In this document: piece by piece, positions 1 through 64,000 of the stretch | How positions within the stretch are numbered: the first letter of the stretch is position 1 | How the letters are laid out: each line of letters starts with the position of its first letter | Assembly: GCF_003054705.1 (NCBI RefSeq) | Contig: NZ_QAYX01000024.1 | Location: 310,001 to 374,000 of the forward strand | Direction of reading: 5' to 3' | Source of the DNA: Opitutus sp. ER46 | GTDB lineage: Bacteria > Verrucomicrobiota > Verrucomicrobiia > Opitutales > Opitutaceae | DNA length: 64,000 nucleotides | Notes under the pieces: generated by a model | The model's input: the letters and a program-made list of their open reading frames with translations, nothing else | Told to the model about the DNA's origin: nothing | The model's database searches: none | Translations under genes and position numbers: made by a program

Positions 1-1
1 G

Positions 2-172
2 CCGGCGCTGTTCGCCCGGCTCAGTGACACCCTCGCGTCCAAGCCCGACACCCTCGTCTGCTTTGAGGCGCCCGGAGAACTCGAACTCGCGCCGACCGGC
101 TGGACGCTGCTCAAGCGGATTGGCAAAGGCGCCCGCCAGCCCACGGTGTCGATCTTTCGCCGGGAGGGGTAA
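2..172 (+). CDS. rsmD: RsmD-like rRNA methyltransferase, C-terminal fragment (cut by window start)
   Basis: Only the last 56 codons are present, in a frame open from base 2 to the TAA at 170-172. The peptide carries the C-terminal pattern of RsmD, the 16S rRNA (guanine966-N2)-methyltransferase: a final strand with 'LVCFEAPGELEL', then 'GWTLLKRIGKG' and 'PTVSIFRR'. The catalytic NPPY-type motif would lie upstream, outside the window. The gene converges with rsmE on the other strand, so two rRNA base methyltransferases face each other around the PIN remnant. The call rests on a short segment. Confidence 0.7.
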   Translation, partial: PALFARLSDTLASKPDTLVCFEAPGELELAPTGWTLLKRIGKGARQPTVSIFRREG

Positions 173-216
173 GTCGTTCGGACCTCGGCGTCCGATGGCG
201 ACGCACGGCCGTCGCC

Positions 217-423
217 TTGACGCGTCGGCGCGCAGTGCGGATTTGCTTGGAGTCAGCTGGCTGGAAGATCGGCGACCGAGACACAATCATCGCCGCGCAT
301 GCTCTCGCGCTTGGCGCGGTCATGGTCACCCGCAATACGCGCGAATTTGACCGCGTGCCTGGGCTGCGGGTGGAGAACTGGGAGGAACTCAGTGGAGTAG
401 AAGCAGGGAGAGCGCGGCGATGA
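217..423 (+). pseudogene. PIN-domain (VapC-like) toxin remnant
   Basis: A 68-codon frame opening with TTG contains the C-terminal third of a VapC-type PIN ribonuclease: 'IGDRDTIIAAHALALG', then 'VTRNTREFDRVPGL' and 'VENW'. This part normally carries the last acidic metal ligand (the D in GDRD). The N-terminal half with the first catalytic aspartates is missing, and no antitoxin gene lies beside it. The 3' end overlaps the last 35 bp of rsmE on the opposite strand. I read it as a decayed toxin-antitoxin locus; the match is clear but the product cannot be an active PIN nuclease. Confidence 0.7.
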
Positions 424-1123
424 CGGCCGTTTCGGTGCGCAGGACACGTTCGCCGAGGTGCACGAAGGTGAAGCCGTGGTCCCGCAGGAGCACGCGTTCC
501 GCCGCGGACCAGCCGCGCTCGGAGCCGATCGCCAGGACGACGGGGCTGCCGCGGCGCGGCGCGGCTGCGGCCAGCGGACGCGCAGCCTCGTAGTTGTCGA
601 GCGTGAGCCGGACCGCCGCGCCCGCGCTCACGCCCGCCGCGGGGGCGGGACACGTCTCCTTCAGTACCTCCGCGATCGTCCGCCCGTGCGTGACTTCCGG
701 CACCTGCGTGACGAACGCCTGCTCCGCGCCAGCGAGCACGTGCCGCCGCCACTCGCCGGAGGACCACAGCGAACTCTGGGCGTAGCTCGATTCGCCCTTT
801 TCGGTGCGCACAAAGTGGATCGCGCCCACGCCGACCGTGGTCGCGTCGCGGAGGACGTCCCGCGCGGTCTGCGGCCGCGGCAACCCGACGAGCAACGTGA
901 TGGGCGGAGCAACGGGAGGCGGAGTCGTGGCGACAAATGTCAGCGCGAGGTGGTCCGCGGTGATGTCGGTCACCGTTGCCTTGCCCCGCGGGCCGTTGAC
1001 GAGCCCGGCATCGAAAGCGTCGCCCACCTGCCGCCGCAGCACCTGCAGCACATGCACGGCGCGACGGTCCGTCCGTGGCAGCGGCGCAGCGAGTTCGTTG
1101 GGATCAAAAAGGACGAGGTTCAC
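389..1123 (-). CDS. rsmE: RsmE, 16S rRNA m3U1498 methyltransferase
   Basis: The product methylates N3 of U1498 in 16S rRNA within the assembled 30S subunit, using SAM. The chosen GTG start at 1123 gives 244 residues, the usual RsmE length, and begins 'NLVLFDPNEL', as expected for the N-terminal PUA-like domain. The C-terminal SPOUT (trefoil-knot) domain shows 'LAIGSERGW' near residues 198-205 and the knot signature 'LGERVLRTETA' near 223-233. The frame stays open to 1465, but the extra 114 codons translate the repeat elements at 1206-1460 and are spurious. It lies downstream of a seven-gene catabolic operon on the same strand, separated by 376 bp of repeats and a palindrome, so it is probably transcribed separately. 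Confidence 0.9.
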   Translation of the reverse strand: MNLVLFDPNELAAPLPRTDRRAVHVLQVLRRQVGDAFDAGLVNGPRGKATVTDITADHLALTFVATTPPPVAPPITLLVGLPRPQTARDVLRDATTVGVGAIHFVRTEKGESSYAQSSLWSSGEWRRHVLAGAEQAFVTQVPEVTHGRTIAEVLKETCPAPAAGVSAGAAVRLTLDNYEAARPLAAAAPRRGSPVVLAIGSERGWSAAERVLLRDHGFTFVHLGERVLRTETAVIAALSLLLLH

Positions 1124-1205
1124 GGGCAGGACGGGAGAGCGAACGATGCGCCTCACATGCCAGTGCGTGGCCCCGGCCGCAAGCGGACGCACGTGGCGCC
1201 GCAGC

Positions 1206-1294
1206 GAGTATCCGGACATTATTCCGGAGTATCTGGACATTATCCCGTAAGTCGCGAAGTGCTGGGCAGTAATAATTGCAGCGCTCGTGCCCTC
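1206..1294 (+). repeat. Dispersed repeat, copy 1: 21-bp direct repeats plus conserved tail
   Basis: Two tandem 21-bp units (1206-1226 and 1227-1247) of the form GAGTATCYGGACATTATYCCG are followed by TAAGT, 16 variable bases, GTAATAATTGCAGC (1269-1282) and CTCGTGCCCTC. The same order recurs at 12559-12647; by my alignment 81 of 89 bases match. Multiple short terminal repeats containing TCCGGA recall the ends of IS21-family elements, but no transposase is nearby. The family is therefore unassigned; it may be a MITE or a solo end. Confidence 0.75.
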
Positions 1295-1304
1295 GTGCTC
1301 GTCT

Positions 1305-1474
1305 CGCAGGCCGGTCGGCGTGCACGCCGACCGGCCTGCGAAGTGAAAGTGAGAGTGAAGGTGAAAGTGTCGAGCGACAGCGCCGCGGCGACCGGATGTG
1401 GGGCTGCACCGCGACCGGTGCGCGGAGTGGAGCGACCAGGCCGCTGAGAGTAAGAGAAAGAGCAAGAGAAAGAC
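1305..1474 (+). repeat. Hexamer-tract/palindrome element, copy 1
   Basis: A perfect 36-bp palindrome (1305-1340, two 18-base halves meeting at GTGCAC) is followed by a purine tract of GTGARA hexamers (1341-1370), about 75 bp of spacer, and a second tract of GAGNAA hexamers (1446-1474). With the repeat at 1206-1294 it fills most of the 376-bp gap between the propeller gene and rsmE. The palindrome could form a very stable hairpin and act as a terminator for the upstream operon, though no U-run follows it. Confidence 0.75.
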
Positions 1475-1499
1475 TTGGAATGATCGCCGGGCGGCTGCC

Positions 1500-2720
1500 T
1501 CAGGGGAGCGGGGACGCTGGCGCGGGGGCCGTGCTTTCGGCGACCAGCCGGGCGGCCGCGACGGGCTCGCCGGGCAATGTCAGCGCACCGGGGAGTCGGG
1601 TGAAGGCGGCGCTGGCACCGTTCCGACGAAAGAGCCCCAGACGGCGGAAACCGGTTTCGGCCACGACGAGGTGCAGGCCATCGCTCAAGAAGACTGCGAA
1701 CTGCGGTCCGCCGTCGACGGCCAGCTGCTGCGCGGGCTCGTACCCCGCCGCGTTCCGCCGCAGCAGATGCACGCGGCCGGCCTGCCCGAACCGAGCATCG
1801 TGTTCGTCCGTGACCCCGAACCCGTGCATGCAGCTCGCGGCGATCCACTCGCCGTCGGGACTGAGGTCCAATCCTTCCGGCACTCGGTCCACCGTGATTC
1901 GTTGGCGCACGCGCAGCGCCTCGCGATCGAGGTCGACGAACACGATCTCGTTCGAGCCGATGTGCGCCACCGCCGCGCCGCGGCCGCCCGGCAGGTAGCG
2001 AATCACGTAGGGGCCGCGGCCGAGCGACGCCCGGTGCAACACGGTCGGCCGCGCGTCTGCATCGAGCGCCAGCAGCACCACGGCGTCGCTCTGGTTGAGC
2101 GAGGCCAACGCGTGCCGCCCATCCGGAGCCACTTCGACGTGGGCGACGATCTCCTCTGCGCGGGCAATGGAAACGCGCGCCGACTCCCGCACCCCTGCTG
2201 CGCTCAGCTCTAGGACGGAGAGCGTGCCGTCGCCGCGGTTCGCCACGAGGGCATGCCGACCATCGGGGTGCAGTCCGATGCTCGCCGGCTGCAACCCGAG
2301 CTCGAGCGTCTGCTGCACCGCTGGGACCTCGCCGCGCCACCGGACCAAGGTGAGCGCGCGATCCGGCAGAAAAGCGGCGGGAACATCGCCGCCCACCCGG
2401 CTGGAACCCGCGACCAGCGCAACGGGCTGCCCGGGGACGGCGGCGAGCGAGGTCGGCGGTCCGATGTAGCTCAGCGCTACCGGCAGGGCCCAAGTCAGCT
2501 GCAACCTGCTGTCCACGACCCCGACGCGAGCGACCCGGCCGGGCCCGCCGGCGCGGGGCTGCGCTTTGCCCGCCACGTAGGTGATCGACGTGTCCATTCC
2601 CACGAGCAGTGACGAATCCGCCGCCGCGCCCGAGGCCGCTGCGAGCGCCGCACCCCAGGCGCAGGCGGCGACCGCCAGGGCGGCGGCGCGACGTTGAAGA
2701 GCGATCGGCCGGGTCAACAC
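1500..2720 (-). CDS. Secreted seven-bladed beta-propeller protein (lactonase/YncE-like)
   Basis: With a GTG start at 2720, 7 bp after the aldolase stop, the 406-residue product begins with a basic stretch and an Ala-rich hydrophobic segment ending near residue 35, a signal peptide. The mature part shows repeated blade motifs such as 'IGLHPDGRHALVANRGDGT', 'VEVAPDGRHALASLNQSD' and 'LDLSPDGEWIAASCMHG', as in YncE and 6-phosphogluconolactonase-type propellers. No catalytic residue can be assigned. As last gene of the operon it probably acts in the periplasm on, or binds, the operon's substrate; a lactonase role is possible but inferred. The frame continues to 2870 inside the aldolase gene, which I reject as coding. 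Confidence 0.75.
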   Translation of the reverse strand: MLTRPIALQRRAAALAVAACAWGAALAAASGAAADSSLLVGMDTSITYVAGKAQPRAGGPGRVARVGVVDSRLQLTWALPVALSYIGPPTSLAAVPGQPVALVAGSSRVGGDVPAAFLPDRALTLVRWRGEVPAVQQTLELGLQPASIGLHPDGRHALVANRGDGTLSVLELSAAGVRESARVSIARAEEIVAHVEVAPDGRHALASLNQSDAVVLLALDADARPTVLHRASLGRGPYVIRYLPGGRGAAVAHIGSNEIVFVDLDREALRVRQRITVDRVPEGLDLSPDGEWIAASCMHGFGVTDEHDARFGQAGRVHLLRRNAAGYEPAQQLAVDGGPQFAVFLSDGLHLVVAETGFRRLGLFRRNGASAAFTRLPGALTLPGEPVAAARLVAESTAPAPASPLP

Positions 2721-2727
2721 GACGTGG

Positions 2728-3516
2728 TCAGCGTTTCGACGCCGGCACCGCGGTTTCGCGCAGCGGAGTCGCGCGGTTGAGGATCGCCTGGAAACGGCCG
2801 CGGAGCGCGCCGACATCGGAATCGATGCCAAAGTGAGTGAAACCCTGGGCGCGGAGATTGGGCAGGTCATCGAGGTTGCGCACGAGAATGCCGGCGGGCT
2901 TGCCCACGCGCCGGGCGGCGGCGGTCACGACCCCGAGACAGTCCTCGAAGCTGGGCGCCCCAGGATCGCGCCGTGCGCGTAGGTCGAACCCCAGGTCCGC
3001 CGGTCCGACGAAGACCATGTCGACGCCGTCCACGGACGCGATCGGCTCGGCGTTGCGCACGGCCTGCAGCGTCTCGATCTGGGCGATGAACACCGGCTCG
3101 GGCAGCGCGGCGTCGTCGCGCGGCGCGCGCAGGCCGTAGCCGTACACGCGGCCGGAGCGCGAGAAGCCGCGGCGCCCGCGGGGCGGGTAGCGCATGGCTT
3201 CGACGCACGCGGCGGCTTCCGGCGCGGACTCGATGTGCGGCACCATCACGCCCTCCGCGCCCCAGTCGAGCACGCGCAGGATCAGTTCCGGATGGGGCGC
3301 GCCCACGCGCACGATCGGGATCGTGCCCGAACCGCGCACGGCCTGCAGATTGTTCAGCAGCGTGGCGTCCGAACCACAGCCGTGCTCGAGGTCGAACAGC
3401 ACCCAGTCGAAGCCGCATTCCGCGGCGAGCTCGGCGATGACCGGCGAACCGATCGAGAGCCATGTGCCGACGGAGGGCTGCTGCCCGCGGAGGCGTTGAG
3501 GAGAGGAGGTGATCAT
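2728..3516 (-). CDS. HpcH/HpaI-family class II aldolase
   Basis: Metal-dependent pyruvate aldolase of the HpcH/HpaI (2-keto-3-deoxy acid) family, 262 residues, full length. Visible motifs: 'FDLEHG' with the catalytic His at residue 45, 'PIVRVG' with the pyruvate-binding Arg70, 'PHIESAPEA', 'QIET' with metal ligand Glu148, and 'VFVGPADL' with metal ligand Asp174. Members cleave 2-keto-3-deoxy sugar acids or 4-hydroxy-2-oxo acids to pyruvate and an aldehyde. The start overlaps the kinase stop by 4 bp (3513-3516), so the two are translationally coupled. Together with a kinase and a BASS-type anion symporter this suggests cytoplasmic breakdown of an imported sugar acid; the exact substrate cannot be read from sequence. 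Confidence 0.88.
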   Translation of the reverse strand: MITSSPQRLRGQQPSVGTWLSIGSPVIAELAAECGFDWVLFDLEHGCGSDATLLNNLQAVRGSGTIPIVRVGAPHPELILRVLDWGAEGVMVPHIESAPEAAACVEAMRYPPRGRRGFSRSGRVYGYGLRAPRDDAALPEPVFIAQIETLQAVRNAEPIASVDGVDMVFVGPADLGFDLRARRDPGAPSFEDCLGVVTAAARRVGKPAGILVRNLDDLPNLRAQGFTHFGIDSDVGALRGRFQAILNRATPLRETAVPASKR

Positions 3517-4610
3517 AGCGTGGTGGGATCCCGGGAATCACGGAGGCCGGCGAGCGCGGTGCGGATGCGGGAAAGCGTAAACTGCTTCAGGTCCCCACCG
3601 GTTCCGCCCGGACCCACCAGGAAGAAGTTGCTGCCGAGGTCAAAGTAGCCGGCGCCGACGCGAATGACGGCCTTCATGACCATGTTGCGCAGCAGGTGTA
3701 GCCAGAAGCGCGGGCAATAGTCCGACGGCAGCGGCCGCACACTCGCGTAACCTGCGAACGTGGCGCTGAGCGTCGGCCCGTCGTGAAAACAGCCGAGCAG
3801 CGACAGGTCATCCATCGGGTCGCCTGCAATGCAGTCGTCCCAGTCGATCACCGAGACGACGTCGGTCGTCGTTCCGAGCACGTTCCACAGCGCGAGATCC
3901 TTGTGCACGAGGCAGCCCGAGGGCAGGTCCAGCAGGGCGCGGCGGTCGTTGATCTCGCTGCGGATGGCGGTCGCCTCGTCGCTCGACAGAAAATCGCGGC
4001 CGACGAGGAACATGAGATGCCGGTCGAGATGCAGCGTGAAATAGTCCGCGTAGCGTGCGTGATGTCCGAGCAGCTGACCGCTCGTGGCCACGACATCGCT
4101 GCGGAACGGACCGAAGCCCGCGGGCGTGATTGCCTGCCAGCGCGCCACCGCCGCGCCGATCTGCCGCGCGGTGCGCTCGAGGTCGAGCTGCCCCGCCTTG
4201 TACCAGTGGTTCAGGTCCGGGTGCGGCACCCGCTCGAGCACCTGCCAGGCAAAGGGCTCGGTGCCGCGGCTCGCGTCCAGTCCGTACACTTCCGGCGTGA
4301 GCACACCTACCTCGCGCACGAGCCGGAGTACGTGGCTCTCGACGAGAAAGTAGTCGTCCCGCTCCGGGCCATCCTCGACGCGGATGAAGCTGTCGCGCCC
4401 GCCGAGCGTCGCGCGAAACGTGGCGTGATTACCCTGGCCGCCGGCGGGACGCAAATCCTGGGCCGGCGCGCCGAAATAGCGCTGGAGGGCGGCGGCGAGG
4501 CCCGGCTGCAGGTCGGGACGCTCCCGCGTGGCGGTGTCCTGGCCGACGCTGTGCAGCGCCGCCGGGCGGTCGCATTTCCAATAGTAGATCTGGCTGCGGG
4601 GAGAGGGCAT
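3513..4610 (-). CDS. APH/choline-kinase-fold phosphotransferase (small-molecule kinase)
   Basis: A 365-residue member of the phosphotransferase enzyme family (APH fold) with the Brenner motif 'LVHKDLALWNVL' (catalytic Asp238, Asn243) and the metal-binding 'VIDWDD' (Asp256). A nucleotide-loop region 'GGQGNHATFRA' lies near residues 57-67. These kinases phosphorylate hydroxyl groups of small molecules such as amino sugars, hydroxylysine, homoserine or methylthioribose. Position between a transporter (6-bp gap) and an aldolase (4-bp overlap) argues for a catabolic sugar or sugar-acid kinase rather than an antibiotic-resistance enzyme. Substrate unknown. Confidence 0.82.
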   Translation of the reverse strand: MPSPRSQIYYWKCDRPAALHSVGQDTATRERPDLQPGLAAALQRYFGAPAQDLRPAGGQGNHATFRATLGGRDSFIRVEDGPERDDYFLVESHVLRLVREVGVLTPEVYGLDASRGTEPFAWQVLERVPHPDLNHWYKAGQLDLERTARQIGAAVARWQAITPAGFGPFRSDVVATSGQLLGHHARYADYFTLHLDRHLMFLVGRDFLSSDEATAIRSEINDRRALLDLPSGCLVHKDLALWNVLGTTTDVVSVIDWDDCIAGDPMDDLSLLGCFHDGPTLSATFAGYASVRPLPSDYCPRFWLHLLRNMVMKAVIRVGAGYFDLGSNFFLVGPGGTGGDLKQFTLSRIRTALAGLRDSRDPTTL

Positions 4611-4616
4611 GGCGGA

Positions 4617-5921
4617 TCAGCGCGTGGCGTTCGTGTCGACGTCTTCATTCCCGGTCGGCCGCTGCCGCCACCAGGTGGCGAGGGCGGAGCCAGTCACGTT
4701 TTGCAGGGCGCCGAAGATGGCGGGCGCGAGCCCAAGCGTGGCGACCTGGCCCATTTGCATCGCGATGCCGGAGGCGAGGCCGCCGTTTTGCTGGCCGATC
4801 TCGATCGCGATCGTGCGGCAGGAGCGTTCGTCCATCCGGAAGAGCCGGGCGGTCCAGTAGCCCAAGGTGTAGCCACCGATATTGTGGCAGAGGCAGGCGA
4901 CGAGGAGCCACAGACCGATGGTGAGGAGATTATCGCGGCCGGCGGCGGTGATGATGGTCAGGATTACGCCGAGGCCGGTCATCGAGAACAGGGCCATAAC
5001 GCTGGAGATCTTCTGCTTGTTGCCGTCGAGCAGGTGCCCGAGCACGGCACCGGCGAGCAGCGGCAGGACGAGTGCGAGGCCCAGCAGCGAGGCGATCGTC
5101 ACGGGGTCAATCGGCTTGCCCCGCGCGAGCGTGAGCACGACCTGCACGAGAATCAGCACGCCGGCGAAGATGCCAGTCTGCTGAAGTCCGGCGCGGCGAA
5201 AACCCTGGCCGGAGCTGGCGAGGTGGAACGTGATGCCGGCCATGATCGGGTAGATCACGATCTTGATGATCTCCGCCATCATGCCCCAGAAATCGACCGG
5301 CACCATCTGGCCGGCGAGGGTCTTCATCCAGAACGGCATCAGCACCGGCGCGACCAGGGTGGCGCAGGCGGTGAGGGTGACGGACAGCGCCAGGTTCGCC
5401 TTGGCGAGGAAGCACATGACGTTCGACGCCATGCCGCACGGGGCGCACCCAATCAGGATCACGCCCGCCGCGATTTCCGGCGTGGCCAGGGGGAACAGCC
5501 GGGCGAGCGAGTAGCCCAGCAGCGGCATGATGACGAAATGGGCGGTGAGCCCGATCACGACCATGCGCGGCATGCGGAGGACGCCCTCGAAATCCTTCAG
5601 CCCCATCTGGGAGCCGACCGTGAACATGATGCCCTGCAGCAGCGGCACAATGAGGGTTTTGAGCTCGAGACTGCCCACCCGCTGGAACGGCCACGGGAAG
5701 AACAGCGCCATCGCGACGAGCGTCATCATCACCATCGTGTACGTGGCGCCGCGGAAGCGCTCGGTGCGATAGCACAGCAGCGCCGAGGCGAGGAAGAACG
5801 CCATCGTCGCGCCGCCGGCGAGCGGCACGGCGCGAGCCAGCCCGGCGCCGACGGCGAGCAGCCCGGCGGCCGTGGCCACCAGCGCAAGAGGTTTCGTGAT
5901 CCGGGATGAAGCAGACGTCAT
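4617..5921 (-). CDS. Bile acid:sodium symporter (BASS) family transporter
   Basis: A 434-residue inner-membrane protein with about ten hydrophobic segments. It matches the BASS/SBF fold: 'VGSQMGLKDF' early, the crossover-type 'GCAPCGMASNVM' near residue 160, and the second crossover 'EIGQQNGGLASGIAMQ' near residue 378. Family members couple Na+ to uptake of organic anions (bile acids, pyruvate, pantothenate, glucosinolates). Its 5' end overlaps the propeller hydrolase stop by 4 bp (5918-5921) and the kinase follows after 6 bp, so it sits within the operon. I infer import of a carboxylated breakdown product released in the periplasm. No isolated porter of another family lies in the operon. Confidence 0.88.
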   Translation of the reverse strand: MTSASSRITKPLALVATAAGLLAVGAGLARAVPLAGGATMAFFLASALLCYRTERFRGATYTMVMMTLVAMALFFPWPFQRVGSLELKTLIVPLLQGIMFTVGSQMGLKDFEGVLRMPRMVVIGLTAHFVIMPLLGYSLARLFPLATPEIAAGVILIGCAPCGMASNVMCFLAKANLALSVTLTACATLVAPVLMPFWMKTLAGQMVPVDFWGMMAEIIKIVIYPIMAGITFHLASSGQGFRRAGLQQTGIFAGVLILVQVVLTLARGKPIDPVTIASLLGLALVLPLLAGAVLGHLLDGNKQKISSVMALFSMTGLGVILTIITAAGRDNLLTIGLWLLVACLCHNIGGYTLGYWTARLFRMDERSCRTIAIEIGQQNGGLASGIAMQMGQVATLGLAPAIFGALQNVTGSALATWWRQRPTGNEDVDTNATR

Positions 5922-7633
5922 GGGGAAAGGGATACCGGAGGGCGCGCCGCGGCGGCGGCGGCATCGGCGGCCGCCCCTTCACGGTCGGTCGCACCCGCAA
6001 AACCGGGCCCGCCGGCGGCCACGTAGCCGTAGCTCGCGCCGCTGCGATCGGGGCTCACCCAGAAGGCGTACAGGCGGCCCTGCGTGAGATGAAAACGGAA
6101 GCGGACCGGCCGGTCGCGCAGCGCGGCGAGGGTCTCCGCCTGGCGCCAGCGGACTTCGCGGCGCGTCGTATCCGCGGAGACCGGCACGCATTCCGCCGCG
6201 CCGAACGGCGCGATCACGTTACCCTCGGGATCGAGCACTTCCACACGCAGCGCGCCCTGCGGACAGGCGACGTTCACAAAGAGCCGCTCGCCGGCAAAGC
6301 GCACCGGCCGCGTCGTGAGACTGCCGCCCTCGGCGCCGGTGTCCATGGAGGCAAAACCGTCCCGCCGGAGTCGGGCGAGGCCGATGCTCGCGCCGGTGTA
6401 CATGCCGCGCCAGCCCGAGGGCGCGACGCCGGAGAAGCCGGTGTACGGGAAATAGAGCCAGTCGCCGACCACGACGCACACGCCGGTGGGGCAGTGCAGG
6501 TAGCCGCGGTTCCACGCGCCCTCGCGCCGGCTCGCGCGCAGGAAGGGCTCGCGGTTGGGCCGGTCCCAATGAAAGCCGTCGCGGCTGAAGCCGAGCTTCA
6601 GCTCGGTGATCTTGGGGAAACGTCCCGCCTCGCAGACCTCGTTGGTGGGGCCGAGGTGGATCGAGAACACGCCGAGGATGAGGCTCTCGTAGGCGATGCC
6701 CTGCAGGTTGTAGAGCTGGGGCGCGGCGCCCACCTGCGGGTCGGGCGAATCGAGGCGGTCCGCGTTGGTCCAGTACACGGACTGGCGATACACGCCCGCG
6801 GTCATGAACGTCCGCGACTCGGCGTAGTGCCGCTCCCGGCCGCGCGGGCCGTTGCGCTTGATGCTGTGCACCCAGACCTGGCGAAACGGGTTGTAGAAGA
6901 ACGTGCAGTAGTCGGCCGCGGGTCCGGTCTGGACTCCCGCCGACCAGGTGAGGCCGTCGGCCGACACGTGAAGCGAGTGATCTTTTGAAGAACGCTGGGT
7001 CAGAAATTTGTAGCGCTCCGCCGCTGGCGCCTGCAGGTCCAGCCACACCCCGTTGTCCCAGCCGGCGCGACCTTTGCCTTCCGGCAGGACGAGATTGTCG
7101 CCGGCGCGCCCGAGTGCGGGCCGCTCCCAGTGAATGGCGTCACGGCTGGTCGCGAGTGCGAGGCCGCCGCGCCAGCCGGCGGTGTACCACAGCTTGAACT
7201 GCTGCGCGGCGGGGTCGAACCAGACGCCGCCCGAGCCGAGGTAGCACACCGCTTCCTGCGCGCCCTCGATCCCGGTGGTGCGCGTGAGTTCCGGCGGGGT
7301 CGTCGCGGCGAGGATCGGGTTGCCGGGGACTTCCTCCGCGGCGTGCCACGTGCGGCGCAGTGTCGAGTTTGCGATGAGATAGTCGTCGACGAAGAGCTGC
7401 CGCCCCACGTCGATCGGGATTACGGCCGGCGGCGCGACCAGATAGGGCACCGGCATGGGCTCGCGCGATTTCGCGTCCAACGTGCGCTCCGGCCACACCG
7501 GCGGCAGCACGATGCCGTTCGGCAGCACTTCGCCCTGCCGCGGCTCCGCGGCGGCACCGTCACTGGCCAGCGCGCAGGCGGCGCAAGCCGCGACGACGCC
7601 GGCGAAGCGGGAAGAGGCGAGTGACGTGATCAT
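5918..7633 (-). CDS. Secreted GH43/GH32-like beta-propeller hydrolase-type protein
   Basis: 571 residues with a signal peptide (residues 1-29, ending AAA). Then come propeller-like repeats with aromatic/Asp motifs resembling GH43/GH32 domains: 'GGVWFDPAAQQFKLWYTAG', 'WDNGVWLDL', 'FFYNPFRQVWVHSIKR', 'LGFSRDGFHWDRP' and 'YLYFPYTGF'-like blades. A C-terminal beta-rich domain (about 430-545) resembles GH32 jelly rolls. Such proteins are usually annotated as glycosyl hydrolase family 32-like. Catalytic acids cannot be assigned with confidence. It follows the TonB receptor by 37 bp and overlaps the symporter gene by 4 bp. Likely periplasmic processing of an imported oligosaccharide or glycoside. 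Confidence 0.72.
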   Translation of the reverse strand: MITSLASSRFAGVVAACAACALASDGAAAEPRQGEVLPNGIVLPPVWPERTLDAKSREPMPVPYLVAPPAVIPIDVGRQLFVDDYLIANSTLRRTWHAAEEVPGNPILAATTPPELTRTTGIEGAQEAVCYLGSGGVWFDPAAQQFKLWYTAGWRGGLALATSRDAIHWERPALGRAGDNLVLPEGKGRAGWDNGVWLDLQAPAAERYKFLTQRSSKDHSLHVSADGLTWSAGVQTGPAADYCTFFYNPFRQVWVHSIKRNGPRGRERHYAESRTFMTAGVYRQSVYWTNADRLDSPDPQVGAAPQLYNLQGIAYESLILGVFSIHLGPTNEVCEAGRFPKITELKLGFSRDGFHWDRPNREPFLRASRREGAWNRGYLHCPTGVCVVVGDWLYFPYTGFSGVAPSGWRGMYTGASIGLARLRRDGFASMDTGAEGGSLTTRPVRFAGERLFVNVACPQGALRVEVLDPEGNVIAPFGAAECVPVSADTTRREVRWRQAETLAALRDRPVRFRFHLTQGRLYAFWVSPDRSGASYGYVAAGGPGFAGATDREGAAADAAAAAARPPVSLSP

Positions 7634-7670
7634 GCCGACGAATGGCGCGGGGCGGTGTGGCGGGCAACGG

Positions 7671-10016
7671 CTAGAAACGCAGCTCGTAACGTCCGAAGTA
7701 CGCCCGTTCGTCGTTCTTGCGGCCCGAGGCGGACCACCATTCGCGGTTGGCGAGGTTCTTCACGCTGAAACCAACGATGTGACGGTAGCGGCCCGTCTCG
7801 AACCGATAGGTGATGAAGGCGTCGTAGATCGTGGCCGAGGGGCGGATCTCCTCGATGCGGTTCGTCGGGCCGTAGTTCAGGCGCAGCTGGTTGGTGACAG
7901 CGCCTGTGCCGGTGACCTCGGAGCCCGCGGTACCGTAGCGCGCGACGTAGTCGTCGGTGTAGCGGGCAGACCCGCCGAGCTTCAGCCCGTGGAGCGGGCC
8001 GTCCTTGAACTGGTAGGTGAGCGAGAGGCTGCCGGTGCGCCGCGGCGTGCGCAGCAGGACGACGCCTTCCTTGGCGACGTCGGTCGGGCACTTGACCGTG
8101 CGGGCATCGAGGTAGCCGCCGGTGGCGGTGAGCGAGAGCGATTCCGTGACATCGGCGAACACCTCGACCTCGCCGCCACGGGCGCGCTCACGGCCGGAGC
8201 CGACGTACTGCGGGACGCCGGTGTTGAAGTCGTCCTCGTCGGCGTAGAGCGGGTTCAGCTGGGGGATGTCCTTGCGGATGATTTCGTAGGCGGACGCGGT
8301 CCAGAAGAGGCGGCCGGCGAGGAGCTCGCCCTTGAAGCCGCCCTCCATGCCTTCGGCCGTGATGCTGTCCTGGAGCTTGCCGGTGCCGCGGTCCCGCGTG
8401 AGCTGAGGCGTGAAGGAGGTGCTTTGGTTGGCGAAGGCGACGAGTTGATCGCCGAGCAGCCGGTAATTGGCGCCCACGCTGTAGCTCGACTGGCCGACAC
8501 GCTTGCTGCCCGAGGCGGCGGGATCGATGAGGTCGACGTTGTCGACCGCCATGCGGTCGTAGCGATACGAGGCGAACAGCAGCGCGCGCCGGCCGATGGC
8601 CATGCGCTCCGAGACGAGCGCGCCGAGCAGCGTGCGGTCCATGGTGTTGTGCTCAACCTGGCGGGTAAGGAGGCTGCGGTCGTAGCCGGAGAAGTCGGGG
8701 GCGGCGACGCTGAGGGTCTTGAGGCTGGCGGGCAGGGCGTTGCGGTCGGCGGTGGACATCTTCCACGACCAGTCTTCCGAGCCGTAGTCCGAGCCATCGA
8801 TGGTCATCAGCAGCTTGTTCGCGGTGGGACCGAGCTTGAACGTCGCGAGCAGGTCGACCTGGCCCTGCAGGGTGCTGACCTGGGCCTCACCGTGGATCGG
8901 GTCGCGGCTGTTGAAGTTGCCGGACGAGACGGAGTAGTTGGCCACCGAGCTCGTGGAGGAGGTGGTGGTCCAGGACCACGAGTCGTACGGCCGCTCCCAC
9001 CACTGGAAGTTGGCGCGGAGGCTGAGGAACGAGTTGATCCGGTGCTCGGCGCGAAGGTCGACGGTGGTGACGTCGCGCTGCTGCACGAAGTCGCGGCCCA
9101 GCGGATTGAACCCGGCGCGTTCGAGACCCTCGGCGATGCCGCCGGTGACAGTCTGACCTGACTTGCCGGAGACCGGGCTGACCCAGGACGAGGCGTACAC
9201 CTTCGTGATGCCCGGTTGGCCGCGATTCATTGTCCGGCGGAGGCGCTCGACCTCGAGGGTGAACGTGGTGGCCTTCGACGGCTGGTAGGTCACGGCGCCG
9301 CTCGCGGCGAAGGTCTTGTTATAGAAGAATTGCTGGAGCCCCTTCGTGTCCGTGTAGGTGGCGTCGAGGCGGGAGAAGAGCTTCTTGGCCACGAGCGGCT
9401 GCGTCACGTGGGCCTCGTAGCGCTGGTAATCATACGAGCCGAATGTGGTCTTGAAGCGCGCCGTGGGTTTTCGGAAGGGACGCTGCGTCACATAATTCAC
9501 AATCCCGCCCGGCTCGGTCAGGCCGAAGGTGGCGGCGAGCGGGCCCTTGATGAACTCGACGCGCTCGAGGTTTACGACCTCGGCGATGCCGATGCGTTGA
9601 AAACCGTTGCGGAAGAACTGGGGCTGGAAGCCGCGGAACGAGACGTACCCGCCGGTGCCACTCTGGCGCTCGCCCGCGAGGTTGCCGCCGGCGATGAACG
9701 AAAGCTGGTCGTCGATTTCTTCCAGCATGAAGTTGTCGACGAACTCGCGGGGCAGCACGGCGACCGCCACGGGTGATTCGATCAGGCGCGTGTTGATACG
9801 CAGGGCGCCGACGGTCTCGTCGGTCTTCGCGTTCTCGACCGTGGCGGCGCCGCGGACGTGGAACTCATCGAGCACGTACACCTGCTCGGGGGTGGCATTG
9901 GCGCTGGCGTCGGACTTGGCTTGGGCCGCGGCGGCCTGGGCGGAGGAAGTCGCGGGCAGGGCGGCGGTGGCCGCGAGCACGCCGGCGATCCGGACGAGAC
10001 AAGGGAAGGGCTTCAT
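7671..10016 (-). CDS. TonB-dependent outer-membrane receptor
   Basis: 781 residues from the ATG at 10016: signal peptide 'MKPFPCLVRIAGVL...' cut after an Ala-Gln-rich stretch, an N-terminal segment 'VYVLDEFHV' in TonB-box position, then the plug with 'NLERVEFIKGPLAATFG' and 'PGGIVNYVTQRP', and a 22-strand barrel ending in 'YELRF', the terminal Phe of outer-membrane barrels. It resembles the siderophore/saccharide type without a carboxypeptidase-like N-terminal domain. The frame extends upstream to 11216 but that part is antisense-frame noise inside the sialidase-like gene. A 17-bp palindrome lies 68 bp before the start, probably an operator. It likely imports the operon's substrate across the outer membrane. 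Confidence 0.92.
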   Translation of the reverse strand: MKPFPCLVRIAGVLAATAALPATSSAQAAAAQAKSDASANATPEQVYVLDEFHVRGAATVENAKTDETVGALRINTRLIESPVAVAVLPREFVDNFMLEEIDDQLSFIAGGNLAGERQSGTGGYVSFRGFQPQFFRNGFQRIGIAEVVNLERVEFIKGPLAATFGLTEPGGIVNYVTQRPFRKPTARFKTTFGSYDYQRYEAHVTQPLVAKKLFSRLDATYTDTKGLQQFFYNKTFAASGAVTYQPSKATTFTLEVERLRRTMNRGQPGITKVYASSWVSPVSGKSGQTVTGGIAEGLERAGFNPLGRDFVQQRDVTTVDLRAEHRINSFLSLRANFQWWERPYDSWSWTTTSSTSSVANYSVSSGNFNSRDPIHGEAQVSTLQGQVDLLATFKLGPTANKLLMTIDGSDYGSEDWSWKMSTADRNALPASLKTLSVAAPDFSGYDRSLLTRQVEHNTMDRTLLGALVSERMAIGRRALLFASYRYDRMAVDNVDLIDPAASGSKRVGQSSYSVGANYRLLGDQLVAFANQSTSFTPQLTRDRGTGKLQDSITAEGMEGGFKGELLAGRLFWTASAYEIIRKDIPQLNPLYADEDDFNTGVPQYVGSGRERARGGEVEVFADVTESLSLTATGGYLDARTVKCPTDVAKEGVVLLRTPRRTGSLSLTYQFKDGPLHGLKLGGSARYTDDYVARYGTAGSEVTGTGAVTNQLRLNYGPTNRIEEIRPSATIYDAFITYRFETGRYRHIVGFSVKNLANREWWSASGRKNDERAYFGRYELRF

Positions 10017-10083
10017 GGCTTTGGGGGACGGGTTTGCCTGGCGGCCCGACGCTGCGAAACGAGGCGGCGGGGAAAAGGGTGCC

Positions 10084-10100
10084 GTAACGAAAGTCGTTAC
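10084..10100. promoter_or_regulatory. Candidate LacI-family operator upstream of the TonB receptor
   Basis: GTAACGAAAGTCGTTAC is a 17-bp palindrome (six-base arms GTAACG/CGTTAC) in the 107-bp gap between the sialidase-like gene and the TonB receptor. A sequence identical at 14 of 17 positions lies directly before lacI at 11444-11460. Size, symmetry and placement fit a LacI-family operator. Confidence 0.7.
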
Positions 10101-10123
10101 GTGAATCCGGCGCGGTGCGCCCG

Positions 10124-11389
10124 CTATTCGAGGGCGGCGAGCGGTACGCGGGAGAGCGCGATCTCCTCCTTGTTGACGGAGTAGAGAATGAAGAGCGCGC
10201 CGTCGTGCACCAGGGCGCTCGGATAGGAGAACCCGATGCCGCGGCCGGTGATGCCTGCCCAGCGGTGTTTGCCCGGAGCGCCGGCGCGAAGCGCGAAGAC
10301 GCGGTCGAAGGTTTCGCCGTCGGGGCTGAGCGCGAGCGTCAGGGGGTCGCGGCGAAGATGCTGAGCTTGGTCGAATCGGGTCGCGATCTGATTGCCCACG
10401 AGGACGACGCGCCCGTCCGGCAGCCGCAGGGCCTGCGCGCGACTCGGTGCGTCGGGGATGTTCGTCGGTTGTGGGATCGACCAGCCGCCCTCGGCCGTGG
10501 GAAAGGAGACGTACAGCCGGTTTCGCTGGCGCGGCTTGGTGTCCGCGCCCTGCGCCGAACGGAGGCAGAGCACCGGCCCGTGGACGCTGCGGTAGCTGAA
10601 GGGCTCCATCAGGGCGGCGCCATCGCTGGCGCGCGCGGGCACGCCCTCGCCGGCGACGTGCGACCACCAGCTCACGAGGTCGTGATCGACGTAGTACTGC
10701 CGGATCGCCGCGGCCTCCGCGGGCGCGACGGCGAGGTCCGGGGCGAAGCGCGGCCGGAGCGCGCCGGCGGGGAGCGGACGCAGGAGGAACACGGGGCCGA
10801 GCCGGCCGTCGGGTTCGACCCGCCGGGCCACCGGGTACACGGGGGTGCCGTGGACGTAGGTGACGGCGTACAGACCCGCCGGCGTGGCGACCCAGCGGTC
10901 GGGCTTCAGCGCGAGACCCTCCTCGCCGGCGCGGCGATACGGTCCGGGCGCGGCAAAGAGTTCGCGCGGAGTCGTCCAGCGTCGCCCGTCTGCGGATACG
11001 GCGAACAGGACCCGCTGCCCGGGCGCGTCCTCGCCCAGCGGGTGGTTGGCCCAGAGGGCATAGAACTGCCCGGCGTGGTGGATGAGGGCGGCGTAGTGGT
11101 TGTAGCCGCCTTCGTCGCGGCGCGCCGGGCGCCACACCGTCACGTGTTCGGCACTGCGCACGAGTGGCCAGGTGGCGGGCGCGGGTGGGTTGCCCGGCGG
11201 CAGGGGCGCGGTCCATCGCGGGACAACCGGGATGCCGTCGGCGGTGAATTGCCGGGTAGTGACGGTGCGGTCGCCGAGCGTGAGGGTGACGGCGGCGGGC
11301 GCGGCGGCGCGGAGCGGGGCCGGTGAAAGCACGAGCGCGGCGATGAACACGAGCGCGACCGCGCGGAGAAGGGGGCGAAACGGGACCAT
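10124..11389 (-). CDS. Secreted BNR/sialidase-like beta-propeller protein, first gene of the operon
   Basis: 421 residues from the ATG at 11389, starting with a signal peptide ('MVPFRPLLRAVALVFIAAL'). It shows sialidase-fold repeats: 'GQRVLFAVSADGRRWTTP' (S-x-D-G-x-x-W Asp box), 'LTLALSPDGETFDR' and a final 'GIGFSYPSALVHDGALFILYSVNKEEI' blade typical of BNR-repeat exo-sialidase-like proteins. The Arg triad of true sialidases cannot be verified. The frame remains open to 11548, across the intergenic region and into lacI, which I reject. Divergent from lacI with 76 bp between, so it is probably repressed by it. Likely a periplasmic glycan-binding or hydrolytic protein; calling it a sialidase would overstate the evidence. 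Confidence 0.75.
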   Translation of the reverse strand: MVPFRPLLRAVALVFIAALVLSPAPLRAAAPAAVTLTLGDRTVTTRQFTADGIPVVPRWTAPLPPGNPPAPATWPLVRSAEHVTVWRPARRDEGGYNHYAALIHHAGQFYALWANHPLGEDAPGQRVLFAVSADGRRWTTPRELFAAPGPYRRAGEEGLALKPDRWVATPAGLYAVTYVHGTPVYPVARRVEPDGRLGPVFLLRPLPAGALRPRFAPDLAVAPAEAAAIRQYYVDHDLVSWWSHVAGEGVPARASDGAALMEPFSYRSVHGPVLCLRSAQGADTKPRQRNRLYVSFPTAEGGWSIPQPTNIPDAPSRAQALRLPDGRVVLVGNQIATRFDQAQHLRRDPLTLALSPDGETFDRVFALRAGAPGKHRWAGITGRGIGFSYPSALVHDGALFILYSVNKEEIALSRVPLAALE

Positions 11390-11443
11390 GGGTGGTGACG
11401 TTCGCCCGATCAGGAAGATATCGGCCTTGAGCTGAAGTCGCGC

Positions 11444-11460
11444 GTGCCGACTATCGTTAC
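11444..11460. promoter_or_regulatory. Candidate LacI-family operator in the lacI/operon divergent region
   Basis: On the minus strand this reads GTAACGATAGTCGGCAC, matching the perfect palindrome at 10084-10100 in 14 of 17 positions. It ends 5 bp before the lacI start codon and lies 55 bp from the first operon gene, a position from which one bound repressor could control both the operon and lacI itself. Confidence 0.65.
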
Positions 11461-11465
11461 GCGTC

Positions 11466-12518
11466 ATGGCTTCACCAGTCAGCATGCGCGATGTCGCCCG
11501 CGCGACGCGGGTATCGGTCGCGACCGTCTCCAAGAGCCTCGGCAACAAGCGGGACGTGTCGGCGACGACCCGGCGTCGGGTGCTGGCGGCGTGTCAGCGC
11601 CTGGGCTACCGGACGAATCCGCTGGTCGCGGCCCTGATGCGGAGCCGGCGCAGCCACGCGTCGCCGACAAGCAGCCTGACGCTCGCGTTTGTGACCGCGT
11701 TTCCGACGCCGGACGGGTGGCGAACGCATCCGGCGCCGATCTTCCGGCAGATGTTCGCGGGCGCCCAGGCCCGGGCGCAGGAGCGCAACTATCGGCTGGA
11801 GCACCACTGGCTCTTCCGCGAGGGCATGAGCAACCGCCGGTTCAGCGACATGCTCGAGGCGCGTGGCATCCGCGGGGTGCTCTTCGCTCCGGTTCCAAAT
11901 CTGCAGACTGAGATCGAGCTCAACTGGCCGGCGTTCTCCACGGTCGTCCTGGGGCTCACTCCATCGACGCGGCATTTCCACCGCGTGACGACCGACTACT
12001 ATCAGTCGATGCTGCTGGTGATGGAGAAGTGTCGGCAGTGCGGCTACCGCCGGCCGGGCCTGGCGGCGCGCCGCGAGACGGCGACGCGGTTGGAGCACCG
12101 CTGGGAGGCCGCGTATCGCGTGGCGGCGGCGGCGTATGGCGCGCGGGCGGCGTTACCGCGGCCATTGATCGTCGAGGAATGGGAGCGCGAGCGGGTGGCC
12201 GCGTGGCTCGACCGGGAGCGGCCGGACGTGGTGATCGGGCCGGTGCTGGGCAAGCTCGAGGAGACGATCGCGGCGGCGGGCAAGCGCGTGCCGGATGACA
12301 TTGGCCTGGTCGGTCTGCTCGTGCCGCGCGCCGGCGACCGGTTGAGCGGTGTGCTACAGGACGGCGAGATCATCGGGCGCACCGCAGCGGATCAGTTGAT
12401 CGCGCAGCTGGAGCGCAACGAGACCGGCATTCCCGAGCATCCGATCACCCACACGATGCTCGGACGCTGGAACGAAGGAGAGACGGTCAGGATCCTGCCC
12501 GCCGCCCGGCAGCGTTGA
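11466..12518 (+). CDS. LacI-family transcriptional regulator of the adjacent catabolic operon
   Basis: 350 residues. The N-terminal LacI helix-turn-helix reads 'SMRDVARATRVSVATVSKSL' (residues 6-25), followed by a hinge region and a periplasmic-binding-protein-like effector domain ('SLTLAFVTAFP' onwards, with 'RGIRGVLFAPV' and 'DDIGLVGLL'). The recognition helix 'SVATVSKSL' departs slightly from the usual 'SxxTVSRVL'. Divergently oriented from the seven-gene operon. A candidate operator abuts its start codon and a better palindrome lies within the operon, so autoregulation and repression of the operon are likely. The effector is presumably the sugar or sugar-acid handled by the operon. Confidence 0.9.
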   Translation: MASPVSMRDVARATRVSVATVSKSLGNKRDVSATTRRRVLAACQRLGYRTNPLVAALMRSRRSHASPTSSLTLAFVTAFPTPDGWRTHPAPIFRQMFAGAQARAQERNYRLEHHWLFREGMSNRRFSDMLEARGIRGVLFAPVPNLQTEIELNWPAFSTVVLGLTPSTRHFHRVTTDYYQSMLLVMEKCRQCGYRRPGLAARRETATRLEHRWEAAYRVAAAAYGARAALPRPLIVEEWERERVAAWLDRERPDVVIGPVLGKLEETIAAAGKRVPDDIGLVGLLVPRAGDRLSGVLQDGEIIGRTAADQLIAQLERNETGIPEHPITHTMLGRWNEGETVRILPAARQR

Positions 12519-12536
12519 ACCGACTGGGGACGCCGC

Positions 12537-12647
12537 GAGTATCCGGACATTATCGCCTGAGTATCCGGACATTATTCCGGAGTATCTGGACATTATTCCG
12601 TAAGTGACGAACTCCGGGGCGGTAATAATTGCAGCCCTCGTGCCCTC
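12537..12647 (+). repeat. Dispersed repeat, copy 2: three 21-22 bp direct repeats plus conserved tail
   Basis: Three tandem units begin GAGTATCYGGACATTAT (12537-12558, 12559-12579, 12580-12600), followed by TAAGT, 16 variable bases, GTAATAATTGCAGC (12622-12635) and CTCGTGCCCTC. It shares about 81 of 89 bases with 1206-1294, in the same orientation relative to the window, and starts 19 bp after the lacI stop. The unit length equals two helical turns. Confidence 0.75.
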
Positions 12648-12683
12648 CCACTCCTCGAGTCGGGGTCGGCCGGGCCTCTCGGA

Positions 12684-12885
<202 letters not shown>

Positions 12886-12922
12886 CGGACGCGGCTCCGA
12901 GCGTCCGGGGCCGGGGCCTGCC

Positions 12923-13774
12923 TCAACTGAACCGCTTGAGGCGCGAGGCGACGTCGTCGCGGAGTCGGTCGAGGTAGCCGAGGGTGTACGCGGCGATGTC
13001 GAGCTTGGGATCGGCGATCAGGGGCGTGAGGTCCATGGCCCAGGTGATGCCCTTGAATTTATCGGTCGCGTGCGAGGTGTGGAACGTCGCGTGAGCGAGG
13101 CGGCGGCCGAGGGCCGCGAGATCGTAGCGTTTGCCGCCGGTCACTTGGGAATCGAAGACCTTCATCAACTCGCCCGCCAATTCCACATGGCGGCCGGCGT
13201 CGAGCGCGACCTTGTCGGCGTCGAGCAGCCAGTCGAGATCGCGCCAGACCTCGGCGCCGAGCACGCGTTTCGGCCGCTGGGCCGCCGGGAGCGAGCGGAT
13301 CGCCTCGAGGCAGCGCAGGAGCACCGCCACGTGCGTGTCGTGCTTGTCCGCCGGGTTGTGCAGGTAAACCACCTCGGGCGTGCAGCCGGCGAAGATCGCG
13401 CGCAGATCGGCGACGACGCCCGGATGCCCGGCGCGCTTCACGTCGGCGCTCGGGTGCGCGAGTTGGAGCTGGATCGCGTAGCGGCCCAGCTGGGCGGCCT
13501 TGCGCTGCTCCTCGCGGCGGACGTCCTGCATCTGCTCGTCGGTCAGGTGCGCGTACGGGCCGGTGCGGGGAGAACCGGCGCCGTTGGTGACCACCACGCC
13601 GCCGAACGCCTTGGCCGGCGCGCCGTCGAGGCAGTCGCAGATCCCGGCGTGGGCCAGGATCTCGATGTCGTCCTGATGCGCGGCCACGCAGAGGTGCGTG
13701 ACGCGGGCGAGGGCGGCGGTCGCGTCGCCACCAGTCGGAACGAAGACGTCAGCGCGAGGATGGGAGAATTTCAT
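12923..13774 (-). CDS. PIG-L/LmbE-family deacetylase
   Basis: 283 residues of the PIG-L (LmbE) zinc-dependent N-acetylglucosaminyl deacetylase family. The metal motif is 'AAHQDDIEI' (His33, Asp35, Asp36; usual AHPDD with Pro replaced by Gln). A second motif, 'HNPADKHDTH' near residue 136, supplies the downstream histidines, so the active site looks intact. No signal peptide, hence cytoplasmic. It follows the NagB-PIG-L fusion gene by 117 bp on the same strand. Members remove acetyl groups from N-acetylglucosamine-type substrates. Here it could provide the deacetylase activity that the neighbouring fusion protein appears to have lost; that link is inference. Confidence 0.85.
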   Translation of the reverse strand: MKFSHPRADVFVPTGGDATAALARVTHLCVAAHQDDIEILAHAGICDCLDGAPAKAFGGVVVTNGAGSPRTGPYAHLTDEQMQDVRREEQRKAAQLGRYAIQLQLAHPSADVKRAGHPGVVADLRAIFAGCTPEVVYLHNPADKHDTHVAVLLRCLEAIRSLPAAQRPKRVLGAEVWRDLDWLLDADKVALDAGRHVELAGELMKVFDSQVTGGKRYDLAALGRRLAHATFHTSHATDKFKGITWAMDLTPLIADPKLDIAAYTLGYLDRLRDDVASRLKRFS

Positions 13775-13891
13775 GGGCGAAACGAAAGGGAGAGACGGGT
13801 GCGGGCGTTCGTCAACGGCGGCACCGGCGGCGCGGCGCCACCGGTCAAGGTGGCGTCACGCGCAGGGCCGGCCGGCGGGCGTGCGTTGCGC

Positions 13892-15817
13892 TCAACGGGC
13901 GTCGTCGTGCCAGCGTTGGAACGCCTCGATCGCCTCGTACTCGGCGAGGCCGAGGGCGTCGTAGGTTTTGGCGAGCGAGCGGGCTGCGGCCTCGGCCTGC
14001 TGCCAGGCCTCGTGCAGGCCGGGTTCGAACACCGGCATCTGGCTGCGCTGGCTCTTGTGTTGGTAGACGGCCTGGATTTTCTGCGTGAGCTGCGCGGGGC
14101 TGAGCGGCACGGCCATGTCGATCTCGTGCGCGGCCCAGGCCTTGTCGGGCGTGCGGTAGAGCCACACGCGGCAATCCTGCCACCAGCCCTCGGTCTTGAC
14201 CTGCTGGATGGCGGAGCGAAGCACGTCGAAGCACATGCCGCTCACGCTGGCGGGGTCCTGGCCGGCGCCGGTGGCGAAGATCTGGTGCGGCTTCAGCTCG
14301 CGGAGGACGGCGGCAACCTGCGCGACATCGGCTTCGGTGGCGCGGAACTGGCGGTAGCGGCCGTTCTCGTAGAACGCGAGGTCGAGGAAGCGCTCGGTGC
14401 CGGAGGGCACCGCCGCATTGCGCAGCGCCGCGCGGGCCTCCCCACGGCGCAGCAGGCCCTTGAGGCGGCGCGTATCCGCGGTGTCCTGACCCTTGGCGGT
14501 GCTCTGCTTGGCGGCGATGGCGTCGCGCACGCGGCGGGCGGCGGTGGCGGCGCCTCCCGCCTGGCTGGTGGCAAATTCGAGGACGAGGTCGGCGGCAACC
14601 ATGGCCTCTTCGTCGGGCACCGCGAGGTTGCCGGACGTCAGGTACACGACGGTAACGCTGTGGCCCTGCTCGATGAGCCGGGTGAGCGTGCCGCCCATGC
14701 CGAGCATTTCGTCGGACGGCTCGGGCGAGAACACGACGACGCGTTTCGGGTGCGGCGAGGCGCGCTCGGGCCGGTGTGAGTCGTCGGCGTTCGGCTTGCC
14801 GCCGGGCCAGCCGGTGATCGTGTGCTGAATCTCGTTAAACGCGCGGATGTTCAGGTTGTACGCGGGGCCCTGCTCGGTGAGGAGGTCGGCCATGCCGTGT
14901 TCGCCGTAATGCTCGTCGAGGAGCTTGAGCACGGGCCGCTTGGCGGTGCTCGAAAGCCAGGCGATCGCGCGGCGGGCCAGCGGAGGCGTCCATTCCACCG
15001 GCGTGACGAGCCACGGATGCTTGATCCGGGTGAGCTCGGCGGCGGCGGCGGGATCGAGGAGGAAGCGGACGTCGGGGTGATCCTGGAGGAGCGTCGCGGG
15101 GATGGTCTCGTTGGGCCGGCCCTCGGTGGCCTGGGCGATCATGCGGGCCTTGGCCTCGCCCCAGGCGAGGAGGACGACCTTGCGCGCCTCGAGGATGGTG
15201 CCGACGCCCATCGTGATCGCGTAGCGCGGCACGTTGGCCTCGCCGAGGAAGTCGCGGGCGGCGTCGCGGCGGGTGAGGGAATCGAGGGTGACGAGGCGGG
15301 TGCGGGAGTCGCGGGCGGAGCCGGGCTCGTTGAAGCCGATGTGGCCGGTGCGGCCGATGCCGAGCACCTGCAGGTCGATGCCGCCGGCGGCCGCGATCTT
15401 CTGCTCGTAGGCGCGGCACCAGGCGAAGACTTCGCCGCGCGGCACGCGACCGTCGGGGACGTTGCTCTGGCTGGCGGGCAGGTCGATGTGGTTGAACAAC
15501 TGCTCGCGCATGAACCGCGAGTAGCTCTCGGGGTGCTCGGGCGTGAGGCCGTGGTACTCGTCGAGGTTGAACGTGATGACGTTCCGGAAGCTGAGGCCCT
15601 CCTCGCGGTGGAGGCGGATGAGCTCGCGATAGAGCGGCACCGGCGTGGAGCCCGTGGCGAGACCGAGGACGACGTTGCGGCCCTCGGCGGCGCGGGTGCG
15701 GATGAGAGTGGCAATCTCGGCGGCGAGGCCGCGGCAGGCCACGACGGCGGAGGGGTGCACCTCGGTGTAGATGCGTTCGCGTTGGCGGGCTTCGATGTTG
15801 GATTTCATCGCGGTCAT
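13892..15817 (-). CDS. nagB: NagB (glucosamine-6-phosphate deaminase) fused to a degenerate PIG-L domain
   Basis: 641 residues. Residues 20-285 form a NagB-type domain: 'GLATGSTPVPLYREL' phosphate loop, 'FNLDEYHGL' with catalytic Asp86, 'GIGRTGHIGFNEPGS' with His159 (Thr where E. coli NagB has Asp141). It converts glucosamine-6-P to fructose-6-P and ammonia. Residues 355-640 are a PIG-L domain as in the long NagB proteins of Bacteroidetes. In place of the HPDD zinc motif it has 'SPEPSDE' (364-370) and in place of DPHGTH it has 'DPASVS' (521-526), so the metal ligands are lost and the domain is probably inactive. Start: ATG at 15817, with an alternative ATG at 15808. Divergent from an AraC regulator 84 bp away. 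Confidence 0.88.
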   Translation of the reverse strand: MTAMKSNIEARQRERIYTEVHPSAVVACRGLAAEIATLIRTRAAEGRNVVLGLATGSTPVPLYRELIRLHREEGLSFRNVITFNLDEYHGLTPEHPESYSRFMREQLFNHIDLPASQSNVPDGRVPRGEVFAWCRAYEQKIAAAGGIDLQVLGIGRTGHIGFNEPGSARDSRTRLVTLDSLTRRDAARDFLGEANVPRYAITMGVGTILEARKVVLLAWGEAKARMIAQATEGRPNETIPATLLQDHPDVRFLLDPAAAAELTRIKHPWLVTPVEWTPPLARRAIAWLSSTAKRPVLKLLDEHYGEHGMADLLTEQGPAYNLNIRAFNEIQHTITGWPGGKPNADDSHRPERASPHPKRVVVFSPEPSDEMLGMGGTLTRLIEQGHSVTVVYLTSGNLAVPDEEAMVAADLVLEFATSQAGGAATAARRVRDAIAAKQSTAKGQDTADTRRLKGLLRRGEARAALRNAAVPSGTERFLDLAFYENGRYRQFRATEADVAQVAAVLRELKPHQIFATGAGQDPASVSGMCFDVLRSAIQQVKTEGWWQDCRVWLYRTPDKAWAAHEIDMAVPLSPAQLTQKIQAVYQHKSQRSQMPVFEPGLHEAWQQAEAAARSLAKTYDALGLAEYEAIEAFQRWHDDAR

Positions 15818-15901
15818 GGAGGTGGGCCGACGCGGGGGTCGGCAGGTTTACGCTTCCCATCATAGCCCTGCTCGGGCTGATTTTCGATAGCCGCACCGCC
15901 T

Positions 15902-16819
15902 ATGTTGTTAACAAAAGCGCCAGCCAAATCCGCCCGGGCCTTTGCGCTGCTTGCCGCCCGGGCGCGCCGCCTGCCGTCGCCGGAACATCCCCTCCATGGC
16001 CGTCGCCGCCTGCCTCCGCCGTTGCCGGAGAACATCATCTGTTTCCAGCGGCGCAACGCGGCCGAGTTGAACCGCCCAAGCCAGGGACGCGCGTTGCATC
16101 ACCGCCACGTGCTGATCGTGCCGCTGCAGGGCGCGGCGACCGTGTGCGTCGACGACTGCACGCATTCGCTGCATCCGGGCAAGGGCCTGGTCGTACTGCC
16201 CTACCAGTTTCACCACTACACGCGCACCTCGAACCGCCGGATCCTCTGGCTGTTCGTGACGTTCGAGTACGCGCAGGGCGTCACGCTCGAGCCGCTGCGC
16301 AACACCACGTTCAACGTCAGCGCCGCGATGGCCGACGAGCTGCGCGAACTGCTCAAGGACCAGCGCAGCCTGTCCGAGGGCGGCCTGCCGGAGCTCCGCC
16401 TCGCGCTGCTGCTGTCGCAGCTCACCCCGCCCCCGGCGCCGGGTGACGCCACGACGGGCGCCGGGTACGCCGAGAAGGTCATTGCGCTGAAGGTGAACAA
16501 CGAAATGCAACGCCGCCGGCCCCTGGCGCCAACCATCCGCGAACTCGCGAGCCAGCTCGGCATGAGCCAGAGCCACCTGCGCGCGCGTTTCGCGGCGTCC
16601 TGCGGCGTGAGCCTTGGCCGGCACATGCGGGGCCTGCGGCTGGAGCGCGCGTGCGGCCTGCTGCGCATGAGCTCGAAGCGCGTCTCGGAGATTGCAGAGC
16701 AGTGCGGCTACGGCTCGGTGTATAGCTTCAGTCGCGCGTTTCACGCCGCCTACGGCCTTTCGCCGCGGGCGTACCGGAACCAGATGGCCGACGCTGGTGC
16801 ACCGCGCGCCGAGGGCTAA
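15902..16819 (+). CDS. AraC-family transcriptional regulator
   Basis: 305 residues. An N-terminal cupin-like sensory domain ('HHRHVLIVPLQGAATVCVDD', 'HPGKGLVVLPYQFHHYT') is followed by two AraC helix-turn-helix motifs at the C-terminus: 'TIRELASQLGMSQSHLRARF' and 'RVSEIAEQCGYGSVYSFSRAF' ending 'GLSPRAYR'. It is divergent from the nagB fusion and upstream of a nucleoside hydrolase in the same direction, so either may be its target. The palindrome TTGTTAACAA (15905-15914) falls on its first codons; a site there could mediate autoregulation, or the true start may lie further downstream, although no ATG is available before the cupin. Confidence 0.87.
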   Translation: MLLTKAPAKSARAFALLAARARRLPSPEHPLHGRRRLPPPLPENIICFQRRNAAELNRPSQGRALHHRHVLIVPLQGAATVCVDDCTHSLHPGKGLVVLPYQFHHYTRTSNRRILWLFVTFEYAQGVTLEPLRNTTFNVSAAMADELRELLKDQRSLSEGGLPELRLALLLSQLTPPPAPGDATTGAGYAEKVIALKVNNEMQRRRPLAPTIRELASQLGMSQSHLRARFAASCGVSLGRHMRGLRLERACGLLRMSSKRVSEIAEQCGYGSVYSFSRAFHAAYGLSPRAYRNQMADAGAPRAEG

Positions 16820-16901
16820 CCATCGCGACGCGTCCGGCGGCGGGGAATCGTTATTCGCCTTGCGGCGGTCACCGCGGCGGCGGCTTGCTCTGCGACACCC
16901 C

Positions 16902-17966
16902 ATGTCCTGCTGCTTCCTCCGCCCGCTTCGCCACTCTACCTTTCACGTCGCCGCGCGGTTCGCCGCGCTCGGCCTGGGCCTTGCGCTGGGCGCGCTGCCG
17001 ACTCGAGTCGCGGCCGCAGGCGCGGCGCCTGCTTCCGGTCCAGTCCGGCTCATTCTCGACACCGACATGGGCAATGACGTCGACGACGTCCTCGCCCTGG
17101 CGATGATCCACGCGCTGCAGAACGAAGGCCGCTGCGAACTGCTCGCGGTGACGCTCAGCTCGCCGTATCCGCTCGCCGGCGCGTTCGTCGACGCGGTTAA
17201 CACGCGCTATGGCCGGCCCGACGTGCCGATCGGCGTGAATCCGCGGTCGCCGGTGGGCTTGTCGCCCGCGCGCGATTACCTCCCACTCGTGCAGGAGCGC
17301 ACGACGTATCCGCATGACTTTGACGCGAACCGCGCTCCGGCCGCGCTCGAGGTGCTGCGACGGACCCTGGCGGCGGCGCCGGACCACGGCGTGGTGCTGC
17401 TGCAGGTGGGCGCGTTCAACAATCTCCGCGATCTCCTGCAGAGCCGGCCTGATGCGATCAGTCCGCTCGGCGGCGAGGAGCTGGTGCGGCGCAAGGTGCG
17501 GGTGCTCTCGCTGATGGCCGCGGATTTTCGCGCCCAGCAGCCGAAGAAGGCCGAGTTCAACGTGCGCCTCGATCTGGCGGCCGCGCGCGAGGTCACGGCG
17601 TCGTGGCCAACCCCGATGGTGTGGAGCGGATGGGAGGTGGGCGCGGCGGTGACGTTCCCCGCGTCGGCCATCGAGCGCGGCCTCGCGCCGGGCGACATCC
17701 TGCGCGAGGCCTACCAACGTTATCGGGCGTTGCCGCACGAGCGTCCGTGTTGGGACCTGACCAGCGTCTGGTGCATGGTTTTCCCGGACTCCGATCTCCT
17801 CACCTGGTCTGCACCGGGGCGCGTCGAGATGAATGCCGAAGGATTTACCCGCCACGTCGTGGCGGAAGGTGGGCGCGATCGCGTCCTGGCGATCACCGCG
17901 GAGCAGGCGGAGCAGTTGCGCCAGCGGATGGCGGAACTAGCCGTGCGGCCGCCGGCGCCCCGGTGA
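16902..17966 (+). CDS. Secreted nucleoside hydrolase family protein
   Basis: 354 residues from the ATG at 16902, 82 bp after the AraC stop. An N-terminal signal peptide (about residues 1-40, ending AAAGA) precedes the nucleoside-hydrolase domain. The Ca2+-binding signature 'DTDMGNDVDD' at residues 53-62 is complete, supplying the catalytic Asp cluster of inosine-uridine-type ribohydrolases. Later 'VLLQVGAFNNLRDLL' and 'EFNVRLDLAAAREV' correspond to the substrate-binding region, where family members have ExN; the active-site His is replaced or shifted. Periplasmic members hydrolyse nucleosides or related N-glycosides. The open frame begins earlier, inside the AraC gene, and is ignored. Confidence 0.85.
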   Translation: MSCCFLRPLRHSTFHVAARFAALGLGLALGALPTRVAAAGAAPASGPVRLILDTDMGNDVDDVLALAMIHALQNEGRCELLAVTLSSPYPLAGAFVDAVNTRYGRPDVPIGVNPRSPVGLSPARDYLPLVQERTTYPHDFDANRAPAALEVLRRTLAAAPDHGVVLLQVGAFNNLRDLLQSRPDAISPLGGEELVRRKVRVLSLMAADFRAQQPKKAEFNVRLDLAAAREVTASWPTPMVWSGWEVGAAVTFPASAIERGLAPGDILREAYQRYRALPHERPCWDLTSVWCMVFPDSDLLTWSAPGRVEMNAEGFTRHVVAEGGRDRVLAITAEQAEQLRQRMAELAVRPPAPR

Positions 17967-18154
17967 ACCGGCCGCTCCTCCTGGGCGGGTGAGGCGTTTG
18001 CGCCAGCGTGCTGCCCTGGGCCGCTGGGCGGGAGCAGGCTTGCAGAGCCGCGTGTAAGTCATTGGCGGGACTGCCACCAACGCGCTGGATCAGCGGTTTA
18101 GGGAGGAAGAATCCCGTTCAGTTTTGCCGGCGTGAGCCGCTTTTGGGGAGAACC

Positions 18155-18751
18155 ATGCGTTTGTCCCTCCCATGTGCACTCTTGGGCGCCTTGGCGTTTG
18201 CCCAGGTGGCGGTTGCCGGTGCCCCGGCGCCGGCGGGGACAGCCGCGACCGCGCCAACCCGCCCGAACGCGCCCATGACGCCTGCTGCGCCGGCGTCCGT
18301 GACCACACCGGCCCCGCGGGCGGCGAGTGTGCCGCCGGTGGCGGCCAAGCCCGCCGACGCGACGACGCTTCTGGCCAACGTCCTCACGCGCAACACGCGG
18401 CGGGACATTATCCTCAGCCGGGTGCAGCCGAACGGCAGCCTGCGGCCGTATTTCGATGAGAATGCCGTGCTGATGCTCGAGTCCGTGCCGTACGCCGAAC
18501 TCCGTGTCGGCGACGTCGTCACCTTTTTTCATCCCCAGTTGAACGCGGTGGTGGTGCACCGCCTGGTGGAGAAGCGCGACGGGATGTTCTGGTCGCGCGC
18601 GGATCGCAGTGCGGGGGCGGAGGCGGTGCACGTCACCCCTGAAAATTACCGTCGGCGCCTGGTCGGCGTGGTGTACGTCAATCCGCAACCCGCGGGCAAC
18701 GGCCCCGGCACGACGAGCAGGCCTGCGACCTACGCCGCGCAGCCGGACTGA
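18155..18751 (+). CDS. Secreted protein with signal-peptidase-I-like (S26/S24 fold) domain
   Basis: 198 residues from the ATG at 18155, preceded by GGGGAGA as a ribosome-binding site. A signal peptide (1-22) leads into an Ala/Pro/Thr-rich linker of about 60 residues. The C-terminal 110 residues follow the order of an S26 signal-peptidase domain: 'SVPYAELRVGDVV' where S26 has SMxPtlxxGDvv, 'VVVHRLVEK' where it has vvKRv or vvHRv, 'SRADRSAG' where it has TKGDnn, then 'RRRLVGVVYV'. A Ser and a His fall at the positions used by SEC11-type enzymes, but the match is by eye. It might be an inactive or divergent peptidase-fold protein. No family name is claimed beyond the fold. Confidence 0.55.
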   Translation: MRLSLPCALLGALAFAQVAVAGAPAPAGTAATAPTRPNAPMTPAAPASVTTPAPRAASVPPVAAKPADATTLLANVLTRNTRRDIILSRVQPNGSLRPYFDENAVLMLESVPYAELRVGDVVTFFHPQLNAVVVHRLVEKRDGMFWSRADRSAGAEAVHVTPENYRRRLVGVVYVNPQPAGNGPGTTSRPATYAAQPD

Positions 18752-18887
18752 GGCCTGAGGCCAGAAGCCGGAGGCCGGAAGCCTGAAGCCAGAGGCCGGA
18801 CGTCAGATGTCGGATGTCAGCGGCACCGATGAGGCTTCCGGCGGTTCGGGACGCTGACATCTGACTTCTGACATCTTTCCTTCTGAT
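18752..18887. repeat. Heptamer (RGCCNGA) array with inverted arm, locus A
   Basis: Ten consecutive 7-base units (18752-18821) such as GGCCTGA, AGCCGGA, AGCCAGA and TGTCGGA, with an inverted array (18853-18887: GCTGACA, TCTGACT, TCTGACA). It fills the space between the convergent S26-like gene and the sugar porter and could fold as a long hairpin, possibly ending transcription from both sides. Confidence 0.8.
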
Positions 18888-18893
18888 TGCCCA

Positions 18894-20675
18894 CTAGCGC
18901 TCGAAGTGGGCTTCGATTTCCTCGAGGGTCTTGCCCTTGGTTTCGGGCAGGAAGAACATCGCGGTCACGAAGTACACAACGGTGCAGCCGGCGAAGATGA
19001 AGAACATCGTGCTGTACCCGTACTTTCCGACGGTCGGCAGGAAGACGGCGGCGATCACGGTGGACACGGCCTGGTTGATCAGAAGTGCGATGCTCATGCC
19101 GTTCGAGCGGATGCGCGTCGGCATCAGTTCGGACAACGCGAGCCAGACACACACGCCGGGGCCGACGGCGAAGAACGCCATGAACGCGAAGATGCAGACC
19201 GCGGTGATCCAGCCGTTGCGCGCGCTGGGCACCGGCGTGATCAGGGCGTTTTCGATCTTGAGCGGCGCGGTGCGCGCGGCGGTCAGGTCGGCGAACGGAT
19301 TGGAGAAGAACGCGACGACCTTGTTGGCCGGCACGCAGCTCCCGCGGTTGATCTCCACGGGCCGCGCGGTGGCGTCATCCGAGCGCACCACCGTCGTGGC
19401 CGCGCGGAAATCGCCGTAGGAGTAGATGACGATCAGCGAGACCGGCCGGCTGGCGAGGGCCTGGCCCGCGGGACCCGCGTGCGCGAGCAGTTGCTGCGCG
19501 GTCGTCGCGGAGAACGCGATCTTGGCGGTCTGGTCCGGCTGGACGAGCGCCTGGACCGCGGGGCTGCAGTCGACCCGCTGCGCTTCCGTGCGGTGGAACA
19601 GCGTGCCCACGGCGATGAGCGAGGCGATGATGCCGGCGCTGCCGACGGAGAGGAGGAACTTGCGGCCCTTGCGGTCGACGAGCACGACGGCGCCGATCGT
19701 CACCAGGAAATTCACGAGCGTGAGACCAACGTAGCCCAGGTGGGCATGGAAGTCGGAGAGGCCGCTCTGCAGGAGGATCGTGGCGTTGTAGCCGATGATC
19801 GAGTTGACGCCGGTGGCCTGGTTGCAGGCGAGGATGATGCAGGCGAGGACGAACGGGATGACGTACTTGCGGCGGAAGATCGAATCGCGCGGCTTGCCGG
19901 CCTGGCCTGTGGAGGCGGCCTCAGCCTGGACTGTGGCGGCCATCTCCTGGAACTCGACTTCGGCCTGGGCCGCGGAGCGGGATCGCAGCAGCGCGGCGCG
20001 TGCCGCCTCGTGGCGCCCGCGGCGGTAGAGCCAGCGCGGCGATTCGCTGACCATGAAGCTGCCGATGACGAACAGCAGGCCGGGCGGGAGCGAGACCCAG
20101 AAGATCTGGCGCCACGCGGCGTCCTTGAAGGCGAAGATTTTCGCGGCGTCACCGCTCTGCGCGACGTGTTCGAGGCGGTAGCTGAAATAGAAGCCGACGA
20201 CCGCGGCGGCGACGATGCCGAGCGTGAGCAACCACTGGAAGATGCCCGTGCCCTTGCCGCGGTCGGCTGCACCGAGACACTCCGCGAGATAGAGCGGAAC
20301 GACCACGCCGATGAAGCCGGCGCTGATGCCCTGCAGCAGGCGGCCGAGGACGAGCGGCTCGTAGCCGTGCGCGAGGGCGATCATCGGGATGCTCACCACG
20401 AACAGCAGGCCACTGAGGGCCATGAGCCGCTTGCGGCCCATCCAGTCGGCGAGCACGCCGGCGAACAGCGTGGAGATCACGCTGCCGAGCAGCACGGCGG
20501 CGACCACGAAGGAGAGCTGCCCTTGGTTGAAGCCCGAGGTGGCTTCGAGGTACGGCAGGGCGCCGGAGATGATGCCGACATCGACGCCGTAGAGCAGGCC
20601 GCCGAGACCGGCGACGAGGAGGAGGAAGCGGTTGTAGCCGACCTTGCCAGACGGGGCGGAGGGAGAGGTTTGCAT
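18894..20675 (-). CDS. MFS sugar porter with a large periplasmic insertion
   Basis: 593 residues, long for the sugar-porter family (usually 450-500). Family signatures: 'GGLLYGVDVGIISGALPYL' in TM1, 'DWMGRKRLM' after TM2, 'SESPRWLYRRGR' (PESPR variant) after TM6, 'DRKGRKFLL' before TM9 and 'PETKGKTLEEIE' at the C-terminus. Twelve membrane segments are expected. The extra length is a hydrophilic insert of about 130 residues (352-487) between TM9 and TM10, on the periplasmic side, containing Cys residues. It imports a hexose or pentose with H+. Divergent from a GH2 glycosidase, which suggests the glycosidase releases its substrate. Confidence 0.88.
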   Translation of the reverse strand: MQTSPSAPSGKVGYNRFLLLVAGLGGLLYGVDVGIISGALPYLEATSGFNQGQLSFVVAAVLLGSVISTLFAGVLADWMGRKRLMALSGLLFVVSIPMIALAHGYEPLVLGRLLQGISAGFIGVVVPLYLAECLGAADRGKGTGIFQWLLTLGIVAAAVVGFYFSYRLEHVAQSGDAAKIFAFKDAAWRQIFWVSLPPGLLFVIGSFMVSESPRWLYRRGRHEAARAALLRSRSAAQAEVEFQEMAATVQAEAASTGQAGKPRDSIFRRKYVIPFVLACIILACNQATGVNSIIGYNATILLQSGLSDFHAHLGYVGLTLVNFLVTIGAVVLVDRKGRKFLLSVGSAGIIASLIAVGTLFHRTEAQRVDCSPAVQALVQPDQTAKIAFSATTAQQLLAHAGPAGQALASRPVSLIVIYSYGDFRAATTVVRSDDATARPVEINRGSCVPANKVVAFFSNPFADLTAARTAPLKIENALITPVPSARNGWITAVCIFAFMAFFAVGPGVCVWLALSELMPTRIRSNGMSIALLINQAVSTVIAAVFLPTVGKYGYSTMFFIFAGCTVVYFVTAMFFLPETKGKTLEEIEAHFER

Positions 20676-20784
20676 ATCGGGGCGAGATACTCGGCGCGCG
20701 CGGAAGCAGGAGAAGCAAACGCGCGGGAGCCGATCCTCGGGATGGAATATTCCCGGACGTGGTCAAGGCGGCGTTAATTATTCT

Positions 20785-20822
20785 GCGTGTAACGGCCTTT
20801 CTGTGACACGCTGTTACACGCT
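20785..20822. promoter_or_regulatory. Three GTGTAACG-type half-sites in a divergent promoter region
   Basis: GCGTGTAAC at 20785-20793 is followed by tandem GTGACACGCT (20803-20812) and GTTACACGCT (20813-20822), the last two on the opposite strand. The first and third form a perfect 9-bp inverted repeat. They lie between the sugar porter and GH2 starts and probably bind a regulator of both; none is encoded next to them. Confidence 0.5.
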
Positions 20823-20908
20823 AAACGAGAGGGACGGAGAGGGGTGTGATGCGCGTTGCCAGGTCACCGCGATCAGGCCTTCCTCGGTGAGCAAATCCCC
20901 TTCTCCCC

Positions 20909-22882
20909 ATGCGCTTCGCTCCTGCTTTGGCTGTGTTGCGTCCCGTGCTGCTGGCCTTGTTTGCGACGGCCAGCCTTGTGACGGCCGAACCCTCGGCCGG
21001 CCAACCCACCTGGCGCATTCCACCGGGCCGGATGACCACGAGCTGGGGTGACCAGGTCACGCCGGCAAATGCGTGGCGCGAGTACCCGCGGCCGCAGTTC
21101 GTGCGGGCGGCGTGGGATAACCTCAACGGCCTTTGGGAGTACGCGGTCACGCCCCGCACGGCGGCAGCGCCGACCGATTACCAGGGTCGAATCCTCGTGC
21201 CGTTCGCAATCGAGTCGGCGCTCTCGGGTGTGGCACGCGCGTTCACGCCGGACGACCGGCTGTGGTATCGCCGGGCTTGGACAGTGCCGGCGGCGTGGCG
21301 CGACCAGCGGGTGCTCCTGCATTTCGGCGCCGTGGACTACGCGTGCACGCTCTGGGTGAACGGCGGCCTCGTGGGCTCGCACGTCGGCGGCAATGACGCG
21401 TTCACATTTGATGTGACGGCGTTCCTGCGCGACGGCGCCAACGAGATCGTGCTCGGCGTCACCGATCCGACCGACACCGGGGAACAGCCGCGGGGCAAAC
21501 AGATGCTGAAGCCGCACGGCATCTGGTACACCCCGGTCTCCGGAATCTGGCAGACGGTTTGGGCCGAGCCGGTGCCCAAGGAAATGCACCTCGCCGAGCT
21601 GCGCTGCACGCCGGACGTGGAAAACTCGCGGCTGCGCGTGACGGCACTGACCGACGCGGCGTATCAGGACAACGCGCTGGCCGTGCGATTCACCGCGAGC
21701 ACGCAGGGGCGCGTCGTGGCGACGACGGTGGTGCGCATCAATCGCGAAGGCTGGCTCGACCTGCCACAGCCGCGCCTCTGGTCGCCCGAAGATCCGTTCC
21801 TCTACGACCTGAAGGCGGAGTTGATTCGGGTGAAGAGCCCGCATCGGCCCGCGGGGAAGGAAGGTGAGGGGAAACCGGTGCTGCCGGCGTTTGGGGCGAG
21901 CGAGCGCGTGGCGTACGCCAAGGCGGAGGTCCTGCCGGGCGAGCCGCTGGACGTGGTCACGTCGTATTTCGGGCTGCGGCAGTTGAGCCTCGGTGCGGGC
22001 CCCAAGCTCGGCCAGCCGCACCTGCGGCTCAACGGCCAGGCGATCTTCCAGCACGGTCCCCTTGACCAGGGCTGGTGGCCGGATGGGTTGCTGACGCCGC
22101 CGAGTGACGCCGCGATGGTGTGGGAGCTCGAGTGGCTGAAGCGCGCCGGGTTCAACATGCTGCGCAAGCACATCAAGGTGGAGCCGGCCCGCTACTACTA
22201 CCATTGCGATCGGCTCGGGCTGCTCGTGTGGCAGGACATGCCGTCGGGGTACAACCGCGGGCTGAGCAACGCCCCGTGGGATGAGGGTGAACCGCCGCGG
22301 CTGTCGGACGGCCGTGCGCAGCACGAACTGGAGCTGCGCCGGATGGTCGGTGCGCTCTACAACCATCCCGCGATCGTGATGTGGGTGATCCACAACGAAG
22401 GCTGGGGCCAATATGAGACCCCGGCGCTCACGGCCTGGGTGAAGGCGATCGATCCCTCACGCTGGTGCAATGCCACGACCGGCTGGCGCGACGAGAACCG
22501 CGGCGACGTGTACGACATTCACACCTACCAGGAGGACGTGCGCGCGCCGGTGAACAAGGAAGACCGTGCCATCGTGGTGGGGGAGTACGGCGGCGTGGGC
22601 TGGCCCGTGGCGGATCACCTTTGGGACGCGACCAAGCGCAACTGGGGTTACCAGACGTACCATGATCAGCCGACCTACGTGGCGCAGGTGAGCAAGCGGA
22701 TGGCGGCGATCGAGAAGCAGTGCCGGGAGATCGGACTCTCCGCGGCGGTGTACACCCAGACGAGCGACGTCGAAGGCGAGGTCAATGGACTGCTCACCTA
22801 TGACCGACGCGTGGAGAAGATGCCGCCGGAGACGCTCGCCGAGATCAACCGACGGCTGGTGAAAAAAGGGCTGAAGGACTGA
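20909..22882 (+). CDS. Secreted GH2-family beta-glycosidase
   Basis: 657 residues with a signal peptide (1-26). GH2 layout: sugar-binding jelly roll ('WYRRAWTVPAAW', 'ACTLWVNGGLVGSHVGG', about 60-210), an Ig-like domain (about 210-330, interrupted by a charged loop), then the TIM barrel. Acid/base Glu497 lies in 'VIHNEGWGQ' and the nucleophile Glu559 in 'IVVGEYGGVG'. The arrangement resembles beta-galactosidases and beta-glucuronidases of this family; the specificity is not decided here. The protein is periplasmic or secreted. Divergent from a sugar porter with shared half-sites between, suggesting a two-gene uptake unit. Confidence 0.88.
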   Translation: MRFAPALAVLRPVLLALFATASLVTAEPSAGQPTWRIPPGRMTTSWGDQVTPANAWREYPRPQFVRAAWDNLNGLWEYAVTPRTAAAPTDYQGRILVPFAIESALSGVARAFTPDDRLWYRRAWTVPAAWRDQRVLLHFGAVDYACTLWVNGGLVGSHVGGNDAFTFDVTAFLRDGANEIVLGVTDPTDTGEQPRGKQMLKPHGIWYTPVSGIWQTVWAEPVPKEMHLAELRCTPDVENSRLRVTALTDAAYQDNALAVRFTASTQGRVVATTVVRINREGWLDLPQPRLWSPEDPFLYDLKAELIRVKSPHRPAGKEGEGKPVLPAFGASERVAYAKAEVLPGEPLDVVTSYFGLRQLSLGAGPKLGQPHLRLNGQAIFQHGPLDQGWWPDGLLTPPSDAAMVWELEWLKRAGFNMLRKHIKVEPARYYYHCDRLGLLVWQDMPSGYNRGLSNAPWDEGEPPRLSDGRAQHELELRRMVGALYNHPAIVMWVIHNEGWGQYETPALTAWVKAIDPSRWCNATTGWRDENRGDVYDIHTYQEDVRAPVNKEDRAIVVGEYGGVGWPVADHLWDATKRNWGYQTYHDQPTYVAQVSKRMAAIEKQCREIGLSAAVYTQTSDVEGEVNGLLTYDRRVEKMPPETLAEINRRLVKKGLKD

Positions 22883-22883
22883 A

Positions 22884-23083
22884 GGTCTGAAAGGCTGAAG
22901 CCTGAGGCCGGAGGTCGGAAGCCGGAGGCCATGGTGCCGGTACGTTGTGCCGACCTGTCCACCGTAGCCGTGCCGAAGGGGAAGCGCAGCGAAGTCGGAG
23001 GGCCGGAGGCCGGAGTTCGATGCTGTCGCGATCGGGTTGGCTTCAGGCCTCCGGCTTCAGGCTTCTGGCTTCCGGCCTCCGAT
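22884..23083. repeat. Heptamer array with inverted arm, locus B
   Basis: Heptamers GGTCTGA, AGCCTGA, GGCCGGA, GGTCGGA and AGCCGGA (22884-22927) and again at about 23000-23018 are matched by an inverted array at about 23037-23083 (TCAGGCC, TCCGGCT, TCAGGCT, TCTGGCT). The loop region contains an unrelated segment (22946-22999). The array separates the GH2 gene from a convergent small membrane protein gene. Confidence 0.78.
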
Positions 23084-23284
23084 CTACCGTCGGCTGCGGT
23101 CGATCAGGGCGCCGACGGTCATGCCGGCGACGCCGAGGAAGATGGCCCAGACGAGCCAGTGGCCGACGAATAGGCCGATGCCGAGGCCGACCACTATGCC
23201 GGCGAGGGTGCCCCAGCCGATCATGGCGTGTTCTTCGTGCGAGGGCTGTTGGTTGGAGGATGGTTTCTTGCTGGAGGAATTCAT
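23084..23284 (-). CDS. Small two-helix membrane protein
   Basis: 66 residues from the ATG at 23284. A polar Ser/Lys/Gln/His-rich N-terminus (about 24 residues) is followed by two hydrophobic segments rich in Gly: 'GTLAGIVVGLGIGLFVGHW' and 'LVWAIFLGVAGMTVGALI', ending in 'DRSRR'. The Gly-zipper pattern recalls small inner-membrane proteins of unknown function. The frame continues to 23356 but the extra 24 codons lack support. Function unknown; the neighbours give no clear clue. Confidence 0.6.
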   Translation of the reverse strand: MNSSSKKPSSNQQPSHEEHAMIGWGTLAGIVVGLGIGLFVGHWLVWAIFLGVAGMTVGALIDRSRR

Positions 23285-23412
23285 GAGAGAGGTGGCGGCA
23301 TTTTGCCGCCGGAGGAGGTTGTAATGGTGGCGCCAGCCGCGTCGGGCGGGGGTCAAGGCCCGCTCACGAACGTCGGTTCAAGCGCGTTGATCAGCGACCC
23401 AACCGGTCTCTC

Positions 23413-23754
23413 TCAAAGTCGTAGCTCCACCACGCCAACAAGGTTCGGGCGGGGGAAAGAGTGGCGGGCATGCTGCGGCGGTTGCTGCCGAATCCAAGCC
23501 GCGGCACGGCGCCGCGCGGGCGCGTCTGCCCGGCAGAGAAGCAGTGGAACGTGCGGGCGGGACTTGGCGGCGGTGAGCGGCTTGGCCGTATCACCGGCAA
23601 CGACGAGCAGAAACTCCGGGGCCTTTTCGCGTCCGAAACGCGGATGCGCGGCTTGGCCGGCGGCGGCCTCCGCAAACCGGCCGCCAGTCGCCCAGACCAC
23701 CGCCGTCGCGAGGACGGCGAGGAGCAGATGGGCGAGCGGACGGGGGAGTTGCAC
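23413..23754 (-). CDS. Hypothetical small secreted protein downstream of oadB
   Basis: 113 residues from a GTG at 23754, 65 bp after the oadB stop on the same strand. A hydrophobic segment near the N-terminus ('LAHLLLAVLATAVVWATGG') looks like a signal peptide or anchor. The rest is basic and Pro/Arg-rich with a short strand-like stretch 'EFLLVVAGDTAKPL'. I do not recognise a family. An alternative frame at 23391-23789 is less protein-like. If it is not coding, 23285-23819 holds nothing else I can name. Confidence 0.4.
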   Translation of the reverse strand: MQLPRPLAHLLLAVLATAVVWATGGRFAEAAAGQAAHPRFGREKAPEFLLVVAGDTAKPLTAAKSRPHVPLLLCRADAPARRRAAAWIRQQPPQHARHSFPRPNLVGVVELRL

Positions 23755-23819
23755 CTGGCGAGATCGTCGGCTGCGCCCGGCGGTGTCAAACCGGCAGGCG
23801 CAGGATTCTGGCGGCGGGT

Positions 23820-24950
23820 TTACCGCACCCCGAGGAGGGCCAGCAGGATGCCGCCGGAGATGGCGGTGCCAAAGACGCCGGCGAGGTTCGGGCCCATCGC
23901 GTGGTAGATGAGGTAATTCCGCGGGTTGGCCTCATGGGCGACCTTGTGTGACACGCGGGCGGCGATCGGCACGGAGGCAATGCCGGCGGAGCCGACGAGC
24001 GGGTTGATCTTCTGTTTGAGGAACAGATTCATGAACTTCGCCGTGACGACACCGGAGCCGGTGCCGAAGACGAAGGCGATCAGGCCAAGGCCGACGATGG
24101 CGAGCGTCTTGCTGGTGAGGAACGTGTCCGCGGTCATCGTCGAGCCGATCGCCATCGTAAGGATCAACGTGATGATGTTGAGGATCGTGCCGCCGGCGGT
24201 GTCGGCCAGACGTCCGACGAGGAGAACTTCGCGCAGGAGGTTGCCGAGCATGAGCATGGTCACGAGCGGAGCGACGGGCGGGAAGAAGAGGTTCACCACG
24301 AGGGCGATGACGATCGGGAAGAGAATCTTCTCCAACCGGGTCACATCGCGGAGCTTGGGCATGCCCATTTCGCGTTCAGCCTTGGTCGTGAGCAGGCGCA
24401 TCACGGGCGGCTGGATGAGCGGCATCAGCGCCATGTACGAGTAGGCGGCGACAGACACCTGGGGGAGCAGGTGAGGCGCCAGTTTCATCGTGACGAAGAT
24501 CGCCATCGGTCCGTCGGCGCCGCCGATGATTCCGATCGCGCCGGCCTCCGCCAGGCTGAAGCCGATGAGCTTGGCGAGGATCAGGGCCACGAAGATGCCG
24601 AGGTGGGCACCCGCGCCGAGGAGCACGAGCTTCGGGTTGGCAATCATCGGGCCGAAGTCGGTCAGCGCGCCGACGCCCAGGAAGATGAGCGGCGGCACGA
24701 TCAGCAAAGCGACACCGCGGTAGGCGTAGTGGAACAGGCCACCCGGAAGGATGAGGTCGGAGCCCGGCACGTTGACGACGATGCAGGCAAACCCGATGCC
24801 GATCAGGAGGAACGGCTCGTACTTCTTTACGACCGCCAGGAACACCATGGTGGCGCCCACGGCGATCATCACGAAGTTGCCCCACCAGAAATGGGCCAGA
24901 CCGGTCTGGGCGACCAGGGAGTGAAGGACGCTCTGAATCTGCTCGATCAT
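23820..24950 (-). CDS. oadB: Na+-translocating decarboxylase beta subunit (OadB/GcdB family)
   Basis: 376 residues, about nine membrane segments. It has the conserved pore sequence 'GAIGIIGGADGP' (the Asp needed for Na+ transport) near residue 140, 'GSGVVTAKFMNLF' and the C-terminal 'NPLVGSAGIASVPIAARV'. In oxaloacetate, methylmalonyl-CoA and glutaconyl-CoA decarboxylases the beta subunit removes CO2 from carboxybiotin and pumps Na+ outward. A gamma-like gene ends 26 bp upstream, but neither the carboxyltransferase alpha subunit nor a biotin carrier is in the window, so the substrate of the complex cannot be inferred. Confidence 0.92.
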   Translation of the reverse strand: MIEQIQSVLHSLVAQTGLAHFWWGNFVMIAVGATMVFLAVVKKYEPFLLIGIGFACIVVNVPGSDLILPGGLFHYAYRGVALLIVPPLIFLGVGALTDFGPMIANPKLVLLGAGAHLGIFVALILAKLIGFSLAEAGAIGIIGGADGPMAIFVTMKLAPHLLPQVSVAAYSYMALMPLIQPPVMRLLTTKAEREMGMPKLRDVTRLEKILFPIVIALVVNLFFPPVAPLVTMLMLGNLLREVLLVGRLADTAGGTILNIITLILTMAIGSTMTADTFLTSKTLAIVGLGLIAFVFGTGSGVVTAKFMNLFLKQKINPLVGSAGIASVPIAARVSHKVAHEANPRNYLIYHAMGPNLAGVFGTAISGGILLALLGVR

Positions 24951-24976
24951 GGAGACGGCGATAGGGGCGCGATGGC

Positions 24977-25141
24977 TCAGTGGCCGCTGCGCAGTTTGGT
25001 CTCGTCGAGTTTCCAGCGCTTGTTGACCAGCGGCAGAAGCGCCAGCGCGACGCCAATGCCGGAAATGATCACAAAGCTCAGCGCGAAATCGATCAGGCTG
25101 ATGATGACGGCGCCCGTGACAGTATCAGGAATGTTGGCCAT
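24977..25141 (-). CDS. Small OadG-like gamma subunit of the Na+ pump
   Basis: 54 residues from the ATG at 25141; the seven extra codons to 25162 are probably not translated. It has one membrane helix ('ALSFVIISGIGVALALLPLV') and a short charged tail 'NKRWKLDETKLRSGH'. Size, topology and placement 26 bp before oadB match OadG, which holds the decarboxylase complex together. OadG proteins are too variable for a sequence-only proof. The upstream 177 bp are AT-rich with an inverted repeat and probably contain the promoter. Confidence 0.6.
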   Translation of the reverse strand: MANIPDTVTGAVIISLIDFALSFVIISGIGVALALLPLVNKRWKLDETKLRSGH

Positions 25142-25204
25142 GACTGGGCCATCATGCCTCACGAGCCGAAAACGTGCTCCGCGAGTTTTGCTGTTTACGC
25201 CGCG

Positions 25205-25248
25205 TTTATATCATGCGGAATTCGCTGGTCTCGAATTTCGCATATAAA
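25205..25248. promoter_or_regulatory. AT-rich inverted repeat upstream of oadGB
   Basis: TTTATATCATGCGGAATTCG (25205-25224) is mirrored by CGAATTTCGCATATAAA (25232-25248) around CTGGTCT, with a 3-base bulge and one further mismatch. It lies in the 177-bp gap between kdpE and the gamma-like gene, an AT-rich island in GC-rich DNA. A second small palindrome, CTATCTGATAG, lies at 25273-25283. An operator or leader hairpin is plausible. Confidence 0.45.
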
Positions 25249-25318
25249 TCTTAAGTAATTGGTGAAGAATAACTATCTGATAGGGAAGTTGTAAACGAAA
25301 GCGTAAATAGCGAGTGGG

Positions 25319-26020
25319 CTAGGCGGGGTCGCTGACGAGGCGGTAGCCTATGGTGGACTCGGTCTGGAGGTGCTTGGGCGAGTTGGGCTCGTCCTCGATC
25401 TTGCGGCGCAGGCGCATCATGAAGACCCGCAGGTAATGCGTCTGGCCCTGACCGTCGGGGCCCCAGACATCCTCGAGAATCTGGGAGTGGGTGAGAACCT
25501 TGTCCCGGTTGGTGATCAGCAGCCGGAGGAGGGCGTATTCCTTGGCCGTGAGCTTCACCATGGCGCCGGACTTGGTCACGCGGCGCTGCACGAGGTCGAC
25601 CTCGACGTTGCCGAAGCGGATAACGGTGTTGGTCTCGGTCGGCTTCACGCGGCGAAGCAGAGCGCGCAGCCGGGCGAGTAACTCCCCGCCGCTGAAGGGT
25701 TTGGTGAGGTAGTCGTCAGCCCCGGCGTCGAGCGCGCCGACCTTGCTGCCTTCCTCGCCGAACACGGAGAGCACGAGCACGGGAATGGCGCTCCATTCAC
25801 GCAGGCGCTTCAACACCTCCTGGCCGGAAATGTCGGGCAGGCCGAGATCGAGGATGATCGCGTCGGGCGCGCGGTGGGCGATGGCGACCAGACCCTTTTG
25901 GCCGCAATCCTCCTCGCGGACGGAGTAACCGGCGTCCTCCAAGGTGAAGCGCAGCAGACGACGGATCTGCACCTCGTCATCAATCACCAGGATATCGAGC
26001 TTCGCGGGTGTCTGGGTCAT
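25319..26020 (-). CDS. kdpE: KdpE-type OmpR-family response regulator
   Basis: 233 residues. Receiver domain with acidic pair 'VIDDE' (14-15), phosphoacceptor Asp58 in 'IILDLGLPD', 'VLVLSVFGEE' and Lys in 'YLTKPFSGGEL'. The OmpR/PhoB winged helix follows ('LTAKEYALLRLLITNRDKVLTHSQIL', 'YLRVFMMRLRRKIE', 'IGYRLV'). 'FGEEGSKVGALDAGADDYLTKPF' and the C-terminus are typical of KdpE. The start overlaps the kinase stop by 4 bp. In other bacteria KdpDE controls the KdpFABC K+ pump; no kdpFABC genes lie in the window. Confidence 0.88.
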   Translation of the reverse strand: MTQTPAKLDILVIDDEVQIRRLLRFTLEDAGYSVREEDCGQKGLVAIAHRAPDAIILDLGLPDISGQEVLKRLREWSAIPVLVLSVFGEEGSKVGALDAGADDYLTKPFSGGELLARLRALLRRVKPTETNTVIRFGNVEVDLVQRRVTKSGAMVKLTAKEYALLRLLITNRDKVLTHSQILEDVWGPDGQGQTHYLRVFMMRLRRKIEDEPNSPKHLQTESTIGYRLVSDPA

Positions 26021-27549
26021 TCTTGCGGAACCGTTTCGTGGACCTGATGCGGCAGGTAAAGCGTGAATGTTGCGCCACCGCCGGGAGTGTCAGCAAGTTG
26101 CACATCCCCGCCTTGGGCGAGCATGAAACCGCGCACGATGGAGAGCCCGAGTCCGAGGCCGGTGGCGGTGGCGTGCGCGCCGCGCTGGAACTTCTGGAAG
26201 ACGGCAGCACGTTCTTCGGCGGGGATGCCGGGCCCGTGGTCGGCGACGGTGATGAAGACGCGTTTCCCCGAAGGATCGACGCCGGCCGACAGGTCGATGC
26301 CGGTGTCGGGCGGGGTGTGGTGGGCGGCGTTGAGGAGGAGGTTGGCGAGCACGTGCTCCATGAGCGCGGCGTCGGCCATGAACAGCGGCATGTCGTCGGG
26401 AATCTCGATCTTGAGCGGCCGGCCGGAGAGGGCGTCGCCGAGCATGCGCCGGCCGGCGGTGATGAAGTCGCGGGCGTCGCACCAGTCCAGGCGCGGGGAG
26501 AGGCGGCCGGCTTCGAGGCGAGTCTGGCTGAGGAGGTTGTTGACGAGGCGGTCGAGGCGCCGGGTGGCGGTGAGGATCTCACCCGCGAGTTCCTCCCGGC
26601 GCCGGCCGGTCTCGCGCGAGATGCGTTCGGCGGCGCCACGCAGGACGGCGATCGGGGTTTTGAGCTCGTGGGAGACGCTGTCGAGGAGCGTGCGGTGGAG
26701 GCGTTCGGACTCGGCGAGCAGTTTCTCGCGCTCCCGGGCGGCGTGCAGTTGTTCGCGCTCGATGAGGGCGGCAATCTGCGTGGCGAAGTTCTCCAGCAGT
26801 TCACGCTGTTCTCGCGTGAGCGCGGGGTGGGCGTTGGGCCGGCTGATGGACATCACGCCGAGAACCACCCCGCCGCGCTGCAGCGGCATGTGCCAGGTGA
26901 GGGCGGGCTCGGGCGGGCGGCCGTAGTGCTGGATCGCGGTGGCGGTCTTCCGGGCCTGATGCGCGAGGGCCAGATTCGTGGGGTCGAGGAGCAGCGAACT
27001 TTCCGGGCGCAGGTCGAGCCACCCTTCGGGGTCCACGAGCAGCAGCGCGGTGCGGCCGCGAAAGAGCTCGTCGGCCTGCTCGCGGGCGAGTTGCAGACCT
27101 TCGCCGAGCGTCCGCGCGCTGCTCAACGCCCGGGTGAGGTGGAACAGCGTGGTGGCGCGCTGTTCGCGCAGACGTTCGTGCAACTCCTGGCGGCGAATGC
27201 GGGCGGTCAGCTGGCCGGCGATGATGGCCACGACGAAATACGTGCCAAGAAACACGCCCTCCTTCAGGTCGACGCGGGAGAAGGACATCCGCGGCGGCAT
27301 GACCGCGTAATTCCACGCCACGACGCTCAGCACCGCGGCGAACAGGATGGGCCATGGACCGACGCGAAGGCACAGCGCGATCACGCCGAGAAGGTACACA
27401 TCGCCCCAGACGCGCGCGTCGACCGGGATCAACCAGGCGGCGATCGTGATTACGGCAATGACGGCTGTGACCTCCAGGTACTCGCGCAACGCCGCCCACG
27501 CCGGGTGGGCGATGGGAAGCGAGGAAGGCTGGGGCGACGCGGCCGGCAT
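26017..27549 (-). CDS. KdpD-type sensor histidine kinase lacking the N-terminal KdpD/Usp domains
   Basis: 510 residues from the ATG at 27549. It begins directly with the KdpD membrane domain (DUF4118-like, four hydrophobic segments within residues 24-117), then a GAF-like domain (about 135-265, 'MPLQRGGVVLGVMSI'), HisKA with His294 in 'DSVSHELKTPIAVLRG', and HATPase with 'NLLLNAAHHTPP', 'DHGPGIP' and 'GLGLGLSIVRGF'. Full-length KdpD has about 400 more N-terminal residues (KdpD ATP-binding and Usp domains), absent here. The frame extends to 27723, but those 58 codons translate a heptamer repeat ('LLASGFWLP' motifs) and are rejected. It should phosphorylate the adjacent response regulator. Confidence 0.87.
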   Translation of the reverse strand: MPAASPQPSSLPIAHPAWAALREYLEVTAVIAVITIAAWLIPVDARVWGDVYLLGVIALCLRVGPWPILFAAVLSVVAWNYAVMPPRMSFSRVDLKEGVFLGTYFVVAIIAGQLTARIRRQELHERLREQRATTLFHLTRALSSARTLGEGLQLAREQADELFRGRTALLLVDPEGWLDLRPESSLLLDPTNLALAHQARKTATAIQHYGRPPEPALTWHMPLQRGGVVLGVMSISRPNAHPALTREQRELLENFATQIAALIEREQLHAAREREKLLAESERLHRTLLDSVSHELKTPIAVLRGAAERISRETGRRREELAGEILTATRRLDRLVNNLLSQTRLEAGRLSPRLDWCDARDFITAGRRMLGDALSGRPLKIEIPDDMPLFMADAALMEHVLANLLLNAAHHTPPDTGIDLSAGVDPSGKRVFITVADHGPGIPAEERAAVFQKFQRGAHATATGLGLGLSIVRGFMLAQGGDVQLADTPGGGATFTLYLPHQVHETVPQE

Positions 27550-27571
27550 GTCGCCCGACGATGGCGCCGGA

Positions 27572-27778
27572 AGCCAGAGGTCGGAAGCCAGAAGTCGGCA
27601 GGTCGGAAGCCAGAAGCCGGAAGCCAGAAGCCGGAAGGCAGAGGCAAAGCCGGACGACGGAAGCCGGCTTACCGGTGCCAGACGTCGGACGTCAGATGTC
27701 GGCAGGATGTTTGAACCCCCCATCTGTTCTGGCTGCTTCTGGGTTCAGGCTTCTGGCCTCTGGCTTCCGACTTCGGCC
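27572..27778. repeat. Heptamer array with inverted arm, locus C
   Basis: About ten units (AGCCAGA, GGTCGGA, AGCCGGA, AGTCGGC) run from 27572 to 27642, with more degenerate CGTCGGA/CGTCAGA units at about 27680-27703 and an inverted array at about 27728-27778 (TTCAGGC, TTCTGGC, CTCTGGC, TTCCGAC). It separates transaldolase from the kdpD-type gene, both on the minus strand, and creates a false N-terminal extension on the kinase. Confidence 0.8.
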
Positions 27779-27788
27779 CCAGGGCGGG

Positions 27789-28916
27789 TCAGTGCACGGC
27801 GGCGGCCACATCCACTTTTTGCTGGAGGGAGGCGAACAGCTGATCGAAGGGTTCGGTGAATTTTGTGAGTCCCTCCTCCTCGAGCTCGCGGGCGGTTGCC
27901 TCGAGATCGATGCCGCACTCGCCGAGCTCCCTCAGCGTGGCGCGCACTTCGTCGAGGTTCTTCTCCAGCCGGGGCGTGGGGTCGCCGTGGTCGCGAAACC
28001 CCTCGAGGGTTTTGAGCGGCATCGTGTTGATGGTGTCGGGCCCGATCAGGGCTTCCACGTAGCGGACGTCGCGCTCCTTGGGGCGTTTTGCGCTGGTGCT
28101 GGCCCAGAGCAGCCGCTGCGGCCGGGCGCCTTGCACGGCGAGTTTGTGGAAACGTTCACGGCCGAAGAGCTCCCGGTAGATCTGATACGCTTGCTTGGCG
28201 CAGGCGATGGCAGCCTGGCCCTGTAGCGCGGCGACGCGGGCCGCTGCCTCGGCGCTCTCGCGGCCGAGTTCCGCGAGCCGAGGGTCCACCTTGAGGTCGA
28301 TCCGGCTCAGGAAGAACGACGCCACGGAACTTACTCGATCCACCGGTTCGCCGGCGGCCGCCCGCTGTTGCAGACCGGCGAGATACTCTTCGGCGACGGC
28401 GCGGTAGCGGGTGAGGCTGAAGAGCAGGGTCACATTGACGTTGATGCCGTCGGCAGTGAGCGCGCGGATGACGGGCAGGCCTTCGATTGTGCCTGGAATC
28501 TTGATGTAGAGGTTGGGCCGGTCGATCCGCGACCAGAGATCGCGCGCCTGGCGGAGGCTCCCCTCGGTGTCGCGGGCGAGGTGCGGCGACACCTCGAGGC
28601 TGACGTAGCCGTCGCGACCCTGCGTCTGCTCGTACACGTCGCGGAGCTCGTCGGCCACCCGCTGGATGTCCTCGGTGACGATTTCGAGGTACGCTTCCTC
28701 CGCCGGGAGGCCGCGCTTCGCGGCGTGCTCGATGGCGGACTGGTATTCGGCGCCCTGGCTGATGGCCTCGGCGAAGATGGCGGGGTTCGAGGTGACGCCG
28801 GTGAGGGCGTCCTCGTTGATGAGCTTTCGGAGCGAGCCGTTTTCGACGAACTGGCGGCGGGTGAAGTCGAGCCAGACGGATTGGCCGTGCGAGGCGAGGG
28901 TTTGGAGAGGATTCAT
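27789..28916 (-). CDS. tal: Transaldolase
   Basis: 375 residues, the length of the TalAB-type transaldolase found in actinobacteria and others. Motifs: 'VWLDFTRRQFVENGSL' and 'GVTSNPAIFAEAI' at the N-terminus, 'VSLEVSPHLARDTEG', the Schiff-base region 'PNLYIKIPGTIEGLPVI' with the catalytic Lys, 'GINVNVTLLFSLTRY' and 'SVASFFLSRID'. It moves a dihydroxyacetone unit between sedoheptulose-7-P and glyceraldehyde-3-P in the non-oxidative pentose phosphate pathway. No transketolase or other pathway gene is adjacent. The stop lies next to repeat locus C. Confidence 0.93.
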   Translation of the reverse strand: MNPLQTLASHGQSVWLDFTRRQFVENGSLRKLINEDALTGVTSNPAIFAEAISQGAEYQSAIEHAAKRGLPAEEAYLEIVTEDIQRVADELRDVYEQTQGRDGYVSLEVSPHLARDTEGSLRQARDLWSRIDRPNLYIKIPGTIEGLPVIRALTADGINVNVTLLFSLTRYRAVAEEYLAGLQQRAAAGEPVDRVSSVASFFLSRIDLKVDPRLAELGRESAEAAARVAALQGQAAIACAKQAYQIYRELFGRERFHKLAVQGARPQRLLWASTSAKRPKERDVRYVEALIGPDTINTMPLKTLEGFRDHGDPTPRLEKNLDEVRATLRELGECGIDLEATARELEEEGLTKFTEPFDQLFASLQQKVDVAAAVH

Positions 28917-29140
28917 GGTGTGGAAGCCGCGCGGTGGCGGCCGGCGATGGACGCGCTCGGCGCAGGACTCGCGGTGGCTGCAAGGCTACTCCGAGACGAG
29001 GTGCGGTTGCCATGGGGCGAACGCGGAAGTGAGGGGCGGGAGCCGCCCCAGCATGGATCGTCGTGTGGCGGAGAAGCCTCTGGCCAAGGCGGGGCTTGAC
29101 GCTCTGGGAAACCGGGCGAAGCTCCTGCCCCACGCCAGAA

Positions 29141-29214
29141 GCGGGCGTAGTTTAGTGGTAAAACTCCTGCCTTCCAAGCAGGCCTCGTCGGTTCGATTCC
29201 GTCCGCCCGCACCA
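29141..29214 (+). tRNA. tRNA-Gly (anticodon TCC)
   Basis: Cloverleaf folded by eye: acceptor GCGGGCG/CGCCCGC, D arm GTTT-AGTGGTA-AAAC, anticodon stem CCTGC/GCAGG with loop CTTCCAA (anticodon TCC), and T arm with TTCGATT loop and one mismatch in its stem. Discriminator A at 29211 and an encoded CCA at 29212-29214. It reads GGA and, by wobble, GGG glycine codons. No integrase or duplicated 3' end suggests an integrated element here. Confidence 0.95.
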
Positions 29215-29302
29215 GCCTTCGCTCATCCGCAAGCGGATGAATCTACGGCTGGCAGGCCGGATCTACGGATCTACACCTGCGTCCGACCACTAGGCGAAGG
29301 CT
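29214..29302. repeat. Nested inverted repeats downstream of tRNA-Gly
   Basis: An outer inverted repeat AGCCTTCGC (29214-29222) / GCGAAGGCT (29294-29302) encloses a tight hairpin TCATCCGC-AA-GCGGATGA (29223-29240). The inner hairpin could stop tRNA transcription, although no U-run follows. The remaining bases up to the GIY-YIG gene contain a further GC-rich imperfect repeat (29301-29332). Confidence 0.55.
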
Positions 29303-29428
29303 GCCCGCCGGAGGCTCTGCGGAGGTGGGCCAAGCGCTCGAGAACCGCACCGGATATTTTCACCAGCAGCATTCCGCGAGGCTGCGGCGACAAGACGACA
29401 GGCAGATGCCAACTCCTCCAGCCCAGCC

Positions 29429-29674
29429 ATGCACTACGTGTACATTCTCGAGTCGGTGAATGAGCCGACGGAAAAATACGTCGGTCGGGCAGATGATCTC
29501 CGCGTTAGGCTTGCGGACCACAACGGTGGGAGATCGCCGCACACCGCTAAGCACCGCCCTTGGAATCTGGTGTGCTATCACGCATTCGCCGATGAACGCT
29601 GCGCGGCAGGGTTCGAGCGCTACCTGAAAACAGGCTCCGGTCGCGAGTTTCGTCGGCGCCACTTCGGCGCTTGA
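29429..29674 (+). CDS. GIY-YIG endonuclease-fold protein
   Basis: 81 residues, a complete small GIY-YIG domain of the UPF0213/YhbQ size class. It starts 'MHYVYILESV', with 'EKYVGRADDLRVRLADHNGG' giving the second part of the motif and the catalytic Arg, then 'WNLVCYHAFADERCAAGFERYLKTGSGREFRRRH' with the conserved Glu in 'GFERYLK'. The first motif is Y-V-Y rather than G-I-Y, as is common in this subfamily. The biological role of these small nucleases is unsettled (DNA repair or selfish repeats). It lies 215 bp after tRNA-Gly, next to palindromic repeats. Confidence 0.85.
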   Translation: MHYVYILESVNEPTEKYVGRADDLRVRLADHNGGRSPHTAKHRPWNLVCYHAFADERCAAGFERYLKTGSGREFRRRHFGA

Positions 29675-29710
29675 ACCCGGTGCCTCAGCCGCGTGTTTCT
29701 CCCGTTCCCC

Positions 29711-30229
29711 ATGATTGCGAAGGTGACACTGGGTCTTCTGCTTCTCGGTACTATGGCGCTGGCCGCCTATGCTTGCCGATGGCTCTGGCTGAAGTCGCCC
29801 TATGGTCGCATGGCCTGCGTCGTCGGGATTGCCGTCGTCGGTTACCAGGCATGGAACGCGGTCTTTCCGCCATCGTCGTTCTACCGCGATGAGTTCGCGC
29901 TTCGCACCGGGATTGCGGCGCCTCCGTCGGCCAGGTTCGTCTTCAAGCACGCGAGCTTTCCAGACCTGCATGGAGATTACGCTGCCGAATGCCTGTTTCG
30001 TGTTTCCAAAGCGGATTATGCCTGGCTGGCCCGCGCCGCGGCGATCCCTGCCGATGGGGAGAAGCGGAGCGAGTATGGCCTGTACCGGAGTCAGGCGGAG
30101 GCTGCGTACGGGGGCGTGTTGCGGGCGGTGGTGCGTGGACAAATTCGCGCGCGGGCAGGGGACCAACACGGAGGATGGGCGCTGCTCGATGACGGCAAGA
30201 CGGTGCATTTCTGGTTCGTGCAGACGTGA
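29711..30229 (+). CDS. Hypothetical membrane-anchored protein
   Basis: 172 residues from the ATG at 29711; a GTG at 29693 would add six residues. Two hydrophobic segments ('VTLGLLLLGTMALAAYA' and 'ACVVGIAVVGYQAW') at the N-terminus are followed by about 120 residues predicted outside the cytoplasm, with 'DEFALRTGIAAPPSARFVF', 'SKADYAWLARAAAIP' and a C-terminal strand pair 'WALLDDGKTVHFWFVQT'. I do not recognise the family. It starts 36 bp after the GIY-YIG stop and may be cotranscribed. The 248 bp after it (30230-30477) hold nothing I can name. Confidence 0.65.
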   Translation: MIAKVTLGLLLLGTMALAAYACRWLWLKSPYGRMACVVGIAVVGYQAWNAVFPPSSFYRDEFALRTGIAAPPSARFVFKHASFPDLHGDYAAECLFRVSKADYAWLARAAAIPADGEKRSEYGLYRSQAEAAYGGVLRAVVRGQIRARAGDQHGGWALLDDGKTVHFWFVQT

Positions 30230-30477
30230 GCGCGCGGGTGAGCGCAATATTACGTAGGCGAACGGGGGGCGGGGATGGTGATGTCATAAGCCGCTATCGA
30301 AATGGAAGTTGCAATTAAAGCATCCACTTCGGCGGTGTTCGCTGAAGAGCCGCTGCCGTGATTCCGCCACTTGGCAGAAATCGCGGGCCCAGCTATGGTA
30401 GCTCGGTCGCCGCGACGTAGTTACAAATCCTCTACGCCTGTCCTTTCCACTTCGGCCGACTCAACTTTCCCCACTCC

Positions 30478-31296
30478 ATGTTCAGCCAGGCCATGTTTCT
30501 GGTGCGCACGTCTGCCGCCCGCTCGGCGCGCCTGGCGGGCGGCGGGGCGTGGCGGGCGTCGGCGCTGGCGGTGCTCGTGGCGGGTTCGGTTGCGACCGCT
30601 GCGCCGCCGCCGGCAACCCTCCGGCTGGGATGTGAGTCCTGGCCGCCCTACGAGTATCATGACGGCACCCGGGCGCGTGGCTTCTCCGTCGAGGTGGTGC
30701 AGCGGGTGCTCGGGCAAATGGGCGCGACAAGCGGGCAGATCCAAATTCTCCCGTGGGCGCGGGCGCAGGAGATGGCCTACCGGGGCGAACTCGACGCAGT
30801 GTTCAGCACCAGTTTCAGCGAGCAGCGCAGCGAATTCTGCCATTTCCCGGCGGAGTCGCTGATCGAATCGCGCTGGGTCCTCTTCATCCGCCAAGCCGAC
30901 CTCGGGCGCCTTCGCTTTGAGCGCTTCGAAGACCTCAAGGGCCACCGGGTGGGTGTCGTGCGTGGCTACTCCTATACCCCCGAGTTTTGGGCCTTTCTCT
31001 CGGCCAATCTCGGCTTCGAGGAGACGCCGTCGGACCTGCAGAACTTCCGCAAGCTCGGGGCTGAGCGCATCGATTACGTCGCCTGCGAACTCAACGTGGG
31101 GCGCCATCTCGTGCGCACACTTGGCCTCGAGGGGAAGATCGTGCCGCTCGTCGACCACCCCCTCAAGGCCGGCGGGCTGTATGTAATGTTCAGCAAGAAG
31201 ACGGTGCCCCGGGAGTTCGTGGACCGGTTCTCGACGGCGCTGAAGGCGTTCAAACAGACTCCCGACTACGCTGAGATGCAGCGACGCGACCTATGA
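30478..31296 (+). CDS. Periplasmic solute-binding protein, family 3 type
   Basis: 272 residues with an N-terminal signal segment (about 1-42; the start could be the ATG at 30493). The SBP_bac_3 fold shows in 'LRLGCESWPPYEYHDGTRARGFSVEVVQRVL', 'ILPWARAQEMAYRGELDAVFS', 'EDLKGHRVGVVRGYSYTPEF' and 'LYVMFSKKT'. No ABC permease or ATPase gene is adjacent. Instead a hybrid histidine kinase follows 124 bp later in the same direction, so the protein may deliver a ligand signal to that kinase rather than feed a transporter. Ligand class (amino acid, other small polar compound) is not determinable. Confidence 0.82.
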   Translation: MFSQAMFLVRTSAARSARLAGGGAWRASALAVLVAGSVATAAPPPATLRLGCESWPPYEYHDGTRARGFSVEVVQRVLGQMGATSGQIQILPWARAQEMAYRGELDAVFSTSFSEQRSEFCHFPAESLIESRWVLFIRQADLGRLRFERFEDLKGHRVGVVRGYSYTPEFWAFLSANLGFEETPSDLQNFRKLGAERIDYVACELNVGRHLVRTLGLEGKIVPLVDHPLKAGGLYVMFSKKTVPREFVDRFSTALKAFKQTPDYAEMQRRDL

Positions 31297-31420
31297 CGAC
31301 CTGTGCCTTGGCGAATGCAGGGCATGCCACGTGCGGTCGGCACGGATGCTGCCATGCCGAGCCGCGCAGCCGCGCGGGTGCCATCTCATTTCGGGCGCGC
31401 GGCCCCGCGCTCTGCTGATC

Positions 31421-34069
31421 ATGAAGCCCCGCCTGCGCATCTCCCTCTCCTGGTTGCTGGTGTCCGCGGTCGCGCTGGCGTCCATACTCATGACCGGCCT
31501 CTTTGGCTGGCTGGGCTATTCGGTGGCGTCGCGCTGGATGCGCGAGGAGACGGCCGCGCGCCTGGATTTGTTGGTCAATGAGCTTGAGTGGAACGTGGAG
31601 ATTCCGCTCTGGAATTTCGACGACGAGCAGTTCGCGCGCGTCATCGAGACGGCGCTGCAGGGGAACGATATTCGCGCCGTGGTTTTCCAGGAACCCAACG
31701 GGATGGCCGAGACGTTTATCCGGCGCCTTGGCGGTGGCATGCTGCGCCAGCCTGGCATTGTCGCCCCGCCGGAATTTGCCTCGATCGAGAAGGTGGTGGA
31801 GGTCCGCCACGAGGGCCGGTTCCTCGGCAAGCTGCGGGTGTGGGTCTCGGATGAGACGCTGGCCGGTCAGCTTCGGCGGCTCCGGGTGACGACCATTGCG
31901 GCCGTCGGCCTGATCTGCGTCAGCCTGGTCGTCCTGCTGTATTGGATGATCTGGAAGTGGGTTCTGCGGCCCATCCAGTACCTCGAACACTACTCGCGGG
32001 TCGCGAGCGAAGGATGCGCGAGACCGGCCCTGCCGGCGCGGGAGAGTTTCGTCACTGAGATTGGCAGTCTCGGGGACTCGATCACCCGCACACTGGACCT
32101 GCTCGATGCGAGATTCGCGGAGGTCCAGGTGTCGGAAGCCAAGTATCGCCTGCTCGCGGAGCACGTCGGCGACCTGATCTGGACGGTGGATCGCGCCGGG
32201 GTGCTGGCCTACATCAGCCCGTCGTGTCGGGCACTGCTCGACTTCGCGCCTGAGGAGCTGCGGGGGCGCACGTTCGCGTCGTTGCTGACGCCTGCCTCGG
32301 CGACGATTTTCGAGCGCATGCTGGAGGAGGCGTGGTCGATGGCGCGCGTGCGGGGGGGCGTGGCCAAAGGAGAGTATGAGATGGTCTCGCGGGCGGGAAC
32401 GACGGTCTGGACGGAGGTTGTGCTGGAAGGACTGAACGGCGGAGGGACGGAGCAGCGCCAGTTGGTGGGCGCGTCGCGTGACATCACCGAACGGAAGCGC
32501 TACGAGACGGAGCTGCGCGCGGCGGAGGAGAAATACCGCGGGATCTTTGAACACTCGCCGCTCGGCCTGGTGCAGTGCACGCGCGAAGGCCGGCTGCTCG
32601 CCATCAATCCCGCGGGAGCGCGCATCCTCGGCTACGAGTCGTCGGAGGAGCCGGTTGCGGGCGCGCCGTCACTGCTCGATCTGGTCAACCTGTCCGCGGA
32701 CGACCGGCAGCGGCTGGAGGCGCAATTGGAGAGCGCAGGCTACGTCGAGAATTTCGAATGCGAGATCCGCCGGCGGGATGGCACGCTGCGGTGGATCTCA
32801 GTCGCGGTGAGTTCGCTGGCGGTCGACGGCGAGGCGCCCGGGTCGTACCAGGCGAGCATTGAGGATATCACCCGCCGCAAGAACGCGGAGGACACCCAGG
32901 CCAAGATGGAGCAGCAACTGCGGCGCACGCAAAAGCTCGAGGCCATCGGCACGCTCGCCGGCGGCATCGCCCATGATTTCAACAACATCCTCGGCATCAT
33001 CCTCGGTTACGCCCATTTCGTGCGCGAACGCGTGGAGGACCGGCCGGAAGTCGTGGCGGATCTCGATTGCATGCAGAAGGCGACGGACCGCGGCCGGAAC
33101 CTCGTGCGGCAGATCCTGACGTTCTGCCGCCGCACCGCACAGGAGCGGAAGCCCGGCGATGTTCGCATCGTCGTGAAGGAAGCGGTCGGCTTCCTGCGTT
33201 CCACCGTGCCGGCGAGCATCCAGATTGTGACCGAGCTGCCGGAGGGGCTGCCGCAGGTGGCGATGGATTCAACCCAGATCTACCAGGTCGTGCTCAACCT
33301 CTGCACCAACTCGGTGCACGCGATGCGCGGCGGGAGTGGCAAGCTGACGGTGACGCTGGAGGCGGTTTACCTGGACCAGGACGCGGTGCGCACCCTGCCG
33401 GGGCTCGTTCCGGGAAGCCACATCAAGCTCCGCGTCGCGGACACCGGCCATGGCATGGACGAGCAGACGCAGAAGCGGATCTTCGAGCCGTTCTTCACGA
33501 CCAAGGCCCCGGGCGAGGGCACCGGGTTGGGGCTGTCGGTCGTCCACGGTATCGTGCGGGACCATCGCGGCGCGGTGTCCGTTTACAGCCGGCCGGGCGA
33601 GGGTACCGCTTTCAACGTCTTCCTGCCGACGGCGCGTGACGCGGCGGCGGAGGCGCCCGAGGCCGCGCCGGCGATTGCCCGCGGCCACGGCGAACGCATC
33701 CTGTATGTCGACGACGAGCCCCTCCTCGCCGATTACGTGCATCGGGGACTGACGCAACTGGGCTACCAGGTCGCGACGTGCACGCATGCACCGCAGGCGT
33801 TCGAGCAGGTGGTCGGCGCGGAGCAGACGTACGATTTGATCATCACGGACTACGCGATGCCCAAGCTCACGGGACTCGACCTGGCGCTGCGCTTGCGCGC
33901 CCATGGCATCGAGACGCCGATCGTGATGGTTAGCGGTTATTTTGGCGACCTGCAGCCTGACGCGCTCAAGGCAGCCGGTATCGCGGAGATGGTCTACAAG
34001 CCGGTCCCCCAGGCGCAGCTCGCGCAACTGGTCGAGCGCCATCTCCAGCGTCGGGTGGTGATCTCCTGA
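31421..34069 (+). CDS. Hybrid sensor histidine kinase (two PAS domains, receiver)
   Basis: 882 residues from the ATG at 31421. TM1 (9-32), a periplasmic sensor of about 120 residues with '[16 protein letters not shown]', TM2 (157-177), a short linker, PAS1 (about 235-360), PAS2 (about 370-490), HisKA with His518 in '[18 protein letters not shown]', HATPase ('[10 protein letters not shown]', 'DTGHGM', '[13 protein letters not shown]'), and a C-terminal receiver with 'YVDDE' and Asp810 in 'ITDYAMP'. The HDFNNIL phosphoacceptor is typical of NtrB/hybrid-like kinases. It is probably partnered with the upstream solute-binding protein. The receiver may be an internal phosphate sink, as no dedicated output protein is adjacent. 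Confidence 0.9.
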
Positions 34070-34174
34070 TCGTCGGCGCCCGTTGTTGGGTGGCTCCCGT
34101 CGGTGGTCGCGCCGGATCTTGGCAACGCCGTGGGCGTGATCGTAGTGTGCGCGCCCGACGTCCTCCGGCCCCGC

Positions 34175-34939
34175 ATGACCGCTTCCTCCTCCGCTGACGA
34201 CAACCCCGCCGCGGTCCCACCGGACCGGGGGCGGTTCGCCGCGACGCAGTGGTCGATGGTCCTGCAGGCGGGGCGGGCGGACTCGGGTGACGCGCAGGAG
34301 GCGTTGGCCCGCCTGTGCGAGACGTATTGGTATCCGCTTTACGCGCACGTGCGTCGGCGGGGGTACGCGGCGGCCGATGCGCAGGACCTCACGCAGGAGT
34401 TTTTTCTGCGCCTGCTTGACCGGCGCCTGCTGGCGCAGGCGGATCCGCAGCGGGGGCGGTTTCGGTCATTCGTCCTCACCGCGCTCGACCATTTCCTGGC
34501 GGATGCTCGCGCCAAGGCCCAGGCGCAGAAACGCGGCGGCGGCGCGGCGGGGTTGTCGCTGGATTTCGATTTTGCCGAGAGGCGATTCGCGATCGAGCCG
34601 GTGGACGCGGCCGCGCCGGACAAGATATTCGACTGGCAATGGGCGCTGGCGCTGCTCGAGGCGGTGCTCCGGCAACTCGCGGCCGAGTATGCGGCGCAGG
34701 GCCAGGAGCGGGTGTATGCGCTGCTCAAGGATGCGCTGATCCGCGGTCGGGACGGCCTGTCGTACGCCGAAATCGGAGGAAAGCTGGGCCTGAGCGAAGG
34801 CGCAGTGAAGGTGGCCGCGCACCGGCTGCGCCGACGCTATCGGGAGTACCTGCGCGCCGAGATTGCGCGTACGGTGGCCGCGGAGGCGGACGTCGCGGAT
34901 GAAATGCGTCACCTGATGCGCACCTTTTCTGGCGAATGA
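34175..34939 (+). CDS. ECF-type RNA polymerase sigma factor paired with a Ser/Thr kinase
   Basis: 254 residues from the ATG at 34175. Region 2: 'LARLCETYWYPLYAHVRRRGY', 'ADAQDLTQEFFLRLL', 'GRFRSFVLTALDHFLAD'. Region 4: 'LSYAEIGGKLGLSEGAVKVAAHRLRRRYRE'. The long linker between them and the C-terminal 'DEMRHLM' tail match the ECF group found next to Hanks kinases in Verrucomicrobia and Planctomycetes. The kinase gene starts 47 bp downstream, which suggests control by phosphorylation rather than by a classical anti-sigma factor (none is present). Target promoters unknown. Confidence 0.88.
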   Translation: MTASSSADDNPAAVPPDRGRFAATQWSMVLQAGRADSGDAQEALARLCETYWYPLYAHVRRRGYAAADAQDLTQEFFLRLLDRRLLAQADPQRGRFRSFVLTALDHFLADARAKAQAQKRGGGAAGLSLDFDFAERRFAIEPVDAAAPDKIFDWQWALALLEAVLRQLAAEYAAQGQERVYALLKDALIRGRDGLSYAEIGGKLGLSEGAVKVAAHRLRRRYREYLRAEIARTVAAEADVADEMRHLMRTFSGE

Positions 34940-34986
34940 CCGGTAACCTTTCGCCGCATTTTCCGTAGCACGGGGCAGGAACCACC

Positions 34987-37605
34987 ATGGATACCTCATC
35001 CGTCTGCCCGCGTTGCGGCAAATCTCTCCCCGCTGGGGCCCCGCAGGGGCTCTGTCCCGCCTGCCTGCTGGCGGCCGGCTTCGCCGCCACGACCCAGGCG
35101 GTGCCCGGAGCGCCGGCCTCGGAGCCTGCCGCGGGCGGAGCAGGGTTCGAACCACCTCCGCCGGAGGCGTTGGCGCCGCATTTCCCGCAGCTGCAGATCG
35201 AGGTGTGCGTGGGCCAGGGCGGAATGGGCGCCGTGTATCGGGCGCGCCAGCCGGCGCTCGATCGCATCGTGGCGCTCAAGATCCTGCCGCCGCACCTGGC
35301 GGACGTGCCGGGCTTCACGGAGCGGTTTACGCGCGAGGCGCGGGCACTCGCGCGGCTGAGCCATCCGCACATCGTGGCGGTGCACGATTTCGGCCAGGCG
35401 GGCGGGTATCACTACCTGCTGATGGAGTACGTCGACGGCGTGAACCTGCGGCACCTGTTGAACGCGGGGCGGGTTTCGCCGCGGGAGGCGCTGGCGATCG
35501 TGCCCCCGGTGTGCGAGGCGCTCCAGTTTGCGCATGACCGCGGCATCGTGCACCGCGACATCAAGCCGGAGAACATCCTGATCGGGAAGGACGGCCAGGT
35601 GAAGATCGCCGACTTCGGGCTCGCGAAGATCGTGGGGGCGGAGCCGGGCGCACCGGCGCTCACGATGGCAGGCAACGTGATGGGCACGCCGCATTACATG
35701 GCGCCGGAACAGATCGAGCATCCGACCGAGGTCGATCACCGCGCCGACATCTATTCGCTCGGCGTGGTGCTCTACCAGATGCTCACGGGCGAACTGCCGC
35801 TGGGTCGCTTCGGGCCGCCCTCGCGCAAGGTGCAGATCGATGTGCGGCTCGATGAGATCGTGCTCCGCGCGCTCGAGAAGGAGCCGGAGCTGCGTTACCA
35901 GCAGGCCGCCGGGCTCCGGACCGACGTGGAAACCGTGGCCGCGGGTGCGGCCAGAGCGGGTGGGGGCGCGGCGGCCGCCGCGACCGCGTCAGGCGCGATC
36001 CCGCCCCCGCCGCGACCCGTAGCCGAGGAGGCGAGCAATGCCCGCGCCGAGGACGGGGTCCTGGTGGTGCCGGCGATCGGGCCGCGGCTGCCCCGACGCT
36101 GCGTGGTGACGAACGTGCCCGTGACGGAAAACGAACTGCGCCGCGAGCGGCTCGAGTGGCTGCATCCGGTGTTGTGGCTGTCGCTGCTCGCGACGCCGCT
36201 GGCCTTTGCGATCGTGTATTACCTGTTCCGGCGGTCGTTGACGATCGAGGTGCCTGTGAGCGCGCAAAGCCGGCGCCGCGATCATCGGCGCTTCTGGATC
36301 GCGCTCGGACTGCTGCTGGCCGGTCTCGTCGCACTGGGACTCGGGCTGACGTCGCTCGATGCCCCTCCCGGAGCGTTGGGGTGGCCGGAGTTGATCTTCA
36401 TCGGCGCGCTGGTGTGTGCATTCGCGCTACCGATCGCGCTGGTGGCGGATCGGCGTCGGCGGCAGGTGCTGAGGATCACGCGCTGGGAGGACGGCGAAGT
36501 CTGGTTGGCGGGCGCGGACGCATCGTTCCTGGCCTCGCTGCCGGGGGCGGCGCCGGATGCGGCGGCACGAGCCGCGGCCCGGCGCCGGCGCGCCCGGCGC
36601 GCGTTGGAGATCGGACTGGTCCTGCTGGCCGCCGTCATCGTTGGGTGGAGTCTGTGGCGGAACCGCTCCAGCCGGGTGGTGGGCGAGCCGGCGCCGACGC
36701 TCGTTCGAACCACGCGCGCGCAAGCGGTTCGACCGCCGGAGCCGGCCAATGCGGCGCGGGGATTTGGGCCGGTGTTCGAACGCGTGGTGGGCGCGGTTGG
36801 CAAGGGGGAGACGCCGGAGCTGATTCGGTTCAGCACGGGCGAAGTGCGGTGGCAGCGCGACGTGCTCGGAGATCCGATTACGGTCCGGAGCACGCAGGAG
36901 ACGATCGCGGTGTTTCGAGAACAGGAGATTGATGCCACGGGCACGCTCGATCCCGCGACGCGAGGCCTGGCCGGCTGGGAAATGTGCGCCCTGCCGACGA
37001 CGGCGACGATGTGGGAGACGGCGGGGTCGGCGACGGTGGAAGCGGCGCTGGCCGGGTGTCAGCCGGGCAGCCCCGTGACCATGCAAGGGACCGGAGCGCT
37101 GCCGGCCACGTACGCCTTTATGACGCGCCACGGACAGGTGGGGCTGCTGCAGATTGTGGGGTTCTCTACCCGACCGGGGGGCGTCAGGATTCGCTACAAA
37201 CTGGTGCAATCCACGGTGGCCGCCGGGAATGCCGCGAGGCCCGTGAGGGTGCCGGCGCCGCCGCCGCTGCCCGGCGAGGAGACGAACCCGGAGGTCATCG
37301 CGGCGGAGCTTCGCCAGGCTGAGCGTGCGGAGCGGGACCTGAAGGCGCGTCACGCCACTGGTGTCGTCGGCACCATGGAAATGCAGGATGCCACTTCCGC
37401 GGTGGAGCGTTGGCGGGCGCTGCAGGCGGGCGACCGGCTGCGATACCGCAAGCAGTTGTTGGCGGACGCCGAGCGGCGGCTGGCCTGGATCAAGAGCCGC
37501 CTGGACAGCGGTCTCGGCACGCGCGCGGAGTTCGATGCCGCCGAGACGGCGGTCGCGGTCGCCCAAGCGCGGGTCCGGGAACTGACGCCACCACTGCAGC
37601 CCTGA
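34987..37605 (+). CDS. Transmembrane Ser/Thr protein kinase with N-terminal zinc ribbon
   Basis: 872 residues. Zinc ribbon 'CPRCGK...CPAC' (7-26). Hanks kinase (about 68-320): Gly loop 'GQGGMGAVY', Lys98, catalytic 'HRDIKPEN' (Asp191), 'ADFGLAK' (Asp209) and 'GTPHYMAPEQ'. Then a Pro/Ala linker, a block with three hydrophobic segments (about 395-413, 437-455, 468-487) starting 'RRCVVTNVPVTENELRRERLEW', a fourth hydrophobic segment (about 602-618), a periplasm-side domain and a C-terminal coiled coil (about 770-870, 'ELRQAERAERDLKA'). The middle membrane block looks like a once-separate domain fused into the kinase. It lies 47 bp after the ECF sigma gene, its probable target. Confidence 0.9.
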   Translation: MDTSSVCPRCGKSLPAGAPQGLCPACLLAAGFAATTQAVPGAPASEPAAGGAGFEPPPPEALAPHFPQLQIEVCVGQGGMGAVYRARQPALDRIVALKILPPHLADVPGFTERFTREARALARLSHPHIVAVHDFGQAGGYHYLLMEYVDGVNLRHLLNAGRVSPREALAIVPPVCEALQFAHDRGIVHRDIKPENILIGKDGQVKIADFGLAKIVGAEPGAPALTMAGNVMGTPHYMAPEQIEHPTEVDHRADIYSLGVVLYQMLTGELPLGRFGPPSRKVQIDVRLDEIVLRALEKEPELRYQQAAGLRTDVETVAAGAARAGGGAAAAATASGAIPPPPRPVAEEASNARAEDGVLVVPAIGPRLPRRCVVTNVPVTENELRRERLEWLHPVLWLSLLATPLAFAIVYYLFRRSLTIEVPVSAQSRRRDHRRFWIALGLLLAGLVALGLGLTSLDAPPGALGWPELIFIGALVCAFALPIALVADRRRRQVLRITRWEDGEVWLAGADASFLASLPGAAPDAAARAAARRRRARRALEIGLVLLAAVIVGWSLWRNRSSRVVGEPAPTLVRTTRAQAVRPPEPANAARGFGPVFERVVGAVGKGETPELIRFSTGEVRWQRDVLGDPITVRSTQETIAVFREQEIDATGTLDPATRGLAGWEMCALPTTATMWETAGSATVEAALAGCQPGSPVTMQGTGALPATYAFMTRHGQVGLLQIVGFSTRPGGVRIRYKLVQSTVAAGNAARPVRVPAPPPLPGEETNPEVIAAELRQAERAERDLKARHATGVVGTMEMQDATSAVERWRALQAGDRLRYRKQLLADAERRLAWIKSRLDSGLGTRAEFDAAETAVAVAQARVRELTPPLQP

Positions 37606-37754
37606 GGTCGCGCCGGGACGGCGATTCGTCGCTTTACCTCGTGCTTACGATCCCGCCGCGCGGCAGAAGGGCGGCTTGATTCTCTTTAGCTGCCACATGT
37701 TGGCATTGCGGGCGCGGCGGAGGTGGTCACGTTCGCGTACCCCACTCCCACCTC

Positions 37755-39866
37755 ATGCCTTTTGCGCGTCGGTTTGCCGTGCTCCTCGTCATCGGTGCCG
37801 CCTGTTCGACGGCCGGCGGGGCCGTCGACGATATCGAGACGCTCGAGCACCAGATCGAACGGACCGAACCTTCGGAGCGCCCGGCGCAGCTGATTGCGCT
37901 GGCGGAGCGCCTGGAAGCCGTCGATGCCGCGCGCGGGGCTGCGGCGGCCGAGCGGGCGCTGGCGCTGGCCCGGTCGCCGGCGGAACGGCTGGCGGCACAG
38001 GCGGCGCTGGCGAGCTTGATCCGGCAGCAAGCCGACTACCCCGGAGCGTTGAAGCTCGCGCAAGAGGGGCTTGAGGCCGCCACCACCCTTGGCGACGACC
38101 GGCTCCGGGCCTCGTTCCTGTACGTCCTCGCGCGCACCTACTGGGCAGTGGGTGATTATCCGACGGCCCTGCGCCACTTTCACGATACCATCCGGCTTGG
38201 CGAGGCCGTCCACGATTCCGGCCTGCTCACGGACGCCCACCTTGGCGTCGTCACGCTGTACCGGGAGTTCCTGGACCTGACGCAGGCGAAAGGCCACCTC
38301 GAGGAGGCGCGGAAGTTCGCCGAGCTGTCGCGCGATCCGCGCCGGCTCGGAGACTATTACCGCGTGCTGGGCAACTATCTCGATGCCGTGGGCGATCTCC
38401 CCGGCTCGCGCGCGGCGCACGAGCGCTCGCGGCAGATCAACGCGGAGGCCGGCAATGAACGGGGGGTGGCGGATGCCCTGCAGAACCTCGGATACGTCTC
38501 TGAAAGCGAGCGAAAGTTCGACGAGGCCCGGGAGCAGTTCGTGGCCGCCGTTGCGATCTACGAGCGGCTCGGCTTGAAGCGTCATCTCTGCAACGCCTAC
38601 CGGCAGCTTGGGCGCGTGCTCGTGAAACAACAGCGGTTGGAGGAGGGAGTTCGGTACCTCGATGCCAGCCTGGAGCTGGCCCGCGGTTTTGGTGGACGCA
38701 TGGGCGTCGCCAAGGCGTACAAGCAGCTCTCCATTGCGCACGAGGTCGCGGGGAATCTTCCGCTTGCGTTGGATTACCAGCGCCGGCTGACCGAGGAGAA
38801 CGAGGCCATTCTCGGTGAGCAGTCGCGGCAGCAGATGTCGTTGCTCGAGGCGCGGTACGGCGCCGAGCGGCGGCGGCAGCAGATCGAGCTGCTTGAGCGC
38901 AATCAGGAGCTGAGCGCGGCCGAGCTGCAGCGTGCCCGGCAGCTGCAACTTGGCCTTGGGGCCTTGCTCCTCCTTGGCGCCGTGGCGGTGGCGGCCGTGG
39001 TGAGCCGACAGCGGCTCAAGCTGGCGGCCGAACGTCGCGTGCTGGCGGAGGCGCGTCGGGCGCAACAGGCCGCCGATGATGCCAACCTGCTCAAGACGCG
39101 GCTGCTGGGTATTGTTTCCCATGACCTGAAGGCGCCGCTGCGCGGTCTGGTGAGCGGCGCGGACGAGATCTCACGCCACCCTGAAAAGATGGGGCGCAAT
39201 CAGGCGCTGGCGACCCGCATGCATGCGGAAGGGGAGCGGATGTTCTCGCTGATCCGCGATCTGCTCGATCTCTCCGCGCTGGAGACTGGCGGGGTGGAAC
39301 TGCGTCGCGCGCCCTGCGATCTCGGAGCGCTCGCGGAGGCCCGCGTCGCGCTGCTCCGCCCGGCCGCGGAGGCCAAGGAGCAGGTGCTGACGATCAGGTT
39401 GCCCGGCGCCCCAGCCATCGTTTTGGCGGATGCATCCCGGCTCGCCCAGGTGATAGACAATCTGATCAGCAACGCGCTGAAGTTCACCCCTGTGGGCAAG
39501 GGCATTCACGTCAGCGTCGAGTGCGCCGGTGGCCGGGCCTCGCTCCGCGTCCGTGACGAAGGTCCCGGCCTGGCACCGGAGGATTTCGGGCGCCTGTTCC
39601 AGCCATTCCAGACCTTGTCGGCGCAACCGACCGCGGGCGAATCGTCGAGCGGACTCGGCCTCTATATCGCCCACGAAATGATCGCGCTCCATGGCGGCCA
39701 GCTCGGGGTTGAGTCCTCTCCCGGCGAAGGCGCCGAGTTTGTCTTCGAGGTTCCGCTGCTGGCGGATCGCTCAACCGCAGACCGCGCGGCGGTGGATGGC
39801 GTGCCGGTCACAATCGAACCCGCACCGGCTGCGCCGGCGACGCGCACGCTCGCGCCATCCGGTTGA
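37755..39866 (+). CDS. TPR-containing sensor histidine kinase
   Basis: 703 residues. A signal segment (1-23), then TPR-like repeats over about residues 30-370 ('GALKLAQEGLEAATTLGD', 'YPTALRHFHDTIRLGE', 'DALQNLGYVSESERKFDEAREQF'), a coiled coil (about 370-395), one membrane helix ('LGLGALLLLGAVAVAAVV', about 398-416), then HisKA with His456 in 'GIVSHDLKAPLRG' and HATPase ('NLISNALKFTP', 'DEGPGLAPEDFGRLF', 'GLGLYIAHEMIALHGG'). The layout is like other 7TMR-less kinases with periplasmic TPR sensors. It converges with a LuxR-type response regulator only 31 bp away, its likely partner. Confidence 0.88.
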   Translation: MPFARRFAVLLVIGAACSTAGGAVDDIETLEHQIERTEPSERPAQLIALAERLEAVDAARGAAAAERALALARSPAERLAAQAALASLIRQQADYPGALKLAQEGLEAATTLGDDRLRASFLYVLARTYWAVGDYPTALRHFHDTIRLGEAVHDSGLLTDAHLGVVTLYREFLDLTQAKGHLEEARKFAELSRDPRRLGDYYRVLGNYLDAVGDLPGSRAAHERSRQINAEAGNERGVADALQNLGYVSESERKFDEAREQFVAAVAIYERLGLKRHLCNAYRQLGRVLVKQQRLEEGVRYLDASLELARGFGGRMGVAKAYKQLSIAHEVAGNLPLALDYQRRLTEENEAILGEQSRQQMSLLEARYGAERRRQQIELLERNQELSAAELQRARQLQLGLGALLLLGAVAVAAVVSRQRLKLAAERRVLAEARRAQQAADDANLLKTRLLGIVSHDLKAPLRGLVSGADEISRHPEKMGRNQALATRMHAEGERMFSLIRDLLDLSALETGGVELRRAPCDLGALAEARVALLRPAAEAKEQVLTIRLPGAPAIVLADASRLAQVIDNLISNALKFTPVGKGIHVSVECAGGRASLRVRDEGPGLAPEDFGRLFQPFQTLSAQPTAGESSSGLGLYIAHEMIALHGGQLGVESSPGEGAEFVFEVPLLADRSTADRAAVDGVPVTIEPAPAAPATRTLAPSG

Positions 39867-39896
39867 CGACGGCGCGGCCCGCCGGTGCCGCGCGGC

Positions 39897-40616
39897 TCAG
39901 GCCCGCCCCTGCTCGAGCCACCAGCGCGCCAAGGAGACTGCATCGCGCACGCCCACTTTCTGCATCACGTTCGCGCGGTAGTTGTCCACGGTGCGGACAC
40001 TGAGTGCGAGCTGCTGCGCGATTTCCTTGGAGGTAAGGCCGCTGGCAACGAGGCGGGCGACGTCGCGTTCGCGCGCCGAGAGGACGGCCGCACTGACCCG
40101 CCCGGGCGCCGAGGGGTGGAGCGCGAAACGCGAGCCTTGGGGCATGACCCCGGCAAAGAAGTACATGCCACCGGCGAGCACCCGCTCGACAGCGCGCATC
40201 GCGTGTTCGAGCGGCGAGCCCTTGTCGACGAACCCGGCCACGCCGAGGGCGATCAGTTCGGCGGGCAGCGCGGCATCCGCCTGGGCGGTCAGTACGATCA
40301 CGCGGACCCGCGCATCCCGGGCGCGGACCTGACGGATGACCTCGCGACCATCGAGGCCGGGTAGCCCGAGGTCGACCAGCAGCAGCTGCACGGGGTGGGA
40401 GAGACAGTGGCGGAGCGCCGCGCGGCCCTCGGCGAACGCATGCAGTGCCGCCGGAGCGAAGGTCTGGCTGAGCGAATTGGCCAGGAGATCGCGGAGGAGC
40501 GACTCGTCTTCGACGACGACAAAATGGCAGGTGGTGGGATCGAGACTCGCTGGCTTGCTGGTGGGTGTGGGCCCGGTCACGCGGGAAAACCTTGGGTGGT
40601 CCGGTAGGCGTCGCAA
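39897..40616 (-). CDS. NarL/LuxR-family response regulator
   Basis: 239 residues. Receiver domain (about 31-150) with 'VVVEDESLL', Asp82 in 'LLLVDLGLPGLDG', 'VIVLTAQ' and Lys in 'GFVDKGSPL'. The C-terminal LuxR helix-turn-helix is 'LSARERDVARLVASGLTSKEIAQQL' followed by 'LSVRTVDNYRANVMQKVGVRDAV'. It converges with the TPR kinase gene and is divergent from the 2426-residue secreted protein gene, whose start lies 91 bp away, so that gene is a candidate target. The start used is the first ATG of the frame; a start nearer the receiver is possible. Confidence 0.88.
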   Translation of the reverse strand: MRRLPDHPRFSRVTGPTPTSKPASLDPTTCHFVVVEDESLLRDLLANSLSQTFAPAALHAFAEGRAALRHCLSHPVQLLLVDLGLPGLDGREVIRQVRARDARVRVIVLTAQADAALPAELIALGVAGFVDKGSPLEHAMRAVERVLAGGMYFFAGVMPQGSRFALHPSAPGRVSAAVLSARERDVARLVASGLTSKEIAQQLALSVRTVDNYRANVMQKVGVRDAVSLARWWLEQGRA

Positions 40617-40707
40617 GGTCGTAGAGTAAAATTACTCTGGCGACTGGGTGATAGACCGCTTCGCAAGCCGCTTCCAAGGGCGCTCGCCTGAGGGCGTTCC
40701 TACCACC

Positions 40708-43700
40708 ATGTCCACTTCGATTTGGACGGCGTCTGCCGTCATGCTGCGGTTTTTGTGCTCCGGCTCGCGTGTGCGCGGGCTTCTTCCCGCCCTGGCTCTG
40801 GTGTTGGCCACTGTGGCCAGCGCGGCGCCGGGCTACACCTTGAGCCCTTCGACGGTGCCGAATGGCACGCTGGGTGAGTCGTACTCGGCCTCGCTCGCCG
40901 TCTCCGGGGTCGCGAGTCCGCCCGGGTTCAACTTCGCGGTGTCTGTGGGCACGCTACCGCCTGGTCTGTCGCTCGTGGGCAGCGGTACTGCGGGGGCGAC
41001 GATCGCCGGTACGCCGACGGTGGCAGGGAGCTACTCGTTTACGATCAAGGCGACCGAAGCCGGCGGTCCCGGGACGGCGAGCCAAGCATATTCCCTCGCC
41101 ATCAGTCCACCCCCGGCGCCGGTCGTGGTGCAGGCCACGGGACCCAATGCGGGCACGTATGGTGCGGGCGATGTGCTGGACTTCACCCTCGCGTTTGATC
41201 GCGTCGTGACCGTGGTGGGTGGCACGCCGACACTCACGCTGACGATCGGCAACGCGCGGCGGCTGGCGTATTATGCGGCGGGCAGCGGTACGACCGCGCT
41301 GACGTTCCGCCACACGGTGCAGCCGGGGGACAACGATGCGGATGGCATCACCTGCGCCGACTCGGTCGCGCTCAATGGCGCGACGATGCGCAGTGGCGGT
41401 GCGGTCGACGCCGAACGGTCGTTTACGCCACCGGACACAACCCTGGTCCGCATCGACACGGCGCCGATCGTGACCGGCATCCGCCGGTGGGCGCCGCGAA
41501 CAGTCGGCACGCCCGCGACGAGTGTCGTCTATCGCGTGACCTTCAGCGAACCCGTCACCGGCGTGGACGCGGCGGACTTCGTTCTGAACAAGACGATGAG
41601 CGCCTTCGGGGTGGTTGGGAACGTCGAGGCGGTCGACGCGATGACCTATGCGGTGACGATCACGGGGCTCTCCGGCGTCGGGACGGTGCGGCTGGACCTG
41701 AAGGGGGCCGGCACCGGAATCGTGGACAGGAGTGCGCAGCCGGTGAGCGGCGGGTTCTCGATGGGGCAGATTTACGTGCCGATGATGGCGTCGTTCCCGG
41801 TCGGTTGGGGACGAAACGTGTACGGGAGGCTGGGCGACAACACCACAACGGAGCGGCATATGCCCTCGGCCCTGCACACGACGGGAAAGCTCGCGGGGAA
41901 GTATCTCGTGGACCTGGCGGCGGGCGGCTACTTCAGCATAGGCCTCACGGCCGACGGGCAGGTCTTCGCGTGGGGACGCAATGCCGATGGCCAGCTCGGG
42001 GTCGGCACGAACGGAGACTGGTTTGCCCCGCAACCGGTCAGCACGACGGGCGCGCTGCAGGGCAAGACGATCACGGCGATCGCCGCGGGCGGCTATCATG
42101 CCCTGGCGGTGGACGCCGAGGGCAGGGTCTACGCCTGGGGTCGAAATGCCCAGGGTCAGCTTGGCAACCGCAGCACGACCGACAGCAATGTGCCGGTTGC
42201 GGTGTACATGGACGGTGCACTGGCGGGAAAGCGCGTGGTGGCGGTGGCGGCCGGCGACGAGTTCAGTGTCGCGCTGACGGACGACGGCCTTGTCTACACC
42301 TGGGGAGACGGGGGTGACGGCCAGTTGGGGCACAACGCTTTTGTCGATTTCAGCAACGAGCCGGTGGCGGTCGGAACGAGCGGGGCGCTGAACGGCAAGT
42401 TTGTCACGGCGATCGCGGCGGGCTCGGAGCACGTCCTCGCGCTGACGAGCGAGGGCAAGGTTTACGCTTGGGGCAGCAATGGTTACGGCCAGCTCGGGAC
42501 GAACATGTTCGGCACCAACCGCAGCCTGCCGAACCCGGTGTACCATGGCGGCGCCTACGGCCAGAAGACCGTCGTGGATATCGCCTGCGGCTGGGACCAC
42601 AGCATCGCGCTCACGGCGGACGGTCGTGTGTACGTGTGGGGCGAGAATGACCACGGCCAGGTCGGCAACAACTCCAAGTCCAATCGCAACGACCCCGGGA
42701 TCGTTTCGGCCGCCGGCGTGCTCAATGGCAAGACCGTGGCCGCCGTCACCGGCGGCGACTCGCACACGACGGCGCTGACCACGGAGGGGCGGGTGTACGA
42801 CTGGGGCTTCAACGACTACGGCCAGCTCGGCAATGACACCGAGGGGACGGATACCCCGCTGCCTGTCGCCGTTGACACGAGCGGTGCGCTGGCTGGCAAA
42901 ACCGTGGTCGCCCTCGGGAGCAACTGGGGCGGTGTTTTCAACCTCGCGCTCGCCGTGGCGACGACCGGACCGCGCATCATGGCCGTTCTGGCTCCGCCGG
43001 ACGGCGTGTACCAGACGGGCGACACCCTGGCCCTCACGGTTCAATTCAACGCGCCGGTTGCCGTCACGACCGCCGGAGGCGTGCCTTATATCGACATGAT
43101 CATCGGCAGTAGCACGCGCGCGCTGGCGTATGCCTCGGGGTCCGGCACGGACACCCTGACGTTCAGCTACACCGTCCAGGCAGATGATCGGGACATTGAC
43201 GGCCTGACGCCGGGCAGCGCCATCGTGCCAGGCGGGGGGACGATCAAGGATGCGGCCGGGCTTACGGCTACGCTCGATTTCACCCGGCCCACCACGAGTG
43301 GGGTTTTCGTGAATGCTCGGCCGATACCAATGGCCTTCACGCCGGCGGTGGCTGCGGTTGAGGTGAGCCCCGGCGCGACTCTTTCCATTGGCTTTTCCGA
43401 GTCGGTTACGGCCGTGGCCGGCAAGAAGATCGTCATCCGGCGGACGGGCGACAGTGCGGTGGCGGCGGCCCTTGACGCCGGCGACGCCCAGCGAGTCACG
43501 ATCAGCGGCGGAACGGTAACCATTGTGCCTGGCATCACGTTGCTTTCGGGCACCGCGTACGCGGTGGAGATCGAAGGTGGGGCCTTCTTGAACGCTGCCA
43601 ACTTTGGCTCGGCCGCGATGACGGGTTCAGCCTGGAACTTCGTCACGAGAGTCGAGACCGATGTGTCGGCTGCTGACTCCGATGCGCTGGCCAGCTATTT

Positions 43701-46700
43701 GGGGAACCCGGCGGTCGAGCGCATCTACCTGCAGGAAGGGGCGACGTATCACTATGCTGGCGGCCGCATCACGCGCCCGGTTGGCATCCAGGGAAATGGG
43801 GCGACGATCCAGGCCGGAGCGGGTGTGCGCGTGGATGTTGTGCGGGCGGACGACGTCACCGTGAGCAGCGCCGCACTGCCGACGTACACCGACCAACGGG
43901 TGTTCTTCGCGATCGACGCGGGAGGGGCGCTCACGTTGCGCAACGTCACGCTCCAGAACAATGGCGCCGACGCGCTGGCGAATGGCTTCTTTTGCGTGAT
44001 CGACGTGAAGTCGGGCGGGACCTTCGACGGTGAGGGGGTTACGCTCGAAGACTTCCACAATAACCCGACGCCGGGCAACAACCTCGCTTTCGGCATTCAC
44101 GCCGAACCCAGCGCGCACGAGGTCCGGTTCGTTTCGTCAACGGTGTCGGCGTCGAACGCCTTCCGTAACGCGGTCGCGATCCGCGGGGGCGTGTTCACCA
44201 TCGAGGCGAACACGTTCGGCGGCACGGATCACCCGGACCGCCTGCGCAACTCCGACGGCTATGAGTACGCGGTTTACCTCTACGGCGGTTCCGGTTCGGT
44301 GCGGCAGAATCAGATCCGCGGTTACGACGCGACGACCCAACTCGGCTACAGCAGCGCAGCGATCGCGTTGATCGGCTATTACCCGCTGACGGCGAATGTC
44401 TCCGGGAACACGCTGGCGGATAACTCCGTGGGTATCGACGTGACGCGTGCCTACTCGTCGCTCCTCATCAACCCGGCGTCCCGGCCGACCGTGACCGTGA
44501 ACAGCATTACGGTGACGGACAGCGCGTCGGCCTTTGCCCTCGGCGAGAATCTCCGGAGCGCCAACGTCACCAACACTTCGGCGGTGTCACTGGACCAGAC
44601 GGATGAGGTGCTGGTGGTCGACTCCACCTCCAGCACCAACGCCACCTACTACACGGTGCTGGGAGGCTATCGCTGGCCGTACCTTGAGAAGGCCAATCGG
44701 ACCGCCGGCACCGTTGACCTCAAGCTGCCCGCGACCAGTGACAGCATTGATATCCTCAATGCGGCCACGACGATCGCGATCGAGCAGCAGCTGGACGAGG
44801 AGACGACGTGGTCGGCGGCGGATGTCACTTGGGCTGGGACACCACACTCAGTGGCCACCGCCAGCGTCGCGCCCAATCACGTGTACCGCTTCCGGGTCAA
44901 GCTCACGCACCAGAGTGCGACCGACCAAGGCGATCCGGAAGCGCGGACCCTCGTTACGTATTCGGGGCCGGTGGAAGTGGTGGATGACCAGGCGCCGGAT
45001 TCTCCGTCCGCGCCCGATTTGGCCCCTGAGAGCGACACCGGCGCTTCGGACCACGATGATGTCACGGCCGCAACGACGCCGACGTTTACCGGTACCGCGG
45101 AAAGCGGCGTTTCCGTCACCCTTTATGACGGCGAGGCCAGTGTGGGCTCGGCCGACGCGGTTGATGGCCGCTGGTCCATCACCACCCCAACTTTGGCGGA
45201 AGGGGATCACACCTTCACGGCGCGGGCGAAGGACGCCGCCGGCAACAGCAGCGCGCTGTCGCCGGCAACGACGATCACGGTCGATACCACGGCGCCAACG
45301 ATCACCAGCGGCCCGACGAGTTCCGGGCGGTACATGGCGGTCTTTGGCGGCTGTACGGTTACGGCTGCGGGCGGCGCCGTGGCGTTCGATGCCGCCGGGC
45401 TGCCGGCTGGCCTCTCGATCGCGGGTGGCACCGGCGTCATCAGTGGCACGCCGACGACATCGGGTACCTTTGCCGTCGCGCTTTCCGCGAAGGATGCCGC
45501 CGGCAATACCGCGCAGGCGACGCTCAGCCTTGAGGTTGGCCAGGTGGCGCTGACCGTCACCGGCATCACCGTGCCAAACCGCGCCTACGACGGGACGACG
45601 ACCGCCACGCTCAATCTGGGCGCGGCGCAGTTGATCGGGCGGATCTCCGACGACCAGGTCACCCTCGTTGCGAGTGGTGCCGTGGCGGTGTTTGCCGATC
45701 CAAATGCGGGTGCTGGCAAGGCGGTCACCGTGACCGGCTTGGGGCTGACCGGGAGCCGGTCCCGGCATTACACCCTGACGCCGCCCGTGCTCACGGGTAC
45801 GATCACGCGCGCCGTGGCGACGGTGACGCTGGGTGGACTGGCGGCCGTGTATGACGGTGCGCCGAAGGCGGCGACGGCCACGACGGTGCCGGTCGGACTG
45901 CCGGTGACGCTGACTTACGATGGGGCGGCGACCGCGCCAACGGCAGCCGGGGTGTACGCCGTCGCCGCGAGCGTGGATGCGGCCAACTACACGGCCGCGA
46001 CATCGGGTGTGCTCGAGATTGCGCAGGCGGCGCAAATCGTGTCGTTCCCGACGCCGTCAGGGGTGAAGGCGGGCCAGGCGGTGACGCTGACGGCGACCGC
46101 GACCAGCGGGTTGCCGGTGACGTTTACGGTCGTGAGCGGGAACGCGACGCTGACGGGATCGTCGCTCGTGGTGCACGGCGGTGCCGTGACGCTGCGTGCG
46201 ACGCAGGCGGGCGATGGCAATTTCCTGCCGGCGAGTGCGACCGTGAGCCTGGCGGCCGTGGAAAAGATCGACCAGACGATCACATTCTCTCCCGTCGGGG
46301 AGAAGCTCACCAGTGACCAACCCTTCGCCCTGAATGCGACGGCGAGTTCCGGATTGCCGGTATCGCTCGTGGTGGTGCGCGGGCCGGCATTGTTGAGTGG
46401 AAGCACCCTCACCCTGGTGGGCACTCCGGGAGAGGTGGAGGTGCGGGCCTCGCAGCCGGGCAATGAGACCTACAACGCGGCGCCGGAGGTCACGCAGACG
46501 TTCTCGGTGACCGCGGTTGGTCCGCTCGTGTACTTCGGAACAATCGGTGGGAGCCGTATCGCGATCAGCATCACGCCCGATGGCGGAAAGGGCACCATGA
46601 TCGGCACCCTCCCGAACGGGGAGGGTTTCGTGGTCGAGTTCACACCGGGCCCGGACGGTGCCTGGGAAGCGGCCGTTCCGACGTACCTCGCTGGTTCCTC

Positions 46701-47988
46701 CACGAGCGGCAACGCCTTGGCGCACGCGCAAAAGATCGATGCGGTGACCTCGTCGGCATTGACGACGCAGACGCGGGTCTTCCGCGGTTTCGTGAACGGC
46801 ACGGTCGTCACGGGAGCGGTGCCGGCGCTAGGGGTGTCTTTCGATGCGCAACTGGTGCCGCCGACGGGGCCGACGACCGGGATCGCGGGCTACTACGAGT
46901 CGGCGTCGCTGCAGACGGCCACGGGCGCGATCTACACGATCGTGGGCACGCAGAACCAGGTCTATGTGCTGGCCATCACTCCGACGCTCGTCGAAGGCGC
47001 CAGCGGCACGGCGGCAAATGACGGCACGTTTGCGGTGACGGCATCCGGCGACGTCACGATCTCAGGCTCGGTGGACGCGCCGACAACGGTGGTGACCGGC
47101 ACGCTGATCCGGCCCAACCAGCCGCCGGAAACGTTCGCCGGCATCGGGGGTGCGACCACGCGGACGGATCGACTCGTGAATCTGTCCTCACGTGGTCGGA
47201 TGAGTGGCAGCGAGCGGGTCTTGATTACGGGATTTGTCGTCGGGGGGAATGAGTCGAAGCGCTTGTTGCTCCGCGGCGTCGGCCCGGGGCTGACTGCGTT
47301 TGGGCTCAATGGCGTGCTCCCGGATCCGAAGCTACGTCTCTACCGCGGCAGCGTGTTGATTGCGGAGAACGACAACTGGGGCGAAGCCGGGAATGCCGGA
47401 GAGATCATGGAGACGTTCCGACGAATCGGCGCTTTTGACCTGGCGCCCGGCAGCGCCGACGCGGCCATTCTGGTGACGTTGCCCCCCGGCGTCTACACCG
47501 CGCACGTCTACGACGGCGGCAAGACCGGTGTCGCGATGGCCGAGATCTATGATGCCAGCGTGAATCCGCAGGGTGAGTACCAGCGCTTGGTCAATATCTC
47601 GACCCGCGGGTATGTCGGCACTGGCGAGGATGTCCTGATTGGCGGTTTCGTGGTGACGGGTAACGCGCCCAAGAAACTGTTGGTCCGAGGTGTCGGTCCG
47701 GGACTCCAGCAGCTCGGGGTGGGAGGGGTGCTGGCCGATCCTCGCCTGCGGCTGTTCCACCAGACCGAGCTCGTGGCTGAGAACGACAACTGGGGCGAGG
47801 GGGCGGGTAGCGTGGCGGCCGAGGTGGCGGCGGCTGCCTCCGGGACCGGCGCCTTTGGGCTGGCGTCTAGCTCTCGAGACGCCGCCCTGATCCTGACGTT
47901 GGCGCCCGGAACCTACACCGCGCAGGTCTCCGGCGTGAATGGCGGCACGGGCGTGGCGCTGATCGAGATCTACGAGATCGCCGAGTAA
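40708..47988 (+). CDS. Giant secreted multi-domain protein (RCC1 propeller, beta-helix, Ig-like, MBG/YDG)
   Basis: 2426 residues from the ATG at 40708 (alternative 40741), beginning with a signal peptide ending 'TVASAA'. In order: a putative-Ig (He_PIG-like) domain; a cadherin-like module ('GDVLDFTLAFDRVVTVVGGTP'); seven RCC1 repeats (about 364-750, 'AWGRNADGQLG', 'AWGSNGYGQLG', 'VWGENDHGQVG'); a second copy of the cadherin-like module; an SbsA-type Ig domain; a parallel beta-helix (about 985-1280); Ig-like domains; YDG and MBG repeats; and two copies of a C-terminal module ('LVNLSSRG...GFVVGGN...RGVGPGL...AENDNWGE'). No PEP-CTERM motif or membrane anchor is visible. It is probably a surface or matrix protein. 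Confidence 0.85.
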   Translation: MSTSIWTASAVMLRFLCSGSRVRGLLPALALVLATVASAAPGYTLSPSTVPNGTLGESYSASLAVSGVASPPGFNFAVSVGTLPPGLSLVGSGTAGATIAGTPTVAGSYSFTIKATEAGGPGTASQAYSLAISPPPAPVVVQATGPNAGTYGAGDVLDFTLAFDRVVTVVGGTPTLTLTIGNARRLAYYAAGSGTTALTFRHTVQPGDNDADGITCADSVALNGATMRSGGAVDAERSFTPPDTTLVRIDTAPIVTGIRRWAPRTVGTPATSVVYRVTFSEPVTGVDAADFVLNKTMSAFGVVGNVEAVDAMTYAVTITGLSGVGTVRLDLKGAGTGIVDRSAQPVSGGFSMGQIYVPMMASFPVGWGRNVYGRLGDNTTTERHMPSALHTTGKLAGKYLVDLAAGGYFSIGLTADGQVFAWGRNADGQLGVGTNGDWFAPQPVSTTGALQGKTITAIAAGGYHALAVDAEGRVYAWGRNAQGQLGNRSTTDSNVPVAVYMDGALAGKRVVAVAAGDEFSVALTDDGLVYTWGDGGDGQLGHNAFVDFSNEPVAVGTSGALNGKFVTAIAAGSEHVLALTSEGKVYAWGSNGYGQLGTNMFGTNRSLPNPVYHGGAYGQKTVVDIACGWDHSIALTADGRVYVWGENDHGQVGNNSKSNRNDPGIVSAAGVLNGKTVAAVTGGDSHTTALTTEGRVYDWGFNDYGQLGNDTEGTDTPLPVAVDTSGALAGKTVVALGSNWGGVFNLALAVATTGPRIMAVLAPPDGVYQTGDTLALTVQFNAPVAVTTAGGVPYIDMIIGSSTRALAYASGSGTDTLTFSYTVQADDRDIDGLTPGSAIVPGGGTIKDAAGLTATLDFTRPTTSGVFVNARPIPMAFTPAVAAVEVSPGATLSIGFSESVTAVAGKKIVIRRTGDSAVAAALDAGDAQRVTISGGTVTIVPGITLLSGTAYAVEIEGGAFLNAANFGSAAMTGSAWNFVTRVETDVSAADSDALASYLGNPAVERIYLQEGATYHYAGGRITRPVGIQGNGATIQAGAGVRVDVVRADDVTVSSAALPTYTDQRVFFAIDAGGALTLRNVTLQNNGADALANGFFCVIDVKSGGTFDGEGVTLEDFHNNPTPGNNLAFGIHAEPSAHEVRFVSSTVSASNAFRNAVAIRGGVFTIEANTFGGTDHPDRLRNSDGYEYAVYLYGGSGSVRQNQIRGYDATTQLGYSSAAIALIGYYPLTANVSGNTLADNSVGIDVTRAYSSLLINPASRPTVTVNSITVTDSASAFALGENLRSANVTNTSAVSLDQTDEVLVVDSTSSTNATYYTVLGGYRWPYLEKANRTAGTVDLKLPATSDSIDILNAATTIAIEQQLDEETTWSAADVTWAGTPHSVATASVAPNHVYRFRVKLTHQSATDQGDPEARTLVTYSGPVEVVDDQAPDSPSAPDLAPESDTGASDHDDVTAATTPTFTGTAESGVSVTLYDGEASVGSADAVDGRWSITTPTLAEGDHTFTARAKDAAGNSSALSPATTITVDTTAPTITSGPTSSGRYMAVFGGCTVTAAGGAVAFDAAGLPAGLSIAGGTGVISGTPTTSGTFAVALSAKDAAGNTAQATLSLEVGQVALTVTGITVPNRAYDGTTTATLNLGAAQLIGRISDDQVTLVASGAVAVFADPNAGAGKAVTVTGLGLTGSRSRHYTLTPPVLTGTITRAVATVTLGGLAAVYDGAPKAATATTVPVGLPVTLTYDGAATAPTAAGVYAVAASVDAANYTAATSGVLEIAQAAQIVSFPTPSGVKAGQAVTLTATATSGLPVTFTVVSGNATLTGSSLVVHGGAVTLRATQAGDGNFLPASATVSLAAVEKIDQTITFSPVGEKLTSDQPFALNATASSGLPVSLVVVRGPALLSGSTLTLVGTPGEVEVRASQPGNETYNAAPEVTQTFSVTAVGPLVYFGTIGGSRIAISITPDGGKGTMIGTLPNGEGFVVEFTPGPDGAWEAAVPTYLAGSSTSGNALAHAQKIDAVTSSALTTQTRVFRGFVNGTVVTGAVPALGVSFDAQLVPPTGPTTGIAGYYESASLQTATGAIYTIVGTQNQVYVLAITPTLVEGASGTAANDGTFAVTASGDVTISGSVDAPTTVVTGTLIRPNQPPETFAGIGGATTRTDRLVNLSSRGRMSGSERVLITGFVVGGNESKRLLLRGVGPGLTAFGLNGVLPDPKLRLYRGSVLIAENDNWGEAGNAGEIMETFRRIGAFDLAPGSADAAILVTLPPGVYTAHVYDGGKTGVAMAEIYDASVNPQGEYQRLVNISTRGYVGTGEDVLIGGFVVTGNAPKKLLVRGVGPGLQQLGVGGVLADPRLRLFHQTELVAENDNWGEGAGSVAAEVAAAASGTGAFGLASSSRDAALILTLAPGTYTAQVSGVNGGTGVALIEIYEIAE

Positions 47989-48023
47989 GAAATTGCTCCG
48001 CGATTTCTTCTGGGTGCAGAAAG

Positions 48024-48063
48024 CCGGCCGCTTCATCTAGGTTAGCGCAGATGAAGCGGCCGG
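48024..48063 (+). terminator. Strong hairpin after the giant protein gene
   Basis: Perfect 15-bp inverted repeat CCGGCCGCTTCATCT (48024-48038) / AGATGAAGCGGCCGG (48049-48063) with a 10-base loop, starting 36 bp after the stop codon. A weaker GAAAT/ATTTC stem precedes it. GTTACGTAAC, a 10-bp palindrome, overlaps its end (48063-48072). There is no U-run. Confidence 0.6.
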
Positions 48064-48112
48064 TTACGTAACTCAGCTAACAAGGATAGGATGTCCTGAA
48101 CTCACCCGCACT

Positions 48113-48153
48113 GGCCTCTGGCTTCCGACTCCCGGCTTCTGGCTTCCGACGTT
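48113..48153. repeat. Heptamer array, locus D (single arm)
   Basis: Six units in the inverted (pyrimidine) sense, TGGCCTC, TGGCTTC, CGACTCC, CGGCTTC, TGGCTTC, CGACG, lie between the giant protein gene and the SGNH hydrolase gene. Unlike the other loci I see no matching opposite arm, and the flanking genes are in tandem. Confidence 0.7.
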
Positions 48154-48250
48154 TGGAGTCTGACCACTGTTCCCTGACGCGGCCATTCGGACGAGGGTGA
48201 GGGCGTTGACCGATGAAGCCGTCGAGGCCAGCGTGACGTCTTTCTCCCCG

Positions 48251-49438
48251 ATGAAACGCTTCGCTTTTCCCCGACTTCCTTTCTCCCTGCTTTTTGCCGC
48301 CGCGCTCGTGCCGGCGCTGCCCGCGGCCGACGCCCCAAAACCTGCGGCGAGCTCGGCGCCCGATGCCACGGTGCGCGCCGACCCTTCGCTGGCGGCGAGC
48401 AAGGAAGTGGTCGCCGAACTCGATTGGCATGACGTGACCACGTGGGGCGTCGAAGGCCGCGCTTGGGTGGACCAAACCCGCCGGAGCTGGTTCGACCGGC
48501 TGCCGGCGTCGGCCGAGCAGACGGTGACCAAGCACGTCTGGAACCTCAGCCGCGACTCGGCCGGCATGATGGTCCGGTTCAAGACCGACGCGACGAGCAT
48601 CCACGTCCATTACCTTTTGACCAAGGACCGGCTGGCGATGCCGCACATGCCGGCGACGGGGGTGAGTGGCGTGGATCTGTACGCGCGGGACGAGCAGGGA
48701 CACTGGCGTTGGGTGCAGGTGGCGAGGCCCGGCAAACAGGAGGTGAAGGCCGAGTTGGTCAAGGATCTGGCGCCCGGCTACCGCGAGTACGCGGCGTACC
48801 TGCCGTTGTACAACGGCGTGCAATCGCTGGCCATTGGCGTGCCCAAAGGGGCCAAGTTCGAGGGCCTCGCTCCCCGCACGGACAAGCCGATCGTGTTTTA
48901 CGGCACCTCGATCACGCACGGGGCCTGCGCCTCGCGTCCGGGCATGGTGCACACGGCGATCCTGGGCCGGCGGTTTGACCGGTCGGTGCTGAACCTTGGG
49001 TTTTCTGGCAACGGCAAGATGGATGCCGCCGTGGGCGCGTTCCTCACGCAGGTGGATGCCGCGGTGTACGTCATCGATTGCCTGCCCAACATGAATCCCG
49101 CGCTGGTGGCGGAGCGGACGGTGCCGTTGGTGCAGCAGCTACGCGCGGCCCATCCCGACACGCCGATCATCCTGGTCGAGGACCGGCGGCATACGAACTC
49201 GTGGATCCTGCCGGCGACGGACAAGTTCCACACCGAGAATCACGCCGCGCTGAAGGCCCAGTACGAACGCCTGCAGCAGGACGGCGTGAAGCACCTGTAT
49301 TACATCCCCGGTGACGCGCTCTACGGCACCGATGCGGAAGGCTCGACCGACGGTTCGCACGCCAGCGACCTCGGTTTCTGGCGCCAGGCCGACGTCATGG
49401 AGCCGGTGATACGTGCAGCGCTTTCGGCCGCGCGCTGA
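48251..49438 (+). CDS. Secreted SGNH-fold hydrolase (two-domain esterase)
   Basis: 395 residues from the ATG at 48251, with a signal peptide (1-26). The N-terminal beta-sandwich (about 55-205, 'WNLSRDSAGMMVRFKTDATSI') belongs to the type fused in front of SGNH esterases. The C-terminal hydrolase has block I 'VFYGTSITHGACAS' (Ser220), block II/III 'NLGFSGNGKMD' (oxyanion Gly and Asn) and block V 'DGSHASDLGF' with the Asp-His pair. Enzymes of this architecture remove acyl groups from carbohydrates. It stands alone between repeat loci D and E; no transporter is directly linked. Confidence 0.87.
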   Translation: MKRFAFPRLPFSLLFAAALVPALPAADAPKPAASSAPDATVRADPSLAASKEVVAELDWHDVTTWGVEGRAWVDQTRRSWFDRLPASAEQTVTKHVWNLSRDSAGMMVRFKTDATSIHVHYLLTKDRLAMPHMPATGVSGVDLYARDEQGHWRWVQVARPGKQEVKAELVKDLAPGYREYAAYLPLYNGVQSLAIGVPKGAKFEGLAPRTDKPIVFYGTSITHGACASRPGMVHTAILGRRFDRSVLNLGFSGNGKMDAAVGAFLTQVDAAVYVIDCLPNMNPALVAERTVPLVQQLRAAHPDTPIILVEDRRHTNSWILPATDKFHTENHAALKAQYERLQQDGVKHLYYIPGDALYGTDAEGSTDGSHASDLGFWRQADVMEPVIRAALSAAR

Positions 49439-49443
49439 CCGAA

Positions 49444-49622
49444 ATGGCTGAAGGACTGAAAGGCTGAAGCCGGAAGCCGGAGGAGGGAAGCCAGAAGCCG
49501 GAAGCCGGAGGCCAGAGGCCGGAAAGCGGTGTCGGATCGATCAGATCAGCGGATCGGATCTGGCCTCAGGCTTCCGGCTTCAGTCGGATCGCTTCAGGCC
49601 TCCGGCTTTCGCTCCTTCAGCC
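49444..49622. repeat. Heptamer array with inverted arm, locus E
   Basis: Eight regular units (49468-49523: AGCCGGA, AGCCGGA, GGAGGGA, AGCCAGA, AGCCGGA, AGCCGGA, GGCCAGA, GGCCGGA) preceded by CTGAAGG/CTGAAAGG variants, with an inverted array at about 49560-49622 (TGGCCTC, AGGCTTC, CGGCTTC). The array lies between the convergent SGNH hydrolase and POT transporter genes. Confidence 0.8.
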
Positions 49623-49634
49623 TTGGGCCGCCGG

Positions 49635-51185
49635 TCAGGCGCGGCGGTAGTGATCGGCGAGCTTGTAGCGCATGGCGTACAGGCCGAAGCACAGCGCGGC
49701 GACGAACGCGAAGACTGCGAAGAAGAACATCTGGAAGGCGGTCACGCCGAAGCCGGTGGATTTGATGGCGTTGGTGACGGCGGTGTTCTTGACGCCCGCG
49801 TTGACCACCAGGACCCAGAGGTTGCCGATCGTCACGGAGAGGTTCCAGAAGCTCATCAGTGCGCCCTTCATCGAGAGCGGGGCCTGACTGTAGGCGAATT
49901 CGAGGCCGGTGGCGGAGACGAGGACCTCACCGAGGGTGAGGAAGGCGTAAGGAAGGATCTGCCAGGTGATGGAGAGCGCGTTGCCGCGGTCCATGAGCAC
50001 CTGCAGGGTGCCGACGATGATCCAGGCGACGCCGGAGAGCGCGATGCCGGCAGTCATGCGGCGGAGCGCGGTCGGCTCGTAGCCGAAGCGGCGCAGGGCG
50101 GGGTAGACCACCAGGTTGTTGAGGGGGATCAGGATCATCACCAGAGCCGGGTTGAGCGCCTGCATCTGGGAGGACTGGAACCAGGACGGCTTCGTCATGG
50201 CGTCACCCTGGAGCACCCAGGTGGAGGCCTTCTGGTCGAAGAGGGACCAGAATGGGGTGACGAGCGTGAAGAGCACCAGCACGCGGAGGACGGAGCGCAC
50301 GCCCTCGATGGCCTCGTCGGGATGACGCCCGCGGGCGCCCTCGAGCTGCATCCAGACGCCGGCGCCGCCGAAGGCGATCACGGCCACAAGGGCCACGCAG
50401 GCGCCGATGACGAAACCGATCTTGGGGGCGGCGATCAGGGCGCCGAGACCGACGACGAGGCCGAGGATGGCGAGCGCCATGCCGGGCGTGCCGGACTTCA
50501 GCGCGGTCATGGAGACGTGCAGGAAGGAGTTGGGGTCGCGCGGCGCGGGCGGGACCATGACGTAGCGCTTGCGTCCGATCCACAGCAGGAGCGTGGCGAT
50601 GAACATCAGCGCGCCGGGCACGCCGAAGGCAATCTTGGCGCCGAAGCTGCGCAGGAAGATGGGCATCAGCAGCGAGGCGAAGAAGGACCCGAAGTTGATG
50701 ATCCAGTAGAAGGCGTCGAACACGACGCGGGCCAGGTGCTTGTTGGTCTGGTCGAACTGGTCGCCGACGAAGGCGGCGACGCACGGCTTGATGCCGCCGG
50801 AACCGAGCGCGATCAGAAGGAGGCCGGTGTAGAAGCCGGGCTTGGAGGTGTCGAAGATCGAAAGGAAGACGAAGCCGAGGCAGTACACCAGGCTGAGCCA
50901 GAAGATGGTGCGGTACTTGCCGAGGAGACGGTCGGCGATCCAGCCGCCGAGGAGGGGGAAGAAATACACGCCGATGACGAACGTGTGGAAGATCTCCTTC
51001 GCCTCCGGGCCGCGTTCGGACTCCGGCAGGTACAGCAGGAGCGAAGAAACGAGGAAGGCGGTGAGGATGTTCCGCATCCCGTAGAAACCGAAGCGCTCGC
51101 AGCCCTCGTTGCCGATGATCAGCGGAATCTGGCGCGGGACGCGGGCGGGTTCGGGCGGCGGAGTGGTGGCGGCGGGAGTCGACAT
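49635..51185 (-). CDS. POT-family proton-coupled oligopeptide transporter
   Basis: 516 residues from the ATG at 51185. The POT signature is at the N-terminus: 'IIGNEGCERFGFYGMRNILTAFL' carries the ExxERFxYYG motif (with F-x-F-Y-G). 'GGWIADRLLGKYRTIFW' and 'GSGGIKPCVAAFVGDQF' follow, the latter the second conserved POT block. Fourteen hydrophobic segments are expected for this length. It imports di- and tripeptides with H+. The frame continues to 51647, but that part translates a GTTCTC hexamer array as alternating Glu-Asn and is rejected. It converges with the SGNH gene across repeat locus E. Confidence 0.9.
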   Translation of the reverse strand: MSTPAATTPPPEPARVPRQIPLIIGNEGCERFGFYGMRNILTAFLVSSLLLYLPESERGPEAKEIFHTFVIGVYFFPLLGGWIADRLLGKYRTIFWLSLVYCLGFVFLSIFDTSKPGFYTGLLLIALGSGGIKPCVAAFVGDQFDQTNKHLARVVFDAFYWIINFGSFFASLLMPIFLRSFGAKIAFGVPGALMFIATLLLWIGRKRYVMVPPAPRDPNSFLHVSMTALKSGTPGMALAILGLVVGLGALIAAPKIGFVIGACVALVAVIAFGGAGVWMQLEGARGRHPDEAIEGVRSVLRVLVLFTLVTPFWSLFDQKASTWVLQGDAMTKPSWFQSSQMQALNPALVMILIPLNNLVVYPALRRFGYEPTALRRMTAGIALSGVAWIIVGTLQVLMDRGNALSITWQILPYAFLTLGEVLVSATGLEFAYSQAPLSMKGALMSFWNLSVTIGNLWVLVVNAGVKNTAVTNAIKSTGFGVTAFQMFFFAVFAFVAALCFGLYAMRYKLADHYRRA

Positions 51186-51330
51186 GGAGAGAAGGGAGAG
51201 GGAAAGCAGGCGGCGCGCCGACGCGTCACACGAGGGGAGAGGCGGGACGGCGGCGTTCGCGAGCCACGGTGAACAGGTAATCCGGTGAGCGGAAGGCGGA
51301 AAAGGCCCCAGGGGGGGAGCGCCCCCTAAG

Positions 51331-51614
51331 CTCTCTCTCTTCCTCTTACTCGTCCTCTTTCTCCCGCCCGTCCCTGCCCCGTCACCTCGCCCGTCGTTCT
51401 CGTTCTCGTTCTCGTTCTCGTTCTCGTTCTCGTTCTCGTTCTCGTTCTCCGCGGCGCGGCTACTGCAGCTCCGTCCCCGGCGCAACTTCACCCATCGCGC
51501 GACGCGGGCCGCCGGCGCCGGCGGCCACCGGCAACTTGATCTCGCACCGCCCAGATGACGGCCGCGGCACGCGGCCGTCATGAGAGAACGAGAAAGAGTA
51601 CGAGAAAGAGAAAG
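51331..51614 (-). repeat. Hexamer-tract/palindrome element, copy 3
   Basis: A pyrimidine tract (51331-51364), a short spacer, nine perfect GTTCTC units (51396-51449), about 105 bp, a GC palindrome with 12-bp arms (51555-51566 / 51570-51581, ATGACGGCCGCG) and a purine tract of GAGNAM hexamers (51581-51614). This is the same order as copy 2. A smaller G-run/C-run hairpin lies at 51310-51327. Together these fill most of the 518-bp gap between the POT transporter and glpD. Confidence 0.78.
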
Positions 51615-51640
51615 ATGTGACCGCCCTGAAGGGGCGGAGA

Positions 51641-51671
51641 GAAACAAACGGGGGCGCCTTGCGGCGCCCCC
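51641..51671 (-). terminator. Rho-independent-type terminator of the glp cassette
   Basis: On the minus strand GGGGGCGCC-GCAA-GGCGCCCCC (51671 down to 51650) is followed by GTTTGTTTC. It lies 33 bp after the glpD stop and so ends the five-gene cassette transcribed from 57885. Confidence 0.75.
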
Positions 51672-51703
51672 GGGTGCTTTATCTATGGCCTAATGGAAAA
51701 CGT

Positions 51704-53182
51704 TCAGCGCTTGGTGGGCGGCGGGACGGGAACGCCGACCGCAGCGCGGTAGGCGGCGATCTCCTGGGCGCGCCGTTCGGGCGTCCAGCCAGCGATCTCG
51801 GCCATCCAGGTGGCCACGCGTTCGGCGAGGTCGCCGGACTCGTAGTAGTGCCAGCTGCTGCGGCGCACGAGGACGTCGTCAAGGTGCACGGCCCACTCGT
51901 TCTTCACGTAGTGTTCCACGGCCTCGCGTGTGACGGGCGGCGGGACAATGCCGCTGAAGTTGTTGGGCACGTCCGTCGGCAGGAGCGGTTCCTGCGCGGT
52001 GCGGGAGCGGCCGGCGCTGTGGCCGAGGAAGCGGGCGATCTTGTCGACGGCCTGTTCGGCCATGAGCCGGTAGGTCGTGAGCTTGCCGCCGGCGATGTCC
52101 CACCAGCCCGGCTGCGGGTTCTTGATCTGGTGGGCGCGGGAGACGTCGGAGGGCGTGCCGTCCGGATTGGCGATGAGGGGACGGATACCGGCCCAGGAGC
52201 TGATGATGTCCTTTTCCTTGATCGCGTTGGACGGGAAGTAGTCGTTGACCGCGCGCAGGACGTACGTGACGTCCTCGTTGGCCACGCGAACGTCCTCGGG
52301 GGCGCCCTGGTAGTCGGTGTCGGTGGTGCCGATGATGACGCGCTTGCCCCAGGGAAGGACGAAGATGATGCGCTTGCCCTCGGTGATGACGACGGCGGCC
52401 GGCACGGGGAGGCGGCTGCGGTCGATGACGACGTGAATGCCCTTGCTGAGCCGGAGCTTCACGGAGCTGTGGCGGATCTGTTCGGCCCAGGGTCCGGTGG
52501 CATTGACGATGGTCTTGGCCTGGACGACGTACTTCTGGCCGGTGATCTTGTCCTCGAGCTGGATCTTCCAGAGGTCACCCTCGCGGGTGGAGTCGACGAA
52601 GCGGAGGTAGTTGGCGACCGTGGCGCCGTAGCGGGCCGCGGACGTCAGGGTGTCGTACACGAGCCGGGCGTCGCTGGTGAGGGCGTCGAAGTAGCGGACG
52701 CAGCCGCCGAGCTTCTCGCTGCGGAGGGTGGGCAGCATCTCGAGGGTCTCGCGGGCGTTGAAGCCGCGGGACGGCTGGAAATTGCGGCCGCCGCAAAGCA
52801 GGTCGTAAATCTTGACGCCGATGCGGAGCTGCCAGACCGGCCAGCCCTTGCCCTTGTAGGACGGGAAGAGGAAGCCCAGCGGATCGCCGAGGTGCGGCGC
52901 AATGTCGCGGATCGTCTTCTTTTCGACGCTGGCCTCATGCACGAGTCCGACCCGCCCCTGTTCGAGGTAGCGGATGCCGCCATGGAGGAGCCGGCTGGAG
53001 CGGCTGCTGGTGCCGAAGGCGAAGTCGTGCTGCTCGACGAGCGCCGTGCGCAGGCCGCGCATGGCTGCGTCGCGGGCGACGCCGCTGCCGACAACGCCGC
53101 CGCCGATGACGAAGACGTCGAGGGGGGCGGCGGTGAGCTTTGCCTGGATTTCCGGTCGGGAGAGAACCGTGTTTGCCGTCAT
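51704..53182 (-). CDS. glpD: FAD-dependent sn-glycerol-3-phosphate dehydrogenase
   Basis: 492 residues. N-terminal FAD Rossmann motif 'DVFVIGGGVVGSGVARDAAMRG' (22-43), then 'GTSSRSSRLLHGGIRYLEQG', the classic GlpD signature, 'INATGPWAEQIR'-like 'VNATGPWAEQI', 'GTTDTDYQG' and 'GGKLTTYRLMAEQAVD' near the C-terminus, followed by the helical C-terminal domain. It oxidises sn-glycerol-3-phosphate to DHAP at the membrane and passes electrons to quinone. It overlaps the HAD phosphatase gene by 4 bp and is the last gene of the cassette, with a terminator 33 bp beyond. Confidence 0.94.
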   Translation of the reverse strand: MTANTVLSRPEIQAKLTAAPLDVFVIGGGVVGSGVARDAAMRGLRTALVEQHDFAFGTSSRSSRLLHGGIRYLEQGRVGLVHEASVEKKTIRDIAPHLGDPLGFLFPSYKGKGWPVWQLRIGVKIYDLLCGGRNFQPSRGFNARETLEMLPTLRSEKLGGCVRYFDALTSDARLVYDTLTSAARYGATVANYLRFVDSTREGDLWKIQLEDKITGQKYVVQAKTIVNATGPWAEQIRHSSVKLRLSKGIHVVIDRSRLPVPAAVVITEGKRIIFVLPWGKRVIIGTTDTDYQGAPEDVRVANEDVTYVLRAVNDYFPSNAIKEKDIISSWAGIRPLIANPDGTPSDVSRAHQIKNPQPGWWDIAGGKLTTYRLMAEQAVDKIARFLGHSAGRSRTAQEPLLPTDVPNNFSGIVPPPVTREAVEHYVKNEWAVHLDDVLVRRSSWHYYESGDLAERVATWMAEIAGWTPERRAQEIAAYRAAVGVPVPPPTKR

Positions 53183-54051
53183 AGGGAGGTTGGGTTGGAG
53201 CGGGCGGTGGCGATGGCTTCGCCGAGTTCGGCCAGCGTGGGGACCACGAGGTCGGGAGGCGGGTTGGCGGCGGCGGCGTCTGCGGCGGTGGCCTCGCCCG
53301 AGAGGACGAGGACGCCGAGGGCCTTGGCGCGGTGCGCCATCATCATGTCCGTGTAAATGCGGTCACCGACCATCGCGATCTGCTCGGAGCGCAGACCATG
53401 GCGGTCGCGGATGCCGTCGAGCATGGACGGGTCGGGTTTGCCGAAGGTCTGGTCGGGGGTGCGGCCGGCGGCCTGGGCGAGTGCGGCGCAGATCGAACCG
53501 CAGTCGACGAGGACGTTGGGCAGATCGGTCGGGCAGACGAGGTCGGGATTGGTCGCGAAGTAGGGCTTGCCCCGGTGAATCCACCATGCGCTGCGGCAGA
53601 GGCGGGCGTAGGTGAGCGTCAGGTCGAAGCCGACGACGACGGCATCGGGTTCGTCCTTGGGGTCGTCCGCGGTGAGCGTGAAGCCGGCGGCGGCGAACTC
53701 GGCCTGCATGCTGGGCGTGCCGAGGACAAAGAGGCGGCGGAGCTCCGGGCGGCGGCTGCGGAGGAAGTCGATCGTCGCCAGGGCCGAGGTGTAGAGCTGG
53801 TCGGGCGCGGCCGGGACCCCGATCTTGCGCAGATGGGCGAGGTAGTCGGCGGCGCTCTTGGACGGGTTGTTCGTCAGGAAGGAGCAGCCGATGCCGAGCG
53901 ACTTCATCCGCTCGAGAAAGGGCAGCGTGCACGCGAAGAGCGTGCCGCCCTTGTAGATGGTGCCATCCATGTCGAGGGCGACGTGGCGGAGGCCGCGCAG
54001 CGAGCGCGCGAGCGCGGGAGAGAAGGAAGAAGCGGGAGAGGACGCAGGCAT
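53179..54051 (-). CDS. HAD-family phosphatase of the NagD/AraL type
   Basis: 290 residues from the ATG at 54051, 7 bp after the glpT stop. HAD motifs: 'HVALDMDGTIYKGG' (nucleophile Asp27, Asp29), 'CSFLTNNPSKSAADY' (motif II Thr/Asn), 'GKPDPSMLDG' (motif III Lys) and 'MVGDRIYTDMMMAHRA' (motif IV). The C2A-type cap between motifs II and III is that of NagD, AraL and phosphoglycolate phosphatases. Such enzymes hydrolyse sugar or glycerol phosphates. It is cotranscribed with an AraM-type G1P dehydrogenase, as araL is with araM in Bacillus subtilis, so a role in removing glycerol phosphates is plausible. The frame runs to 54279 inside glpT; ignored. Confidence 0.85.
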   Translation of the reverse strand: MPASSPASSFSPALARSLRGLRHVALDMDGTIYKGGTLFACTLPFLERMKSLGIGCSFLTNNPSKSAADYLAHLRKIGVPAAPDQLYTSALATIDFLRSRRPELRRLFVLGTPSMQAEFAAAGFTLTADDPKDEPDAVVVGFDLTLTYARLCRSAWWIHRGKPYFATNPDLVCPTDLPNVLVDCGSICAALAQAAGRTPDQTFGKPDPSMLDGIRDRHGLRSEQIAMVGDRIYTDMMMAHRAKALGVLVLSGEATAADAAAANPPPDLVVPTLAELGEAIATARSNPTSL

Positions 54052-54058
54052 CGGAGGC

Positions 54059-55369
54059 TTACTCGTCGTAGCCATGGGCCTTGGCGGGCCAGGCGAGGAT
54101 AAACATGAAGGTGCCGATCGCGCCGACGCCGAGGAGGGCGCCGAAGGCGATGTCCCAGCCGGAGGTCTGGACGAGTTTGCCGAGGCCCCAGCCGGAGATG
54201 AGCGTGCTGGCGTAGCCGAACAGGCCGGTGAAACCGGCGGCGGTGGCGGCGGCGCGCTTGGTGGCGAGATTGGCGGCAATGATGCCGATGAGGGCCTGCG
54301 GGCCGTAGATGAAGAATCCGGCGGCGCCGAGGAAGACCATGGACATGACGGGCGAGTCGCCGGGGATCTTCCAGAAGGCGAAGAGCGAGGTGGCGGCCCC
54401 GATCATGCAGAGGACGCACATGCGGGCGCCGCGGCCGCCGAAGAACTTGTCGGTGGCCCAGCCGGCGAGGAGCATGCCGATGAGGCCGGAGACCTCAAAG
54501 CCGGCGACCATCCAGCCCGCGTGATGGAGGGAGAAGCCCTTCATCTCCTTCAGCAGCGTCGGACCCCAGTCGAGGACGGCGAAGCGGAGGATGTAGACGA
54601 AGAAGTTGGCGAGGGAGATCCACCAGATGTACGGGTTGCCGAACACGTGGCGGCGGACGAAGGTCTTGTACTCCTCCGTGCTCTTGTCCTCGTTGTGCGC
54701 GTGCTGGGTGCCGGTGACCTGGATTTCCGGGAGGCCGACGGAGGTCGGGGTGTCGCGCAGCAGGAGGAAGAGAATGATGCCGGCGAGCGTGCAGAGGATG
54801 GCGGGGGCGAAGAAGCACCAGCGCCAGCCGAAGGCGACGATGTAGCCGCAGAAGACGGCGGCAACCCAGGCGCCGATGGAGTGCGACGTGTTCCAGATGG
54901 ACATCTTGGTCGCGAGGCGCTCGGGCGGGAACCAGTGGGTCATGAGCCGGCAGCACGGGGGGAACCCCATGCCCTGCACCCAGCCATTGACCATCCAGGC
55001 GACGCCGAGGAAGAGGACGCTGGAGCTGAAGCCGAAGAAGACGTTGGCCACGACCGAGAGCATCAGGCCGGCGACCATGAAGTAGCGGGCGTTGGCGCGG
55101 TCGGCCCACATGCCGTTGACGAAGCGGGACACGCCGTAGAGCAGGCCGTGCAGCGTCAGGAACAGGCCGAGGTCGGCCTTCGTGATGTGCAGGTCCTCCT
55201 GCATTGCCGGCATCGCGAAGCTGAGGTTCTTGCGGACGAAGTAGAACGCGGCGTAGCCGAACATCAGCGACACCAGCGTGCGCGTCTGCCAGTAGCGGAA
55301 GCGGCGCGCGACCTCGGGGTTCGATTCCGGGGTGGCGGGCGCGGGGGCGGAGGCGGAGGACGCGTTCAT
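54059..55369 (-). CDS. glpT: GlpT-type organophosphate:phosphate antiporter
   Basis: 436 residues from the ATG at 55369, twelve membrane segments. The family signature 'FGYAAFYFVRKNLSFAMPAM' supplies the TM1 Arg of GlpT/UhpT. Others are 'GLFLTLHGLLYGVSRFVNGMWADR', 'GWVQGMGFPPCCRLMTHWF' and 'GPQALIGIIAANLATKRAAATAAGFTGLFGY', all conserved in the organophosphate:Pi antiporter family. It exchanges external glycerol phosphate (or a related phosphate ester) for internal Pi. It is separated from the upstream G1P dehydrogenase gene by 133 bp with several palindromes, so its level may be set separately. Confidence 0.92.
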   Translation of the reverse strand: MNASSASAPAPATPESNPEVARRFRYWQTRTLVSLMFGYAAFYFVRKNLSFAMPAMQEDLHITKADLGLFLTLHGLLYGVSRFVNGMWADRANARYFMVAGLMLSVVANVFFGFSSSVLFLGVAWMVNGWVQGMGFPPCCRLMTHWFPPERLATKMSIWNTSHSIGAWVAAVFCGYIVAFGWRWCFFAPAILCTLAGIILFLLLRDTPTSVGLPEIQVTGTQHAHNEDKSTEEYKTFVRRHVFGNPYIWWISLANFFVYILRFAVLDWGPTLLKEMKGFSLHHAGWMVAGFEVSGLIGMLLAGWATDKFFGGRGARMCVLCMIGAATSLFAFWKIPGDSPVMSMVFLGAAGFFIYGPQALIGIIAANLATKRAAATAAGFTGLFGYASTLISGWGLGKLVQTSGWDIAFGALLGVGAIGTFMFILAWPAKAHGYDE

Positions 55370-55433
55370 GGCGGGAGGATCAGCAACGTGGAGAAGCGGG
55401 CGGCGAAGGGCCAGCTCAACTCGCATCGAATAT

Positions 55434-55494
55434 CTATGCGCATAGGGAGTTTGCGCGGCTCAGCCGCGGGAAAGGGCCGGCGCGGCGCCGGCCC
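55434..55494 (-). promoter_or_regulatory. Three nested palindromes between the G1P dehydrogenase gene and glpT
   Basis: In 61 bp there are CTATGCGCATAG (55434-55445, perfect), CGCGGCT-C-AGCCGCG (55454-55468) and GGGCCGGCGC-G-GCGCCGGCCC (55474-55494). Read in the direction of transcription, the strongest hairpin comes first and is followed by TTTCCC, so it may attenuate readthrough; the 12-bp palindrome nearest glpT has operator symmetry. Confidence 0.5.
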
Positions 55495-55502
55495 GGGCAG
55501 TT

Positions 55503-56888
55503 TCAGGGGTGGGCGGGGGCCCAGGGGCCGCGCGGGCCGAAGATCTCGTCGAGGCAGGCCTCGGTCACGCCGGCGCGCAGCGCGAGGTCGAGCACGGTGA
55601 AGCGGCGGCGGATGAACTGCGCGCGGATGAAGGTGCGGCGCAGGCGCTCCAGCGGGATGCCGATTTCGCGCGGGTCGGTGGGCGCGCCCACCGCTCGCAG
55701 CCGGGCGCGGGCGTCCGCGAACGGAATCAGCTGCGTCTGCAGCCGGCGGCGCAGCTCGGGCCAGCCGGCGCGGAGGCGCGTGAGCTGCGTGCGCAGCTCG
55801 GCGGGCGTGACGTGCTTCGCCTGGGTCTCGCGCACCGCCGTGGCGAGGAACTCGTCGCCGGTAAAGAGGGTTTCCGTCGTGCGCCGGATGGCCGCGGCGT
55901 CGGGCCACCGGGCGACCGCCGCCTCGACGTCCAGTTGTTCGAGGGGCTGGCGCAGCAGCGCCTCGTAGAAGGCGGTGACCGCGAGCGTGGCGATGCCCAC
56001 CTTGAAGCCGTGGGAGGGGGCCGCCCCCTGGTGGGTGTGGTGCTCCATGTCCCAGAGGTGGCTGAACTGGTGTTCGGCGCCGGAGGCGGGCCGGCTCGTC
56101 TTCGTCCATTGCATGGCGAACCCGCCGAGCATCAGCCCCTCGACGAGCGGCATGAGGGCGGAGGCCTTGCCGGCGCGGGCGCCGGCGGGATCCGCCAGGG
56201 CGTCGCGCAGGCCGCCCTGCACGATGGCCCAGGCGCGCGGGTCGATGGGTTCCGCGCCGATCGCGTCGGCGAGGATCCAGTCGGCGCCCGCGGGCACCTT
56301 GGCAAAGAGGTCGGCGTAGCCCGAGGCGGTCATCGCCGTGGGCGCCTGGCAAAGGATGTCGGTGTCCGCCACGACCGCGCGGGGCGCGGGGCAGTTGAAG
56401 GTCTGCTTTGCGCCCTCGAAGGTGATGGACGCCCCGAAGGCGGTGTAGCCGTCCATCGAGGCGGCCGTGCCGACGCACAGGTAGGACGGCCGGCCGGTGC
56501 GGTGGGTGACCAGCTTGGTGAGGTCGTTGATGGTGCCGGAGCCGACGGCGATCGCGATCGCGTCGTGCAACCGCAGCGCCGCCTCGAGCTGCTCGACGTA
56601 CTTGAACTCGGCATACAGGGCCGGGTCGGTGAAGATAAACGGCGGCAGGGTCTCGATGTGAGCGGCGGCCAGAGCGGCCGCCACGGTCTGGCCGGCGAGC
56701 GCGAACGTCCGCGGGTCCGCGACGATGATGGCGCGCGCGCCCGGGAAGTGCGTGCGGAAGACCTCGGGCACGAGCCGGAGGACGCCGGGACCGACGTGCA
56801 GCGCGCGGGTGTCGTTCGCGCAGGCGAGCGCCTCGGCAAGCGTGAGGCGGGAGCCGTTGGAGGGGAGTTGGGTGGTGCTGGTGGCCAT
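55503..56888 (-). CDS. sn-glycerol-1-phosphate dehydrogenase (AraM/EgsA family)
   Basis: 461 residues from the ATG at 56888, 22 bp after the regulator stop. It belongs to the iron-containing alcohol dehydrogenase superfamily, G1PDH branch: 'AIAVGSGTINDLTKLV' (112-127, nucleotide binding), 'VGTAASMDGYTAFGASI' (139-155), metal ligands probably Asp193 in 'GYADLFAK', His273/277 in 'EHQFSHLWDMEHH' and His293 in 'PSHGFKVGI'. AraM from Bacillus interconverts DHAP and sn-glycerol-1-phosphate with NAD(P)H. Paired here with GlpD and GlpT it may run as an oxidation of G1P to DHAP; direction is inference. Confidence 0.88.
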   Translation of the reverse strand: MATSTTQLPSNGSRLTLAEALACANDTRALHVGPGVLRLVPEVFRTHFPGARAIIVADPRTFALAGQTVAAALAAAHIETLPPFIFTDPALYAEFKYVEQLEAALRLHDAIAIAVGSGTINDLTKLVTHRTGRPSYLCVGTAASMDGYTAFGASITFEGAKQTFNCPAPRAVVADTDILCQAPTAMTASGYADLFAKVPAGADWILADAIGAEPIDPRAWAIVQGGLRDALADPAGARAGKASALMPLVEGLMLGGFAMQWTKTSRPASGAEHQFSHLWDMEHHTHQGAAPSHGFKVGIATLAVTAFYEALLRQPLEQLDVEAAVARWPDAAAIRRTTETLFTGDEFLATAVRETQAKHVTPAELRTQLTRLRAGWPELRRRLQTQLIPFADARARLRAVGAPTDPREIGIPLERLRRTFIRAQFIRRRFTVLDLALRAGVTEACLDEIFGPRGPWAPAHP

Positions 56889-56910
56889 CGGATTGGAGCT
56901 GGACGCGGCG

Positions 56911-57885
56911 TCAGGGCCGGGTTTTGCGGCGCGGGGCCGCAGGCGTGGCGGCGAGCAGGGCGGCCGCGCCGAGTTCATCAATGAGCAAAGACTTGAGAAT
57001 GCCGCCCTGGAGGGCCGCGAGGATCGCAGCCGTGCGATCGGCGCCGGAAACGACGCCGATGACCTCCGGGATCCGCCGGAGCTGCTCCAGGGAGATGCTG
57101 ATCACCCGGTGGCGCCAGCTCGTGGCGCACTCGGCGCCGGCGGCGTTGAGGAAACGGCCGCAGATTTCGCCGACGGCGCCGGCCCGCTCGAGTTCGCCGG
57201 CCATGGTGGCGTCGAGGGTGCCGCGCTCGGCGAACACCGAGTTGCCCAGAACGCCGACGCCGACGAGGGCGACGGATGCGCGGTCGAGGTGTTCCTGAAC
57301 GCGACGGACCTGGGGCAGCTCCAGCAGGGCATCACGGGTGCGGCGTTCGGGGATGAAGGCGGGGGTGTTGAGGGCGAGAAAGCTGCCGCCCTGGCGCTGG
57401 GCGACGACCCGCCCCACCTCGTGGGCGTCGTAAATGCTGGTCGTGGAATCAACGCTGCCCATGGCCTGCACGATGGTCAGGGCCTTGCTGCGGGCGACGG
57501 GCAGCTGCAGCACGAGCTCGTGAATCGTGCGCCCGCCGGCGACCGCGACGATGGCGCGCGGGGGAATGAGGGCGTCGACCACCGCGGCGCCGAAATGCCC
57601 GACCGAGCGGCGGACGTCGGTGCCCAGCCGGTCGCCACACTTGATCACCACCACCTGGCGCAGCCCGAACCGGGCGCGCAGCCGCTCCTCGAGCTCGGGG
57701 CGGCGGGGATCGTAATCCGCCACCGTGATGCGGACGATGCCGCGTTCGCGGGCCACGGCGAGCAGGCGGGAGACCTTGGCCTGGGAGACGCGGGCGAAGC
57801 GGGCCACGTCGCTCTGCCCGAGGCCGTCTATATAATAGAGGCGCGCCACCAACCGGAGCTGATCGTCAGAATAATCATGCGACAT
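56911..57885 (-). CDS. SorC/DeoR-type (SorC family) transcriptional regulator
   Basis: 324 residues from the ATG at 57885. N-terminal helix-turn-helix 'ARLYYIDGLGQSDVARFARVSQAKVSRLLAVARERGIVRI' followed by the SorC sugar-phosphate-binding domain ('ELEERLRARFGLRQVVVI', 'VAVAGGRTIHELVLQL', 'GVGVLGNSVFAERG', 'GVVSGADRTAAILAAL'). SorC regulators bind sugar phosphates, which suits a cassette handling glycerol phosphates. It is the first gene of the cassette and probably autoregulates. The frame continues to 58056 but overlaps the promoter region shared with the divergent TonB receptor. Confidence 0.9.
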   Translation of the reverse strand: MSHDYSDDQLRLVARLYYIDGLGQSDVARFARVSQAKVSRLLAVARERGIVRITVADYDPRRPELEERLRARFGLRQVVVIKCGDRLGTDVRRSVGHFGAAVVDALIPPRAIVAVAGGRTIHELVLQLPVARSKALTIVQAMGSVDSTTSIYDAHEVGRVVAQRQGGSFLALNTPAFIPERRTRDALLELPQVRRVQEHLDRASVALVGVGVLGNSVFAERGTLDATMAGELERAGAVGEICGRFLNAAGAECATSWRHRVISISLEQLRRIPEVIGVVSGADRTAAILAALQGGILKSLLIDELGAAALLAATPAAPRRKTRP

Positions 57886-58087
57886 TGGTATGTAGCGACG
57901 GTCGGAAGCGGCCGGTGCGCGGGGTGTGGCGAACCCCGCGCGGCTAGTCGGGGCCGGGCTGGCCGATTCGGGATGGGGTGCGTGAGGCTGTAACGTAAAT
58001 GGCACCGGCGAAGGATTGACACGGGGAATCAGCGGGCTCAAAAGAATGAATGTCAATGCGGAATATTTATTCTACACCCTAACCGCC

Positions 58088-61000
58088 ATGCTCATCCCCC
58101 TCGTGCCCCTCATCGCCCGCCTCGTGCGGCGCACCGGAGCTTCAGCGCTGCTGCTGCTGCCGTTTCTTTCCTCCCTGGCGCTCGCCCAGCCGGCCACCGG
58201 CGTCGTGATCGGCCGCGTCTATCACACCGGAACCAAGGAATACGTCCGCAACGCTGAGGTGCGCGTCGAGGGCACCAACGTGAGCGCGTTCACCGAGGAC
58301 GCGGGCTTCTATCGTCTGGCTGGCGTGCCGGCGGGCGAGGTGCGGGTGACCGTGACCTACACCGGTGCCCAAAGCGTCACCGACAAGGTCGTGGTCACCG
58401 CCGGCGCCACCGCGACGCGGGACTTTGAACTGCAGGCGATGGCCGCCTCCGAGAATGTGATCACGCTCGAGACCGTGAGCGTGGTGGCGGAGCGCGAGGG
58501 CCAGTCGAAGGCGATCATGGAGCGCCGGGCCGCGCCGAATGCCAAGAATGTCGTGGCCTCCGACAACTACGGCGACCTGACGATGGGCGACGTGGGCGAG
58601 TTCATGAAGTCGATGCCCGGTCTCTCCCTCGACTACGTCGAGGTCGACACTAGCGCCGTCCGCGTGGGTGGCCTGGATCCAAAGTACTCGAACTTCACCA
58701 CCGACGGCGCCCGCATGCCGACGGGTACCTCGAACAACAACGCGGGCCGGCAGAACTCCTTCGAGCAGATGTCGATCACCGGCATCGAGTCGATCGAGTT
58801 TAACAACACGCTGACCGCGAACATGGACGCCGACTCACCCGGCGGCTCCATCAACCTGCGCAGCAAGTACGCCTTTCAGCGCCGGCACCGCGAGCTCTCC
58901 TTCCAGTTCGGTGGCGTCGGCACGTCCGACTCGCACTTGCGGCGGGAATATTTCCCGGATGACAAGAAGCACAGCCGCATCTTCCCGACGGGCCAGATCA
59001 GTTTCGGCGACGTGTACTTCCACGGGCGGCTGGGCGTCGAATTCAGCCTCAGTTATTCCGCCAACTTCGTTGAGCAGGATCGTCACCAGCTCGACTGGAT
59101 CTACCCGAGCAAGTATCCGGATGGCATCCCCTACCGGGCGATGTGGCGCGCGGGCCCGAAGGAGACGACGCGCGAGGCGGCGAATCTCAGCATCGACTAC
59201 AAGCTCACCGACCGGCTCACGCTGTCGCTGCGCAGCACCTACTCGGACTATGCCGTGGAGTATGTGAACCAGTACACGTTCCTGTATTTCGGCAGCACCA
59301 GCACCTCCAACGTCGCCGCCGGTTCCACGCCAACCCACATCATCGGGTCCGGCACCACGAACACCCGCGTCGCGACCGAGTATTCCCACCGCTTTGCCGA
59401 CACGCCGGTTATCCTCTTCGCCCCGAAGATCGAGTATAAGGGCGACACCTACAAGGCCACGTTGCGCGGCAGCTATTCCAACGCCCGCTACAATTTCCGC
59501 GCCGGCATGAAGGGCTTCTTCCAGCGGGACGACAGTGCCATCACGAATCTCGGCGGCTTCGTCATGGACCGGCCGGACAGCGAGTCGATCGCTTGGACCA
59601 TCACGCAGACCAACGTCACGCCCACGAACGACTGGAGCAACCCGGAGAACTGGAAGGCCTATGGCACGAACAGTGTCCGCGATGCGAACTCGGATACGAC
59701 GAACGAGATGTTCAGTGGTTATCTCGATTTCGAAAAGGACCTGTGGATTCGCGACCAGCCCATCAAGGTGCTGACCGGCGGCGGGACGCGGACCAACTCC
59801 TGGAACTCCAATGAAGGTGGCTATGTGGCCTACACGTTCGTCGGGCCCACCGGGGTTCAGAATCAGGCCACCGTGCCCTACACGAAGAACTACCAGGCCA
59901 AGATCATCGGATTCGACGCGGGCAACTTCAACGACCTGAACTGGCGCGCGGACAGCAATTACGCGACGTACGACCTGTTCCGGGAGCATCCGGAGTACTT
60001 CCTGCAGAATGACACGGGCAACCTGCAGCGCCGGTTGGCCAACACCAAGGGCCTGATTGAACAGATCTCGGCCGCGTACGTCGAAGCGCAGACCCGCTAC
60101 AAGAAAATGCGCTTCGACTTTGGCGTGCGGTACGAGCGCACGGGCGACACGTCCAAGATTTGGGATGTGCGGCCGGCGAAGGATGTCTACACCGCCGGCT
60201 ACAAGGTGATCGGGTCGGCCGCCCAGGTGGCGGCGGATCCCGCGCATTACGTGCTTACGAGCACGGGCGCGCCGGCCGCCGGTTTCGCCAGCACCCCGGA
60301 AGGCATCATCTACCAGTACAACAACGGCGTGCAGGGCCGGCGGCACAGCAGCTATGGCAACTGGTTCAAGAGTGGTGGCATCAAGTTCGACTTCACCCGG
60401 AAGCTCGTCGGCCAGATTGCGTTCAGCGACGCGATCCTCCGCCCCGACTATGGCAATCTCGCGGGGGCGACTTCGGTCAGCGACACCAACAACACGGTCA
60501 CGGTCCCCAATCCCAAGCTGAAGCCGGAAAAGTCCACCAAGTACTACGCCGGTCTCCAGTACTTCCTGGAGCCCTCTGGCGTGGTTGGCGTTTCGTTCTA
60601 TCGGCTCCGGTTGCAGGACATGCAGGTCACCGGCCAGGAAATCGCCGATCCCACGACCATCGGCTACAGCGACACCGATTATCCGGGGTACCGGTATCTC
60701 AGCGCCCAGAACGATCCGAGCGTTCGCTATACGAACGGCCTGACGTTCGAGTACAACCAGCAGCTCACCTTCCTGCCGCGCATCTTCAAGGGCTTCGGGC
60801 TGTACGGCTCGGTCACCCGCGTGATGGCCGATGGCATCCGGGTGAATACGCCGAACAAGTCGGCCAACTGGGGCCTCAAATATTCCTATCGCCGCTTCCG
60901 GGTGCAGGTAAATGGGAGCTGGCAGGGCACGGCGCGCACCAGCGCGCTCAGCGCCACGCCGACCACCGTCAACGGTGGCGTCCTCTATCGCGCGTCGCGC

Positions 61001-61174
61001 GAGCTGTGGGGCATCAGCGCGGGCTACAAGCTGACGTCGAAGCTCGAGCTGATGGTTTCCGGCCGCAATATCTTCAACGCGCCCGATATCGTCTACTCCA
61101 ACGTCCCGGGGCACCTGCAGCAGTACAGCATCTACGGTTCCTTGTGGACCGCGGGCATCAAGGGGCGCTTCTAG
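58088..61174 (+). CDS. TonB-dependent receptor with N-terminal carboxypeptidase-like domain
   Basis: 1028 residues from the ATG at 58088 (upstream in-frame ATG at 58046 gives a poorer signal peptide). Signal peptide ends 'LALAQ' (about residue 34). An N-terminal CarboxypepD-regulatory-like domain (about 36-115, 'VIGRVYHTGTKEYVRNAEVRV', 'GFYRLAGVPAG') precedes the plug ('GDVGEFMKSMPGLSLDYVE', 'SIEFNNTLTANMDADSPGGSINLRSK') and a large barrel ending 'TAGIKGRF'. The plug wording matches the TonB-dependent receptors typical of Opitutaceae and relatives for saccharides. It is divergent from the sorC-type regulator; a LacI regulator and sugar transporter follow. Confidence 0.92.
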   Translation: MLIPLVPLIARLVRRTGASALLLLPFLSSLALAQPATGVVIGRVYHTGTKEYVRNAEVRVEGTNVSAFTEDAGFYRLAGVPAGEVRVTVTYTGAQSVTDKVVVTAGATATRDFELQAMAASENVITLETVSVVAEREGQSKAIMERRAAPNAKNVVASDNYGDLTMGDVGEFMKSMPGLSLDYVEVDTSAVRVGGLDPKYSNFTTDGARMPTGTSNNNAGRQNSFEQMSITGIESIEFNNTLTANMDADSPGGSINLRSKYAFQRRHRELSFQFGGVGTSDSHLRREYFPDDKKHSRIFPTGQISFGDVYFHGRLGVEFSLSYSANFVEQDRHQLDWIYPSKYPDGIPYRAMWRAGPKETTREAANLSIDYKLTDRLTLSLRSTYSDYAVEYVNQYTFLYFGSTSTSNVAAGSTPTHIIGSGTTNTRVATEYSHRFADTPVILFAPKIEYKGDTYKATLRGSYSNARYNFRAGMKGFFQRDDSAITNLGGFVMDRPDSESIAWTITQTNVTPTNDWSNPENWKAYGTNSVRDANSDTTNEMFSGYLDFEKDLWIRDQPIKVLTGGGTRTNSWNSNEGGYVAYTFVGPTGVQNQATVPYTKNYQAKIIGFDAGNFNDLNWRADSNYATYDLFREHPEYFLQNDTGNLQRRLANTKGLIEQISAAYVEAQTRYKKMRFDFGVRYERTGDTSKIWDVRPAKDVYTAGYKVIGSAAQVAADPAHYVLTSTGAPAAGFASTPEGIIYQYNNGVQGRRHSSYGNWFKSGGIKFDFTRKLVGQIAFSDAILRPDYGNLAGATSVSDTNNTVTVPNPKLKPEKSTKYYAGLQYFLEPSGVVGVSFYRLRLQDMQVTGQEIADPTTIGYSDTDYPGYRYLSAQNDPSVRYTNGLTFEYNQQLTFLPRIFKGFGLYGSVTRVMADGIRVNTPNKSANWGLKYSYRRFRVQVNGSWQGTARTSALSATPTTVNGGVLYRASRELWGISAGYKLTSKLELMVSGRNIFNAPDIVYSNVPGHLQQYSIYGSLWTAGIKGRF

Positions 61175-61191
61175 GTCCTGCGATTCTCTCC

Positions 61192-61225
61192 GCCGCGCCG
61201 ATCTCCCGATTGGCGCGGCTTTTTT
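61192..61225 (+). terminator. Rho-independent terminator of the TonB receptor gene
   Basis: GCCGCGCC (61192-61199) pairs with GGCGCGGC (61212-61219) and is followed by TTTTTT (61220-61225), starting 17 bp after the stop codon. It is the only textbook intrinsic terminator with a U-run in the window's plus strand. Confidence 0.9.
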
Positions 61226-61299
61226 GTGCCCCCTGGACTGCGTGGGCGCGCCGCCCCTGAAACAAGCCGCCGCCCCAAGGCGCATCTCCGGGCAACGCG

Positions 61300-62478
61300 C
61301 TACCGAACCGACGCCGACAGCGTGGCGCTCGGGTCATCCTGTTGCCGCCGATTCGGACACGAGGCGCCGTCGAACCAGGTTCCCGCGACGAACGTCGTCG
61401 TCGGGATCTCCGGCACGCCGAATTTGTTGTGGTGGAGCTGGCCGGCCAGGATTTCCACCGCCAGCCCGCCGACTTCCTCGTGGTTCTGCCGCACGCCGGC
61501 GATCCGGCCGCGGGCGGTGTCCTCCAGGAAGACATCCACGAAAGCGAGGTCGCGTGGCACGCGCAGTCCCAGCTCGGCGAAGCAGGGCTGCACGAACGAG
61601 GACTTGCTGATCACCACCTCGGGCTCGTATTTGCGGAACCAGCGCTGGAACGCCGCGGTGGGCGCGGTGACGTCGGCCTGGCTCTCGGCCATCCATGCCG
61701 CCACGGGCTCGGCTTCCGGAAACATCAGCATCGGGATCCGGTCGGCCACGGGCACGTTGGCCTGTTCGCAGAGAAAGCCGGCGGACCAGAGGTGATCCAC
61801 GCTGTGGTCCCAGCCGCGGTGCATGACGAAGCCGATGCGCTTGTAGCCCGCCGCGAGCACCTGCCGGAGCGCCAGCCGAATGATGCTGCACTGGTTGTTG
61901 GTCACGTTGTGCAGGCCTGGCTGATGGGGGAAATAGTCGATCTTCACCGCGCTGAAGTGCGCCCAGTCGAACTCCAGCGCCACGTCCTGCTCCCGCATGT
62001 GCGAAGCGATGATCAGGCCGTTGATGCCGCGCGTCTCCAGGATGCGGTTCAGTCGCGCCTGCGTCAGCCCCGGCTCGCTCATCCAGAAATGCTCCAGTTT
62101 GAACCCGAGGTCCTGCGCCTTGGCCGCCGCGCCGGCGTAGAACTGCGGGTGTGCGGTCACCTTCTGCCAGCCAAACCGCGTGTTCCAGTTGGTCACGTAT
62201 GCGAGCGTCGGCGGATTTCGCCGCGGCATCGTCTTGCTGCGGTACGCCACCAGCGCCTGCAGGTAGGGATCGGGTCGGTAGCCCATCCGCTCCGCCAGCT
62301 TCTGAATGCGCGTCCGCGTCTCCTGCGGCAGCCGCGGATGATTGCGCAGCGCCAGGGAAACGGTCGTGACGTGGACGCCGGCTTTGCGGGCGACGTCGGC
62401 TAGGGTGGTCCGGCGTTCGTTCACGGCCGCGATGGGAGCAGGCGCCCGGGCTGGTTCAAGTCTATTGTTAGTCTCCAC
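61300..62478 (-). CDS. LacI-family transcriptional regulator
   Basis: 392 residues from the ATG at 62478; a GTG at 62424 just before the helix-turn-helix ('RRTTLADVARKAGVHVTTVSLALRNHP') is an alternative and gives a more usual LacI start. Hinge 'RPDPYLQALVAYRS' then the effector-binding domain ('TLAYVTNWNTRFGW', 'RGINGLIIASHM', 'GYKRIGFVMHRG', 'DLAFVDVFLED'). It is divergent from an MFS transporter 107 bp away, its likely target. GGTTCA (62453-62458) and TGAACC (62533-62538) form a widely spaced inverted repeat in the shared region. Convergent with the TonB receptor, which ends in a terminator. Confidence 0.9.
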   Translation of the reverse strand: METNNRLEPARAPAPIAAVNERRTTLADVARKAGVHVTTVSLALRNHPRLPQETRTRIQKLAERMGYRPDPYLQALVAYRSKTMPRRNPPTLAYVTNWNTRFGWQKVTAHPQFYAGAAAKAQDLGFKLEHFWMSEPGLTQARLNRILETRGINGLIIASHMREQDVALEFDWAHFSAVKIDYFPHQPGLHNVTNNQCSIIRLALRQVLAAGYKRIGFVMHRGWDHSVDHLWSAGFLCEQANVPVADRIPMLMFPEAEPVAAWMAESQADVTAPTAAFQRWFRKYEPEVVISKSSFVQPCFAELGLRVPRDLAFVDVFLEDTARGRIAGVRQNHEEVGGLAVEILAGQLHHNKFGVPEIPTTTFVAGTWFDGASCPNRRQQDDPSATLSASVR

Positions 62479-62585
62479 CCCCGCTTGTGGCTTGGCGGCC
62501 CCCCCGGCGAAATCCCACCATTACCTAGCTGAACCGCCTGGCGTGGTGCGCCCCTTGCCCTGCGCCACTCACCCCTTTCAACCCC

Positions 62586-64000
62586 ATGGCTGCCCCTACT
62601 GAACGCCTGTCCTTCCGGGAGAAGTCCGGCTACGCCGTCGGCGACATCGCCACCAACTTCTTCTTCCAGTCGATGATCCTCTACCAGACCCGTTTCTATA
62701 CGGATACGGTGGGGCTCTCGGCCGTCGCGGTCGGCATGATGTTCCTGGTGCTGCGTCTGGCGGACGCGCTCGTCGACCCGGTCGTCGGCGCGCTTTCCGA
62801 CCGCACCCAGACGCGCTGGGGCAAGTTCCGCCCGTGGATCCTCTGGACGGCCGTGCCCTTCGGCCTGGTCTTCTGGCTCGTCTACCTTTCCCCGAGCTTC
62901 GGGCCCATGGGCAAACTGGTGTACGCCTACATGACCTACACCCTGGTCATGATGCTCTACTCGGCGAACAACACGCCGTACTCCGCGTTGATGGGCGTCA
63001 TGACTCCCGACGCGGGTGAGCGCACCAGCGTCGCCAGTTACCGCTTCGTCGCCGCCCTCGTCGGCCAGTTCATCGTGCAGGCGCTGACGCTCCCGCTCGT
63101 CGACAAGTTCGGCCAGGGCAACAGCGCCCACGGCTGGGCCGTCACGATGGGCATCCTGGGCGTGGCGATCGTCGTCCTGAACCTGATCGTGTTCGCGACC
63201 ACGAAGGAACGCGTTCTGCCGATGACGGCGCAGAAGTCGTCGCTCAAGCAGGACCTCAAGGACGTGTTCACCTGCGGCCCGTGGCTGGTGATGTTCGTGC
63301 TTACGCTGCTGATCTTCACCACGTTGGTCGTCCGCGGCAGCTCGCTGAACTATTTCTGCTCGTACTTCCTCGACCAGGGGGCGGTTCGCAGCTTCCTCGA
63401 AAACCTCGGGCTCGGCACCGCCGCGACGGGCGTCGAGACCGGCTGGTGGAAGTGGACCCTTGGCGCCCTCGGTCTCCTGGTGAAACCCGACGGCTCCAAC
63501 GCCGCGGGCGTCGGCTTCAGCCTCATGATGGTCGCCGGCAGCCTGATTCAGATCGTCGGCATCATCTGCTCGAAGCCGCTGGCCGATCGCTTTGGCAAAA
63601 AGGCGGTCTTCATCTCCGGCATGGCCGTCACGATGCTTGCCACCGTGATGGTGTTCTTTGTCACGCCGACCTCAATGAACCTGCTGGTGTTCGCGAGCAT
63701 CCTCTGGCCGCTCGGCTGGGGCCCGACCGTCCCGCTGCTCTGGGTGATGATCGCCGACGTCGCCGACTACTCCGAGTGGAAGACCTCCCGCCGGGCCACC
63801 GGCTTCATGTACGCCGGCATTCTCTTTGCCCTCAAGGCGGGCCTCGGCCTCGGTGGCGCGCTCAGCGGCTGGATCATCGCGGCCTACGGGTACGTGCCCA
63901 ACGCCGTCCAGAGCCCCCATGCCCTCCTCGGCATCCGGCTCGGTGCCAGCATCTACGCGGCCATCCCGTTCGCCCTCGGCCTGGTCTGCCTCGCGATCTA
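62586..64000 (+). CDS. GPH-family (glycoside-pentoside-hexuronide) sugar transporter, cut by window end
   Basis: 471 codons from the ATG at 62586 to the window end, with no stop yet. GPH/MelB signatures: 'EKSGYAVGDIATNFFFQ' at the N-terminus, 'LADALVDPVVGALSDRTQTRWGKFRPW' with the family's cation-binding Asp pair, and 'VMIADVADYSEWKTSRRATGFMYAG'. About twelve membrane segments. Such porters import oligosaccharides, pentosides or hexuronides with Na+ or H+. Two polar insertions around residues 255-300 make it longer than MelB. Divergent from the LacI regulator. Confidence 0.9.
   Translation, partial: MAAPTERLSFREKSGYAVGDIATNFFFQSMILYQTRFYTDTVGLSAVAVGMMFLVLRLADALVDPVVGALSDRTQTRWGKFRPWILWTAVPFGLVFWLVYLSPSFGPMGKLVYAYMTYTLVMMLYSANNTPYSALMGVMTPDAGERTSVASYRFVAALVGQFIVQALTLPLVDKFGQGNSAHGWAVTMGILGVAIVVLNLIVFATTKERVLPMTAQKSSLKQDLKDVFTCGPWLVMFVLTLLIFTTLVVRGSSLNYFCSYFLDQGAVRSFLENLGLGTAATGVETGWWKWTLGALGLLVKPDGSNAAGVGFSLMMVAGSLIQIVGIICSKPLADRFGKKAVFISGMAVTMLATVMVFFVTPTSMNLLVFASILWPLGWGPTVPLLWVMIADVADYSEWKTSRRATGFMYAGILFALKAGLGLGGALSGWIIAAYGYVPNAVQSPHALLGIRLGASIYAAIPFALGLVCLAI

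Follow-up and report, generated by a model that had tools for sequence, protein, structure and literature searches.

Most of what is known about interspersed extragenic repeats concerns REP palindromes, which are associated with RAYT transposases. The STRR heptamer repeats of cyanobacteria are degenerate short tandem repeats in intergenic regions. REPINs are REP doublets that form hairpins and are defined by doublets being better conserved than singlets (PMC3116915). REPs favour codirectional and convergent gaps close to gene 3′ ends (PMC3733652), and GTAG REPs are abundant in Opitutus terrae (Verrucomicrobia) (PMC3116915; PMC3733652). DNA uptake signals in Neisseria and Pasteurellaceae form inverted pairs which act as terminators at gene ends (PMC1852404). 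The PIT/BoxC motif, an intrastrand triplex involving a third purine strand, is compact, with ~36 nt (PMC4666352).

The window, i.e. the whole analysed stretch of 64,000 nucleotides, comprises bases 310001-374000 of contig C24 of Opitutus sp. ER46 (genome 5.71 Mb, 25 contigs, 67.7% GC). Three loci in this window belong to a family of extragenic inverted doublets that has a few hundred copies, and a literature search found no published description of these hexamer repeats. Like REPINs and REP dimers, the family combines extragenic inverted doublets with less conserved singlets and strong species specificity, spacers of tens of bp that vary in sequence and length, and a preference for convergent and codirectional gaps near gene 3′ ends. 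However, the arms are ~35 bp long and hexamer-periodic purine, without a palindromic core (the arm consensus TGAGAGTAAGAGAAAGAGGAAGAGTAAGAGAAAGA has neither an internal palindrome nor a GTAG/CGTC tag); no RAYT gene is linked, as this genome has 13 Y1_Tnp genes and none of them has a tract within ~1.5 kb; and the spacers are mostly unique. As in BIMEs, several repeat types (A, B, GAGAAC, octamer, other palindromes) form a mosaic within a single intergenic region, but BIMEs are built on REP palindromes, whereas the units here are purine/pyrimidine arms. The resemblance to REPINs and BIMEs is real with regard to architecture, yet it does not extend to the palindromic tagged unit or the linked transposase; the hexamer hairpins seem to represent a new type of repeat related to REP and REPIN elements.

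Uptake-signal pairs share with the hexamer doublets a repeated, oriented motif arranged in inverted pairs at gene 3′ ends, but differ in length, in copy number and in that hexamer arms are absent from genes. PIT/BoxC elements are likewise intergenic repeats with a pyrimidine arm followed by a purine arm on one strand; here, however, loops measure 28-176 nt, arms are T-interrupted and a third tract is rare. In contrast to STRR repeats, the hexamer arms are strictly inverted pairs with a 3′-end orientation. A few hundred doublets without REP core, linked transposase or common spacers raise the question of how short repeats multiply pairwise around unique DNA.

The main genome sample comprised 852 kb, with genes called by a simple, purpose-written home-made caller. 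An additional 400 kb of contig C23 (C23:1-400000) was taken later and intended as independent replication, but held too few tracts (7), and canonical B loci from other contigs were used instead. Tract density is uneven, with 7 tracts in C23:1-400000 vs 82 in the 852 kb; within this nearly tract-free sample there is also a 50 kb segment in which one strand carries 95% of the genes. Protein searches with a protein query from the window gave matches mostly in Verrucomicrobiota, one of them in an Opitutia MAG (68% identity). An Rfam search of the window at gathering score displayed one tRNA and no other family match.

Architecture of the repeat family and its loci in the window

The preliminary description of this DNA had placed tracts and palindromes at three loci, and both sequence and coordinates are correct. 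Palindrome arms of 16 and 12 bp were confirmed for copies 2 and 3, while the arm of copy 1, given as 18 bp, measures 19 bp. The features are as follows.

1304-1341, unstranded: copy 1 perfect GC palindrome, 19-bp arms, loop 0, abutting tract A
1343-1369, plus strand: copy 1 tract A arm, (GTGARR)4
1448-1473, plus strand: copy 1 tract B arm GAGTAAGAGAAAGAGCAAGAGAAAGA, pyrimidine-sense relative to the minus-strand gene 1500-2720
12685-12706, minus strand: copy 2 left tract B arm (TTTCTC)n, inverted
12762-12821, minus strand: copy 2 tract A arm, inverted, TTTCAC/TCTCAC hexamers
12821-12857, unstranded: copy 2 perfect GC palindrome, 16-bp arms, loop 5, abutting the right B arm
12858-12885, plus strand: copy 2 right tract B arm GAGAAAGAGGAAGAGTAAGAGAAAGA, pyrimidine-sense relative to the minus-strand PIG-L gene
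51340-51363, minus strand: copy 3 left tract B arm, inverted
51394-51449, minus strand: copy 3 pure (GAGAAC)9 array, a third repeat type of variable length and not tract A
51507-51526, unstranded: copy 3 extra perfect palindrome GGCCGCCGGC/GCCGGCGGCC, within the spacer
51555-51581, unstranded: copy 3 GC palindrome, 12-bp arms, loop 3, abutting the right arm
51584-51615, plus strand: copy 3 right tract B arm GAGAACGAGAAAGAGTACGAGAAAGAGAAAGA, ~90 nt past the stop of the minus-strand gene 51704-53182
51650-51671, minus strand: GC hairpin GGGGGCGCC-loop-GGCGCCCCC, then GTTTGTTTCT on the minus strand, preceding the tract B arm

The tract B arm of copy 1 lies 28 nt past the stop codon of a lactonase-like gene on the minus strand (1500-2720), and RNA from the minus strand of 1290-1500 folds with z -6.8. 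In copy 2 (transcript fold z -5.6), the right B arm is found ~40 nt past the stop codon of the PIG-L gene (minus strand, 12923-13774), and both B arms have a hairpin on their outer side: 12670-12682 at the left arm, directly followed by AATCTTTCTC, and 12886-12907 at the right arm, followed by AATCTTTCTC on the minus strand. The gene preceding copy 3 (z -4.6) encodes a FAD oxidoreductase on the minus strand, and the hairpin at 51650-51671 is probably its ordinary terminator. The best congener match of this gene, in G008, displays 67% amino-acid identity, and in this congener no tract occurs in the DNA following the ortholog.

A separate dispersed module directly adjoins copies 1 and 2 (1206-1300 and 12537-12652). 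In this module, GAGTATCYGGACATTATTCCG is repeated 2-3 times ahead of a conserved stretch, GTAAGT...GTAATAATTGCAGC.CTCGTGCCCTC, and the tail of the module has 31 copies in the genome. At a guess, this module is perhaps the end of an insertion sequence.

Tract B (GAGNAA hexamers in the preliminary description) is not an open-ended microsatellite but a discrete arm of ~35 bp with the consensus TGA-GAGTAAGAGAAAGAGGAAGAGTAAGAGAAA-GA. Its modal length is 5 hexamers, the fourth letters of the hexamers are position-specific, and its borders are TGA or CGA before and GA after the hexamers. The 15-mer GAGNAAGAGNAAGAG occurs 534 times in the genome vs 0-11 times in each of 18 congeners; its 21-base version occurs 291 times here and at most 36 times in any of 285 other genomes of the class. 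An exact tract B 22-mer has 52 genome copies (reversed control 0). With up to 3 mismatches, a 32-nt B arm is found in 123 copies (control 0), with 3 in congener G316 and none in 25 other congeners. Tract A, whose arms mostly have 3-4 hexamers, is less exclusive, with dozens of matches in G316 and G017 too. The GAGAAC arrays, which range from 3 to 11 units, are a third repeat type; the array of copy 3, situated ~105 bp away from the palindrome, had been taken for tract A and is in fact a different repeat. Viral contigs gave one exact match, inside a Glu/Lys-rich coding stretch, which was dismissed as coincidence.

The doublet architecture of the family is well supported. Among adjacent B arms in the sampled DNA, the arrangement -+ was observed 21 times, +- never, and direct orientation 5 times; the layout is a pyrimidine arm, a spacer of 28-176 bp and a purine arm, and 17 of 21 spacers are unique within the sample. 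A doublets display the opposite layout of purine arm, spacer and pyrimidine arm (4/4). As in the definition of REPINs, these inverted, extragenic doublets are more conserved than singlets, since doublet B arms carry 3.36 mismatches to the consensus vs 4.96 in singlets (p=0.005). A transcript through a doublet can form a stem of ~30-36 bp, and the predicted folds of B doublet transcripts are much stronger than those of shuffled sequences (mean z -6.2, n=18). Within doublets, no covariation of arms beyond the family consensus was detected (p=0.12, 18 pairs; p=0.24, 36 pairs), which lends no support to selection for pairing itself. No asymmetry between proximal and distal arms was seen (p=0.64), and the outer 32-nt segments did not differ in hairpin strength from ordinary 3′ ends.

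GAGAAC arrays of 6-11 units (51394-51449; C24:658827-658892; L193; C23) replace the distal purine arm in several codirectional doublets. The proximal arm is never replaced by such long arrays (16 codirectional doublets examined).

Placement at gene 3′ ends and possible role in transcripts

That the element recurs between genes, as had been proposed, is borne out by the sample: the midpoints of 82/82 tracts lie outside predicted genes in the 852 kb, of which 11.7% is intergenic. Convergent intergenic regions carry the element most often (25%), followed by codirectional (10%) and divergent ones (5%). B arms less than 60 nt from a 3′ end are pyrimidine-sense by 23:2 and start 10-48 nt past the stop codon, and A arms at this distance are all purine-sense (9:0). 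At some loci, a canonical terminator comes before the arm (51650-51671; C24:304814). C23:1-400000 is nearly without copies; the element is therefore not generally required at 3′ ends.

An intrinsic (Rho-independent) terminator is a GC hairpin directly followed by a U-run. In a Rho-dependent terminator, a pause hairpin follows 70-80 nt that are richer in C than in G, with the C residues spaced out. The stem of a doublet has no U-run after it and would thus probably not be an intrinsic terminator by itself; both outer hairpins of copy 2 are followed by AATCTTTCTC, but of 86 B arms only 13 have a hairpin abutting their outer flank (5.5 in shuffled sequence). Rho is encoded in the genome. In rut-like C>G stretches as used by RhoTermPredict (PMC6407284), a C/G ratio above 2 was found at 72% of 3′ ends with a pyrimidine arm vs 23% of others, a difference which the arm itself partly builds in. 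Not built in is the composition of codirectional doublet spacers, which are C-rich and G-poor on the sense strand in 19/26 cases vs a background of 91/182, in a sample mixing unbiased blocks with loci chosen by canonical arm. This strand asymmetry counts in favour of a role in RNA, because a purely DNA-level palindrome would not need it. A-bearing 3′ ends display no C/G enrichment, and the polarity of tract A is wrong for Rho, because it is purine-sense past the stop codon.

Judged from sequence features, we see about an even chance that these are REPIN/BIME-like interspersed repeats acting as transcript 3′-end hairpins, possibly with Rho loading. The element would then act at the RNA level, at the 3′ ends of transcripts, as REP/BIME hairpins do. 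The pyrimidine arm of tract B, G-free and C-containing and emerging 10-48 nt past the stop codon, could be a loading stretch for Rho, and the purine arm would then close a long stem, fixing or protecting the 3′ end. The B doublet is symmetric and would therefore serve both genes of a convergent pair. The family may have spread recently in this species, presumably with arms being copied or homogenised and spacers not. The terminator-like role proposed in the preliminary description is compatible with the observations, and nothing observed points to the insulator or nucleoid-protein roles. The doublets would represent a natural set of strictly transcription-oriented 3′-end hairpins, in a phylum with little transcript biology, and could serve to test Rho-dependent termination and mRNA end protection.

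GC palindromes and alternative explanations

The palindromes of the three loci are the only perfect ones in the window (arms ≥11, loop ≤8), and they differ in sequence among the loci, as had been noted before. Counting perfect palindromes with arms ≥10, the genome sample has 17 within 60 bp of tracts and 58 in other intergenic DNA, a 3.3-fold higher density near tracts (p=9e-5); compared with other 3′-end-proximal DNA, the density beside tracts is raised 2.5-fold (p=0.006). B-bearing intergenic regions contain a palindrome in 15 cases vs 8.0 expected for matched lengths (p=0.003), and palindromes most often abut the 5′ edge of a purine tract. A and B occur in one intergenic region 8 times vs a length-matched expectation of 2.5 (3.2-fold, p=0.001). 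The GC palindromes are locus-specific stem-loops which tend to adjoin an arm and lie outside the repeated sequence; their differing sequences would fit stem-loops specific to each 3′ end.

A fixed composite of palindrome, tract A, spacer and tract B, working as an insulator, as triplex DNA or as the binding site of a nucleoid protein, could account for the fact that A-B, B-palindrome and A-palindrome co-occurrence all exceed length-matched expectation, and for palindromes adjoining the 5′ edge of purine tracts. The refuting condition named in the preliminary description, independent occurrence of tracts and palindromes genome-wide, has an intermediate outcome: the association of tracts with palindromes goes beyond chance, yet most tracts have no palindrome, and a palindrome is not a defining part of the element. 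The co-occurrence of A and B likewise stands, but not their fixed order, since several orders and orientations exist genome-wide. Triplex-forming mirror DNA (H-DNA) is unlikely, because the purine strands of both arm families are interrupted by a T every 6-18 bases and the arms are paired as inverted rather than mirror repeats; a triplex would call for an uninterrupted mirror-symmetric purine tract or a three-tract fold, and groups of three tracts are rare. Taken as a whole, the fixed composite appears highly improbable. Very improbable is also simple-sequence slippage, i.e. purine hexamer microsatellites expanding anywhere in non-coding DNA. The hexamer periodicity and the 3 to 11 units of the GAGAAC arrays would agree with it, but the modal length, position-specific letters and fixed borders of the B arms, the 52 copies of the exact 22-mer vs none of its reversed control and the strict pair orientation would not; slippage fits the GAGAAC arrays only and not the B arms. 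Least credible of all seems a motif resembling the uptake signals of Neisseria and Pasteurellaceae: hundreds of copies of one consensus in inverted pairs at 3′ ends recall such signals, but the arm has ~35 bp vs 9-11 bp, uptake signals typically number at least 1,000 (PMC1852404), well over the copy number here, and genes contain none of the sampled copies.

The main rival to a 3′-end hairpin role is selfish spread, which we regard as possible but doubtful. The inverted doublet would then be the replicative unit of a miniature mobile element of the REPIN or TIR type, moved by a tyrosine (Y1) transposase, and the 3′ location would reflect tolerance of insertions. Such an origin is consistent with the doublet architecture and its better conservation relative to singlets, with the burst of copies specific to the species, with the presence of 13 Y1_Tnp genes, and with the convergent and codirectional bias that is also known for REPs (PMC3733652). 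Against it, neither A nor B tracts lie within ~1.5 kb of these Y1_Tnp genes, the arms lack the palindrome and tag of a REP, and spacers are unique in 17/21 doublets though several arms are identical, so that the doublet was not copied whole. Inspection of doublet ends by eye displayed no consistent target duplication. Mobilisation by a RAYT is unsupported in view of the distance to the transposase genes. The doublets also do not match a MITE, whose copies have common internal sequence, terminal inverted repeats and target duplication, since most spacers are unique in the sample and no consistent duplication was seen. With regard to the Y1_Tnp genes themselves (RAYT/IS200-like; L161-L168 and L280-L282), several encode ~327 aa and are present in multiple copies, and one (L165) adjoins a repeat array resembling a CRISPR.

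Related designs and further repeat types

Hairpins made of other hexamers are present in G316, which belongs to the same genus, and in G284, G098 and G160, which represent three other families of the class. In these relatives the pyrimidine arm comes first, and several hairpins have at least 20 paired bases. The design recurs across these relatives with different hexamer letters. We tentatively suggest, as a possibility on the unlikely side, a new class of hexamer-coded 3′-end hairpins in Verrucomicrobiota, in which each lineage would have arms of its own (GAGNAA, GAGCAA, GAGTAA, GAGGAC), with the pyrimidine arm first and locus-specific loops; arms would be copied and loops not, and the hairpins might be a general transcript-end device.

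Further repeats were observed in this genome. A palindromic repeat GTTTTCGC..GCGAAAAC and octamers (CCCTCAAT)n are packed within or next to B doublets (C24:65874-66000, 104973-105136 and 131263; L193). Heptamer arrays (GAAGCCR) are found at gene ends in the window (18748-18880, 22866-23081, 27566-27778, 48117-48162 and 49437-49620); they are mostly inverted pairs with the purine-rich array first, and as such a system parallel to tract A.

Follow-up and report, generated by a model that had tools for sequence, protein, structure and literature searches.

A LacI-linked operon of Opitutus sp. ER46 predicted to take up and cleave a glycan-bound 2-keto-3-deoxy ulosonic acid

The window, a stretch of 64,000 nucleotides from the genome of Opitutus sp. 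ER46, encodes an operon of seven minus-strand genes and a divergent LacI gene that lies 76 bp from prop7. The following features were identified (coordinates are those of the window).

11466 to 12518, plus strand: LacI-family regulator (Pfam LacI 50.8 bits, Peripla_BP_3 33.6 bits)
11448 to 11461, minus strand: putative LacI operator CGTAACGATAGTCG, in the divergent gap between LacI and prop7
10124 to 11389, minus strand: prop7, secreted sialidase-like propeller, predicted exo-ulosonidase (BNR_2 54.3 bits)
10083 to 10101, no strand assigned: second putative operator, the palindrome CGTAACGACTTTCGTTACG, in the gap between prop7 and the TonB receptor
7671 to 10016, minus strand: TonB-dependent receptor (Pfam barrel 95.1 bits, Plug 38 bits)
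5918 to 7633, minus strand: prop5, five-bladed propeller of GH43/GH32/GH130 type with an extra beta domain (fold matches to the model)
4617 to 5921, minus strand: BASS-family (SBF) Na+-coupled anion symporter (SBF 129.4 bits)
3513 to 4610, minus strand: APH-fold kinase of the WKCDRPAA family (Pfam APH, PF01636, 66.6 bits against a cut-off of 23.2)
2728 to 3516, minus strand: HpaI-type class II pyruvate aldolase (HpcH_HpaI, PF03328, 122.9 bits against a cut-off of 25)
1500 to 2720, minus strand: prop1, secreted seven-bladed lactonase-like propeller, accessory (Lactonase 32.4 bits)

The intergenic distances, in transcription order, are 107, 37, -4, 6, -4 and 7 bp. The start codons chosen here shorten three of the open reading frames (prop1, with a GTG start, the TonB receptor and prop7). 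Gene positions, spacing and the 76-bp divergent gap are as described in the initial annotation, which had counted two propeller proteins; three were found (prop1, prop5 and prop7). No SusD was identified by Pfam among the window genes, so the locus does not qualify as a polysaccharide utilization locus of SusCD type. L099, the corresponding locus of Runella zeae DSM 19591, does have SusD.

The kinase motifs HKD..N and IDWDD are conserved in 18 sequences of 48-58% identity, as expected of APH phosphotransferases. The aldolase residues D42, E44, H45, R70, E148 and D174 are present in all 83 sequences; following the residue roles that we assume for HpaI, H45 would be catalytic, R70 would bind pyruvate, and E148 and D174 would bind the metal. 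The nearest solved aldolases are GarL (1dxe, E 6e-38) and HpaI. The window enzyme scores below the cut-offs of the NCBIfam equivalogs GarL, HpaI and RhmA (160.9 against 368.8, 151.6 against 406.75 and 109.1 against 441 bits, 151.6 being the GarL score), and forms a distinct subfamily of HpaI-type enzymes. The BASS protein is also below the equivalog and subfamily cut-offs (bass 201 bits; PanS 187.8 of 400 bits).

Orthologous kinases were compared at 94 loci after removal of duplicates (L026, L027 and L031, which duplicate L059, L062 and L098); the pair L032 and L067 was kept in the counts though the two kinases are identical. L160 to L167 are contigs already met as other loci, and the only new additions were L158 and L159. 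The related-locus set consists of the best 80 of 161 related loci. The aldolase gene is immediately 3' of the kinase gene in 80 of the 94 loci (75 of the 89 where there is room), BASS adjoins the kinase in 67, and both are present in 65. Where 9 kb is available on each side (54 loci), the aldolase occurs in 45, BASS in 36, BNR or prop5 in 41 and all three in 31. At 14 of the 94 loci the aldolase is not within 800 bp of the kinase, being slightly further off in L035 and L102, and the kinase occurs alone in L048, L050, L052, L055, L068 and L105. The label for an aldolase neighbour changes at least six times on the kinase tree, and the pairing spans several phyla. The Opitutus genome itself contains just four HpcH_HpaI matches in 5.7 Mb, yet kinase and aldolase are found side by side at 80 of the 94 loci; thus, the clustering exceeds chance. 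The initial annotation had read BASS, APH and HpaI genes as a single pathway in which an anion is taken up, phosphorylated and cleaved to pyruvate. That reading is supported by the gene families and by the clustering of these genes in related genomes; scattering, which the initial annotation had said would refute it, was not observed.

In three loci (L023, L031, which is the same as L098, and L043) BASS and the kinase form a single open reading frame. These fusion loci group with L042 on the kinase tree (support 98/91), where the L042 contig is cut upstream. A widespread fusion was considered and rejected: many kinase reading frames are long, but both parts occur only in the three loci named.

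LacI proteins 64-73% identical to that of the window adjoin the core genes in six other loci (L049, L058, L063, L066, L158 and L159), and a receptor 65% identical to the window TonB receptor adjoins them in L159. The putative operator motif, which was picked after inspection of the window, L049, L058 and L063, occurs in the LacI divergent regions of those three loci as well. Across the 5.7 Mb genome it is matched exactly at four places, three of which (at two sites) are inside the operon; a reversed control of the operator pattern gave one match. The motif was not found in the divergent region of L066. L049 and L061 have a site resembling the second putative operator 118 bp ahead of the point where the receptor gene begins. 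A looser pattern also matches, with no clear link, in L048, L055, L098 and L107 and at a third L049 site, and is absent from L158.

The core BNR propeller of other loci is sialidase-like and matches PDB sialidases (best E 8e-12). Its E246, R262, R318 and Y347 are present in all 70 domains (57 loci) and align with sialidase catalytic positions; the spacing of E246 and R262 is that of E218 and R234 in Amuc_1547, and R318 faces R305. Of the GH33 catalytic set, a Tyr/Glu nucleophile pair and three arginines, both members of the pair occur in each of the 70 domains, as do two of the arginines; the third arginine of the triad lacks a clear counterpart. A complete triad was considered, and this idea was weakened because the candidate, R69, occurs in 62 of 70 domains and in a different motif spacing. 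Sialidase-like propellers also comprise non-ulosonic enzymes, for example GH93 arabinanase.

The core BNR propeller is present in L158 and L159, the closest operons to that of the window, and in the window prop7 stands in its place. Prop7 matches Beta-prop_BT_1020 at 33.5 bits (cut-off 27), which makes it a GH143 candidate by sequence, and PDB 5mqr at E 2e-7; the hhalign comparison to the core BNR family gave E 3e-5 and probability 73. E262, R347 and Y389 of prop7 are invariant, and R278 nearly so, in the set A7. In the A7 profile search prop7 was mixed with other BNR rows, so this search is not independent support for prop7. The low-confidence model (pLDDT 61.0) has 5mqr, 'Sialidase BT_1020', as its top Foldseek match, with GH93 arabinanase at rank 50. 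We take BT_1020 to be GH142/GH143 (and BT_0996 to be GH137), and its N-terminal Beta-prop_BT_1020 propeller to be the GH143 domain; a GH142 domain is absent from prop7. GH143 is described as a Dha hydrolase (PMC7761036). Relatives of prop7 adjoin DapA/NanA-superfamily genes in only two, G131 (two copies) and G164, of six genomes inspected (judged partly by eye); there the propeller is paired with a pyruvate lyase of another family. The NanA enzyme of E. coli accepts both Kdo and KDN as cleavage substrates (PMC13220900). Both propeller types point to an enzyme that frees a 2-keto-3-deoxy ulosonic acid, a kind of acid that pyruvate aldolases cleave. The prop7 gene is near a NagB/PIG-L amino-sugar cluster in both the window and G164 (proteins 60% and 48% identical).

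Prop5 has no Pfam or NCBIfam match, and is 46-61% identical between the window protein and 29 relatives. The model has a pLDDT of 88.9 and a pTM of 0.87, and the fold matches also take in non-glycosidases, such as the 6n1a deacetylase (Z 23.9). Prop5 and a BNR domain are within one open reading frame in 28 of 43 loci. It is probably an accessory glycosidase. L158 and L159, the two operons from complete genomes that are closest to that of the window, have copies of prop1 at 37-41% identity; none was found in the other loci compared.

On balance, the operon probably serves the breakdown, under LacI control, of a 2-keto-3-deoxy ulosonic acid bound in a glycan. An oligosaccharide would be imported by the TonB receptor, its ketosidic bond cut and the acid freed by the sialidase-like propeller (prop7 here, core BNR elsewhere). 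Prop5 is likely to take off a capping sugar, and a lactone or ring form may be opened by prop1. The free acid would be carried inward with Na+ by BASS and phosphorylated by the kinase, and the aldolase would split the phosphorylated acid to pyruvate and an aldose phosphate. Gene content, its conservation, the fusions and the retention of catalytic residues are observed; we infer all substrates, the placing of kinase before aldolase and the cell location of the steps. Kdo is the best single guess for the sugar. Kdo would then be converted via Kdo-8-P to pyruvate and D-arabinose-5-phosphate, which could enter the pentose phosphate pathway via a KpsF/KdsD isomerase of the same genome (290 bits, cut-off 203.7). 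In a control, KdsD was matched in 14 of 14 genomes and above the cut-off in three; given how widespread such isomerases are, this match is permissive only. In the Bacteroidota loci L099 and L107 the gene run holds only SusC, SusD, BNR propeller, BASS, kinase and aldolase, so this short set of steps may be enough to feed central metabolism.

The same pathway could instead act on a nonulosonic acid (Kdn or sialic-acid type) or Dha, a possibility we consider real but not favored; Kdn-9-P would yield mannose-6-P and pyruvate, and Dha would yield pyruvate and a four-carbon aldehyde acid. The core propeller is closest to sialidases and the GH143-like prop7 points to Dha, but Dha lacks the terminal hydroxymethyl group for the kinase, and NanE, NanK and NagA were not found in the gene runs scanned (part of the neighbours). 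An N-acetylated acid would fit the nearby NagB/PIG-L cluster, although this may be an unrelated neighbour. Alternatively, the aldolase may come first, with the kinase acting on the aldehyde or sugar product: GarL and HpaI, the nearest solved aldolases, use unphosphorylated acids. We rate this order as less likely, as the fusions join BASS to the kinase rather than kinase to aldolase, and the kinase is kept in some genomes where no aldolase is nearby.

Less likely still is that the propellers free a uronic or aldonic acid, with kinase and aldolase forming a KDG-like route of non-classical enzymes. The GH43/GH130-type fold of prop5 would fit this, as would the ability of some sialidase-fold enzymes to cleave other bonds. 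In L076 the gene run of the core also contains a KDPG aldolase and a PfkB kinase, and in L092 prop5 is directly followed by a PfkB kinase. However, neither the window operon nor the runs of Runella-type loci include a dehydratase, isomerase or oxidoreductase to make a 2-keto-3-deoxy acid from uronic acid. By Pfam, the window operon also lacks a PfkB KDG kinase and a KDPG aldolase and is not of Entner-Doudoroff type. The absence of a KDG kinase proposed in the initial annotation therefore applies to this operon, and is not supported as a general rule given L076 and L092; the carboxylated sugar it predicted is retained, refined to an acid probably freed as a 2-keto-3-deoxy ulosonic acid, not made from uronic acid. 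The solitary kinases could indicate two unrelated functions clustered by chance, but kinase-aldolase adjacency across several phyla and the gene fusions make this highly improbable.

The proposed ulosonic acid module resembles sialic acid (nan) clusters in having an exo-sialidase-type propeller, a Na+- or H+-coupled acid transporter, a kinase and a pyruvate lyase, but fills these places with BASS, a kinase of APH fold and a class II aldolase of HpaI type; NanA, NanE and NanK are absent by Pfam from the seven operon genes, so it is not a nan operon. Bacteroides rhamnogalacturonan-II (RG-II) loci with BT_1020 (GH142/GH143) share the related N-terminal propeller, whereas prop7 is without the GH142 domain; those loci are not known to contain BASS, APH kinase and HpaI genes. 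The garPLRK-type pathway for D-galactarate/glucarate has a related aldolase (GarL), but the window aldolase is below the GarL cut-off and the operon has no reductase or dehydratase. PanS/ASBT-type transporters share the SBF family and anionic substrates; the window BASS differs in falling below the PanS cut-off and in having relatives fused to the kinase in some genomes. We found no description of such an operon, and no dedicated route for Kdo or Dha as a carbon source, in the open-licence literature searched.

Plant RG-II always contains Kdo and Dha, and Kdo is likewise a regular component of Gram-negative LPS; thus, large amounts must be recycled. If our reading is true, the operon supplies the transporter, kinase and aldolase for use of these acids as carbon, offers a marker by which the pathway can be traced among the Verrucomicrobiota, Planctomycetota and Bacteroidota of soil and fresh water, and contributes an easily tested transporter-kinase fusion. 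More speculatively, bacteria could share a dedicated, horizontally spread route that recovers Kdo (or Dha) from the RG-II of plants, from algal walls or from LPS. In this route BASS, physically coupled to the APH-type kinase, would trap incoming acid, and the HpaI-type enzyme would reverse Kdo-8-P synthesis to give arabinose-5-phosphate and pyruvate. A class-level sample had suggested that this is the only genome of its family with the kinase; a larger family sample refuted this, with 12 of 200 genomes positive. The kinase is present in 4 of 10 other genomes of the same genus, and a related kinase in genome G288 carries an in-frame stop.

The seven genes form an operon on the minus strand that starts beside the divergent LacI gene, in the following order (prop1, prop5 and prop7 are propeller proteins).

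10124-11389, minus strand: prop7, family match
7671-10016, minus strand: TonB receptor, family match
5918-7633, minus strand: prop5
4617-5921, minus strand: BASS, an SBF-family Na+-coupled anion symporter, family match
3513-4610, minus strand: APH-fold kinase, family match
2728-3516, minus strand: HpaI-type aldolase, family match
1500-2720, minus strand: prop1, family match

We conclude that this operon very probably encodes a single catabolic pathway for an acidic sugar. Within the class, 18 of 286 genomes have a homologue of the kinase; within the family, 12 of 200 do (own genome counted in both). The distribution is patchy. In each of the 17 other kinase-positive class genomes, the kinase is followed on its own strand, within about 0.75 kb, by an HpaI homologue. 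The best 80 of 161 related stretches from a species-genome scan are assigned to Verrucomicrobia, Planctomycetes, Lentisphaerae, Kiritimatiellae, Bacteroidota (Runella, Larkinella and Spirosoma) and a few Proteobacteria, with some MAG assignments doubtful. After removal of three duplicates, 94 kinase loci remained; 80 have the aldolase within 800 bp downstream, 67 have BASS within 1.5 kb, and 65 have both. In the 54 loci with 9 kb on either side, we identified the aldolase in 45, BASS in 36, LacI in 12, a BNR propeller in 38, prop5 in 27 (at least one of these two in 41), and aldolase, BASS and propeller together in 31. Among the 14 loci without a near aldolase are L035 and L102, where it sits slightly beyond 800 bp. 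At L065 (11221-14716), apparent sugar ABC transporter genes, named by eye, follow the kinase where the aldolase would stand. In four Planctomycetota (L048, L050, L052 and L055) a solitary kinase follows apparent ParB or Soj/ParB genes, also named by eye, with neither aldolase nor BASS beside it.

The BNR propeller that travels with this core shares 50-68% identity between Bacteroidota and Verrucomicrobiota. Its profile matched 52 PDB sequences at E <= 0.001, almost all named sialidases (best E 8e-12), and 70 of 70 BNR domains from 57 loci have four residues that correspond by alignment to sialidase catalytic positions: both members of the Glu/Tyr pair and two arginines of the triad. By alignment, the third triad arginine is not evident in this family, and the Glu-Arg spacing is that of Amuc_1547 (GH181), using reference residues from extracts of PMC10067855 and PMC12018670. 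GH181 has Gln in place of the third arginine and His-Gln in place of Tyr; the BNR family, in contrast, retains Tyr. The prop7 protein aligns with this family (E 3e-5) with corresponding Glu, Arg, Arg and Tyr, and also matches the N-terminal propeller of BT_1020, a carrier of GH143. A table in PMC7761036 gives Dha hydrolase as the activity of GH143. Kdo and Dha are constituents of rhamnogalacturonan-II chains C and D, and chain C is Rha-Kdo (extracts of PMC12282258). A GH78-type rhamnosidase (80.5 bits) is encoded at L098 15262-17649, within the run of genes that also holds a fused BASS-kinase core.

Thirty prop5 sequences align over their full length, with 46-61% identity to the window protein. 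The model is good, and predicts a five-bladed propeller resembling GH130, GH32, GH43 and GH62 enzymes and BT_0996, as well as a deacetylase. At 28 of 43 loci, prop5 is encoded in one ORF with a BNR domain, so the two probably have a common substrate.

At three loci, BASS and the kinase are fused into a single protein (671-713 residues), which couples the kinase to the transported substrate. These loci cluster with L042 on the kinase tree (support 98/91), suggesting that the fusion arose once. The kinase lacks a close relative of solved structure, its best match being hygromycin kinase (E 9e-7). The aldolase catalytic residues are kept in 83 of 83 sequences, and equivalog cut-offs matched the aldolase to no known equivalog.

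We lean towards a 2-keto-3-deoxy ulosonic acid as the substrate; Kdo specifically is a tentative and rather unlikely choice. That the kinase acts ahead of the aldolase is somewhat favored. The minimal Bacteroidota versions (SusC, SusD, BNR, BASS, kinase and aldolase) argue that the products would feed directly into central metabolism, and conversion of Kdo-8-P to arabinose-5-P would fit this best. A KpsF/KdsD-type isomerase is present in the Opitutus genome, although genes of this kind are widespread. Counted against this reading are the PfkB kinases present at L076 and L092, kinases standing alone, as in the four Planctomycetota, and a stop codon within the kinase of one relative.

The putative operator CGTAACGANNNTCG has four exact matches in the genome, three of them (two sites) within the operon: in the LacI-prop7 gap and at a palindrome upstream of the TonB receptor. 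A reversed control pattern gave one match. Relaxing the motif yields hits in 13 of 148 loci, among them promoter-like positions in L049 (two), L058, L061, L063 and L065, but also positions without clear link. A regulator fusing an FCD domain to an AraC-type helix-turn-helix lies near the kinase at L030 15901-16671, where alone domain content was checked; its cluster has members in L030, L031 (= L098), L033, L036, L037, L038, L076 and L103. The genome comprises 25 contigs (5.7 Mb). An intergenic repeat, ATAATGTCCRGATACTC, with 21-22 bp units, lies either side of the operon and LacI (window 1206-1243 and 12537-12596), in the same orientation and at 91% over 89 bp. It is genome-specific: 145 exact copies occur here, whereas 40 other genomes of the family, among them one from the same genus, have none.

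The closest operons, L158 (G287) and L159 (G317), are from near-complete genomes of the same family. Identities to the window proteins are 64% for LacI, 45-46% for BASS, 56-57% for the kinase, 57-63% for the aldolase and 37-41% for prop1; L159 additionally encodes the TonB receptor (65%) and prop5 (66%), and has an autotransporter gene between prop1 and the aldolase. The core BNR propeller is encoded in both operons but is absent from the window, where prop7 occupies its place. Of 286 genomes of the class, 22 have relatives of prop7. In six other genomes whose neighborhoods were inspected, DapA/NanA-superfamily genes lie near prop7 relatives in G131 (two copies) and G164, all three of these proteins scoring below every equivalog cut-off, and sodium or GPH symporters in G164, G208 and G199. 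A cluster of PIG-L, NagB-PIG-L fusion and AraC-type genes adjoins the prop7-type gene both in the window (12923-16819) and in G164 (L142 4125-9221), with identities of 60%, 48% and 33%.

Follow-up and report, generated by a model that had tools for sequence, protein, structure and literature searches.

Organization of the locus

The window, a 64-kb stretch of DNA from Opitutus sp. ER46, carries on its minus strand five genes in the order sorC-araM-OPA-HAD-glpD, running from 57885 to 51704. Intergenic gaps of 22, 133, 7, and -4 nt, the last being a 4-nt overlap of the glpD and HAD genes, make this a tightly packed unit, and it closes with a strong terminator, a hairpin directly 3' of glpD whose 10-bp stem is GC throughout. 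The features of the locus are as follows.

51649..51672, minus strand: intrinsic terminator-like hairpin at the operon end; 10 G-C pairs, 4-nt loop, tail TTTGTTTCTC
51704..53182, minus strand: GlpD-like FAD glycerol-3-phosphate dehydrogenase, 492 aa; PF01266, 170.4 bits
53179..54051, minus strand: HAD-IIA (NagD/AraL-type) phosphatase, 290 aa; TIGR01460, 113.3 bits against a cut-off of 100.15
54059..55369, minus strand: OPA-family transporter, GlpT-like, 436 aa; best solved match GlpT 1pw4, E 1.5e-83
55503..56888, minus strand: AraM-like dehydrogenase, putative sn-glycerol-1-phosphate (G1P) dehydrogenase, 461 aa; PF13685, 106.2 bits
56911..57885, minus strand: SorC-family transcriptional regulator, 324 aa; PF04198 sugar-binding domain, 196.7 bits against a cut-off of 27
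58047..58072, minus strand: imperfect palindrome GAATAAATATTCCGCATTGACATTCA, candidate operator, between sorC and the divergent receptor
58088..61174, plus strand: TonB-dependent receptor, divergent from sorC; PF00593, PF07715, PF13620

A sequence-only reading of this DNA had described a five-gene cassette here, with an AraM/AraL pair separated from arabinose genes. All five genes are present at that position and in that orientation, and profile search of the flanking genes scanned found no arabinose catabolic gene adjacent to the pair. The OPA transporter gene has a second possible start at 55426. Consensus search returned no sigma-70 promoter, and no RNA element was found in 49000-64000 at Rfam thresholds.

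The divergent TonB receptor, absent from the sequence-only reading, scores 274.7 bits against TIGR01782 (cut-off 310). Its relatives, at 46-55% identity, are likewise divergent from sorC at two other loci (L029, L079), and it is probably an outer-membrane importer belonging to the operon's unit. The palindrome between the two genes is suggestive of a SorC operator and is offered as a lead only. It has one exact copy in the host genome, and the same element lies 5' of sorC in L028, L029, L055, and L079. A copy with two mismatches, however, precedes an unrelated TonB receptor, and the sorC start codons in L016, L027, and L028 resemble the palindrome, so the element could instead belong to receptor promoters.

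Family assignments of the encoded proteins

Sequence matches to solved G1P dehydrogenases and GlpT settle the folds of AraM and the OPA protein. AraM passes the Fe-ADH_2 domain threshold (PF13685, 106.2 bits against a curated cut-off of 28) and matches the solved G1P dehydrogenase 9h4x at E 1.1e-65. Aligned to the solved enzymes 9h4x, 5fb3, and 4rgq, it retains D193, H273, and H293, which we take to be the metal ligands (Asp, His, His), together with a SRPASG.EH..SH signature found in 74 of the 87 alignment rows. The earlier label of G1P dehydrogenase thus stands at the level of the Fe-ADH_2/AraM family, but the protein falls below the curated equivalog cut-off (NF002022, 159.6 versus 413 bits). 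It is far from characterized enzymes, with a branch of 7.2 changes per site leading to the 9h4x fragment in the tree. Family membership and the conserved residues suggest G1P as its substrate, and oxidation of G1P as its working direction is our inference.

The name GlpT required similar adjustment. Residues R45, K46, H165, Y266, R269, D274, and E299 of GlpT are conserved in the OPA protein, with the phosphate-site residues R45, H165, and R269 corresponding to R46, H163, and R262 of the window protein. Its score of 334.8 bits is below the NCBIfam GlpT equivalog cut-off (TIGR00712, 632.55 bits), and we therefore assign it to the organophosphate:Pi antiporter (OPA) family, with glycerol phosphates as its likely substrates. 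GlpD passes the DAO domain membership test (PF01266), is narrowly below the PRK12266 equivalog cut-off (352.2 versus 360 bits), and has glycerol-3-phosphate (G3P) dehydrogenases as its nearest solved structures (3da1, E 6.6e-82; 2qcu, E 2.1e-71). It is the sole GlpD detected by search of the host genome, in which GpsA and GlpK are encoded outside the operon. The phosphatase carries DMDGT, TNN, GKPDP, and GDRIYTD motifs, passes the TIGR01460 cut-off, and has as its best solved match a 4-nitrophenylphosphatase (1vjr); its role in the operon would be phosphate removal.

Recurrence of the cassette across phyla

The sequence-only reading had asked whether the gene set recurs in other genomes, and it does so in four phyla. 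Among 85 distinct AraM loci, with neighbors counted within 6 kb, we found an OPA transporter at 50, a HAD phosphatase at 44, a glycerophosphodiester phosphodiesterase (GDPD) at 28, GlpD at 13, and a SorC regulator at 13. The corresponding counts in 5-10 kb flanks (86 loci) were 5 for OPA, 2 for HAD, 1 for GDPD, and 0 for GlpD; the grouping of cassette genes around AraM is not chance. Versions of the cassette, with SorC or DeoR regulators, occur in at least four phyla (Verrucomicrobiota, Planctomycetota, Acidobacteriota, and Bacteroidota). AraM is joined to two GDPD subfamilies and to these two regulator families according to lineage, and the cassette therefore looks to have been assembled repeatedly.

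The GDPD link, present together with OPA at 24 AraM loci, is the main new evidence beyond the sequence-only reading and, lying inside the relatives' cassettes, supports a catabolic role. The host operon itself contains no GDPD gene. A host GDPD elsewhere (C22:129106) shares 46-53% identity with the cassette GDPDs of Opitutaceae relatives, and no cassette genes are obvious around the host's own GDPD regions (L121, L122). Some relatives (L026, L055) have sulfatase genes close to the cassette; enzymes of this class are widespread in these phyla.

A proposed route for glycerol phosphates

We propose, with a probability of roughly 0.6, that the operon serves glycerophosphodiester and glycerol-phosphate utilization, with GlpD acting on sn-G3P and AraM on sn-G1P, both yielding DHAP. 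Glycerol-phosphate diesters or oligomers, the putative cargo of the TonB receptor, would cross the outer membrane, and a periplasmic GDPD, within the cassette in many relatives and encoded elsewhere in the host genome, would free glycerol phosphates. The OPA transporter would bring these in while exporting phosphate, and the two dehydrogenases would each oxidize one enantiomer. The HAD phosphatase may dephosphorylate esters that neither dehydrogenase takes, such as glycerol-2-phosphate, or those that accumulate, and SorC would presumably sense a phosphorylated intermediate. The proposal of the sequence-only reading that both enantiomers are imported and oxidized is thus the best supported, through recurrence and the GDPD link, with the substrate assigned from family and residues only. 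Archaeal lipid breakdown, which it gave as the source, becomes one possibility among several, as sn-G1P is also present in phosphatidylglycerol head groups and lipoteichoic acid (LTA) (PMC7086022; PMC8262930). The GDPD link points to glycerol-phosphate diesters of this kind, namely phosphatidylglycerol head groups and lipoteichoic-type polymers, rather than to archaeal lipids in particular. Counting against utilization are the distance of AraM from characterized enzymes, the lack of a GDPD in the host operon, and the possibility in principle that AraM runs toward G1P.

An alternative that we regard as unlikely is that this AraM subfamily comprises dehydrogenases for another polyol or polyol phosphate, such as ribitol or arabinitol phosphate. 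The ester would then be supplied either by OPA import or through phosphorylation by FGGY kinases, and the operon would use several polyol phosphates. Consistent with this, some AraM genes of Apibacter, Bacteroidales, Planctomycetota, and Actinomycetota, mostly paired with HAD, neighbor genes for ribulokinase-type kinases, AraD, RbtT/DalT transporters, or an arabinanase. OPA is found at 0 of 9 pentulokinase loci versus 50 of the 76 others (Fisher p 1.7e-4, with kinship ignored), so that kinase and OPA never meet at one AraM locus, as if the kinases replaced the transporter; sister AraMs (L061, L062, L078) span both contexts. These close relatives in nine pentose or pentitol loci lacking OPA are the main caution on G1P as the substrate. 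The GDPD, GlpD, GlpK (L048, L071), and MIP neighbors of AraM nevertheless point to glycerol, and the C-terminal SRPASG.EH..SH signature fits G1P dehydrogenases, whereas most glycerol dehydrogenases align over the N-terminal domain only.

Glycerol formation seems to us improbable. Here AraM would reduce DHAP to G1P, which HAD would dephosphorylate to glycerol. NADH would be consumed in this branch, separate from the phospholipid G3P pool, and imported G3P would pass independently through OPA and GlpD. AraM and HAD are neighbors in either genomic context (44 of 85 loci overall, 8 of 9 pentulokinase loci), a MIP channel lies directly upstream of the pair in Apibacter, and B. subtilis AraM is described as forming G1P (PMC8262930, PMC5059525). 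However, the OPA, GDPD, and GlpD genes that share AraM's unit indicate uptake and oxidation, and importing glycerol phosphate merely to remake glycerol would be futile.

Least probable, and very unlikely in our estimation, is that AraM makes G1P for a host lipid or surface polymer: the best-known bacterial AraM does serve heptaprenylglyceryl phosphate synthesis (PMC8262930, PMC6431249, PMC5059525), but PcrB/GGGPS (PF01884) was found in 0 of 14 AraM-carrying genomes (the host and 13 others) by searches with positive controls, the unit holds no glycosyltransferase or polymer genes, and relatives carry GDPD and OPA beside AraM. With PcrB/GGGPS missing from these genomes, a contribution of AraM to ether lipids is unlikely, and we rejected such a role in the host genome. 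The earlier suggestion of G1P for an unknown polymer is likewise disfavored, as the transporter and phosphodiesterase point inward.

Discussion

The E. coli glp regulon comprises GlpT, GlpQ, GlpD, and GlpR. The Opitutus operon has in common with it an antiporter with identical phosphate-site residues, an FAD glycerol-3-phosphate dehydrogenase, and, in relatives only, a glycerophosphodiesterase. It differs in the additional AraM and HAD, the TonB receptor alongside, and a SorC regulator at its head where E. coli has GlpR; DeoR-type regulators are found in the Bacteroidota versions. The B. subtilis araABDLMNPQ-abfA unit also places a HAD-IIA phosphatase next to an AraM-family dehydrogenase, but the Opitutus unit has OPA and GlpD and no arabinose genes; B. 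subtilis AraL has no activity on glycerol 3-phosphate (PMC3207120). With archaeal G1P dehydrogenase (EgsA) and the B. subtilis AraM-PcrB route it shares the AraM/EgsA family, the metal ligands, and the signature, whereas the host lacks PcrB/GGGPS, the neighbors are catabolic, and the sequence is distant. GlpQ-type enzymes that free sn-glycerol-3-phosphate from wall teichoic acid offer a parallel to the relatives' cassettes, in that a GDPD-family enzyme supplies a transporter with glycerol phosphate. The sn-3-specific GlpQ is unable to free G1P, the sn-1-phosphoglycerol unit, from intact LTA (PMC7086022).

So far, bacterial AraM has mostly been interpreted in terms of lipid synthesis and has figured in arguments on the 'lipid divide' (PMC6431249, PMC5059525). 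AraM cassettes beside GDPDs in at least four phyla suggest that an enzyme usually linked to the synthesis of archaea-like lipids here serves nutrition. In the open-licence literature we found no description of G1P catabolism. We consider evenly poised the broader proposition that sn-G1P catabolism is widespread in bacteria, with GDPDs releasing G1P from phosphatidylglycerol head groups, lipoteichoic-type polymers, or archaeal lipids and AraM oxidizing it. If true, much of bacterial AraM would move from lipid synthesis to nutrition, and the sn-1-phosphoglycerol units of bacterial phosphatidylglycerol and lipoteichoic acid would have a fate. Should most AraM of Bacteroidota and Verrucomicrobiota/Planctomycetota serve G1P catabolism, the presence of AraM would be uninformative on archaea-like lipids.

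Operon layout and gene identities

Every part of the operon is of a known kind and their combination is a conserved system, of which we found no description in the open-licence literature searched. As the sequence-only reading had observed, the five genes are consecutive on the minus strand, here on contig C24 of a 5.7-Mb genome, with intergenic gaps of 22, 133, 7 and -4 nt in order from sorC through glpD.

Features of the operon and its flanks
57885-56911, minus strand, SorC regulator, first of five genes
56888-55503, minus strand, AraM-like dehydrogenase, second
55369-54059, minus strand, OPA-family transporter, third
54051-53179, minus strand, HAD-IIA phosphatase, fourth
53182-51704, minus strand, GlpD, last
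51672-51649, minus strand, terminator hairpin at the operon end, perfect 10-bp GC stem and T-rich tail
58016-61174, plus strand, TonB-dependent receptor ORF divergent from sorC, ATG at 58088
58072-58047, imperfect 26-bp palindrome, 15 nt upstream of the receptor ATG

Past the terminator, on the same strand, lies a POT-family peptide transporter gene. Just upstream of it is a perfect hexanucleotide repeat (TCGTTC, 9.3 copies, 51394-51449), which encodes (Glu-Asn)n if the transporter ORF has an early start.

Pfam and NCBIfam assign the products to DAO/GlpD, Hydrolase_6/HAD-IIA, MFS_1/OPA, Fe-ADH_2 and the SorC sugar-binding domain. AraM (159.6 versus 413), the transporter as GlpT (334.8 versus 632.55) and, narrowly, GlpD (352.2 versus 360) score below the curated equivalog cut-offs, so the family names stand and we infer the exact functions. 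Individual residues make a stronger case than these scores. GlpT residues R45, K46, H165, Y266, R269, D274 and E299 are all conserved in the transporter, and the HAD protein has four of four catalytic motifs. In AraM all three metal ligands are retained, as is the SRPASG.EH..SH signature common to archaeal sn-glycerol-1-phosphate (G1P) dehydrogenases and the solved G1P dehydrogenase structure 9h4x; most glycerol dehydrogenases align with AraM over the N-terminal domain only.

A TonB receptor (46-55% identity) is also divergent from sorC in two relatives (L029, 5848-8826; L079, 5729-8821), and in a third (L028) the divergent position is taken by another large ORF, whose sequence is receptor-like. 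The receptor's cargo may be bigger than glycerol phosphate. The palindrome, whose exact form occurs once in the genome, also lies upstream of sorC in L028, L029, L055 and L079; in the last three it is close to where the divergent gene begins. As a candidate SorC operator it is a lead only, because a degenerate copy (C16:55002-55027; L125) precedes a second TonB receptor by about 37 nt; the element may belong to receptor promoters of Opitutaceae in general.

Conservation of the AraM neighbourhood

AraM is an accessory gene: of 132 genomes in the order, 8 have a match, as do, often weakly, 119 of 387 sampled from the phylum. Neighbours were mapped with profile HMMs at 85 AraM loci (80 in named genomes and six found within the order, minus one duplicate); the 80 were picked by similarity to the window AraM, and the counts describe this clade rather than bacterial AraM overall. 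Within 6 kb of AraM we found OPA at 50 loci, HAD at 44, glycerophosphodiester phosphodiesterase (GDPD) at 28, DeoR at 15, SorC and GlpD at 13 each and FGGY kinases at 11, compared with 5 (OPA), 2 (HAD), 1 (GDPD) and 0 (GlpD) in the 5-10 kb flanks of 86 loci.

Gene orders at AraM loci
SorC-(GDPD)-AraM-(OPA)-HAD-(GlpD): Opitutaceae relatives (L016, L026-L029, L055, L079)
GDPD-AraM-OPA-HAD(-GlpD): Planctomycetota (L071, L072, L075, L082)
SorC-GDPD-AraM-OPA-HAD: Solibacter bin (L062)
GlpD-GDPD-AraM-OPA-HAD: Bacteroides, Parabacteroides and a Bacteroidales bin (L038, L040, L042), with a DeoR regulator in two of three
AraM-OPA-HAD: Pedobacter

Gut-type Bacteroidales (L086, L088, L091, L096, L099, L100, L102) have no HAD and carry a calcineurin-like phosphoesterase (MetallophosN/C) after AraM-OPA, perhaps as a substitute for GDPD or HAD.

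Cassette GDPDs fall into two subfamilies: those of Verrucomicrobiota and Planctomycetota are 42-53% identical to one GDPD region of the window's own genome (L110), and the main Bacteroidota type most resembles L108. Their N termini, judged by eye, are signal-peptide-like, so these enzymes should work outside the cytoplasm. Because two GDPD subfamilies and two regulator families have joined the same AraM-OPA core, the pattern suggests repeated recruitment for one purpose, the freeing of glycerol phosphates from diesters. The window's genome encodes five GDPDs, all outside the operon, one of which (C22:129106) shares 46-53% identity with the GDPDs in the cassettes of Opitutaceae relatives. The operon's GlpD is the only one in the genome; a single GpsA and a single clear GlpK are encoded at other sites.

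Substrate and direction

At nine loci (L059, L060, L061, L064, L078, L087, L093, L097, L104), AraM, usually with HAD, lies beside L-ribulokinase-type FGGY kinases. Some of these loci also have AraD or RbtT/DalT-type transporters, and L087 has an arabinanase. This context, present in Apibacter, Bacteroidales, Planctomycetota and Actinomycetota, resembles the Bacillus arabinose operon (araLM) in unrelated phyla. One Singulisphaera locus (L061, 11987-16653) combines both contexts, as SorC-AraM-HAD-GlpD followed by RbtT and ribulokinase. On one reading, AraM can receive its polyol phosphate equally well from OPA import or from phosphorylation in the cytosol, and the polyol need not be glycerol. 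Consistent with it, ribulokinase-type kinases and OPA never share a locus (OPA at 0/9 such loci versus 50/76 others; Fisher p 1.7e-4, uncorrected for kinship), and sister AraMs (L061, L062, L078) are divided between the contexts. GlpK-type kinases co-occur with OPA in L048 and L071, which favours glycerol at those loci. The opposite role, supply of an ether-lipid pathway by way of PcrB as known from B. subtilis, is contradicted by the PF01884 search, which found this family in 0 of 14 AraM-carrying genomes (completeness known for only four), with B. subtilis and archaeal controls positive.

Catabolism, proposed earlier as import and oxidation of both glycerol-phosphate enantiomers, is the most likely role of the operon; as the source, glycerophosphodiesters are better supported than the archaeal lipids then suggested in particular. 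G1P units are described in the phosphatidylglycerol head group and in lipoteichoic acid, as the mirror image of those in wall teichoic acid, and intact lipoteichoic acid is reported not to yield them to GlpQ (PMC7086022, PMC8262930). For these reasons, the operon suggests that mixed glycerol-phosphate diester catabolism would need a G1P-specific enzyme beside GlpD.
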